This document shows, one piece after another, positions 1-37,559 of a stretch of DNA of 37,559 nt. The first letter of the stretch is position 1; each line of letters starts with the position of its first letter. A model generated the notes under the pieces. The model ran no database searches. It was not told where the DNA came from and saw nothing but the letters and a program-made list of their open reading frames with translations. This DNA comes from an uncultured Bacteroidota bacterium (GTDB lineage: Bacteria; Bacteroidota; Rhodothermia; Rhodothermales; Salinibacteraceae), in the NCBI GenBank assembly GCA_937127285.1, contig CAKZLV010000213.1, positions 1 through 37,559 on the forward strand. Reading direction: 5' to 3'. The position numbers and the translations under genes are program-made.

Positions 1-34
1 AGAAGGAGCCTACGCGGAGAAGGAGCCTACGCGA
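1..34. repeat. 17-bp tandem duplication
   Basis: The 17-bp unit AGAAGGAGCCTACGCGG occurs twice in a row, the second copy lacking the last matching base. It lies downstream of the gvpF/L stop, in the direction of operon transcription. No gene is visible in bases 1-142. Confidence 0.7.
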
Positions 35-142
35 GGACGGGGCCCATACAAAGGGGGAGCCGACACCGAGGGGAAGCCCACACGACGGGGAAGCAGGGCG
101 ATGAGACGCTGGAATCGGGTGGCGGAACCGGACGGCCCCGTT

Positions 143-892
143 TCATCCCAGATCGACGTTCACGAAACTATAGGGAGCAATCGGGTCGGTATAGCGGATT
201 AAGAACTCGTCGCCGAAGGCGTTCGCCGCTTCCTGGACAGCGTCCTCGAACGCCGGCACGTCGTCGCGGGGAACGAGGCAGGCCAGGTTGCAGACGTCGG
301 TTTCGTCCTTCGGCTCGTCGGCCTCGATGGCACGGCACACCGGTTCGAGGTGCGAGGTGGCCGTAGACCGGTGCGCCTCTCGCTCTGCGTCGAGGAGGTT
401 TTGGAACAGCTCTCCAATCTGAATCTTGGCCTGCCGGCTCGCTTCCCCGCTCCCGCGAAAGACGTCGTCGCGCATTTCGCGGAGCTCGTCGTAGCGGTCG
501 ACGAAGTAGCTGAAGATGTCGTCGACGTTCCACTTCATCCGGAATCCGACCTCGGCGTGGCCGCGGACGCGCTCGAGCTGGCGGGCCAGGTCGTCCCGGT
601 GGTCGGATAAAAACTGAACGACCTCGTCGGTGGAATCGGCGATGACGCCGAACGCCATCGGGAGGATCGTCTGCTCCTGCATGAGGTTCTTGAGCAGCCC
701 GTGGTGCGCCTGCAGATTTCGGCGGCGGGGGCGCGGGTCGTCTTCCGGCGCCGGGCTCACCACCGCCCCGACGCCGTCGGCGTGAACCAGAGACACCGAT
801 GCGCCCTGAATGCCTTCGGCCTCGTCCAGGGGATCCGACGCCGCCAGGGCATCCGGGTCGGCGATGGCGTAGACGTATGTGCGGGAAGCCAT
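143..892 (-). CDS. gvpF: gas vesicle protein GvpF/GvpL family
   Basis: A 249-aa member of the GvpL/GvpF family, minor gas vesicle proteins thought to bind GvpA and help nucleate vesicle assembly. The N-terminus (MASRTYVYAIAD) is the typical first beta strand. The central motifs NLQAHHGLLKNL and TILPMAFGVI are hallmarks of the family, followed by a helical domain with an MKWNVDD segment. I chose the ATG at 892 rather than an upstream start that adds ten hydrophobic residues, because the family normally begins just before this strand. It is the last gene of the gvp operon seen here. Many gvp clusters carry both F and L, so a paralogue may lie beyond base 1. F and L cannot be told apart from this sequence alone. 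Confidence 0.93.
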   Translation of the reverse strand: MASRTYVYAIADPDALAASDPLDEAEGIQGASVSLVHADGVGAVVSPAPEDDPRPRRRNLQAHHGLLKNLMQEQTILPMAFGVIADSTDEVVQFLSDHRDDLARQLERVRGHAEVGFRMKWNVDDIFSYFVDRYDELREMRDDVFRGSGEASRQAKIQIGELFQNLLDAEREAHRSTATSHLEPVCRAIEADEPKDETDVCNLACLVPRDDVPAFEDAVQEAANAFGDEFLIRYTDPIAPYSFVNVDLG

Positions 893-1048
893 GGACCGGA
901 GAGCAATCAACCAGAGAAACAACGAACGGGCTCGCCGTACACCGGCGCATCCGAACCGATCGGCAGCCGTCGGTCGGCAGGAAGTCGGTCGGCGAGGGCA
1001 TGGGCGTAAACTCGTCTTCCCGCCCCTCGATCCGGCCCCGGCGGCAGA

Positions 1049-1387
1049 TCAGTACTCGTACGAAAACCCGTTGTCGTCCTCCGCATCCAGCCGGGGGTCG
1101 GTCCGGTCGTCCGGATCCGTCGGCTCCAGACCGGCCTGTTCGTAGAGGGCCTGGATTTTCTGCTCCAGCGACGCGATTTCCTGTTCGCAGGACTCCACCT
1201 GCCGCTGGAGCGAGTCTCGGATGCGCTGCTGGCGAACCTTGGCCATCTGCAGATTGGCAATCTGGACGTACACCTCGTGAGACTGGCCGGAGCGGCTGGC
1301 GTCCAGGCTGGAGGTGGGCGGGCGCGTAGACGGCGGCTTGGGCACGTCGGCGCGGGGATGGGCGCCGGTCGATCGGGTACGGCTCAT
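1049..1387 (-). CDS. small coiled-coil protein in gvp operon, GvpV-like
   Basis: A 112-aa protein between gvpN and gvpF/L. The first 35 residues are basic and proline-rich. Residues about 38-88 form one coiled coil rich in Gln, Arg and Glu, and the acidic tail ends in Tyr-Glu-Tyr. From memory, cyanobacterial GvpV has the same plan: a basic Pro-rich start, a single coiled coil and a C-terminal Glu-Tyr. I infer a GvpV-like assembly factor on that basis, not from a search. Position and strand support a gas vesicle role. It could equally be an unrelated small coiled-coil accessory protein. Confidence 0.6.
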   Translation of the reverse strand: MSRTRSTGAHPRADVPKPPSTRPPTSSLDASRSGQSHEVYVQIANLQMAKVRQQRIRDSLQRQVESCEQEIASLEQKIQALYEQAGLEPTDPDDRTDPRLDAEDDNGFSYEY

Positions 1388-1400
1388 GGCGGGCAGCAGG

Positions 1401-1430
1401 TTGGTGAAAAGCGGATCGGTGAAAAGCGGG
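1401..1430. repeat. 15-bp tandem duplication
   Basis: Two adjacent copies of a 15-bp unit with core GGTGAAAAGCGG lie just upstream of the GvpV-like gene. Confidence 0.65.
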
Positions 1431-1537
1431 TTGGGGAGGGGCAGGAGAAGCGAGTCGAGCTGTTGCGGGTGGGGCCGGGACGCCGGGGTCGGGGTCTGCT
1501 TCTCTCCCCGGGCGAGCAGGGAGCACGGCCGCTCGGG

Positions 1538-2599
1538 TCAATCGTCATCTGCGGAACCGGGCGTGCGCGAGCCGTCTCCGGACGCCGACCCGTTTGCCGA
1601 CCCCGTGGGGGGCGGGCCGGAGGCGGACCGGGGGCGGCGGAGGATGCGATCGACGGTCGATTCGATGCGATCGCGCAGGTCGTTGTCATCGTCCAGCAGC
1701 GAGCGTCGGGCCGGTCGCAGCACATCGACGCAGGCGTCGTAGAAGAGACGGTTACCGGGCTCGATGTCTTCTTCTCGCCCGGAAAAGACGCGGGACAGCA
1801 CGATGGCCGCCCGAACGGACGGTCCGTCGTCGCTTCCGTCCATCGACCGGACGGCGCGCACGATGTCGACGATCCGCGCGGCCTTCTGCGCCGAGATGTT
1901 CGAGCGGGACTGAGCAATTCGAATCTCGGTCTCGCGCGTCTGGTAGTCGAGCTCGATGGTGATCAAGCGGTCCAGCAGCGCGCTCTGCGTCCGGTGCGTG
2001 CCGGCGTACTCTTCGGTGTTCGACGTGAAGATGGCGCGGAAGTCGGGGTGAACGCGAATGTAGCCGTCTCCGCCGCCGGAGCGCGTGGGCAGATTCAGGA
2101 TGCGCTCCTCCAGAATGCTGAGCAGGACGTTGTTCGCCTCGGCGCGAGAGCGCGTGAACTCGTCGTAGATAAGCGTGTAGCCCTCGCGGCAGGCCTTGGC
2201 CAGGCGGTTTTCCTCCCACATTTTCTTCACCTGCTCGTCGGTCTTCAGGACCGAGCGGATGAAGTTGTCAACCACCTTCGACTTCCGGTAGCCGACCTCG
2301 CTCCCGACGAGATCGGAGCGCGCGTACTCATCGTCTCCATGCAGGAGCACGGCCGGTTGCCCGAGTTGGGCGGCGACGTGGAAGGCGAGGCTGGTCTTTC
2401 CCGTGCCCGCCACCCCGGTGAAGTGAACGGGGTAGCCGGCGTCCATGTAGGCGAGGGCGCGGGTCGAAACCTGCTTAATCTCCGGCGTGACGACGAACTC
2501 GTCGCTCGGCTGCGGATGGAACGCGTCCTGCCGGTCCTGAACGCGAACGGAGACGGGCGTGTGAGACGAGGAAGCGGCCATCGGCGGTCGGGCAGTCAT
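1538..2599 (-). CDS. gvpN: gas vesicle AAA ATPase GvpN
   Basis: A 353-aa MoxR-type AAA+ ATPase. GvpN is needed for full-size gas vesicles and probably acts as an ATP-driven chaperone of assembly. Walker A (GVAGTGKTS) is at residues 62-70. Walker B (LIYDEFTRS) lies near residue 150, followed by an LLSILEE segment, the sensor-1 segment AIFTSNTEEYAGTH and an ALLDRL arginine-finger region. The C-terminal 50 residues are a Gly/Ser/Asp/Pro tail not usual in the family. Several Met codons lie near the start (2599, 2581) with no Shine-Dalgarno sequence to decide. It sits 339 bp downstream of gvpA, behind a terminator hairpin, so it is probably expressed at a lower level than gvpA. Confidence 0.94.
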   Translation of the reverse strand: MTARPPMAASSSHTPVSVRVQDRQDAFHPQPSDEFVVTPEIKQVSTRALAYMDAGYPVHFTGVAGTGKTSLAFHVAAQLGQPAVLLHGDDEYARSDLVGSEVGYRKSKVVDNFIRSVLKTDEQVKKMWEENRLAKACREGYTLIYDEFTRSRAEANNVLLSILEERILNLPTRSGGGDGYIRVHPDFRAIFTSNTEEYAGTHRTQSALLDRLITIELDYQTRETEIRIAQSRSNISAQKAARIVDIVRAVRSMDGSDDGPSVRAAIVLSRVFSGREEDIEPGNRLFYDACVDVLRPARRSLLDDDNDLRDRIESTVDRILRRPRSASGPPPTGSANGSASGDGSRTPGSADDD

Positions 2600-2861
2600 G
2601 GCGAAAAACGACGGAGTCCGGTTCGCCTCCGGACCCGGGGTGTAGATGAAAGGGCGGGCGGGGACACACGTTTCGGGGCGGGATGTCTGGGCCGGTCGCC
2701 CCCACCTTCTCCGGCGGCGCCTCCGACATACGAAAGGAGAGCCGGACTCCCGCCGGATCGCCCCGACAGACCGAGGCGATGCGGGGCCGGCCCTCCTTCG
2801 GCAGGGAAGGGATCGACGCGGTGCCCATCGGGCGATGATCCCGGCGGGAAGCGAAAGTCCC

Positions 2862-2901
2862 GAGCCGTAGACCCGAGCCGTAAAAACGAAGCCGTAAAAA
2901 C
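2862..2901. repeat. 13-14 bp unit, three copies
   Basis: Three adjacent copies of a GAGCCGTA(A/G)A-type unit of 13, 13 and 14 bp. On the minus strand the copies supply two T-rich tracts just after the gvpA terminator stem. Confidence 0.65.
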
Positions 2902-2936
2902 GAAACGGGCCGGGCAAAGCGTCCATCCCGGCCGGT
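2890..2936 (-). terminator. intrinsic terminator after gvpA
   Basis: Bases 2905-2914 and 2927-2936 form a 10-bp GC stem with one mismatch and a 12-nt loop. On the minus strand, two bases after the gvpA stop codon, the stem is followed by TTCGTTTTTACGG. This is a convincing Rho-independent terminator. It would leave an abundant short gvpA message with only read-through into gvpN. Confidence 0.65.
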
Positions 2937-2938
2937 CG

Positions 2939-3163
2939 TTACGACGCAGACGGGGCCGCCGCCGTTGCCGTCAGGCCGATGCCCTCGGCGTACTTCAGGT
3001 ACGTTTCGACGGACGCCACGACCACACGCGCCTCGATCGAGACGAGCTCGATGCCGACGAGCGACACCCGAGCAAACGCGTCGATGACAATTCCTTTGTC
3101 GAGAATGCGGTCGACCACTTCGGCCAGACCGCTTGCATCGGTGGATTTTTGCACTTCAGCCAT
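2939..3163 (-). CDS. gvpA: gas vesicle structural protein GvpA
   Basis: GvpA, 74 aa, is the main structural protein that polymerises into the ribs of the vesicle wall. The sequence is canonical: an [16 protein letters not shown] helix, the beta segment with VSLVGIEL, and [17 protein letters not shown]. The tail ends in an Ala/Ser/Pro run. The start at 3163 gives the normal GvpA length and is preceded by GAGG nine bases upstream, one of the few clear Shine-Dalgarno sequences in the window. It is the only classical gvpA here and has its own 457-bp leader and a terminator, so it looks built for strong separate expression. Confidence 0.97.
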
Positions 3164-3620
3164 AAGAAAGTACCTCGTGTTTGATTGAGTGAATAAGCGC
3201 GATGAACAGCGCAAGACGTGCGTCGGCCGTGCGATGCAGCGCCGACGAGCCCGAAAGCTCCGGGGCCAACGGCGATTCGAGCGGCCATCGCTCGATATGA
3301 AGTCGATTGGATCGTGATCCCGCCGTGCCCTGTCAGCCGGGCGGCATCTGCCGCGTCGACGAGAGGGCGTCGGCGAGAGGGAAGCGTCGATCCGGGGTGG
3401 GGCGAGCAGCACCGGACGGCCGCCGAAGCAACAAGCCCTGTGCCCTCGACCGCATCGGTTGAACCACCCCACAAAGAACATCCCGGCCTCGACCGCCCGG
3501 CGGTGCACCGGCCGCATTGTTCGGTGTCTTCACGTTTACTTCGTACCCGGCCGGGCGAGGGGTCGGCTGCCGGGCGATCCTCCCGGAGAGTTCGGCCCGG
3601 AGAGTTCGGCCCGCACCGCC
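3164..3620 (-). promoter_or_regulatory. gvpA upstream region
   Basis: A 457-bp gap between gvpJ and gvpA, by far the longest upstream region of a gene inside the operon. It probably carries the gvpA promoter. I could not pick out a convincing -35/-10 pair. It contains the SD-like GAGG next to gvpA and a 14-bp duplication at 3585-3612. The regulatory role is inferred from position. Confidence 0.4.
3585..3612. repeat. 14-bp perfect tandem duplication
   Basis: GGAGAGTTCGGCCC occurs twice without interruption, between the gvpJ stop and the gvpA leader. Confidence 0.75.
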
Positions 3621-4049
3621 TCAGTCCGCGCCCCCCGCGTCGTTCCCTGTCGTATCGTTACCAGCGTCGCCGGCCAGCCGGTCGAGGCGCTGTTCCATGC
3701 TGGCAAGCCGCTCGTTGAGAGCGGCGAGCTGCCGGGCCGTCTCCGCCCCGTCGTCTTCCGTTCCTTTGTTTCCTGTTCCGTCGTCTTCCGCTCCGGCCGA
3801 GGACGGCGGCGCCCCCTCGCCCAGACGCTGTCCGTGCCCGGCGTTGAGATAGTCGGCATCCTTCCACCAGTCCATTCCCATCTCCTGGGCTTTATCGACC
3901 GAGCAGATGATGAGGCGGATCTGGATGGTGAGGAGTTCGACGTCGTTGAGGTTGACCCGGATGTCCCCGGCCACTACAACGCCGGTTTCGAGCACGCGCT
4001 CGAGGATGTCGGCAAGGGTATCGGACTGCGGGAGGCGAGACGGAGCCAT
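3621..4049 (-). CDS. gvpJ: gas vesicle protein GvpJ (GvpA family)
   Basis: A 142-aa GvpA-family protein. Residues 8-70 follow the GvpA fold (LADILERVLETGVVVAGDIRV, here split after ETG, then VELLTIQIRLIICSVDKAQEMG), with the WWKDADYL extension characteristic of GvpJ. A variable acidic Gly/Glu linker is followed by a short amphipathic helix (residues about 107-127) containing LAALNERLASMEQRLDRL, which could self-associate or bind another Gvp. GvpJ is a minor assembly protein thought to sit at vesicle tips. The C-terminal coiled coil makes it longer than a minimal GvpJ. Confidence 0.9.
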   Translation of the reverse strand: MAPSRLPQSDTLADILERVLETGVVVAGDIRVNLNDVELLTIQIRLIICSVDKAQEMGMDWWKDADYLNAGHGQRLGEGAPPSSAGAEDDGTGNKGTEDDGAETARQLAALNERLASMEQRLDRLAGDAGNDTTGNDAGGAD

Positions 4050-4187
4050 GGCTGGGAGGCGGGGAAAGGGATTCGAGGGAGGGGCCGCGGGGCCGGTCGA
4101 ACAGCGGCGGGGCGAACGTCGAGAGGGCCGGTGTGCCGTTCGGCCTGCTGCCGGGGGCGGATGCGGTCGGTTCCGGCAGCGGTCCGC

Positions 4188-4598
4188 TCAGCGGTCGTCG
4201 ACGGTGTGGACCGCCCCCAGGGGGAGATCGAGATCTGCGGGGTCGATATTGAACGCCTCGCAGAGGTCGTCGATGGTTTCGGCCTGCCGCTTGAGGGTAA
4301 GGCCGACCCGCTCGATCTCCTCCTCCGTCAGACGCCCGGTTTCCATCCGCCGGATGGCCTGCTTCTCCAGCACATCGTGCAGAAGCTGCACGAGCGACAG
4401 GACGAGGCGGGCGAGGCCGTTGGCCGGCTCCTCCTCGGACGGGGGGCCCCCCGGCTCGTCGCCGGAGGCCCCGAGTTCGATGCGCCGGACGGACGTCGCC
4501 AAATCATCGAGCCGGGCGTCGATCGAGGCCTCATCTGTGCTCTGGGCGGAGGAGCCGCCGCGCGAGCCGGGCGAGGACGCAGCGGTCTGCTCAGACAT
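4188..4598 (-). CDS. gvpK: gas vesicle protein GvpK
   Basis: A 136-aa GvpK protein, a conserved minor component needed for assembly. The first 50 residues are a low-complexity Ser/Gly/Ala/Glu leader. The family domain follows, with LARLVLSLVQLLHDVLEKQ, the RRMETGRLTEEEIERVG core and a final LCEAFNIDPADLDLPLG. All of these are typical of GvpK. The ATG at 4598 removes an upstream Arg-rich extension. An AGGTG lies three bases before it, closer than a normal Shine-Dalgarno site. Confidence 0.93.
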   Translation of the reverse strand: MSEQTAASSPGSRGGSSAQSTDEASIDARLDDLATSVRRIELGASGDEPGGPPSEEEPANGLARLVLSLVQLLHDVLEKQAIRRMETGRLTEEEIERVGLTLKRQAETIDDLCEAFNIDPADLDLPLGAVHTVDDR

Positions 4599-4834
4599 AA
4601 CACCTGGGGATGGATCGAAACGAAGAAAACGAAACGGGAGGTCGGGGCAGTCCCGTGAAGGCCTCCGTCCGCAGATGCCCCTCCTGCGGATGCATCCCCC
4701 GTCGTGCATCGCCCCGTGGATCTATCGCCCTGCAGGTGCCCCGCCCTGTGGATGTATCACCCTGTGGGTCCAGCACAAATCGGGCCATCGACTCCGTCCC
4801 GATCCGGGCGGACGGCGGCGGGGCGCAGGATGGA
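4599..4834. repeat. degenerate repeats between gvpK and the GvpM/S gene
   Basis: A 236-bp gap whose centre (about 4675-4765) is built from degenerate copies of a unit like CCCTGTGGATGTATCGCC. No gene is seen in it. Confidence 0.45.
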
Positions 4835-5035
4835 TCAGTCGAATGCGGCCGGGGGGTCGAGGTCTCGGTCGATGGCGCGGTCGATGGAACTCAGAACCAC
4901 GCGTAGATCGAGGTAGAGGAGGTCCACATCCGCCACCGAAATCACGACGTCGCCGCGAATCACCGCGCCACGGTGCAGCACGCGGTCAAGAGCTTCGGCA
5001 AGTTCGACGTTCGACAAGCGGGCGGAGCGAGACAT
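4835..5035 (-). CDS. small GvpA-family protein (GvpM/GvpS type)
   Basis: A 66-aa GvpA-family protein. It keeps the family core (ELAEALDRVLHRGAVIRGDV, then VADVDLLYLDLRVVLSSIDRA in two parts) but lacks the GvpJ tail. Proteins of this size beside gvpK are usually called GvpM in archaea or GvpS in Bacillus, and are minor assembly proteins. I chose the ATG at 5035; an in-frame GTG at 5062 would add nine residues. Neither start has a Shine-Dalgarno sequence. The exact letter name cannot be settled from this window. Confidence 0.87.
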   Translation of the reverse strand: MSRSARLSNVELAEALDRVLHRGAVIRGDVVISVADVDLLYLDLRVVLSSIDRAIDRDLDPPAAFD

Positions 5036-5138
5036 AGAGCGGCCGTCAGAGGAAACAGTCACGAAGGAATCGTCAAACGAAGCAGCCGAGGACGCGGGCA
5101 GCGGGGCAGGTGGCGAACGTCCGGCGGTCGGCGGGAGA

Positions 5139-7061
5139 TCACTCCCGGCGGTTGTAGAGCCGGTTTCCGAGGTGGCGGAGATCCCGCGCGCCGCGCGGGG
5201 GACGCCCTTCCGAGACGAGCGTCATCGGCACGTCGCGGAACACGCGGCGGTAGCGGCGGAGGACGGCAGCGTCCGCGCGTCGCCGGGACGGGGGCGCGGT
5301 GGCGGCCGCCACCCGGTTGACGACGAGCGCCGCGAGCCCGGCGTTGTGCTCTGCCGCCGACCGGCGAAGGTCGTCCATCTCCGCGACCGCCATGGCCGTC
5401 GGGATCGTGACGCCGAGGACGCTGGCCGTGCCGGTCCGAAAGAGCGACCGTAGAGCCTTCACCTGCTTCGACAGACGGACGAGGCGGTCAACCAGGTCGG
5501 GCAGCCGGACGATGTGCCGGTGATCGCGAAGAATGCGAAAGAACGTGCGGATCCAGGTGCCGAAGACCGTCGGCATTTCCAGAAGCCGGACGAAGTGGCC
5601 GGTCGGGGCCGTATCCAGCACACACATATCGTAACGGTCTTCGTCCAGAAATTCCATCACGGCGATCCAGCCCATCACCTCGTCGATTCCGGGCGGCGCC
5701 AGGCTCATGAGAGACTCCGTCACTCGCCGATCGTGCGTGAGATCGACGTTCGGGCCGCCGGCGTCCCGAAAGAAGGCCCGGACCTCCTGCCCGTAGGCGG
5801 CGCGGAGCGCCTCAAACCGGCCGGCGGCGTCCACCTCGACGGCATCCAGGCCCTTGGCAACGGGCGTGGGGTCATCGGAGAGCTCGGCGTCGAGGGCGGC
5901 CGCAAGAGAGTGCGCCGGATCGGTCGACGCAAGCAAGACGGCCTGGTCGCCGGAGGCCGACCGGGCAAGCCGGAGCGCTGTGGCCGAGGCCACGGTCGTT
6001 TTTCCGACGCCGCCCTTCCCCGCTACCAGCAGAAGGTCGGCAGCCGGCGGGCGGAGCGGGGCGTGCACCTGCGGCACCGGGCGGGCCGACCGCGTCCGGC
6101 ACGGTGCAGCCACGGGCGGAGAGGGATCCGCGGGGAGCGGCCGCGCCTGGTCCCACACTGCAGCCAGCCGGTCGACCCCCCGAATCTCTGTATCCGCCTC
6201 CGGGAGAATCCAGACCTCCGGGTCGGTTCCAGAAACGGACGCCCGCAACGTGCGAATCGCCTGGGTCTGCGCGCCGTCGTCTTCCCGCCATCGGTTCACC
6301 ACCAGGCCGGCGACCGACACGGATCGGTCGCGCAGGGCCTCGACGAGGCGACGCGTCTCCGCCTCTACGACCGGCTCGGCCTGCGTTACGACCACGAACC
6401 GGCACCGGGACGCGGTGCGAAGAAGTGCGTGCACGCGGTCGGTTCGTTCGTTCAGGGTGTTCACGAACCGATCGAGGTCGTCCGGTTCGGTTCCCCCGCC
6501 GAACACCGAGCGCATCGTGCGGTGCTTCTCCAGCAGCAAGTCCAGGAAGTCGACCCAGCGAGCAAACTGATCCGGCGTGTCCAGCAGCCGCAGGGTGTGG
6601 CCGGTCGGCGCGGTGTCGACGACGACCAGTTCGCGCTCGGACGTCGCGTCGGGCGTCGGGCGGTCGGCCAGGTCGGCCAGGCGCAGAAAGGCCATGACCT
6701 CGTCCATTCCCGGCAATGACAGATCGAGGAGTTGCCGGATGGCTTCCTCATCGAAGAGCGACCCGCGGTCGACGATTTCGAAGAGCGTCTCCCGATAGGC
6801 CGACCGGAAGTCGTCCAGTTCCGCCTCGGCATCGAGTTCTTCAACGGTCAGCGACGCCGGCAGGTCGTCCGGATCGTCCACCGCCAGGCTGTCGGTCAGC
6901 GAGTGGGCGGGATCTGTGGAGAGCAGGCGGACCGGTTGCCTGCGGGATCGATGCAGAGCCGTTGCCGCAGCGCAGGTCGTCTTGCCCACACCGCCTTTCC
7001 CCCCGAAAAACAGGAGGTCGACGTCCGCACGCAGAAAAGACGGGAGGGCGGAGCGGGACAT
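5139..7061 (-). CDS. double-domain ArsA/Get3-like ATPase
   Basis: A 640-aa P-loop ATPase made of two homologous halves, like ArsA. The deviant Walker A GKGGVGKTT appears near residue 21 and again near residue 350. Each half also has the STDPAHSL segment and the switch motif DTAPTGH with a nearby RLL. The three metalloid-binding cysteines of plasmid ArsA are missing: the matching regions read LSLPGMDEVMAF, RLLDTPDQFARW and LAPPGIDEVMGW, none with Cys. No arsB, arsD or arsR is nearby. A role as arsenite pump is therefore unlikely. Lying between gvpG and a gvpA paralogue, it may be a Get3-like chaperone for hydrophobic Gvp proteins; that is inference. The start at 7061 was chosen because the P-loop then lies about 20 residues in. 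Confidence 0.9.
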   Translation of the reverse strand: MSRSALPSFLRADVDLLFFGGKGGVGKTTCAAATALHRSRRQPVRLLSTDPAHSLTDSLAVDDPDDLPASLTVEELDAEAELDDFRSAYRETLFEIVDRGSLFDEEAIRQLLDLSLPGMDEVMAFLRLADLADRPTPDATSERELVVVDTAPTGHTLRLLDTPDQFARWVDFLDLLLEKHRTMRSVFGGGTEPDDLDRFVNTLNERTDRVHALLRTASRCRFVVVTQAEPVVEAETRRLVEALRDRSVSVAGLVVNRWREDDGAQTQAIRTLRASVSGTDPEVWILPEADTEIRGVDRLAAVWDQARPLPADPSPPVAAPCRTRSARPVPQVHAPLRPPAADLLLVAGKGGVGKTTVASATALRLARSASGDQAVLLASTDPAHSLAAALDAELSDDPTPVAKGLDAVEVDAAGRFEALRAAYGQEVRAFFRDAGGPNVDLTHDRRVTESLMSLAPPGIDEVMGWIAVMEFLDEDRYDMCVLDTAPTGHFVRLLEMPTVFGTWIRTFFRILRDHRHIVRLPDLVDRLVRLSKQVKALRSLFRTGTASVLGVTIPTAMAVAEMDDLRRSAAEHNAGLAALVVNRVAAATAPPSRRRADAAVLRRYRRVFRDVPMTLVSEGRPPRGARDLRHLGNRLYNRRE

Positions 7062-7203
7062 GGCAGAAACGAGACGCGAAAGACGAATGGCGCGAGCAAG
7101 GCGCAAAAGACGGGGCGACCGGGCCGGGCACGGTGGGTCCGGACGCGGAGCAAGAGGTCTGTGCCTCCTCGTCCTCGGCAGACGGTTGTTCGGAGTGCGC
7201 CGT

Positions 7204-7461
7204 CTACGCCGGGCCGTCGTCGTCGAGCGTCTGCTCCGCTTCGCGGAGCGCGTCCAGCCGGTCGAGAATCTCCTCCTCCCGGCGGTCGAACGTCTCTTCG
7301 CTGATGTCTCCCAGTTCGAGCTGCATGTAAAGATCGTTCAGCTCGTCGCGGAGCGCTTGGCGCTCGTTCTCGACCTCTTCCTCCGCGGCGTCGTAGACGG
7401 CCTGCGCAACGAACGTCAGTCCCCGAAACGGGGCCAGGAAGATGTCGTCGATGAGAAACAT
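7204..7461 (-). CDS. gvpG: gas vesicle protein GvpG
   Basis: An 85-aa GvpG, a small helical assembly factor. It begins with MFLIDDIFLAPFRGLTFVA, the typical N-terminus of the family, and continues as a charged helix with LRDELNDLYMQLELGDISEE and a REEEILDRLDAL end. The length matches the family. No Shine-Dalgarno sequence is seen. A direct repeat of the TGATCA palindrome lies 14-36 bases upstream. Confidence 0.95.
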   Translation of the reverse strand: MFLIDDIFLAPFRGLTFVAQAVYDAAEEEVENERQALRDELNDLYMQLELGDISEETFDRREEEILDRLDALREAEQTLDDDGPA

Positions 7462-7474
7462 GAGAGGCGCTGGT

Positions 7475-7497
7475 AGTTGATCAGGGCAGTTGATCAG
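7475..7497. repeat. AGTTGATCAG direct repeat, 13-bp period
   Basis: Two copies of AGTTGATCAG, each containing the palindrome TGATCA, spaced 13 bp apart just upstream of gvpG. This could be a small tandem duplication or a pair of operator half-sites. Confidence 0.45.
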
Positions 7498-7631
7498 AAT
7501 GCGTTCAAATCCGGTCGGGTCCTACGCCCCACGTCGCGCCCTCCATGTCGCCTCCACGCGCCCTCCCGCATCCGCTCCCCGGCCCACAGGGTTCCCGATT
7601 CGAAAGGTTCTCACCTCACGACCTTTGCGGC

Positions 7632-8462
7632 TCACCCCTGGTCGCGGGCCTTGGTTGCGGCCTGGTCGATCCAGGAATCGACGTCGGCAAAGGAGGGCAG
7701 GCCGCCCATGAGGTCCCGGATTTCGTCGGCCGTGCGCGACGCCATGTCGCCGAACGTGCGGATGCCGGCCTCGCGCAGCCGGAACGCCATCTTCGGGCCG
7801 ATCCCCTGGATCTCCGCCAGGTTGTCCGTCTCGGGCGATGCGTCGGCTGCCGCCGCCGCGTCCTCTTCGTCGCTGGCAGCGCCGGTCGGTTCCGCCCTCG
7901 GCTCGGCGTCCGGCGGGGCCGGCGCATCGCTCGGCGCTGCGTCGGCGGCCGACCGCTCGCGTCGGCGGCGGCGAGCGGTGCGAGCCGTATCAATCATCTC
8001 AGCCACCGACGACCGGACGCCATCGAGGAAGGCCCGGCGCTCTTCGGCCGCCGCGTTCCGGGCCTTGTCGCGGTCGCGAGCAAAGTCCTCCTTCATCGAC
8101 CGAACGGATCCGCGAAGATCCGCCACAAACCGGCGTGCCTCTTGTGCCGCCTCGGGACGCCGCTCTCGGCTCTCGGCGGCCGACCGGGCGAGTTCGTCGC
8201 GAAACGATGCCAGTAGGGCTCGGACGTCGTCGGAGAGCGACCGCACCTCCGCCCGCACTGCCTCGATCCGTTCGCGCCGGGCGGCTCGGCCGGCGTCTGT
8301 GTCGGCCGCAAAATCCGCCCGGAACGATTCCAGCATCTCCTGCAACTCGTGACGGGCGGTTTTGAGGTCGGCCCGGAGTGCACCAAGCCGGTCTTGATTG
8401 GCACTGCGAAGCTCGTCGAGTTCGGCGCGAAGCCGGCGCATCTGTTCGTCAAGGTCGGCCAT
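7632..8462 (-). CDS. GvpC-like coiled-coil protein with HhH domain
   Basis: A 276-aa protein, first gene of the gvp operon. Residues 1-165 are a long amphipathic helix region with repeated Phe-centred segments: SFRADFAAD at 46-54, SFRDEL at 86-91, RFVADL at 111-116, DFARD at 127-131 and AFLDGV at 145-150. This resembles GvpC, the outer-surface strengthening protein, whose helical repeats carry similar F-x-x-x-F patterns. An acidic Ala/Pro linker (about 172-212) leads to a helix-hairpin-helix domain (212-276) with the EIQGIGPKMAFRLREAGI signature, a fold common in DNA-binding and protein-binding proteins. GvpC identity is inferred from repeat style and location. The HhH domain is not a usual GvpC part. 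Confidence 0.75.
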   Translation of the reverse strand: MADLDEQMRRLRAELDELRSANQDRLGALRADLKTARHELQEMLESFRADFAADTDAGRAARRERIEAVRAEVRSLSDDVRALLASFRDELARSAAESRERRPEAAQEARRFVADLRGSVRSMKEDFARDRDKARNAAAEERRAFLDGVRSSVAEMIDTARTARRRRRERSAADAAPSDAPAPPDAEPRAEPTGAASDEEDAAAAADASPETDNLAEIQGIGPKMAFRLREAGIRTFGDMASRTADEIRDLMGGLPSFADVDSWIDQAATKARDQG

Positions 8463-9022
8463 GGGGCCAGGGGATCGAGTGGACGGGACAGCGAAAAAAT
8501 CCGGTGGGCGACACCGATGGGCGAGGCAGGTGGGCGATGATGACGCGGTGGGACGGAGCGCGATTCAAGAGTACGACTGGATTGTACCTGCATCAAGCTC
8601 CGTACCGGTTTGTCCGCACCGAAAGTTCCCGCCGGTGGATCGTCGCTGTTTTCATCGGGGCGGTTCATCCGAGGGGGGCGGTGGCAGGACGGCAGTTGAC
8701 CGGCAACCGCCTGCCCGTTATTGTGCACGATCCTGGGAGCACCCGGTTATCCGGTCGCTCCGGCGGCGAAACGCTCGTTCGGGCACTTCTTTTGCACGCG
8801 GCCTGTTCGCAGGATCCCGCCGCGCGACCGCGGTCTCCCCGGTTCCCTCGCTCCAGGGTCCACGCTCGGTGCCCACCTCCCGGTGCCCGCTCCTCAGCAC
8901 GCGCTGTCCGGTGGGCGCTGTCCGGTGCGCGGTTGGCAGCGGATGGCTGCCGGCGGGGTCACCGCCTCGGTCGGCCCCGCCGGCACCTCCCTTCGTGTTT
9001 CTGTGACCTGCCTCTCGGCTCC
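8463..9022. promoter_or_regulatory. divergent regulatory region of the gvp operon
   Basis: A 560-bp gap between the first gvp gene (minus) and the membrane coiled-coil gene (plus). It must hold the promoters of both. One plus-strand promoter candidate is listed separately. On the minus strand a TACAAT near 8580 has no matching -35. No gene is seen. Confidence 0.45.
8696..8724 (+). promoter_or_regulatory. sigma-70-like promoter candidate
   Basis: TTGACC at 8696-8701 and TATTGT at 8719-8724 are separated by exactly 17 bp, a good housekeeping promoter geometry. It points toward the gene at 9023 and leaves a leader of about 290 bases. The sigma preferences of this lineage are not known to me, so this is tentative. 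Confidence 0.35.
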
Positions 9023-10396
9023 ATGTCCTCGTCTTCCTCGTCCTCCCCGACGGATCCCGACGATCCGGCGCTCGGCAACCCGGTGCTCAACGACGGAGCC
9101 CCCGCCGGGCCGCGCCCCGACCTGCCCGTGACGGAGGCCGGCGAGCGCGACGGGGCGGCGGGCCTGCCGAAGGAGTCGTATCAGACGCTCGTCGCCCAGT
9201 CGGTTGCCCGGTCGCGCCTGTCCGAAGAACTCGGTGAACTGAACGATCGCCTCGAGTCCGTTGCCGAGCGCATCGACGCCGTCCGCACGCTGCGGGCGGA
9301 CCTTGCCGAGACGGAGGCCGAAATCGACCACCTGACCGACCGGCGCGAGGCCGCACAGGCGGCCCTCGACGACGCCGAAACCAACCGGGAAGCCGTCGAG
9401 GAGGAACAGCACGCGAAGGCGTCGCGGGGCTCCGTCTTGTATGCAGCGCTGTACACGGTGGCCGGCCTGTTCTTCGTGGCGGGGGACGTCATCATGTCGC
9501 GGGAGATCGTGGCCAACGCGCTGAAGCTGCGCGGAGAGGTCGAGCCCTGGATCTTCGCCATCGGACTCGGCATGCTGGCCGTGCTGCTGAAGCCGGCCTA
9601 CGATCGTCTCGTCGAACAGCCGTGGTGGAAGGGCAACGAGACGGTGTTCGCCGTCGTGATTTCTACCTGTGCCGTTGGCGTGGTGGGCACCCTCTGGGTT
9701 CTGGGGGCCTTTCGCTCCACGGCGTTTGTGGCCAACGCGAAGATGCAGCGCCTGACGGCAGAACTGATGGACACCTCCGACCCCGCCCGCATCCAGGAGA
9801 TCCAGCAGCAGATTGGCGTTCTGCAGGAGGGGCTCATGGAAAGCCCCTTGGGGTACTGGGCGTTCGTCTTTTCCGGGATTCTCTTTGCCGTCGCCGGCGC
9901 CGTCTGTCTGGGCATCGGCATTCGGCATCTGCGCGATGCCTACCACCTCCGCTACCGCCTGCATCGGGCCCGCCGCCGCATCGAGGATCGGTGCGCCGAC
10001 GCCCGGGACGCGCTCGACACCCTCTCCACCCAGCTCCCGGAAGCGCGAATTCGCCGGCGTCGGCTGCAGCAGGAGCTGGACGACGCCCCCGCCCTCGACG
10101 CGCTGCGCGACCGGCGGACGACGCTGCGCCGGGCCCGCCGCGAACTGCGCGACCGGCGAGCCAACCTCGAGAGCCTACGCCTGCAGGCCCAGTACCGCCG
10201 CAACCACGACCGCGGTCGCCTCGAAGAGGCCGACGCGACCGATGCCCAGGGCCCCGGCGCCGAGGGGGCCACGCGCCCGCCGCCGGCACGGCGCAACGGG
10301 GAGTCCGCTTCCGGGTCGGCGGGCTACATCGACATCCGCCGGTTTCTCCAGCATCCCGAAGCCCTCAACGGCACGTCGTCGACGCCAGATTCGTAG
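9023..10396 (+). CDS. membrane protein with flanking coiled coils, unknown
   Basis: A 457-aa protein I do not recognise. A Ser/Pro-rich start is followed by a coiled coil (about 55-135), four hydrophobic segments and a second Arg-rich coiled coil (about 315-400), ending in a low-complexity tail. The membrane segments contain VLYAALYTVAGLFFVAGDVI, IFAIGLGMLAVLL, VFAVVISTCAVGVVGTLWVL and FVFSGILFAVAGAVCLGIGI. Between the third and fourth lies a short helical hairpin with ARIQEIQQQIGVLQEGLM. I chose the ATG at 9023 because the open frame upstream looks like non-coding DNA. It is transcribed away from the gvp operon and toward the VWA lipoprotein gene 61 bp downstream. A membrane anchor for a cytoplasmic coiled-coil structure is possible but unproven. 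Confidence 0.82.
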   Translation: MSSSSSSSPTDPDDPALGNPVLNDGAPAGPRPDLPVTEAGERDGAAGLPKESYQTLVAQSVARSRLSEELGELNDRLESVAERIDAVRTLRADLAETEAEIDHLTDRREAAQAALDDAETNREAVEEEQHAKASRGSVLYAALYTVAGLFFVAGDVIMSREIVANALKLRGEVEPWIFAIGLGMLAVLLKPAYDRLVEQPWWKGNETVFAVVISTCAVGVVGTLWVLGAFRSTAFVANAKMQRLTAELMDTSDPARIQEIQQQIGVLQEGLMESPLGYWAFVFSGILFAVAGAVCLGIGIRHLRDAYHLRYRLHRARRRIEDRCADARDALDTLSTQLPEARIRRRRLQQELDDAPALDALRDRRTTLRRARRELRDRRANLESLRLQAQYRRNHDRGRLEEADATDAQGPGAEGATRPPPARRNGESASGSAGYIDIRRFLQHPEALNGTSSTPDS

Positions 10397-10457
10397 CGCT
10401 TCACGCCCCCCCCGCTCTCTTGGTGCTCTCTTGGCTCCGCTCTCTCGAAGAATCTTG

Positions 10458-11336
10458 ATGGATCGTGCGCGTATGTCCTCGCTTCGCCGTCTCCCGTCCG
10501 CCCGCCGGTTCGAACCGCCCGGGCCGCCGGCCCTCGGACCCACCGTTCTTGCCGCAACGGTGCTCGCCGCAATCGTGCTCGCCGCAAGCGGGTGCGGGAC
10601 GGAGGACGCGCCACCGCCGACTGCCTCGCCGCCGACCGACTACACCCTTCTCTTCATCGATCGCAGCACGAGCGCCGGTGGAACTGCCCGCACGCAGGAG
10701 GTCTTTGCCGACTCTCTCGACCGGATCGTCCGACGCTATCTGGACCGGCCGGGAGACCGCCTCTCCGCCTTTGCCGTCCACAAGAAAACGCTCGCCAAGG
10801 CCACCCGTCTCGATCTGCGCAACCGGGTCGCCCCTCTCGAAGACCGGGCGTTCGCGGACGAACAGGCCCTGGAAACGGCCCGCTTCAAGCGAGAAACGCA
10901 GCGCTTTCTGGATACGGCACGGGTCCGGCTCCGCTCCTTCCTGCGAGAAACCACCGACCGGCCGTCCTTTCGCCGGTGGACGGATCTGTGGGGCGCGCTC
11001 GGAGTGGCCAGCCAGGAACTTCCCGCCCCGGCCGACTCCGTCCGTACCCGGGTGTACTTCTTGAGCGACATGCACGAGAGCATGCCGGGGCCAAAGCGGC
11101 GCGACTTCGACGCGCGTCTCCCTGCGTCTCGATCGCAGGCCGAACGGTGGGCGCAGACGGATGCCGGGCGGCTGACGACCCACATGCGCGTGCGTCCCGA
11201 CCGGCTCGAGGACGCGCAGTTTCGGGTCTTGCTCGGCCCGCTGGCCACGAAGCCCGGTGCGCAGGCGATCAAGTTCTACTGGCTGACGCTCTGGGCCGAG
11301 TTGGGCATTCCCGACCGCCGCATCCGCTATAACTGA
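10458..11336 (+). CDS. VWA-like lipoprotein
   Basis: A 292-aa predicted lipoprotein. The N-terminus has a hydrophobic Ala/Val/Leu stretch ending in LAASGC at about residue 49, a lipobox-like sequence. The mature part begins with a von Willebrand A-type strand, TLLFIDRSTSA, whose D-R-S-T-S fits the DxSxS metal-binding (MIDAS) motif. A second strand, VYFLSDMHESMPG, supplies the later Asp. An alternative ATG at 10473 would shorten the leader by five residues. It follows the membrane coiled-coil gene by 61 bp, probably as an operon. The substrate or partner is unknown. Confidence 0.8.
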   Translation: MDRARMSSLRRLPSARRFEPPGPPALGPTVLAATVLAAIVLAASGCGTEDAPPPTASPPTDYTLLFIDRSTSAGGTARTQEVFADSLDRIVRRYLDRPGDRLSAFAVHKKTLAKATRLDLRNRVAPLEDRAFADEQALETARFKRETQRFLDTARVRLRSFLRETTDRPSFRRWTDLWGALGVASQELPAPADSVRTRVYFLSDMHESMPGPKRRDFDARLPASRSQAERWAQTDAGRLTTHMRVRPDRLEDAQFRVLLGPLATKPGAQAIKFYWLTLWAELGIPDRRIRYN

Positions 11337-11412
11337 AGCCGCGGCCGCACGAAGACGGATCGCCGGGCACCGGGTGCCGTCGAGACGCGACGGTGCACCG
11401 GTGCCGGGGCGC

Positions 11413-11448
11413 GGCCCGGGAACGAGACGGGGCCGGGAACGAGACGGG
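11413..11448. repeat. 18-bp tandem duplication
   Basis: Two adjacent copies of GGCC(C)GGGAACGAGACGG in the 222-bp gap between the convergent lipoprotein gene and the 144-aa gene. Confidence 0.7.
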
Positions 11449-11558
11449 ACCGGTGCGGGGACCGCCGTCTCTGAGGATTGCCGCTTCCGGAAGGGATTGT
11501 TCCTGGGGGGTGCCCTGGAGGTGCCGTCTCGTCGTGCTGCGGTTGGGCAGGCGGCGCG

Positions 11559-11993
11559 CTAATCCAGCGGCTCCGCCAGCATGTTGGTCAGGCGGTCGAC
11601 GCGCTCCTGAGACAGAAGCGGCTCCAGCCCCTCGATAATCAGGCTAACGCACGTGGCGCGGTAGATAAGGTTGTTGTCCGCCATCCCGTCGGATGCCGTC
11701 TGGTTCTGGATGCGGGTGTTCAGCATCGTCCAGTGACACTTCACCTCGATGTACTGGATCGCCACTCCCCGCTCCAGCTCCTCGATGGTGTCGATCTCCA
11801 TCAGGCTGCGCACAATCCGGTTGCGGAGCCCGGAAACGTACGCCCGGACGGCCTTCTTCTGCGAGGGCGCCCCTCCCTCCCATCCAGAGAGCACTTCGTC
11901 CCACTGGTCGTCGAGACGGTCGCGCAGGGTGGCTTCGATCTGGTCGTGAAGGGTCTGGACTTTCTTGGTTTCGTTCGGTTGCGTCGTTTCCAC
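11559..11993 (-). CDS. hypothetical protein, 144 aa
   Basis: I do not recognise this protein. It is mostly helical and soluble, with no signal peptide or membrane segment. Features are an N-terminal charged helix (LHDQIEATLRDRLDDQWDEV), a YVSGLRNRIVRSLMEI helix, a YIEVKCHWTMLNTRI segment and a C-terminal helix with LEPLLSQERVDRLTNML. The order of charged and hydrophobic residues and the normal composition argue for a real gene. It is the only minus-strand gene between the gvp operon and the PYP genes, and it diverges from the giant coiled-coil gene across a 1.2-kb gap. It may belong to the same system. Confidence 0.75.
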   Translation of the reverse strand: METTQPNETKKVQTLHDQIEATLRDRLDDQWDEVLSGWEGGAPSQKKAVRAYVSGLRNRIVRSLMEIDTIEELERGVAIQYIEVKCHWTMLNTRIQNQTASDGMADNNLIYRATCVSLIIEGLEPLLSQERVDRLTNMLAEPLD

Positions 11994-12358
11994 GGCAATT
12001 TCCAGTCGGGAGAAGAGAAGACGTGCAGGGGCGGGCCCGTGGCGCAGGCAGCGCTGCCGGACGGACCATCCGGACCCAACGCGTCACAACGATTGCACCA
12101 CAGCCGCAGCGGACGTCACGTCTGTAACGGTCTTTTGTCGGATGGTCGGCAGGCGACCGAGCCGCTGATGCCGACCCATCGGACGTTGGATCGACTGCGG
12201 ATGCAACGGGCGATGGTAATGGTTCTTCTATCTTGATTTTGCCTGCAGAGATTCGGGGGATCTGGGTGCTTCTGTTCACATACCGATATATTTACATCCC
12301 CGTCCGTCACGGTATCCTTTCCTCCGGGCCTCTTCCAGCAGGCCGCCGTCCCCGATTC

Positions 12359-12381
12359 CGGTGACGACCGGGAAGTCACCG
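12359..12381. repeat. inverted repeat CGGTGAC-N9-GTCACCG
   Basis: A perfect 7-bp inverted repeat with a 9-bp spacer. The related GTCACGG occurs about 50 bp to the left, at 12306-12312. It could be a protein-binding site or a small RNA hairpin. Confidence 0.4.
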
Positions 12382-12803
12382 TGCCCGGTTTGCGGTCTTG
12401 GAGTACGACGCACCGTTTCCCCCGATCGCGTACCTCGATGAGACCTCGCCGCGGGCCCACCGACCGACGTCGCCCTCCCCGTCGCCCTCCCCGTCGTCCG
12501 TCCCGGTCCCCCGTCTCGATTCCCCGTCCCGATTCCCGTCCCGGTCATCTCAACCGTCCAGCCCGAGCAGGACCGCCCGGGGGCACGGGGGCCTGGCGTC
12601 ACCTGCAACGGGCCTTGCTTCAAGACCCGCACCGTCCGGTTGTGGAGACACGGTCCGGTTACGGAGAAGGTGTTGTTCCGCAGGAGAGACATCATCGGGG
12701 GAAGACATCGCCAGAGGGGAAACCCGTCTCGGTGGCCCCCTTTGGGCCTGCCTTTGCGGTCTCTTCCGTTCGTTTTCTGTCCTGCTCTTTCCCCGTTCGG
12801 ATC

Positions 12804-12858
12804 GGTCCGTCTCCGGTCCGTCTCCGGTCCGTCTCCGGTCCGTCTCCGGTCCGTCTCC
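12804..12858. repeat. 11-bp unit, five perfect copies
   Basis: GGTCCGTCTCC repeats five times with no mismatch, then begins a sixth copy (GGTCT). The 11-bp period is close to one helical turn, so the copies lie on the same face of DNA. It lies about 340 bp upstream of the giant coiled-coil gene. Confidence 0.9.
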
Positions 12859-13199
12859 GGTCTAGGTCGCGGGGTCGGGAACCGGCCCTGCCGAGCGCGG
12901 CATAGGTTTTGCTCCCTTGAGGAGTACGGAGCGGAGACCGTTCGGAGACGGCGCGGTGCCCAGAAACGGCTCGAAAACGGCCCGTCCGGCCCGGCGCCGC
13001 CGCGCCTGCTGCCCGCCCCGACCGGCCCGGCTGCGGGGCGGGTATGCACGTCCGTGCCGGGGAGCGGGATCGTGCTGCCGTTCCTTCCATTCAAGAGAGT
13101 CCAGGATCGCCCGGACGCAGCCAGCGCCGGGCCCGATTCAGCCGGCGCCCTGCGGCGGTTGTGCCCCCGTTGCTTCCAGAGACCGACCGACGGAACGTA

Positions 13200-16100
13200 A
13201 TGTCCGACACCTTCAGGCCTGATTCTTCCCGTCCCGACACCGACCGCTCCACCCACTGGTACGAGAAGCGGTGGGCGGCGCTGTGCGACGTGCTCGGTAC
13301 CGACGACCCGGGCGAGGTGGTTTCTCGCGTCCGCACCCTGCAGGACCAATTCGAGCAGCTGGACGCGCAGTCGGGCAAGCCCGAGGGTCTTCTCACGATC
13401 AGCGAGGTGGAGGAGGTCTTTCAGGAGATGCACGAAAAGCTGCAGGCCTTGCGACAGCGCAACCAGGCCCTGGTGGAGCAGCTCGACGACGAGAGCGGGT
13501 CCGGCGTCGAGTCGGCCTTTAAGGAGCTGCACCGGGAGGCGGAGGCGCTGCTCGACGCGTTGGGCGTCTCCAGCATGGACGAGGCCCGAGACCGGGTGGA
13601 CAGCCTCAACGAGCAGTTGGACAACCTGTACCGCGAGAAGGAGCGCCTCGTCGAGGCGGGTCTTACGAGCGCCGACGAGGCCCTGGAAGAGTTCAACCGC
13701 CTGCAGGCCGAGCGCGACGAGCTGGCCGGCGACCTAAAGGACCTGCAACGCCGGAACGAGACGCTGCAGGAAGAGAACGACCGGCTTCGGGAGACGGCGG
13801 ACGCCGCCGAGGCGGCCTCGCAGAAGGAGGAGCGCCTGCAGGCCGTGACCGAGGAGCGCGACGCCTTGAAGGAAGCCACCAAGAACCTGGAGGCCGAGAC
13901 GGAGCGCCTGCGGGAGCAGGCCGAGGCGCTCGAGGCCGAAAACCAGCAGCTACAGGAGCAAAACGACCACCTCCAGCAGGCCACGCGCCAGGCCCAGGAC
14001 CGGCTGGAGTCCGTCGCCGAGGAGCGCGACCGCCTGCGGGCGGACGTCTCGCGCCTGGAGGAAACGGTGGAGCAGCTCGAAACCCGTCTCGCCCAGGCCC
14101 GGGAGTCGTCGCCGGCCGGCCGCCGGTCTTCCCCCGACACGTCCGTTCTGGAAGCCGCATCGGCCGTTCGCCACGTCCTCGGGGTGGAGTCGCCCGGCGA
14201 GGCGGAAGCCCTCGCCCGCGCCGTCGAGTCGATGCACGACCGCGTTCGTGCCCTCACCGAGGAGCGCGACCGGATGACGCAGCGGGCCGGCGTCGAGGAG
14301 GCGGAGGACATCTGGGACTTGATTGGAAGCATGCAGGACCAGCTCGAAGACCTCTATGCCGACCGCGAGGCACAGCAGGAAGCGACGGAGATCCCTGCGG
14401 AGGTCGCAGACGTGCTGGGGATCGCCCGGGCCGATGAAGCCCAGGAGCTGGCCGCCACCGTTCGCCGCATGGGCGAGCGCCTGCAGGCGCTCAGCGCCGA
14501 ACGGGAGCGCCTGAACGACCGCGTCGGGACCCCCAACGCCGACGATGTCGCCGCCATGATCGAAAGCATGGAGGCGCAGCTCATCGACCTCTACGAAGAG
14601 CGGGAGACGGCAGCCGGCGACGATCCATCAGCCGGCGACGATCCGTCGACGCTCGAGCTGGAGATTCAGCGCCGTCTGGGCGTCGAATCGGTCGAAGAGG
14701 CCGAGGAGCTGGAAGAGCTCGTTCACAGCATGAGCGAGCGCCTGCAAAGGCTGTCGGAGGACCAGAGAAAGCTCGACGACGCCGGCCTCACCGTCGACCA
14801 CGCGCTGGCGATGATCGACAGCATGGAGGGACAACTCGTCGACCTGTACGAGGAGCGGGAGGGGCTGCAGCCGGAGAGGGACGCCCCGCCGTCGGCACTC
14901 GAAGACCCGGCTCCCGGGGCGTCGTCATCGGACGCAGACGACGCGGCGGACCCGGCCGCCGCCTCGACGCAGGCACCGCTCGTGCAGAGCGTCCAGGAAG
15001 AACTGGGGGTGAGCTCGCCGGACGAGGTCAGCGAGCTCAGCCAGTTGATCCGGTCGATGACCGAGCAGCTCAATCGCCTCTCCCAGCAGCAATCCCAGCT
15101 CGCAGATCTGGGGTTGAGCGTAGAGAACGCGCTCACCATGATCGAAAACATGGAGGCGCAGCTCGTCGACCTGTACGAAGAGCGCGAGGACGACGCCGAC
15201 ACCGCCGTCCGCGAGCGGCTGAGGTCGCTGCAGGACATTCTCGGGGTCGAATCGCCGGAGGACGCCCGGCAGCTGGAGTCGCTCGTCCGCTCGATGGAGA
15301 AGCAGCTGCAGAGCCTCATTGCCGAAAAAGAAGAGATCCTTCGCCAGACCGGGTTGGGCAGCGTCGACAGCATCGCGAAGATGGTTGAGAGCATGGAGGC
15401 GCAGCTCGTCGACCTGTACGAGGAGCGCGAGGAGCGCGGCCAGGCCCGCGAGCACCTGCAGGCCATCGACGACGTGCTCGGCATCTCGACCCGGCGGGAG
15501 GCGGAAGAGCTTGCCGGGCTCGCCCGCAGCATGGAGCAGCAGCTGGACGACCTGTACGAGGACAAGCAGCAGCTGGAGGCCATCGGTCTGAACAGCGTCG
15601 AGGACGCCGTCAACATGATCACCAGCATGGAGGATCAGCTGGCGGAGCTCTACGAGGACAAGGAGTCGGTGCAGGACCTGGAGACGCTCGCCGCGAGCCC
15701 GGAGCAGGACACCTTCCAGCAGCTTGAGGCCCTCTACGCCGAGCAGGAGAAGCTGAAGCGCGAACTGGGCGTCGCCTCCGCCGACGAGATCATCGAAATG
15801 GTAGAGGGCCTCTCTACGCAGCTCGACGAACTCTACACCACCCGCGACGCCGACCGAACCGACGACGTCGACGGCCTGCTTCCGGAAGACCACGACACGG
15901 AGTCGATTCAGCCGACGGCGGGGGCGGACGCCATGCCGGATGCGACCTCTTCCGGTATCTCCGCCGATACGATGATCGTATCGAGCATGCGCGAGCAGCT
16001 GGAGGCGCTCTACGAAGAGAAAGAAGCCCTTCTCCAGCGCGGATTCAGCGACGCCCGCGAGGCCGCGGCACAGATCGACCGTCTCGAAAGCCAGATCCGT

Positions 16101-16721
16101 ACCCTCAATCAGCAGATCACCGAGACCGAGCGTCAGCTGGAGCGGATTCAGGCGGAGACGGGCGCAGAAAGCGTCACGCAGGTGATCGACGTCGTGCAGT
16201 CGCTTCAGAAACCGCCGTCGGCGTCCGGTGGTGCCGCCACGTCCGCCACGTCAGGATCCTCTCCGCCGGCCTCCCCATCGTCCTCCGCCGATGCCTCCAC
16301 CGATGCCTCCGCGGATCGACTCAAGATCGACGCCGCCTCCCGGTTCTTCGACGACGACACGCTGTCTCGGCTCGACGCCATGACCTCCTCCGATCTGGAC
16401 GCTCTCGACGCCGGCGCCCTTCGCCTGGCCGACGACGGACAGATCGAAGCGGCGAACGAACCGGCCCGCTCCCTCCTCCCCGGCCAGAACGCCCGCGAGG
16501 AAAGCTCCCTCATCGGACAAAACTTCTTCCTGCAGGTGGCGCCGAGCACCAACAACAACCTCTTCTTCGGACGCTTCAAACAGGGCGTCGAGGAGGGAGC
16601 CATGGACGCCTGTTTCCCCTACACGTTCATCTATCCCGGAGAAGGCCCCACCGTCTTGATCGTTCATCTGTACCGGCAGCGCGACCGCGGTACGAACTGG
16701 CTTCTCTTCCGCCCCATGTAG
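13200..16721 (+). CDS. giant coiled-coil repeat protein with blind PYP-like domain
   Basis: A 1173-aa acidic protein. An early module copy (about 120-175) is followed by a long coiled coil (about 175-310). Residues about 325-950 hold seven copies of a module: an LGVxSxxEA start, an SM-xx-QL helix, a GLxSxxxA turn and a SMEAQLVDLYEERE helix. The LGV starts at DNA 14178, 14415, 14676, 15003, 15240, 15477 and 15765, so three steps are exactly 237 bp (79 residues). After a Ser/Ala/Asp linker, the last about 110 residues are a photoactive-yellow-protein-like PAS domain (GQNFFLQVAP, NNLFFGRFKQGVEEG). The chromophore Cys is replaced by Ser1116, and the Tyr and Glu that hold the chromophore are also lost, so the domain should not bind p-coumarate. 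No membrane segment is seen. I infer a cytoplasmic rod or scaffold whose PYP-like end partners the two PYPs encoded next. Confidence 0.9.
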   Translation: MSDTFRPDSSRPDTDRSTHWYEKRWAALCDVLGTDDPGEVVSRVRTLQDQFEQLDAQSGKPEGLLTISEVEEVFQEMHEKLQALRQRNQALVEQLDDESGSGVESAFKELHREAEALLDALGVSSMDEARDRVDSLNEQLDNLYREKERLVEAGLTSADEALEEFNRLQAERDELAGDLKDLQRRNETLQEENDRLRETADAAEAASQKEERLQAVTEERDALKEATKNLEAETERLREQAEALEAENQQLQEQNDHLQQATRQAQDRLESVAEERDRLRADVSRLEETVEQLETRLAQARESSPAGRRSSPDTSVLEAASAVRHVLGVESPGEAEALARAVESMHDRVRALTEERDRMTQRAGVEEAEDIWDLIGSMQDQLEDLYADREAQQEATEIPAEVADVLGIARADEAQELAATVRRMGERLQALSAERERLNDRVGTPNADDVAAMIESMEAQLIDLYEERETAAGDDPSAGDDPSTLELEIQRRLGVESVEEAEELEELVHSMSERLQRLSEDQRKLDDAGLTVDHALAMIDSMEGQLVDLYEEREGLQPERDAPPSALEDPAPGASSSDADDAADPAAASTQAPLVQSVQEELGVSSPDEVSELSQLIRSMTEQLNRLSQQQSQLADLGLSVENALTMIENMEAQLVDLYEEREDDADTAVRERLRSLQDILGVESPEDARQLESLVRSMEKQLQSLIAEKEEILRQTGLGSVDSIAKMVESMEAQLVDLYEEREERGQAREHLQAIDDVLGISTRREAEELAGLARSMEQQLDDLYEDKQQLEAIGLNSVEDAVNMITSMEDQLAELYEDKESVQDLETLAASPEQDTFQQLEALYAEQEKLKRELGVASADEIIEMVEGLSTQLDELYTTRDADRTDDVDGLLPEDHDTESIQPTAGADAMPDATSSGISADTMIVSSMREQLEALYEEKEALLQRGFSDAREAAAQIDRLESQIRTLNQQITETERQLERIQAETGAESVTQVIDVVQSLQKPPSASGGAATSATSGSSPPASPSSSADASTDASADRLKIDAASRFFDDDTLSRLDAMTSSDLDALDAGALRLADDGQIEAANEPARSLLPGQNAREESSLIGQNFFLQVAPSTNNNLFFGRFKQGVEEGAMDACFPYTFIYPGEGPTVLIVHLYRQRDRGTNWLLFRPM

Positions 16722-16736
16722 GTCGCGCTTCTCGTC

Positions 16737-16757
16737 GGGCCCCCGGCACGGGGGCCC
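16737..16757 (+). terminator. GC hairpin after giant coiled-coil gene
   Basis: A perfect 9-bp stem (GGGCCCCCG and CGGGGGCCC) with a 3-nt loop lies 16 bp after the stop codon. No T-tract follows, so it may be a partial terminator, processing site or message stabiliser between the giant gene and the first PYP gene rather than a full stop. Confidence 0.4.
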
Positions 16758-16828
16758 CGAGATCCGCGCCGCACCGCCCGGCTTGCTGCCGCCTTCGCTC
16801 GACCCTTTGCTCTTGAGTGTCTCTCGCT

Positions 16829-17449
16829 ATGTCCTCCGATCCTGCCCGCGACCTGTACTCGTTCCTCCGCTCGAAAGACTTCATCCCCGAGGATGAAGGC
16901 GATGGGGAGGGCGACGGAGACGCCAGCCTGCGCGCCGTCGACTCGTTCGACGATGCCGACGCCGGATCGACCGAATCCGCCGATGACGACCGCCGTCGCA
17001 CCGCGTCGTCGCCGGCCGACGGTTCTGCGGATTCTGCGGACCCCGGTGCGTCCTCCGCCTCTTCTTCGGGCGACGCGGCGTCGCTTTCCTTCGACGACGA
17101 CGCCGTCGGGGAGCGGCTTCGTTCTTGCGGTACCGACGAGCTGAACGAGGCTCCGTTCGGCATCGTGGCCGTCGACGACGAGGGCGTCGTTCGGTTCTAC
17201 AACCGCTACGAATCCGAGATGAGCGGCGTCGACCGCCAAACGGCCGTGGGCCAAAACTTCTTCACCGAGCTGGCCCCCTGCAGCAACAACCGGATCTTCC
17301 TCGGACGCTTTCAGAAAGGAATTCGGACGGGCGAGCTCGACGAGCGGTTCAACTACACCTTTACGTACAAGATGAGCCCGACCCTGGTGGACATCCGCCT
17401 CTACCGCGACGAGGCCGGAAACAACTGGATTTTGGTCCGGAAGCGGTAG
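16829..17449 (+). CDS. photoactive yellow protein, long N-terminal extension
   Basis: A 206-aa blue-light photoreceptor of the PYP family. Residues about 95-206 align without gaps around the active site of Halorhodospira PYP. Cys151 in APCSNN matches Cys69 (thioester to p-coumaric acid), Tyr124 matches Tyr42 and Glu128 matches Glu46. Thr50 is replaced by Ser132 and Arg52 by Val134. The C-terminus has the expected FNYTFTYKM, TLVDIRLY and WILVRKR strands. The first about 90 residues are an acidic Ser/Asp-rich extension that starts with DLYSFL, a peptide shared with the next PYP. An in-frame GTG at 16817 would add four residues. It lies 107 bp after the giant gene and 34 bp before the second PYP gene. 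The Salinibacter PYP also has an N-terminal extension. No chromophore biosynthesis gene is in the window. Confidence 0.95.
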   Translation: MSSDPARDLYSFLRSKDFIPEDEGDGEGDGDASLRAVDSFDDADAGSTESADDDRRRTASSPADGSADSADPGASSASSSGDAASLSFDDDAVGERLRSCGTDELNEAPFGIVAVDDEGVVRFYNRYESEMSGVDRQTAVGQNFFTELAPCSNNRIFLGRFQKGIRTGELDERFNYTFTYKMSPTLVDIRLYRDEAGNNWILVRKR

Positions 17450-17483
17450 CGATCCCCAACCACTCACTGATTCCCTTCGTCCC

Positions 17484-17975
17484 ATGGCTTCCTCCCCGAC
17501 GCAAGACCTCTATTCGTTTCTGAAGGACAAGGGCCTGACGCAACCCGACGACGAGGCGGCACCGCCCCCTGCCACGTCGCGATCGGACGGCGGCGGCCCG
17601 CAGCCGCTCCTCGACTTCGACGACGATCAGATCGGCGAGCGCCTTCACCAGGCCAGCCGAAAGCAACTCGACCAGGCCGATTTCGGGATCGTCCGCGTCG
17701 ACGACAGCGGGGTGGTCGAGTTCTACAACACGTACGAGTCGCGCCTCGCCGGGGTCGAGCCGTCCGACGCCCGGGGCCGAAACTTCTTCACGCAGCTGGC
17801 CCCGTGCAGCAACAATCGGATCTTCCTCGGCCGGTTCAAGAAGGGGGTTCGCACCGGCAGCCTCGACGAGCACTTCACCTACACGTTTACCTACAAGATG
17901 CGGCCGACGCTGGTCGACATCCGCCTCTACCGCGACGAGGCCGGAAACAACTGGGTGATGGTCCGCAAGCGGTAG
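17484..17975 (+). CDS. photoactive yellow protein, second copy
   Basis: A 163-aa PYP, clearly a tandem duplicate of the upstream gene: the last 66 residues differ at only ten positions. The chromophore Cys is Cys108 (APCSNN), with Tyr81 for Tyr42 and Glu85 for Glu46. Thr50 is replaced by Ala89 and Arg52 by Val91. Loss of the Thr50 hydroxyl, which hydrogen-bonds Tyr42 in the prototype, could shift absorption or slow dark recovery relative to the first copy; that is inference. The N-terminal extension is shorter (about 48 residues) but begins with the same DLYSFL peptide, so this peptide may be a docking tag. It is spaced 34 bp from the first PYP gene, suggesting co-transcription. Confidence 0.95.
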   Translation: MASSPTQDLYSFLKDKGLTQPDDEAAPPPATSRSDGGGPQPLLDFDDDQIGERLHQASRKQLDQADFGIVRVDDSGVVEFYNTYESRLAGVEPSDARGRNFFTQLAPCSNNRIFLGRFKKGVRTGSLDEHFTYTFTYKMRPTLVDIRLYRDEAGNNWVMVRKR

Positions 17976-18075
17976 CCATGCAGCCTCCCTGCCGCCTCGC
18001 CGGGTCGAACCGCGGCTGCGCTGCCGCGCCGCCCGGATGTTTTCTCCGCCGTCCTGCTGATTCTGCCACGCCCCC

Positions 18076-18903
18076 ATGAACCGCAACGAGCCTTCCAACT
18101 CCGAGCCGCCCCCGCGCCAGCCGGGGGGTCGTCCGCCGCGGACCATCCTGGAGGTCCTGTGCCGCGAGGTCGGGGCCGCGCACCCGGACGGTGCGTTGAA
18201 GCAGATCCGGTCGATGAAGCGCCTGCTGCGGTCGCACTACCACAACCAGCAGCGCCTGCAGCGCTGGGGCCTGGACGGGCTCGGCGACGCCGTACGCGAG
18301 GTGAAGCGCCTCCAGACGACCGTTCGCGATGTTCGCACTACGCAGCGGCAGCGGGCAGCGGCCAACGTCGCGGCGCTCGACGATGCCCTGGAGGTTCTGG
18401 AATCGGCCCGGCAGCAGCTGCGCGAACGAGCCACCGCCCCTCCCGCAGCCGTAGGCACGGAGGCCGCGACCGATCCGCCCGAACGGGAGGGTGCCGCACA
18501 GAAGACCCCTCCACCAGGAGCGCCGGTTCGTGAAGAGCCGGACCGAGAGGCGCCGGGTGAAAAGGCATCGGGTCAAAAGGCATCGGGTCAGGCGCCGGTC
18601 CCGGGGGCGCCCGTTCAGGAGGAGATGGATACCGCGCTCCGGATCATTCGCTCGGTGCGGGCGGAGGTCGAGGAGATGCGCCTGGAGCTGTGGGCGGCCG
18701 ACGATTCGACCGCGTCCGGCCCCGTTCCCGGGAAGGCCGCCCAGGCGTTGCTGCAACGGCTGGCGGGGTGGCTGGACGACGTCTCCGGCTCTCCGACGCC
18801 GCCTTCCCCACCGGCCGACGATGCATCGAGCCTCTTGGAGCGGCTGCAGAAGCAACAAGAGCGATTGAATCTTCCAGAAGCGCCTGCCACGCAAACGGCA
18901 TAG
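18076..18903 (+). CDS. coiled-coil protein sharing the giant protein's module
   Basis: A 275-aa protein of unknown function. Residues about 25-90 match one module of the giant coiled-coil protein: EVGAAHPDGA, then IRSM, 19 residues to a GL (WGLDGLGDAV), then a helix with VKRLQTTVRDV. In the giant protein the same ARSM, 19 residues, GL (IGLNSVEDAV) order is seen. A low-complexity Pro/Ala/Glu middle follows, with a 15-bp in-frame duplication giving EKASGQKASGQ. A second helical pair comes after it (MDTALRIIRSVRAEVEEM; SLLERLQKQQERL). It is 100 bp after the second PYP gene and ends nine bases from the convergent response regulator gene. It may join or cap the giant protein's rod. Confidence 0.85.
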   Translation: MNRNEPSNSEPPPRQPGGRPPRTILEVLCREVGAAHPDGALKQIRSMKRLLRSHYHNQQRLQRWGLDGLGDAVREVKRLQTTVRDVRTTQRQRAAANVAALDDALEVLESARQQLRERATAPPAAVGTEAATDPPEREGAAQKTPPPGAPVREEPDREAPGEKASGQKASGQAPVPGAPVQEEMDTALRIIRSVRAEVEEMRLELWAADDSTASGPVPGKAAQALLQRLAGWLDDVSGSPTPPSPPADDASSLLERLQKQQERLNLPEAPATQTA

Positions 18904-18912
18904 CTCCGCCGG

Positions 18913-19614
18913 TCAGTCGTCCTCCGTCTGCAGCCGGTACCCCACTCCCCGAATCGTTTCCAGGCGCACCGACTCTTCAGTCTTGTCAGTCTTGTCGACG
19001 GCTTCGCCGAGGCGCTGGCGCAGGCCCGACACCGTGACGTCGATGGCGTTGTCCGAGACGTACTCCGTCCCCCACACCCGCTCGGCAATCGACGTCCGCG
19101 ACACGACGGCGGGGGATTCCTCGGCCAGAAGGCGCAGCAGGTCGAACTCTTTCTTACGAAGATCCACCTCGTGGTCGGCAACGGCGACCTCGCGGGTGGC
19201 GGTGCTGATCTGCAGGGGGCCGACCTCCAAATCGTCGATCGTCTGCCAGTCGGCCGGGCGGCGAAGAAGCGCCCGCACGCGGGCGAGCAGTTCCTCGAAC
19301 GAGAACGGCTTGGTGAGATAGTCGTCGGCACCGCTCTCCAGTCCCTCCACGCGATCGTCGACGCTGTCTCGAACGGTGAGCATCAAGATGGGAGCCGCAT
19401 AGTCCTCCTCGCGGAGTTCCCGGACGAAATCCGGGCCGCTCATTCCCGGAAGCATCCAGTCGACGATGAGCGCATCGTAGCGGTGCGACTCCGTGCGCAC
19501 GCGTGCATCCTCGGCATCGGCGGCGTGATGCACGCGGTACCCCTGCGACTCCAATCCGTCGGTCAGCGTATCGGCGAGTTCCGTTTCATCCTCGACGAGA
19601 AGAACCAGTTTCAT
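18913..19614 (-). CDS. OmpR/PhoB-family response regulator
   Basis: A 233-aa two-component response regulator. The receiver domain (1-120) has the acidic pair in LVEDE, the phosphoacceptor Asp in ALIVDWMLPG, the Thr in LMLTVRD and the Lys in YLTKPFSF. The C-terminal half is a winged-helix DNA-binding domain with LRKKEFDLLRLLAE, the RVWGTEYVSDNAIDVTVSGL recognition region and a RGVGYRL end. I chose the ATG at 19614 because the open frame upstream has no receiver-like sequence. No histidine kinase gene is adjacent; the next gene downstream on this strand is the 144-aa gene. Targets are unknown. It is convergent with the PYP cluster, separated by nine bases. Confidence 0.93.
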   Translation of the reverse strand: MKLVLLVEDETELADTLTDGLESQGYRVHHAADAEDARVRTESHRYDALIVDWMLPGMSGPDFVRELREEDYAAPILMLTVRDSVDDRVEGLESGADDYLTKPFSFEELLARVRALLRRPADWQTIDDLEVGPLQISTATREVAVADHEVDLRKKEFDLLRLLAEESPAVVSRTSIAERVWGTEYVSDNAIDVTVSGLRQRLGEAVDKTDKTEESVRLETIRGVGYRLQTEDD

Positions 19615-19785
19615 ATCACAGCCAGCATGCCTATCCGGGGAGGGTGGGTGCACGATGGGCCGGGTGCTGTGTAGAGCCGCCGACCCTCGGGGTGCTGTAC
19701 GGGTCCGTTGCAAGACGGGAAAACATACGAACAACCGTGCACCGCTTCAACCCTTTCTCCGGAGGAGAACGCCCCGAGCCGGCGG

Positions 19786-19830
19786 GGATCTGGCCGGCAG
19801 GGATCTTGCCGGCAAGGATCTGGCCGGGGC
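19786..19830. repeat. 15-bp unit, three copies
   Basis: GGATCTGGCCGGCAG, GGATCTTGCCGGCAA and GGATCTGGCCGGGGC follow one another in the gap between the UPF0182 stop and the response regulator start. Confidence 0.75.
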
Positions 19831-19883
19831 CGGCTGCGAGCGAATCTCCGTCTCGCCCCCGCCGGCCGGTGTTCCGGGGTCGG

Positions 19884-22706
19884 TCACGGGCCGCCCTGCC
19901 CGGGGCCGGCGGCCGGTTCGGTGGCGGCCGTCACCGTATCGGGCGGGGCGGCGGTGCGAGCCGGCGTCGAGTCCAGGATCTCCTCCAGTTCGTTGAACCG
20001 CTGTCCGAACGTGGCGAAGTCTCCATCCTGCAGGGCCTGACGGGCCTGGCGCAGAAGGCTGCGCGCCTCCCGCAGGTCTCGCGCCGTTTCGGGAGACATT
20101 CCCTGCTCGCTCTCGCCTTCGGCCGCCGCCTCGGCATCGGCAATTTCCTGGCGCGTCTCCAGGAGCTGCTCGCCGAAGACCTCGTTGAGCGACTGCTCCA
20201 GCGAGCGCTCCATGGCCACCTGCTCGCCGTACGCCACGATCACGCGCCGCAGTTGCGGGATCTGAATGTTCTCCGCGATCAGGTAAATCGGCTCGACGTA
20301 CAGGAAGGACTCCTCGATCGGCACGACGATCAGGTTGCCCCGCACCACCTGCGAGCCGCGCTGGTCCCACAGAGAAAGCTGCTGCGAAATCTCCGTGTTC
20401 TGGTCGATGCGCGACTCGACCTGGTTCGGCCCGTAGATCAGCTTTTCCTTCGGCAGCTTGTACGTGATGATCTCCCCGTAGTGGGGGGGATCGGACCGCG
20501 CCGCGATCCACGCGATCATATTGTCGCGGTTCTGCGGCGTCATGGGGGTCATCAGCATAAACTCGAGCCGGTCCTCGTCGGGCAGCTTCGACAGGATGTA
20601 GTACGGCTCCATCAGGCGCTGCTGGCCGGCGTACTGCTCGTTCGGGCGCGTCCACAGGTCCTCGTTGTTGTAGAAGACCTGGGGCCGCTGCATGTGGTAG
20701 CGGCGGTACTTCTCGATCTGGATCTCGAAGAGGTCCTGCGGGTAGCGGACGTGCTTCTTCAGGTTTTCGCCCATCGCCTCGAACGGCTGAAAGAGATCCG
20801 GGAATGCCCGCATGTACATCTGCAGAACCGGGTCGTCCGGCTCGGTGACGTAAAAGGTGACGTCGCCCGTGAAGGCGTCCACCACGACCTTGACGGAGTT
20901 CCGGATGTACTTGTCGCCGGCAAACTGCGACCCGCCGCGAACCGGCTCTGCATACGGGAACGACCTTGCGGTGGTGTACGCGTCCTGGATCCAGTACTGC
21001 CGTTTATCGCTCATCACGAAGTACGGGTCGCTGTCGAGCTTCAGGAAGGGGGCGACGCGGCGAACGCGCTCCTGCACCCGATTCCAAAACTGAATCCGCG
21101 ACCCCTCCGTGAGGTAGCCGGAAAGCAGGATGTTGTAGTCGCCCATGTAGTAGCTGAAGAGCAGCTCCTTCCAGAAGCTGTCCAGCAGCACGCCGCCGTC
21201 GCCCTCATAGGAGGTGTAGACGTTTTCGTCGCCCTTCGGATAGGAGAGCTCCTGCGCGGTGGTGGAGACGAGGCGATAGGTCGGGGTTTGCTCCCCGTAG
21301 TAGATGGACGGATTGCCGGTGGCGAGGCTGGAGTCGGAGGCGACCGGCGGCAGGTCGCGCACCAGGAACTCCGGCGACCCCTCCGTGCCTTCCCGGGCGA
21401 CCGGGTTGGCCACCGCCCCGTAGCCGTGCGTGTACTGGAGGTGGCGGTTGAACCAGGTGTTCGATCCCTGCGGCAGCGACTGCGTGAGCTCGCGCGCAGC
21501 CAGCATCACCTGCCGGTACTCCCCGTCGATCATGTACCGATCGACGTCCACGTTGTAGAACTGGTAGTAGGTCCGGATCTGCTGCAGCTGCTGGTAGGTG
21601 TCGATCAAGAGGCGCGGGTCCCAGAGCCGCACGTTCTTGATCGTCTCCCGATTGTTGTCGATGTCGGAGCGCTGCAGGTTGGTTCGCGCCGGGTAGGAGC
21701 GGTCTTCAATTTCGTTGAGGTTGTAGGCCTCGCGGGTCAGGCGGATGTTGTGTTCGAGGTAGGGCTCCTCGATTTGCAGTTCGTTCGGCACGACGGTGAC
21801 CTGGTTCACGACGGACGGCGCCACGACGAGGCTCACCACCAGGATGACCACGTAGAGCGCCACGCCGAGGCCGAGGACGCGGATGCGTTTGCGCATCAGG
21901 TTGAGCCCCACCAGGGCTGCGAGCCCGAGCGTAGCCGCCATCATCACCCACAGAGCGGGCAGCGTCACGTTTACGTCGGTGTACCCGGCGCCGAAGACGG
22001 CCCCGCCGCCCTCCTGCAGGAGTTCGTAGCGGTCGAGGTAAAAGCCCCACGTCCAGCCCAGGAGCAGCACGATGACGTTGGCCCCCAGGTGGCGCAGCGC
22101 CCCTTCCCGAACGCGGAACTGGCTGTTTTCAATGCCGATCTCCCCCGTCACGACGTACCCCGTGACGAGCGCCAGCAGGCCGAGGAAGACGAGTCCCACC
22201 AGGCCGCTCTGCAGCGACTGGATGAACGGGAGTTCGAGCATGTAGAACCCGAGGTCGATGTCGTAGACCGGGTCGGTGATCCCGTAGCTGCCGGCATACC
22301 ACCACCGCAGGATGCCGTCCCACTGTCCGGCGAAGCCGCTGGCGAAAAGAAGACTGAGGACCCCGGCCGCGACGTAGGCCAGGCGCCGAAGCCGATCGCG
22401 CGTGATGGGCTCTCCCCCCAGTTCCGGCGCCTCCCCTCCCTGCGCCCAGCGAGACGCCCACATGGGCGGGATCTGGCGAATCATCCAGTAGAAGTTGGCG
22501 CCGAAATACGTACCGGCCACCGTTAGGACGAGGACGAAGAGGGCCGTCTGCGTGGACAGGATCGTCCAGTAGACGCCCTCGTAACCGAGCTCCCCCATCC
22601 AGAGGTACTCGACCACCAGGCCGGGGAAGAAGAGCAGGATCGTGAGCACGAGCCCGACGAGACCCAGCAGAAATTGAGCCACGCGGCTCGATCGAATCCA
22701 GGACAT
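19884..22706 (-). CDS. UPF0182 family membrane protein
   Basis: A 940-aa protein of the UPF0182 family, large conserved membrane proteins of unknown function. The first about 320 residues hold roughly seven hydrophobic segments, beginning with VAQFLLGLVGLVLTILLFFP and later YVVILVVSLVVAPSVV. The rest is a large extracytoplasmic-type domain with family segments such as VPNELQIEEPYLEHNI, WDPRLLIDTYQQLQQIRTYY, THGYGAVANP, YWIQDAYTT and NLIVVPIEESFLYVEPIYL. An acidic Glu/Ala helical tail ends the protein. The ATG at 22706 starts eight residues before the first membrane segment. It stands alone on this strand, about 354 bp after the ferredoxin gene. Confidence 0.9.
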   Translation of the reverse strand: MSWIRSSRVAQFLLGLVGLVLTILLFFPGLVVEYLWMGELGYEGVYWTILSTQTALFVLVLTVAGTYFGANFYWMIRQIPPMWASRWAQGGEAPELGGEPITRDRLRRLAYVAAGVLSLLFASGFAGQWDGILRWWYAGSYGITDPVYDIDLGFYMLELPFIQSLQSGLVGLVFLGLLALVTGYVVTGEIGIENSQFRVREGALRHLGANVIVLLLGWTWGFYLDRYELLQEGGGAVFGAGYTDVNVTLPALWVMMAATLGLAALVGLNLMRKRIRVLGLGVALYVVILVVSLVVAPSVVNQVTVVPNELQIEEPYLEHNIRLTREAYNLNEIEDRSYPARTNLQRSDIDNNRETIKNVRLWDPRLLIDTYQQLQQIRTYYQFYNVDVDRYMIDGEYRQVMLAARELTQSLPQGSNTWFNRHLQYTHGYGAVANPVAREGTEGSPEFLVRDLPPVASDSSLATGNPSIYYGEQTPTYRLVSTTAQELSYPKGDENVYTSYEGDGGVLLDSFWKELLFSYYMGDYNILLSGYLTEGSRIQFWNRVQERVRRVAPFLKLDSDPYFVMSDKRQYWIQDAYTTARSFPYAEPVRGGSQFAGDKYIRNSVKVVVDAFTGDVTFYVTEPDDPVLQMYMRAFPDLFQPFEAMGENLKKHVRYPQDLFEIQIEKYRRYHMQRPQVFYNNEDLWTRPNEQYAGQQRLMEPYYILSKLPDEDRLEFMLMTPMTPQNRDNMIAWIAARSDPPHYGEIITYKLPKEKLIYGPNQVESRIDQNTEISQQLSLWDQRGSQVVRGNLIVVPIEESFLYVEPIYLIAENIQIPQLRRVIVAYGEQVAMERSLEQSLNEVFGEQLLETRQEIADAEAAAEGESEQGMSPETARDLREARSLLRQARQALQDGDFATFGQRFNELEEILDSTPARTAAPPDTVTAATEPAAGPGQGGP

Positions 22707-23060
22707 GATGACGCAGGACTGATGAATAGAGCAAACCGGGCGGGCAGTCGGAGACGACCGGACCGTTTCGGCCGCGACGGCGCTTCTCTCTCCTCTCTTC
22801 TTGCTGCCACAGCGTCTTCTGCCCACAGAGAAGGGACCGCGACGGACGGTATCCAATGCATTCCGTCCGTCCCGGTTCACGCACAGCCGCTCAATCCGCA
22901 AGACGGTCCGGCCCGTCGCTCCCCACCGAGCCACCGGGGCGGTCGTCCCCAACGCAGCGAAGAAGTCCGGTGGAGACGTCCGGCGGGGCGGTGCGCCTCC
23001 CCCGCCGAGAAGACATCCGAGCAGGCAGGATAGGAGCCCGCCTCGTCTCCAGCGAATGGG
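22707..23060. other. ferredoxin-UPF0182 intergenic region
   Basis: A 354-bp gap without a gene. It contains a hairpin at 22981-23007 (listed separately). I see no clear promoter for UPF0182. Confidence 0.5.
22981..23007 (-). terminator. GC hairpin downstream of ferredoxin gene
   Basis: CGGCGGGG and CCCCGCCG form a perfect 8-bp stem with an 11-nt loop, 54 bp beyond the ferredoxin stop. No T-tract follows, so termination is only a possibility. Confidence 0.3.
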
Positions 23061-23438
23061 CTACGACGCGTCGTCGAGCGTTTCGATCGGGTGCCACTCC
23101 GGCTCCGGTTCCACCAGGATCGAGGGCTCCGGGCCGGCATCGTCCCATCCCTGGTCATCGGCTGTCATAAGCGGCTTGACCGTCATGTCTCGATCGACGA
23201 CGATCTGGCACGACAGCCGCATCTCGCCCAACTGGTTGATGTCGCCGAGCTTCTCGTGCTCGGCCGTGGTCATAACGTCGGGTTCTCCCTCCGCGAACGC
23301 GACGCGACAAGTGGTGCAACTGGCATGCCCGCCGCAGCGATGTCCGATGTCGATCCCGGCGTCGCTGATGGCGCGGACGAGGCGCGTTCCGTCTTCGACT
23401 TCAAACGAGCCGACGCCTTCGATCGTGAGGGTGTGCAT
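23061..23438 (-). CDS. [2Fe-2S] ferredoxin
   Basis: A 125-aa ferredoxin that carries one [2Fe-2S] cluster and moves single electrons in the cytoplasm. The cysteines follow the expected spacing: CGGHASCTTC (C-x5-C-x2-C) near residue 35 and the last Cys in MRLSCQ. The fold starts with MHTLTIEGVGSFEV and GTRLVRAISDAGI. The acidic C-terminal tail of about 40 residues is longer than usual and fits a halophile. The ATG at 23438 starts the ferredoxin fold directly. Partners are not evident from the neighbours. Confidence 0.93.
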   Translation of the reverse strand: MHTLTIEGVGSFEVEDGTRLVRAISDAGIDIGHRCGGHASCTTCRVAFAEGEPDVMTTAEHEKLGDINQLGEMRLSCQIVVDRDMTVKPLMTADDQGWDDAGPEPSILVEPEPEWHPIETLDDAS

Positions 23439-23841
23439 GGGTGGGTGCGGGGTGGATGGATGGAACGTTCCGGATGGGGTGCGAAAACCGTTAGTCTGGA
23501 TACGGATGCACGAACGACGTCGGTGCGGGTTCTCCGCCTCTGCGCCGCGCAGCGAATGTTGAGGAATCCTTCCCATTTTCGACTGCCGTCGAGGCCGATC
23601 CCCCTTCCCCACCCCTGATCCTCGACCCCGATCCTCGTCCCCGACCTCCGACCCCGACCTCCGAATGGAACCCCTCCCGTTCTCGCCCCGGCCTCGCAAG
23701 CGGGTGTCGCATCCCGTCGTCGGACCTCGCCGCCCCCGCAGCAATGCGACGCCCGAACTCGATCCGAGCGTCAGCGTTTGGTGCGGCGTGATCGGTTTTT
23801 CCATCGGCTCTCCCATCGGTTGAACGTATCCCCTTCCCGCC
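23439..23841. promoter_or_regulatory. divergent gap upstream of ferredoxin
   Basis: A 403-bp gap between the divergent ferredoxin and small-membrane-protein genes. It contains a degenerate repeat at 23616-23663 made of CGA(T)CCTCG/CCCCGA units. No gene or clear promoter is seen. Confidence 0.45.
23616..23663. repeat. degenerate GATCCTCGACCCC-type repeat
   Basis: Several imperfect copies of a (GA)TCCTCG(A/T)CCCC / CGACCTCCGACCC word. Similar words precede the start codons at 26615 and 29920. Confidence 0.5.
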
Positions 23842-24033
23842 ATGCGCAAGCTTGCTCGCACCCTGCTGCTGACGGCGGCCGCCTCCGGCGTCGCCTACCT
23901 CGTTCTCGACCAGATCGACTTCGAGGCCCCGGCCCCTTCCGACCATGGAGACATTCCCGGGATGGATCCGGAGTCGATGCCCGATGGCGATGTCGAGATG
24001 CTCCTCCAAGAACTGGCCTCTCATCTCGGATGA
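23842..24033 (+). CDS. small single-TM or secreted protein
   Basis: A 63-aa hypothetical protein. A basic start (MRKLART) and a hydrophobic stretch (LLLTAAASGVAYLVL) form a membrane anchor or uncleaved signal. The remaining 40 residues are acidic and Pro-rich, ending in a short helix. No family is recognised. The composition matches the proteome and the frame is free of repeats, so I think it is real. Confidence 0.6.
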   Translation: MRKLARTLLLTAAASGVAYLVLDQIDFEAPAPSDHGDIPGMDPESMPDGDVEMLLQELASHLG

Positions 24034-24125
24034 AGACCGCCCTCGGTAGGGGCCAATCCGCAAATCCGGATCATTCCCGCCCCGCTTTCCCCTACACGCC
24101 GCCGGTTTCCGACCCCCTCCTGCCC

Positions 24126-24296
24126 ATGGGTGACCTCCGCGAATGTCCGTCGTGCGCTCTGGAATTCGAAGACGACGGCCAGAAGGCGTGCCCGTACTGC
24201 GGCTATGAGTTCCCAAGGCAGCGAACCAGCGTCAAGGCCGTCGCCGTGGTTTTGATCCTCATCATGCTCTGGTTCGCCCTGCAGGGTCTGTTTTAG
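24126..24296 (+). CDS. small zinc-ribbon membrane protein
   Basis: A 56-aa protein with two CxxC pairs (CPSC at 7-10, CPYC at 22-25) forming a zinc ribbon, followed by one C-terminal membrane helix (VKAVAVVLILIMLWFALQGL). The ATG at 24126 removes an upstream stretch with no protein-like features. Such tail-anchored zinc ribbons are common, but the function of this one is unknown. Confidence 0.75.
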   Translation: MGDLRECPSCALEFEDDGQKACPYCGYEFPRQRTSVKAVAVVLILIMLWFALQGLF

Positions 24297-24377
24297 CCGG
24301 CCGTCGCCGGTGTTCGTCCCCCGGTTCGCCGCGCCCTCGCCCCGGCTTCCGTTTCCCCGAATCACGGTTCCCTCTCC

Positions 24378-25589
24378 ATGCCCGACCCCTCCGCCCCCTC
24401 GATCCCGTCGTCGCTGCTCGGCGACCTGTCGCCCGAAACCTTTCTGTCCGAGTACTGGCAGAAAAAGCCCCTGCTCGTCCGCGACGCGCTCCCCGACTTT
24501 CGGTCGCCGCTCGAGCCGGAGGAACTGGCCGGCCTAGCCCTGGAGCCGAATGTGGAGAGCCGCATCATCCTCGAACACCAGGCGCGGGAGAACGGGGCGC
24601 CGGACGGCACGCCCTGGGAGCTTCGCGAGGGGCCGTTCGATCAGGACGCCTTCCTCGACCTTCCGGAGACGCACTGGACCCTTCTCGTTCAGGAGGTCGA
24701 CCGCCTCGTTCCGGAGGTCGGCGACTTGCTGGAGCACTTCCGGTTTCTACCGGACTGGCGGATCGACGACGTGATGATCTCCTACGCCCCTGAAGGCGGC
24801 AACGTGGGGCCGCACATCGACAACTACGACGTTTTTCTGCTCCAGGGTCTCGGCCACCGGGACTGGCAGTACGGCACCGCCCCGGTGGAGGACGAGTCGA
24901 TCGTCGAGGGGCTCGACCTGCGCATCCTCGACACGTTCGAGCCCGACGAGCAGCACGTGCTCGGCCCGGGCGACATGCTCTACCTCCCGCCCCGCGTCGC
25001 CCACCACGGCGTCGCAACCGACGACTGCATGACCTACTCCATCGGGTTCCGGGCACCGAGCCACCGGGAGCTCGTAGGCGACTTCCTTCAGTACGCGATC
25101 GAACGCATCGACCCGGACGCCCGGTACAGCGACCCGGAGCGCGGACCGGCGTCGGCGCCCGGCGAGATCGGCGACGAGGACCTCGCCCGCATCCGCTCCG
25201 TCCTGCGAGACGTCGTTGCCGACGACGCAGCGATCGACCGCTGGTTCGGCCGGTTCATCACCGAACCGCAGCGCAACCGGATGGCGGTTCCGCGAGAGAA
25301 CCCACTCCCGCCTCAGGAGGTGGCCGACCAGATCCGGACCGGCACGGACCTGCGCCGCACGCCGGCGGCCCGCATCGCGTTTACCCGTCACGACGACGGA
25401 ACGGCGACGCTCTTCGCCAACGGCGAGGCCCGCGACATAAACGACGCCCTCCTCCCGGTCGCCGACGCCGTGGCCGGTCGCGAGCACATCCCGGCGGACG
25501 ATCTGACCCCGCACCTCGGCGTGGACGGTGCAGCCGCCCTCCTCGCCCACCTCATCAACGAGGGACTGCTGGACTTCGACCTGGCCTGA
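24378..25589 (+). CDS. cupin/JmjC ribosomal oxygenase (RoxA/YcfD type)
   Basis: A 403-aa Fe(II)/2-oxoglutarate oxygenase of the YcfD/RoxA family, which hydroxylates an Arg of ribosomal protein L16. The family start is clear: ETFLSEYWQKKPLLVR. The iron-binding HxD is in GPHIDNYDVFLLQ, and the distal His lies in PPRVAHHGVA. GHRDWQYG supplies the conserved strand after the HxD. The C-terminal 180 residues match the dimerisation and winged-helix region of the family. It is followed 23 bp later by the DinB-like gene. Confidence 0.9.
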   Translation: MPDPSAPSIPSSLLGDLSPETFLSEYWQKKPLLVRDALPDFRSPLEPEELAGLALEPNVESRIILEHQARENGAPDGTPWELREGPFDQDAFLDLPETHWTLLVQEVDRLVPEVGDLLEHFRFLPDWRIDDVMISYAPEGGNVGPHIDNYDVFLLQGLGHRDWQYGTAPVEDESIVEGLDLRILDTFEPDEQHVLGPGDMLYLPPRVAHHGVATDDCMTYSIGFRAPSHRELVGDFLQYAIERIDPDARYSDPERGPASAPGEIGDEDLARIRSVLRDVVADDAAIDRWFGRFITEPQRNRMAVPRENPLPPQEVADQIRTGTDLRRTPAARIAFTRHDDGTATLFANGEARDINDALLPVADAVAGREHIPADDLTPHLGVDGAAALLAHLINEGLLDFDLA

Positions 25590-25612
25590 CCTGCGCCTGC
25601 CTTCTTCCTTCC

Positions 25613-26191
25613 ATGCCCGAACCGACCGAGACGCTCTCCCCGCAGCTTGCTACGTATCGGCAGGGGTTTCTGGACCGCAAACAGGAGGCCCGCGATCTCT
25701 CCGACGGGGTCGATGCGGCCCGCCTCGCCGTCGTCCCCGACGACGAATCGTGGTCGGTCGCGCAGATCTTCGACCACCTCAACACGGCCGGCTGGCTGCT
25801 GCTCAACGAGATCGAGCGGGCCATCGACGAGGCCCGCACGAACGGCCCGTTCGGCGAGCCGCCCTTCGCGTATGGCTTCATCAGCCGGTGGTTCGTCCGC
25901 GCGATGCAGCCCTCTTCGTCCTGGACGTTCACCGCTCCCTCGGTCTTCGAACCCGAGTCCAGCGCCACCCTGCACCCGAACGAGGCCGTCCGAGAGTTCG
26001 TGGCCCTGCAAGACCACTTCGCCGACTGCCTTCCGCAGACGGTCGGCCTCGACCTGCGCCGGATTCGGGTCGCGTCGCCGGCCGTCCCCCTTCTCCGGAT
26101 CAGCCTCGGCGCCTGGTTCGAGGCCACCCTCGCCCACGAACGCCGCCACCTGCAGCAAGCCCGCACCGTGCTCGATCGCGTTGGGGGGTAG
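25613..26191 (+). CDS. DinB-like four-helix metal-binding protein
   Basis: A 192-aa protein of the DinB/YfiT-like superfamily, which are metal-dependent four-helix bundles often acting as thiol transferases or hydrolases. The putative metal ligands are His in QIFDHLNTAGW and the pair in HERRHLQQA near the C-terminus (H-x3-H). The spacing between helices matches the family. The substrate cannot be told. It sits 23 bp after the oxygenase gene, probably in one transcript. Confidence 0.82.
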   Translation: MPEPTETLSPQLATYRQGFLDRKQEARDLSDGVDAARLAVVPDDESWSVAQIFDHLNTAGWLLLNEIERAIDEARTNGPFGEPPFAYGFISRWFVRAMQPSSSWTFTAPSVFEPESSATLHPNEAVREFVALQDHFADCLPQTVGLDLRRIRVASPAVPLLRISLGAWFEATLAHERRHLQQARTVLDRVGG

Positions 26192-26614
26192 GCGTGGGGG
26201 CGTGGGAGCGTGGGGGCGTGGGAGCGTGGGGGCTTTGGACGCTTTGGACGCTTGGACGCTTGGGACGATTGGACGCTTTGGACGCTTGGACGCTTGGGGG
26301 CTTGGGGCTTGGGGGCTTGGGCGCTGGAGAGGGGGAGACGGAACGGCTGCACATCCCCGTTTTGCATTTTTCATTTTGCACTGTTCATTGAGATGGCCCT
26401 GAGGCTGGGGAGGCTTGGGACGCTTTGGAGGCTCGGGACCCTTTGGAGGCTTGGGACGCTCGGGGGTGTTCATTGGGCAATGATCATTGATCAATGCTCA
26501 ATGACGTGCGTCCAACTGTCCCAACGGTCAACATCTCAACGTCCAACGCCTCACGTCCCCACCAGCACTCGACATTCGAAACTCGACATTCGCACCTCGA
26601 CACTCGACACTGCC
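26192..26614. repeat. patchwork of degenerate tandem repeats
   Basis: A 423-bp gap with no gene, almost wholly repetitive. Bases about 26193-26340 repeat GTGGGGGC / GCTTTGGACGCTTGGACG words. About 26355-26395 are AT-rich (TTTTGCATTTTTCATTTTGC). About 26400-26470 return to GCTTTGGAGGCTTGGGAC. About 26480-26505 contain overlapping palindromes around ATGATCATTGATCAAT. The last 50 bases repeat CTCGACA(T/C)TCG up to the ATG at 26615. Confidence 0.8.
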
Positions 26615-27178
26615 ATGACCCCCTGGTCTCCCGTTGACGACCGGCAGGAAGGGAGCTTTCGCGTCTTTGACGTCGTGCGGCGGCGCCGGAAGTCGCCGGC
26701 CTCGGGTCGGGAGGCGGACTTCTTCGTGCTCGAAGCGCCCGACTGGGTCAACATCATCCCGGTCACGCCCGACGGCGACGTCGTCTTCGTCCGGCAGTAC
26801 CGGGCCGGAACCGAATCGGTGACGCTGGAGGTACCGGGCGGGACGATCGACGGCCGGGATGCAAGCGCCCGGGCGGCGGGACGGCGCGAGATGGAGGAGG
26901 AAACCGGATACACGAGCCGGGACGTGATCGACCTCGGCACGGTCGCGCCCAACCCGGCGATCCAGACGAACGCCTGCGCCACGGTCCTCGCCCGCAACGC
27001 CACCCGGGCCGGCGAGCAGAATCTGGAGGGGTCCGAGGAGATCGACGTCGACCTCGTTCCGCTCGACGCCGTGCCGTCGCTCATCTTCGACGGCACGATC
27101 ACCCACTCCCTCGTCGTCGCTGCCTTCTACTTCCTCGACCACGCCCGCCGAACGGAGCCGGACCTGCTCCCGTTTTAG
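26615..27178 (+). CDS. Nudix hydrolase
   Basis: A 187-aa Nudix hydrolase, closest in layout to ADP-ribose pyrophosphatases: a FFVLEAPDWVNIIPVT strand, VRQYRAGTES, then LEVPGG. The Nudix box core REMEEETGY is intact, so the main metal-binding glutamates are present. The front half, GTIDGRDASARAAG, has one extra residue and Asp in place of the usual first Glu. The ATG at 26615 follows directly after a CTCGACACTCGACA repeat. The substrate cannot be fixed from sequence alone. Confidence 0.9.
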   Translation: MTPWSPVDDRQEGSFRVFDVVRRRRKSPASGREADFFVLEAPDWVNIIPVTPDGDVVFVRQYRAGTESVTLEVPGGTIDGRDASARAAGRREMEEETGYTSRDVIDLGTVAPNPAIQTNACATVLARNATRAGEQNLEGSEEIDVDLVPLDAVPSLIFDGTITHSLVVAAFYFLDHARRTEPDLLPF

Positions 27179-27179
27179 G

Positions 27180-27218
27180 TGTGATCGTTCGACTGTGATC
27201 GTTCGGATGTGATCGACG
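27180..27218. repeat. 14-bp period repeat, three copies
   Basis: TGTGATCGTTCG occurs twice and TGTGATCGACG once at a 14-bp period, filling most of the gap between the Nudix and rarA genes. Confidence 0.8.
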
Positions 27219-27245
27219 CCCTCCTCGGTTCTCCCGCCTCCCTCC

Positions 27246-28637
27246 ATGCCCGATCTGTTCGACGCCCAGGCCGAAGAGGCCCGCCGCGACCGCGCCCCGC
27301 TGGCCGACCGCATGCGCCCCCGCACGCTGGACGAGTTCGTCGGCCAGGACCACATCCTCGGTGAAGGCAAGCTCCTGCGCCGCGCCATCGAAGCGGACCG
27401 GGTCACCTCCGTCATCTTCTACGGCCCGCCGGGAACGGGCAAGACGACCCTCGCCCGGATCATCGCCAACACGACGGAGGCGACGTTCACGTCGATGAAC
27501 GCCGTTCTTTCCGGCGTCAAGGACATCCGCGAGGCCGTCCAGAAGGCGAAGAATCGCCTCAAGCACCATCAGCAGCGCACGATTCTCTTCGTCGACGAGG
27601 TCCACCGCTTCAACACGTCCCAGCAGGACGCCCTGCTTCCCCACGTCGAAAACGGAACGGTCGTCTTCATCGGAGCGACGACCGAGAACCCGTACTTCGA
27701 GGTCAACAACGCCCTCGTCAGCCGCTCGCGCGTTTTCGAGCTGGAAACCCTCGACGGCGACGCCCTGCGTCAGGTTGCCGCCATGGCCCTCACCGATACC
27801 GAGCGCGGCTACGGGGACCTGGACGTACAGATCACCGAAGACGCCCTCGCGCACTTGATCGACACGGCCAACGGCGACGCGCGCTCCCTCCTGAATGCCC
27901 TGGAGCTGGCCGTCGAGACGACGGACCCAGACCCCGAGGCCGAGGGCGGAGACGCGATCCGCATCGACCTGCAGGTGGCCGAGGACTCGATCCAGCAGCG
28001 GGCCGTGCTCTACGACAAGGAGGGCGACGCCCACTTCGACACGATCAGCGCCTTCATCAAGAGCCTGCGGGGCTCCGACCCGGACGCGGCGCTGTACTGG
28101 CTCGCCCGCATGATCTACGCCGGCGAAGACCCGCGCTTCATCCTGCGCCGCATGCTTATTTTTGCGGCGGAAGACGTCGGCCTCGCCGACCCACAGGCCC
28201 TGCAGGTGGTCCAGAGCGCCGCCACGGGCTTCGACTACGTGGGCATGCCGGAAGGACAGTTCATGATCGCCGAGGCCTGTCTCTACCTCGCCACCGCCCC
28301 GAAGAGCAACACGGCCTTCAGCTACTTCGACGCCCTCGACTCCGTCCGCGAAGAGCAGACCGAGGAGGTCCCCAATCCGCTCAAAGACGCGAACCGGGAC
28401 AAAGAAGGCCTCGGACACGGCAAAGGCTACAAGTATCCCCACGCCTACCGCGAACACTACACGCCGCAGCAGTACCTCCCCGACGGCATGCAGGGTACGT
28501 ACTTCTACGAGCCCTCCGGCCAGGGATACGAACAGGACGTGGCCGAGCGGCTGTCTCGGTGGCGGGAGCGAGACGCCGACGAAGAGGTCGTCAAGCGCGC
28601 CCAGCGCTACGCGGAGGCGGCGAAGGAGGAGGACTGA
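27246..28637 (+). CDS. rarA: replication-associated recombination protein RarA/MgsA
   Basis: A 463-aa AAA+ ATPase of the RarA (MgsA, WRNIP1) family, which acts at stalled replication forks. It begins with the conserved [20 protein letters not shown]. Walker A is [11 protein letters not shown], Walker B is [11 protein letters not shown], and sensor 1 is [14 protein letters not shown]. The C-terminal tetramerisation domain includes [33 protein letters not shown] and the family end with PHAYREHY and [14 protein letters not shown]. Length is typical. Confidence 0.97.
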
Positions 28638-28841
28638 GTCCGCCGGTTAGGGGTGGAGGAGCGTCGGGCGGTTGCTGTCCTTTGAACGGATTCGCACAGG
28701 TTCGACCGAGCAATCGAAGGGGCTCGACGTACGAATCGGACCCTGGAAACCGAAAAGCGCTCTGGTGTCTCTTCCTTTCCGGCTTCCGCCCGACTGCCCG
28801 CTCGAATCATTTTTTAGCCCACCGTACCTGTGAACTCCCCG

Positions 28842-29069
28842 ATGCGGACGTTCCTCTACTACCTTGTTCTCGTCGTGTCCTTGCTTGCCCTCGTCGGAGC
28901 CGGCGTTGCCGCGGTTCTGGGCCGATCCGATCTCGCCCTGAACGGCGTCTCGATGTTTCTGACGGGCGGCGGGTTTCTCGTCCTCTACGAATCGACCGCC
29001 GAGGAGGGCGAAGAGATGCTCTCGCGCGGACCGGGGGTCGACGCGGTCGAGTCGGACTCGTCCGCATGA
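28842..29069 (+). CDS. small two-TM membrane protein
   Basis: A 75-aa hypothetical protein with two hydrophobic helices, FLYYLVLVVSLLALVGAGVAAVLG and GVSMFLTGGGFLVLYE (the first given in part as YYLVLVVSLLALVGAG), and an acidic cytoplasmic tail. A GTG at 28830 would add four residues; I prefer the ATG. No family is recognised. It precedes the TRAP permease genes by 171 bp on the same strand. Confidence 0.65.
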   Translation: MRTFLYYLVLVVSLLALVGAGVAAVLGRSDLALNGVSMFLTGGGFLVLYESTAEEGEEMLSRGPGVDAVESDSSA

Positions 29070-29240
29070 CCCGTCGCGGGGGGCTTCCCCCTTCGGTTCC
29101 GTTCGAACTGCCCCGTCCGGAGGAGCCCCCACGGGACCCTCCAGCAGCCGCGACGGCGGGTGCTGCGTCGTTGATGAAGCGACCGCCGACCGGTATCCTA
29201 CATCCGTTTCGTGATTTCCCCCGACGGCATCTGACCGCCG

Positions 29241-29807
29241 ATGAAGCGATGGCTCCGCGTGGCCGACTGGATCGACTCCCTCAACGAATGGACGGGACGG
29301 GGCGTCTACTGGCTGGCGCTGGTGATGGTCGGGATCGGGGCGTTCAACGCCATCGCCCGGTCGCTGGACAAATACACGGGCCTCGGGCTCAGCTCCAACT
29401 CGTGGCTGGAGCTGCAGTGGTACCTCTTCAGCCTCGTCTTCCTCCTCGGCGCCGCCTACACGCTGAAGCACGACGACCACGTCCGCGTCGACGTGCTCTA
29501 CAGCAACCTGTCCCGAACGGGCCGCGCCTGGATTAACATCCTCGGCACGCTGCTTTTCCTCGTCCCGTTTTGCGTGCTCGTCCTCGTGATGTCGTGGGAT
29601 TTCGTGATCAACTCTTGGGCCACGTTGGAGCAGTCCTCCGATCCCGGCGGCCTTCCCCGCTACCCGATCAAGACGGTCATCCCGATCGCGCTCGTCTTCG
29701 TCCTGTTGCAGGGCGTCTCGCTTACGATCCGCGAGATCGCCGTTCTGCGTGGAGACGCTCCCGCGGCCGAGGGCGAAGCGGATGCCCCCCGTCCCAACAT
29801 CGGATGA
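29241..29807 (+). CDS. dctQ: TRAP transporter small permease
   Basis: A 188-aa DctQ-type small membrane subunit of a tripartite ATP-independent periplasmic transporter, which imports organic acids using an ion gradient. Four membrane helices are visible, with the family segments NSWLELQWYLFSLVFLLGAA, LKHDDHVRVDVLY and PYPIKTVIP-like RYPIKTVIPIALV. It is followed by the large permease gene after 112 bp. No periplasmic binding protein gene (dctP) is in the window. In halophiles the coupling ion would probably be sodium, by inference. Confidence 0.93.
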   Translation: MKRWLRVADWIDSLNEWTGRGVYWLALVMVGIGAFNAIARSLDKYTGLGLSSNSWLELQWYLFSLVFLLGAAYTLKHDDHVRVDVLYSNLSRTGRAWINILGTLLFLVPFCVLVLVMSWDFVINSWATLEQSSDPGGLPRYPIKTVIPIALVFVLLQGVSLTIREIAVLRGDAPAAEGEADAPRPNIG

Positions 29808-29872
29808 GCGGCGCGTCCGCGTCGTGAACACCCAAGACGGAGCCGGTCGCCCCGCCCGTCCGCTCCCTGTTC

Positions 29873-29919
29873 GACCCTCGATCCTCAACACGCGACCCTC
29901 GACACTCGACTCTGCATCG
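29873..29919. repeat. CTCGACAC-type repeat before dctM
   Basis: Degenerate copies of CGACCCTCGA(C/T) end in CTCGACACTCGACTCTGC just before the dctM start codon. Nearly the same string precedes the Nudix gene start at 26615. Confidence 0.65.
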
Positions 29920-31266
<1,347 letters not shown>

Positions 31267-31271
31267 AGTTT

Positions 31272-31340
31272 TAGGGTGAGGGTTGAGGGGTATGGGTTGA
31301 GGGGTATGGGTTGAGGGGTTTGGGGTGAGGGGTTGTTGGT
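31272..31340. repeat. G-rich GGGTTGAGGGGTAT repeat
   Basis: Degenerate tandem copies of GGTTGAGGGGTATG begin six bases after the dctM stop codon. The plus strand is almost free of C here. Confidence 0.8.
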
Positions 31341-31460
31341 TGCGAGTTGTTCGTTCTGCGTTGTCGGTTGGGTCTGCGGAGCTGTCCGTTCGCAGCCGGC
31401 CCCCTCCCTCCGTCTCAACCCAACCGGCCATCGCAAATCAAAATCGCCCCCATCCCTCCA

Positions 31461-31508
31461 ATCCCCCATTCCTCCAATCCCCCATTCCTCCAATCCCCCA
31501 ATCTCCCC
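31461..31508. repeat. C-rich 16-bp repeat abutting a start codon
   Basis: ATCCCCCATTCCTCCA occurs twice exactly and a third degenerate copy ends at the base before the ATG of the DUF4385 gene. It is the pyrimidine-rich counterpart of the G-rich repeat at the other end of the same gap. Confidence 0.85.
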
Positions 31509-31970
31509 ATGGCCCCTGAATACGACCTCAACTTTCGTGCGCACCCGGAGGCCTACCGGTATTCGGCCGATGAGAAGGGAGTCTTCAAGGTCGAGCCCTA
31601 CAAGAGTGAACTCCTCCCCGTGTGGAGCTTTCGGGACGAATCGTCGGCCCGCGAGAGCATTCAGGCGCTGGAGGAACGGTACACGGCGTACCGGGACGCG
31701 GACGATTTCGTCGGCATGGACATGGTCCGCAAGTACCTGCGGATGGGCTTCACCCGGGCGATGCGCTACGCGAAGTACCCCGGCGGCCAGAAATACGACG
31801 ACGACGGCGAGGAACGCGAGCCGCAGCGATGGGCGGATGCGGAGAAGCGAGAAGCCGCGCTCGTTTACCGCGACGCCTGGGAGCGCATCCGCGAAGACCC
31901 CGACTACCAGCGCATGAAACGCCGCCACATCAAGGACGTCTTCGACCCGGACGCGTCTCCGATGGAATGA
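31509..31970 (+). CDS. DUF4385 family protein
   Basis: A 153-aa protein of the DUF4385 family, small soluble proteins of unknown role. The family pattern is clear: LNFRAHPEAYRYSADEKGVF, VEPYKSELLPVWSF, DDFVGMDMVRKYLRMGFTRA and a KYPGGQKY loop. The C-terminal helix ends in RRHIKDVFDPD. No Shine-Dalgarno is present; the leader is a C-rich repeat up to the ATG. No function can be given. Confidence 0.82.
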   Translation: MAPEYDLNFRAHPEAYRYSADEKGVFKVEPYKSELLPVWSFRDESSARESIQALEERYTAYRDADDFVGMDMVRKYLRMGFTRAMRYAKYPGGQKYDDDGEEREPQRWADAEKREAALVYRDAWERIREDPDYQRMKRRHIKDVFDPDASPME

Positions 31971-31984
31971 AACGGCTGACCATT

Positions 31985-32036
31985 TTGGGGTGAGGGGTTT
32001 GGGTTGAGGGGTGAGGGTTGTGGGGTTTGGGTTGGG
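31985..32036. repeat. G-rich GGGTTTGGGTTGAGG repeat
   Basis: Degenerate copies of GGGTTGAGGGGTGAGGGTT start just after the DUF4385 stop codon, matching the repeat after dctM in sequence and placement. Confidence 0.75.
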
Positions 32037-32156
32037 AGATGCCTGTTGGAGAGGATAGGTGCACCGGAGTGGTGACCCTGCCTCTCCTGCGCCCCGGCCC
32101 CGGGGCTTCCCCTCCTCGCACTCACCGATCGGATCTTCCTCATCAATCGCTCCACC

Positions 32157-33032
32157 ATGCCTTCGCTCTCCATCCCGACGCGTCGCCGGTTCGTACAGAG
32201 CGGGGACGTCCGGCTTCACGTCGTCGAGGCCGGTCCAACGGACGGCGATCCGGTCATTCTTCTGCACGGGTTTCCCGAGTTCTGGTACGGATGGCGCCAG
32301 CAGATTCCGGCCCTCGTCGAGGCCGGCTACCGGGTTGTCGTGCCGGATCAGCGGGGCTACCACCGCAGCGACGCCCCGCCGGAGATCTCCGCCTACGACC
32401 TGCCTGCCCTCGTGAACGACGTTCGCGCGGTGATCGCATCCACGGGAAGCGACCGGGCGTACGTCATCGGGCACGACTGGGGCGCCGCGGTCGCCTGGGC
32501 GCTCGCGGCTTGGCATCCGGAGGCCGTCCGCCGCCTCGCGATTCTGAACGTGCCCCATCTCGACGTCTTTCGCCGCACGCTCCGCTCCTCCCCCGCGCAG
32601 CTTCTGCGAAGCGTCTATATCCTCCTGTTCCAGATCCCGCGCCTGCCGGAGTGGCTGCTGTCGCGGGCAGACCACGTCCTGCTCACCCGGCTCCTGACGG
32701 CGAGCGGGCGACGGGATACCTTTGCGGCCGAGGACCTGGAGGTCTATCGCTCGGCGTGGCGACGACCCGGACGTCTCCGGGGGATGCTGAACTGGTACCG
32801 CGCCGCCGCCCGTCGCGCAGTCTCCGGCGCCTCGCCTCTCGGACGCATCGACCCGCCGACGCTCGTTCTCTGGGGCGTCCACGACGTCGCCCTGTCGGCG
32901 TCGATGGCCCGTCCCAGCGCAGATCTCTGCCGCGACGGTCGCCTGGAGACGATCGACCGCGCCACCCACTGGGTGCAGCACGACGCCCCGGACCGGGTGA
33001 ACCGCCTTCTTCTGGAGCACCTGGGCGGGTAA
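32157..33032 (+). CDS. alpha/beta hydrolase, epoxide-hydrolase-like
   Basis: A 291-aa alpha/beta-hydrolase. The oxyanion-hole region LLHGFPEFWYGWR and the PDQRGYHRSD segment are typical of epoxide hydrolases. The nucleophile is Asp in VIGHDWGAAVAW, as in epoxide hydrolases and haloalkane dehalogenases. The later acid probably lies in LVLWGVHDVALS and the catalytic His in ATHWVQHDAPDRV. An epoxide hydrolase is more likely than a dehalogenase given the HGFPE motif. The natural substrate is unknown. Convergent with the esterase gene 43 bp away. Confidence 0.88.
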   Translation: MPSLSIPTRRRFVQSGDVRLHVVEAGPTDGDPVILLHGFPEFWYGWRQQIPALVEAGYRVVVPDQRGYHRSDAPPEISAYDLPALVNDVRAVIASTGSDRAYVIGHDWGAAVAWALAAWHPEAVRRLAILNVPHLDVFRRTLRSSPAQLLRSVYILLFQIPRLPEWLLSRADHVLLTRLLTASGRRDTFAAEDLEVYRSAWRRPGRLRGMLNWYRAAARRAVSGASPLGRIDPPTLVLWGVHDVALSASMARPSADLCRDGRLETIDRATHWVQHDAPDRVNRLLLEHLGG

Positions 33033-33075
33033 CGGCGAAAGGGCCGTACCGGCGGAGCGGCTCTCGCGCCGGCGT

Positions 33076-33726
33076 TCAGCCCGATCCCGTCAGCGAGCGC
33101 AGGATGTCGTCGTCCAGGCGGTGCCCGCCGTCGAAGGTGTGCCGGGTCACGTCGATCTCGTGATCGGCCAGTCGCTGTAGGAGCGCCTCGACGCGGTCCT
33201 CGGGGATCCACTCATCGTGGGTTCCGACCGCAAGGTGCAGATCCATCCCCCGCAGCTTCTCGGCGTGACGGTTCAGGTCGAGATCGTGCGCCAGATCGCC
33301 GGCCCAGAGGACGAGGGTATCGACAGGCGTGTCTCCAAGAAGCGCCCACCGGCTGGCCGTGGCGGCCCCCTGCGAGAAGCCGAGGACCCGCACCGTGGGC
33401 GCGGCATCGGCGTCGGCCCGGACGTGTTCGACGACCCGGTCGAGGTAGGCCACGTAATCGTCGATTTCGTGCTCGCGGTCCCGGCGGGTCATCCAGGACG
33501 CCCCGACCGACCGATGCTCGTTCATGCGGTCGACGTAGAACCGGGAGAGCGCCTCCGGCGCGAGGACGAACGTGTCGTCCCCTGGTAGCGCGGACGCGTT
33601 CTCCAAGAAATCGTCGGCACACTGCCCGTAGCCGTGAAGCAGCACCCACCACGTCGCCGCCTCCGGCGATCCACGCGTGACGATGCGGGCCGTGCGGGAA
33701 ACGCGCAGGTGATGGTCGGTCGGCAT
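33076..33726 (-). CDS. phospholipase/carboxylesterase family hydrolase
   Basis: A 216-aa serine hydrolase of the phospholipase/carboxylesterase family. It has WWVLLHGYGQCADDF, the nucleophile Ser in LGFSQGAATASRWA, the Asp in AVGTHDEWIP and the His in DGGHRLDDD. The ATG at 33726 gives the usual length; the open frame upstream runs into the LOG gene's territory in another frame. The start is 59 bp from the LOG gene stop on the same strand, so the two may be co-transcribed. Confidence 0.9.
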   Translation of the reverse strand: MPTDHHLRVSRTARIVTRGSPEAATWWVLLHGYGQCADDFLENASALPGDDTFVLAPEALSRFYVDRMNEHRSVGASWMTRRDREHEIDDYVAYLDRVVEHVRADADAAPTVRVLGFSQGAATASRWALLGDTPVDTLVLWAGDLAHDLDLNRHAEKLRGMDLHLAVGTHDEWIPEDRVEALLQRLADHEIDVTRHTFDGGHRLDDDILRSLTGSG

Positions 33727-33785
33727 AGATAGGGGGGCAAGGTCGGTAGGGAACCGGACAGCGGGGCGAGGCGCGGTGGACGCCC

Positions 33786-34349
33786 TCAGGACGACACGTC
33801 GGCCGGAAGTCCGTTTTCGATTGCGTCGAGGGCCTCCTCCGGCGACGGGGCGACGTGGACGTGCGTCTCGGCATCCACGCGGGCAAACTTGGCGTCGTAC
33901 AGCCGATCGAAGAAGCGGAGGAGCGGGTCGTAGAACCCGTCCGTATTCACGAGGGCAATCGGGCGGCGGTGGTAGTCGAGCTGCCGCAGCGTGAGCACCT
34001 CCAGAAACTCTTCCAGCGTACCGTATCCGCCCGGCAGGACGACGAACGCGTCTGCCCGCGTGTACATGGCCTCCTTCCGTTCGGCCATGGTGTCGGTCAC
34101 CACCATCTCGTCGGCGAACTCGTAGGCAATGCCCTCGCGTGCCTTCAACTTTTCCGGGATGACGCCGGTGACGTGCCCACCGGCGTCGTGGACGGCCCGT
34201 GCCGTTACGCCCATCAAGCCGACCCGCCCGCCGCCGTAGATAAGCCGGTGGCCGCGGTGGGCCAGTTCGGTCCCCAGTGCCCGGGCGATGGGGGGATAGC
34301 GATCGGCGATGTCGTCGGAGGAGGAGCAGTAGACGCAGAGGGTGGCCAC
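33786..34349 (-). CDS. LOG family protein (nucleotide phosphoribohydrolase)
   Basis: A 187-aa LOG-family protein, which removes ribose 5-phosphate from nucleoside monophosphates such as AMP or cytokinin nucleotides. It has CVYCSSSD at the start, the IYGGGRVGLMG loop and the signature PGGYGTLEEFLEVLT. RRPIALVNTDGFYDPLL follows. Length and motif order are standard. The Met at 34349 starts directly before the first beta strand. In a bacterium its role is probably purine nucleotide turnover; that is general family knowledge. Confidence 0.92.
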   Translation of the reverse strand: MATLCVYCSSSDDIADRYPPIARALGTELAHRGHRLIYGGGRVGLMGVTARAVHDAGGHVTGVIPEKLKAREGIAYEFADEMVVTDTMAERKEAMYTRADAFVVLPGGYGTLEEFLEVLTLRQLDYHRRPIALVNTDGFYDPLLRFFDRLYDAKFARVDAETHVHVAPSPEEALDAIENGLPADVSS

Positions 34350-34436
34350 GAGAAACGGCAGTCCGGTGAGCGGAAGGGAGGGGAGGTGCCGGAACGAGCG
34401 CCGGCCTGACGGAAGATTGTACGGAAGATTGGGCGT

Positions 34437-34637
34437 CTATCCGGTCAAAATATCTTCTCCTGCTCGCTCTTTGATTTCCTTGTACAGGGCCCACGAGATC
34501 AGCACAGCCTCCGGGTCGTTGTTTCGCTGAATCATCACGCCTTGATGCGACTCCCGGACGAAGTCGATCATCTCGGTGGTTTTTGTTCGCAGCTCCGTAA
34601 TCGTCGTGACCGCGTCTACGCCTTCGGTCTGATACAT
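34437..34637 (-). CDS. orphan Phd/YefM-type antitoxin
   Basis: A 66-aa protein with the Phd/YefM antitoxin pattern: ITELRTKTTEMIDFVRES, a GVMIQRNNDPEAVLISWALY segment and a short C-terminal helix. The N-terminal half is the DNA-binding dimer domain of the family. The toxin-binding tail is very short. No RelE, YoeB or Doc toxin gene is present on either side within the gaps of 87 bp (downstream) and 219 bp (upstream), so it is an orphan. It may regulate its own promoter or neutralise a toxin encoded elsewhere. Confidence 0.78.
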   Translation of the reverse strand: MYQTEGVDAVTTITELRTKTTEMIDFVRESHQGVMIQRNNDPEAVLISWALYKEIKERAGEDILTG

Positions 34638-34856
34638 CCGGTGGTTGATGGTTTGTTTACAGATACGTGCATACGCCCCAATTGCTGATGGGCGGGTGGG
34701 ATCCTCCTGATGCGCCGCCGAGCGGGTTCTTCCCCGACTTTTTTCGCGCCCCGTTGTGGCGACGCGCTTCGCGGCCCGCGTGCGGGCGGTGGGCTGCGTG
34801 GACGCCAGCGCCGGGAGACGGGCACCCGGGAGCCACCGGCTCGTCATCGGCCGGTG

Positions 34857-36233
34857 CTATTCGATCCAGATCGTCTTGGTGTTCACGAACTCGCGGATGC
34901 CGTGGTGAGACAGCTCGCGGCCGTAGCCGCTGTCCTTCACGCCCCCGAACGGCAGCCGGGGGTCCGACTTCGTCATCTGGTTGACGAACGCGCACCCGGT
35001 TTCGAGGGCGCGGGCGACGCGCTCGCCCTTCGCCCGGTCTTCGGTGAAGACGGATCCTCCGAGACCGTAGGGAGACGCGTTGGCGAGATCCACGGCATGC
35101 TCTACGTCGTCGGCCACGACGACCGAGGCCACCGGGCCGAAGATCTCCTCTTCAAAGGCAACGGTGCCCGGCTCTACGTCGGTAAGCACCGTCGGTGCGT
35201 AGAAGTAGCCCGTCCGCTCCATCGTGTGGCCGCCCGTCACCGCTACGGCCCCCTGCCCCACCGCGCGCTCGACCTGGTTGTGGACCGTTCGCATCCCGTC
35301 CTCTCCTGCCAGCGGGCCGATGTCGGTATGCTGCTTCGTCGGGTCGCCGACGCGCAGGTTCTCGACGCCGTCCACGAGGCGATTTGTGAAGTCCGCCAGG
35401 ACGGGCCGTTCGACGATGAACCGCTTCGCTGCGATGCAGCTCTGGCCGCTGTTCTGCATGCGCGCCCGGCAGCCGATCGATGCCGCGCGATCCAGATCGG
35501 CGTCGGCGCACACGATAAACGGGTCGGAGCCGCCGAGTTCGAGAACGGTCGGTTTGACGTGGGCGGCGGCCTGGCGGGCCACGGCCTTCCCAGCCCCGAC
35601 GCTTCCGGTGAGGGTAACCCCCCGAACGCGGCGGTCGGCAACGACCTCCGAGACGGCGTCTTCGTCGACAAGCAGCACCTGCAGTTCGCCCTCCGAAAAC
35701 CCCGCTTCGTGCATCAGCTCCTCGATGGCAAGCGCGCAGCCGAAGGTGGTGGGGGCATGTTTGAGCAGGACCGTGTTGCCCGCCATCAAGGCCGGCCCCG
35801 CAAACCGGAAGACCTGCCAGAACGGGTAGTTCCAGGGCATGACGGCGAGGAGCGGCCCGAGCGGCTCGTACGCGACCAGGCTCTTCTGCGCCCCCGTCTC
35901 GACAGCATCGTCCGCCAGAAATTCGGCGGCATGCTCGGCATAGAAGCGGCAGACCCAGGCGCACTTCTCCACCTCCGCCTGCGCCTGGTTGATCGGCTTG
36001 CCCATTTCGCGCGTCATCAGGCGCCCGTACGACTCCGCTCGATCTTCCAGTGCCTCGGCGACTCGCAGCAAGCGCTCCGCCCGCGCCTCAACGGGGCGGC
36101 GTTTCTGCACCGCAAACGCACGGACGGCCTGCCCGAGACGCGTTTCGACCTCTTCTGCTGACTGCGCAGTGTAGGTGCGATGTTCTTCTTCCGTGGCCGG
36201 GTTGACGGAGGCGAACGTCGAGACGGTCGGCAT
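34857..36233 (-). CDS. NAD(P)-dependent aldehyde dehydrogenase (SSADH-like)
   Basis: A 458-aa aldehyde dehydrogenase of the succinate-semialdehyde dehydrogenase-like group. The N-terminal region has FASVNPATEEE. MPWNYPFWQVFRFAGPALMA forms the cofactor and active-site Asn region. LTGSVGAGKAVA lines the cofactor site, the general base Glu is in VLELGGSDPF, and the catalytic Cys is in NSGQSCIAAKRF. PFGGVKDSGYGRELS closes the family pattern. I chose the ATG at 36233, which gives the usual length; an in-frame ATG at 36281 would add 16 Pro/Ala-rich residues. Physiological substrate is uncertain. Confidence 0.93.
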   Translation of the reverse strand: MPTVSTFASVNPATEEEHRTYTAQSAEEVETRLGQAVRAFAVQKRRPVEARAERLLRVAEALEDRAESYGRLMTREMGKPINQAQAEVEKCAWVCRFYAEHAAEFLADDAVETGAQKSLVAYEPLGPLLAVMPWNYPFWQVFRFAGPALMAGNTVLLKHAPTTFGCALAIEELMHEAGFSEGELQVLLVDEDAVSEVVADRRVRGVTLTGSVGAGKAVARQAAAHVKPTVLELGGSDPFIVCADADLDRAASIGCRARMQNSGQSCIAAKRFIVERPVLADFTNRLVDGVENLRVGDPTKQHTDIGPLAGEDGMRTVHNQVERAVGQGAVAVTGGHTMERTGYFYAPTVLTDVEPGTVAFEEEIFGPVASVVVADDVEHAVDLANASPYGLGGSVFTEDRAKGERVARALETGCAFVNQMTKSDPRLPFGGVKDSGYGRELSHHGIREFVNTKTIWIE

Positions 36234-36549
36234 GGGAGTCGGGACGGCAGGTTGTGCGGAGAGGGGCGCGTCCGTCTCCACGGAGACGTCGAAACCGGGT
36301 TCCGGACGGTCCGTCCCGAAGCAGCCGGCCTCCGTTCTCCCGCGCCCCCTTCCGATGCACGTCCCTCTCCTGCACGTTCTTCTCCTGCACGTTTCTCCCC
36401 TGCATCACCCGCCACGCACCGCCCCGTGCACCGTTCGACAATCTCGGCAACCGGCGGCCTGCGCCTTCACATTGCACCCGGTAGCCGTTACGTTCCGCGA
36501 GGGTCGGTACAGCACGCCTCCTTTCGCATCCAAACGCATTCAGCCTGCC
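36234..36549. promoter_or_regulatory. divergent ALDH-MDR gap
   Basis: A 316-bp gap between two divergent dehydrogenase genes. It holds three copies of a 15-bp repeat at 36359-36403 and presumably both promoters, which I could not define. Confidence 0.45.
36359..36403. repeat. 15-bp unit, three copies
   Basis: ACGTCCCTCTCCTGC, ACGTTCTTCTCCTGC and ACGTTTCTCCCCTGC follow one another. Confidence 0.85.
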
Positions 36550-37559
36550 ATGTCTCTTCCCGAGGAAATGACCGCCTGGATCATCGATGCCTTCGGCGGA
36601 GTCGACGCCTTCCGCAAGACGGAAATTCCCACCCCGACCCCGGACCCGGGCGAGGTGATCGTGGAGGTCGCCGCCACGAGCGTCAACCCCATCGATTACA
36701 AAGTGCGAAGCGGTCAGGCGGACGTGTTCGCTCCCGAGCGGCCGGCCGTGCTGCATGGGGACGTTGCCGGAACCGTCGCGGCCGTCGGCGACGACGTGAC
36801 GAATTTTCAGGAAGGGGATCGCGTCTACGGCTGTGCGGGCGGCTTCAAAAACTGCCCGCAGGGCGCACTGGCCGACTACATGCCGTGCGATGCCGACCTG
36901 CTGGCGCCGGCCCCGGCGTCGCTCGCGCTGGAGGAGGCGGCAGCGCTTCCTCTCGTGTCGATCACCGCGTGGGAGGCCCTCGTTGAGAAGGCCGCGGTGG
37001 AGCCCGATGATCAGGTGCTCGTCCACGGCGCGACCGGCGGGGTCGGCCACATCGGCATCCAGCTCGCGAAATGGCAGGGCGGCACCGTCGTGGCGACGGC
37101 GTCATCCGAGCAGAAGCTGGCACGGGGACGCGAACTGGGGGCCGACGACGGCGCTCTGTATCCGAGCGAACCCGTCGCGGAATACGTCGCCCGCTGCACG
37201 GACGGACGCGGCTTCGACGTCGTCTTCGACACCGTGGGCGGCGACAACATCGAGCGCTGCTTCGAGGCCGCGCGCCTCAACGGGCAGATGGCGACGATCG
37301 CCTCGCGAGAGGAGCACAACCTCGTGCACGCCTACCTGAAGGGGCTGTCGATCCACACGGTGCTCATGCTTCTCCCTCTCGTCCATTCTGTTGACCGCGC
37401 CCGCCACGGGCAAATCCTCCGGCGCGTATCCGACCTTGTAGACGACGGCGCTGTGCGCCCGCTCATCGACGACCGCTCTTTCTCCTTCGACGGCATCGGC
37501 GAAGCCCACGCCTTCGCCGAAAGCGGCGAACAGATCGGCAAAATCGTCGTCACCCGCCA
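36550..37559 (+). CDS. quinone-oxidoreductase-like MDR enzyme (3' end cut by window)
   Basis: At least 336 residues of a zinc-free medium-chain dehydrogenase/reductase, running off the window without a stop. The start MSLPEEMTAWIIDAFGG leads into the GroES-like domain (ATSVNPIDYKVRSG, LHGDVAGTVAAVG, FQEGDRVYG). The Rossmann domain has the NADPH-binding motif VHGATGGVGHIGIQLAKWQG and VVFDTVGGDNIE. The zinc-ligand Cys and His of alcohol dehydrogenases are absent, so it is probably an NADPH-dependent quinone or enal reductase. The last visible residues GKIVVTR are typical of the family's C-terminus, so only a few codons are missing. Confidence 0.92.
   Translation, partial: MSLPEEMTAWIIDAFGGVDAFRKTEIPTPTPDPGEVIVEVAATSVNPIDYKVRSGQADVFAPERPAVLHGDVAGTVAAVGDDVTNFQEGDRVYGCAGGFKNCPQGALADYMPCDADLLAPAPASLALEEAAALPLVSITAWEALVEKAAVEPDDQVLVHGATGGVGHIGIQLAKWQGGTVVATASSEQKLARGRELGADDGALYPSEPVAEYVARCTDGRGFDVVFDTVGGDNIERCFEAARLNGQMATIASREEHNLVHAYLKGLSIHTVLMLLPLVHSVDRARHGQILRRVSDLVDDGAVRPLIDDRSFSFDGIGEAHAFAESGEQIGKIVVTR

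Follow-up and report, generated by a model that had tools for sequence, protein, structure and literature searches.

The window, the whole stretch of 37,559 nt that was analysed here, encodes a 1173-aa protein made largely of helical repeat modules (a rod) that ends in a homologue of photoactive yellow protein (PYP) lacking the chromophore site, and the two genes that follow it encode small PYPs in which that site is complete. Rods ending in such a blind domain are found in the salt-loving bacteria of the Salinibacter group (family Salinibacteraceae) and in two further families of the same order. A putative partnership of the blind domain with photoactive PYP is strongly supported by their joint occurrence, the recurring order of their genes and phylogenies that match. 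The further proposition, that the rod protein would be a dedicated light-blind partner docking photoactive PYP on a helical scaffold, is one to which we give about an even chance.

Organization of the locus

The features of the window referred to below are:

143..8462, − strand, gas vesicle gene cluster, in the left part of the window
11562..11993, − strand, 144-aa protein, divergent from the rod gene, which tracks small PYP across the order
13200..16721, + strand, giant rod protein with a C-terminal blind PYP domain, 1173 aa
13254..13500, + strand, conserved N-terminal rod cap (WYxxxWxxLC...; TISEVEEVF), residues ~19–100, with blocks that are invariant in five giants
13674..14103, + strand, long continuous coiled-coil insertion, residues ~159–301, specific to the window and shorter or absent in other giants
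14178..15680, + strand, six repeat modules of two ~32-aa halves each, defined by autocorrelation, module starts, alignment and HMM matches
16320..16721, + strand, chromophore-less PYP domain, residues ~1041–1173, with Ser1116 for Cys69, Ala1085 for Tyr42 and Ala1089 for Glu46
16829..17449, + strand, small photoactive-type PYP 1, with Tyr42, Glu46 and Cys69 kept and an N-terminal DLYSFL motif
17484..17975, + strand, small photoactive-type PYP 2, with the same three residues kept and the same motif
18076..18903, + strand, companion coiled-coil protein containing a single rod-like module, with relatives that come after PYP or a rod in other genomes
18913..19734, − strand, OmpR-type response regulator (Response_reg and Trans_reg_C matches)

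The open reading frame of the giant rod has the strand, coordinates and length given for it in an earlier, sequence-only reading of this DNA, which had also credited the two downstream genes with a full active site, and both indeed keep all three residues. The start at 13200 is preferred over an upstream in-frame ATG at 13044 because the orthologues align from the same Met, and M1 and D3 are invariant in the alignment of five giants. Among the neighbours, the 144-aa protein found no match in Pfam, NCBIfam or PHROGs and the companion protein none in Pfam. The gas vesicle cluster includes genes for GvpL/F, GvpN, three GvpA/J-type proteins, GvpK, GvpG and an ArsA-type ATPase, and also holds one for a coiled-coil/helix-hairpin-helix protein.

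Structure of the giant rod protein

A repeat with a period of 79 residues had been proposed, and it is real: the autocorrelation is highest at a lag of 79 (z 5.8), exceeding all 500 shuffles. Clear modules start at residues 327, 406, 493, 602, 681 and 760 (spacings of 79, 87, 109, 79 and 79), and the two halves of each resemble one another. A divergent module at residue 121 and a half module at residue 856 bring the total close to the seven copies originally counted. The suggestion that the repeats act as a ruler is rejected as it was put, because rod length varies widely, from ~790 to 1173 aa among the giant orthologues and from ~360 to 630 aa among a second group of short rods, with modules gained and lost.

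The identity of the repeat was sought in known families. The Pfam HAMP model scored 23.2 bits against a cut-off of 25, with no single stretch passing, and the histidine kinase construct of entry 9trk is faintly similar (i-E 0.76 for the best stretch), so that the case for a poly-HAMP rod is weak. The Pfam search found no MCP signature in the giant rod, and no gas vesicle family was among its Pfam and NCBIfam matches. An AlphaFold model of the full-length protein (5-sequence alignment) has a pLDDT of 56.8 and consists only of helices in series with short breaks, the insertion at residues ~159–301 forming one long helix; it is too poor to define a shape, and its C-terminal part is worse than the model of that domain alone.

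The blind PYP domain

The last ~102 residues of the rod match PYPs in the PDB with E ~1e-12, and TIGR02373 (photo_yellow) matches residues 1049–1171 with an E value of 1.3e-18. The score of that match, 67.3 bits, is below the curated cut-off of 143, as are those of the two Cys-bearing PYPs of the window (109 and 112 bits). The PYP framework noted earlier at the C-terminus is borne out by the AlphaFold model of residues 1041–1173 (14 aligned sequences), which is a PYP fold with a pLDDT of 85.5 and a pTM of 0.82. Its best PDB match has an E value of 1.4e-11 and TM scores of 0.81/0.87, and the top ~40 matches are PYP, PYP variants or the PYP domain of Ppr.

The loss of the chromophore site, likewise proposed from the sequence, holds at all three positions listed above. 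We compared 22 rod domains with 27 small PYPs from the three families. Cys69 is present in none of the 22, its place being taken by Ser in 13, Gly in 5, Ala in 3 and Asp in 1; the residue is always Ser in the giants compared, and Gly, Ala, Asp or Ser in the short rods. Tyr42 is missing from every one of the 22 and Glu46 from 21. The exception, L128, is a rod from outside the Salinibacteraceae, and its retention of Glu46 suggests that Cys69 and Tyr42 were lost first. All 27 small PYPs keep Cys69, Glu46, Met100 and Tyr or Phe at position 42. In the blind domains the aromatic framework (Phe62, Phe75, Phe92, Tyr94 and Trp119) is largely retained while the chromophore contacts are gone. Judged from its sequence, the C-terminal domain is thus a PYP homologue and, by the published definition that relies on Cys69 (PMC9664959), is not a functional PYP.

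Rods and their loci in related genomes

The genome of the window has a second rod, on contig C55, with a shorter open frame of 587 aa. This rod has the modules of the giant and likewise ends in a PYP domain, where Ala stands in place of Cys69. Downstream of it are genes for a PYP that has the Cys, for an AMP-binding ligase and for an aromatic amino acid lyase, the last two likely being chromophore genes, and upstream, in divergent orientation, is a histidine kinase that combines multiple PAS domains with one GAF domain. A contig scan with the C-terminal domain as a single sequence gave no match. The full set of blind domains diverges too far for a pattern scan; an alignment restricted to the giants identified loci in the Salinivenus sp. 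MAG JAHENZ010000232.1, Bacteroidetes QH_7_62_13, GSL.Bin3 and SW_9_63_38. The neighbouring 144-aa gene led us to search the two other families of the order, where the same set of genes was found: the 144-aa gene, the rod and a small PYP, then the ligase and lyase. One instance has the latter two joined as a single gene, and the second has its rod divided over two contigs.

Giant loci are arranged as the divergent 144-aa gene, the rod and one or two small PYPs, with the companion coiled-coil protein in several and the opposite-strand OmpR-type regulator in most, a homologue of the regulator adjoining several giant loci besides that in the window. Most short loci consist of the rod and a small PYP, followed by CoA-ligase and ammonia-lyase genes. 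The order of rod then small PYP therefore recurs in the giant loci, most short loci and both additional families. The two systems meet in G004 and GSL.Bin3, where the giant locus and the regulator are next to the multi-PAS kinase, the short rod, PYP and the ligase (also the lyase in G004). In G003 the rod, PYP, companion and gvp genes are successive on one strand, and the contig ends of G010 would fit that order. The small PYPs of the giant loci have an N-terminal (D/N)(L/P)(Y/F/H)S(F/Y)L motif, followed by an acidic, probably disordered linker; those of the short loci have YPFL or SxLD-like motifs in its place.

The rod has also been lost. G007, G012, G015, G020 and G022 are among the genomes that have no giant yet keep its PYP and the 144-aa gene, so the rod is dispensable for PYP in some species. 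Genomes that have lost the giant still have an altered version of the N-terminal motif in their small PYP, and the motif may thus bind something else. In rod-less genomes the short system has shrunk to a stub of ~90 aa, comprising the cap and half a module, directly upstream of the CoA-ligase gene.

Phylogeny, co-occurrence and selection

The phylogenetic tree places all blind domains in a single clade (99/96) and all small PYPs in a second (97/83), and both clades divide alike, separating the Salinibacteraceae from the two other families. The matching splits are consistent with long co-inheritance of rod and small PYP. Two clades with matching splits would fit one ancient duplication and one blinding, then inheritance of the two genes together; the branches are long and finer points of the tree are unsafe.

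Across 114 genomes of the order, small PYP was found in 21 and the rod in 15, with neither in 93, and all 15 rod-bearing genomes also have a small PYP. The 144-aa gene is present in 21 of the 21 PYP-bearing genomes and in only one of the 93 others; these, too, are raw counts that ignore kinship. The remaining six PYP-bearing genomes, which have no PYP-domain rod, indicate that the small PYP can function without it.

In the giants, dN/dS for the blind domain is 0.055, 0.057 and 0.064 (Nei–Gojobori, three pairs), compared with 0.045–0.098 for the small PYPs of the same genomes and 0.12–0.13 for the rest of the rod; as several dS values are high (1.6–2.8), the ratios are rough. The blind domain of the giants is plainly under strong purifying selection, with a constraint like that of the small PYPs, and is not decaying. 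The only pair of short rods with unsaturated sites gave a dN/dS of 0.23.

Proposed role and alternatives

The sequence-only reading had called the domain a blind partner of photoactive PYP. Its blindness extends to every rod found, and the partnership remains at the strength given at the outset. The two observations that this reading had named as counting against it, another fold at the C-terminus and a Cys kept in orthologues of the giant, were sought and neither was made. In the mechanism that we propose, a duplicate of PYP would have become attached to one end of a helical repeat protein and have lost the three residues that hold and tune p-coumaric acid while retaining the PYP fold. The light sensor would be the adjacent small PYP, which, in one of its two states, may pair PAS to PAS with the blind domain, possibly with the aid of the peptide motif at its N-terminus. 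This pairing would change under blue light, and the rod, with its helical modules and conserved N-terminal cap, would either relay the change to an effector or gather several PYPs. The output would likely run through two proteins whose genes neighbour giant or short rods in several genomes, the OmpR-type regulator and a histidine kinase with multiple PAS domains. Taken as a whole, such a photoreceptor would be heteromeric yet built from one fold, with light-gated pairing of PYP and a rod-borne chromophore-less PYP that arose once by duplication and blinding, and would supply the missing partner in this lineage; for this fuller version we put the chances a little short of even. Several observations run counter to the partner reading. 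Besides the six genomes with small PYP but no PYP-domain rod and the N-terminal motif that outlasts the giant, there are four rods to two small PYPs in G003, rods L045, L049 and L056 have no adjacent PYP, and the kinase is adjacent in some loci only.

The same excess of rods in G003 would suit a blind domain that serves as a structural end-cap or homodimerises the rod without contacting PYP, the linkage being left from an old operon duplication. PAS domains commonly dimerise, and a single duplication gave rise to the rod family, which was then passed on as a block. A free-standing structural protein, though, needs no tie to small PYP, and no rod was found without one in the 114 genomes; moreover, the blind domain of the giants is constrained like PYP and more tightly than the rod, and we consider this explanation unlikely. 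Less likely again is a pocket re-purposed for another, non-covalently bound ligand, a redox signal or some other cue, so that the cluster would integrate two signals. The retained aromatic framework, the Ser that is invariant in all giants compared, and the proposal that methylobacterial Ppr-PYPs without Cys69 are functionally changed (PMC9664959) would all agree with it, but position 69 of the short rods drifts to Gly, Ala or Asp, such that no single chemistry is kept, and the proposed redox pairs Y42C/S50C are in none of the rods. If the domain were simply a decaying relic, the absence of all three chromophore residues and the great divergence of some short-rod domains (L047 and the second copy in L054) would be expected; the dN/dS of about 0.06 in giants and the near invariance of PSTNNNLFFGRF leave this barely credible, and for the giants the dN/dS values reject it, although some short-rod domains may be decaying, given the higher value of the one pair above.

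Two other explanations look to the neighbouring genes. Were the rod part of the gas vesicle machinery, PYP would render flotation light-responsive, and both the window and G003 do have a complete gas vesicle cluster adjoining the rod–PYP cluster, on a single strand in the latter. Among genomes of the family, gvp genes occur in 4 of the 10 that bear giants and in 1 of the 17 others (Fisher p 0.047, kinship ignored). However, three genomes with giants that are 95–99% complete (G004, G017 and G417) have no gvp match, nor have G434 and G443, which also carry rods, and G022 has gvp genes and no rod. As giants occur without detected gvp genes, gas vesicles are not the general purpose of the rod and this explanation is improbable, with light-controlled flotation possible in the particular lineage of the window. 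Most short rods immediately precede PYP, CoA-ligase and ammonia-lyase genes, and in rod-less genomes the stub is directly upstream of the ligase; these positions would instead fit a chromophore-loading scaffold that links apo-PYP to the p-coumarate ligase. Against this, the giants lie apart from the CoA-ligase and ammonia-lyase genes, the stub has no PYP domain, and PYP takes up its chromophore in vitro without such a helper, making a loading role very improbable.

Relation to known systems

In the White Collar-1/White Collar-2 pair of fungi, a light-sensing PAS-type protein is paired with a chromophore-less PAS partner; the lineage is unrelated and WC-2 is a DNA-binding protein. The closest relatives by descent are the PYPs of clade B (Salinibacter, Leptospira), which share fold, sequence framework and ancestry with the C-terminal domain of the rod. 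The latter differs in lacking the chromophore Cys, Tyr42 and Glu46 and in being fused to a long helical repeat rod. Substitutions of Cys69 were recorded in clades A and B in a survey of PYPs that discusses the methylobacterial Ppr-PYPs (PMC9664959). These are likewise Cys69-less PYP domains in a multidomain protein, but there the PYP is N-terminal to a phytochrome histidine kinase and has proposed redox cysteines (PMC9664959), whereas in the rod it is C-terminal, with no catalytic domain, no new cysteine pair and a photoactive PYP adjacent. MCP–PYP fusions also have a C-terminal PYP ending a long helical protein (PMC12826048) but keep Cys69 and a chemoreceptor signalling domain, the signature of which the giant rod does not have.

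The same paper compares MCP–PYP with sensory rhodopsin and its Htr transducer (PMC12826048), and that system is also a functional analogy for the rod, with a separate photoreceptor and a dedicated, blind helical transducer encoded together. The two are not homologous, the rod has no membrane domain, and its partner domain derives from the receptor, of which it is a degenerate copy. In a search of mostly openly readable articles we found no description of a rod with a blind PYP domain, and supplementary lists may hold such sequences unremarked. The survey of 2025 covered Cys69-containing homologues only, and its main text is silent on gas vesicles (PMC12826048).

Significance

Few photoreceptors have been studied as thoroughly as PYP, yet little is known of its partners. 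The signal transduction chain was described in 2025 as an important gap (PMC12826048), and a 2026 paper gives the signalling partner of Halorhodospira halophila PYP as still unidentified (PMC13250908). Since the rod usually adjoins a working PYP gene, it is a concrete candidate for this long-sought signalling partner, and the 144-aa gene, which tracks PYP in the order, is a second candidate for a role in PYP signalling. If the pairing were light-gated, it would be a new, natural PYP-based dimerisation tool, and the rod and small PYP are a named, expressible pair with which PYP signalling may be tested directly. For the organisms themselves, the finding would mean that a lineage spanning three families has retained, beside a working PYP and under equal constraint, what appears to be a purpose-built blind copy of it.

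Rod modules, remnants and gene order

The modules of the giant rod (window 14178-15680), a helical repeat protein with a C-terminal chromophore-less PYP domain, bear a weak likeness to the second helix of the HAMP domain, with a Pfam HAMP score slightly under the cut-off, and weakly resemble 9trk also. Genomes from which the rods have been lost retain a short-rod remnant of approximately 90 aa, consisting of the N-terminal cap and half a module without the PYP domain, immediately 5' of the CoA-ligase gene. The stubs lie in five loci from related genomes:

L110 9478-9954, (-), short-rod stub
L111 8635-9327, short-rod stub
L112 9093-9518, short-rod stub
L113 9056-9394, short-rod stub
L114 9790-10212, (-), short-rod stub

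Elsewhere, L054 (7779-12830) and L116 (9094-14219) have the order rod, PYP, second degenerate rod, ligase, lyase, with one PYP between two rods in the same cluster, and in L127 a single 1032-aa gene (5810-8905, (-)), an AMP-binding ligase fused to an aromatic amino acid lyase, follows rod and PYP. The contig end of L009 bears a short tandem repeat (19165-19463) whose encoded frames are V/I/A-rich or D-rich.

Gas vesicle genes

Window 5139-7106, (-), ArsA-type ATPase with two ArsA matches, within the gas vesicle cluster

G003, G010 and G022 likewise carry a homologue of this ATPase within their gas vesicle clusters. In G024, a Cys-bearing PYP fragment (L060 9518-9910, (-)) is continuous with sequence overlapping a gvpK fragment, and the junction, either a rearrangement or an assembly join, adjoins gas vesicle genes.

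Candidate interactions of PYP

An N-terminal peptide motif is conserved in the small PYPs (window 16829-17449 and 17484-17975, and other loci), in the variants DLYSFL, NPYSYL and DLFSYL at giant loci and as YPFL or SxLD at short loci, and is followed by a long acidic linker. It is possibly a docking peptide.

Window 11562-11993, (-), 144-aa protein

Searches of Pfam, NCBIfam and PHROGs with this protein gave no matches. Among genomes of the order, its gene is present in all 21 that bear PYP versus one of the 93 others, and where the rod is lost it still adjoins PYP. The 144-aa protein is a second candidate for a partner of PYP.
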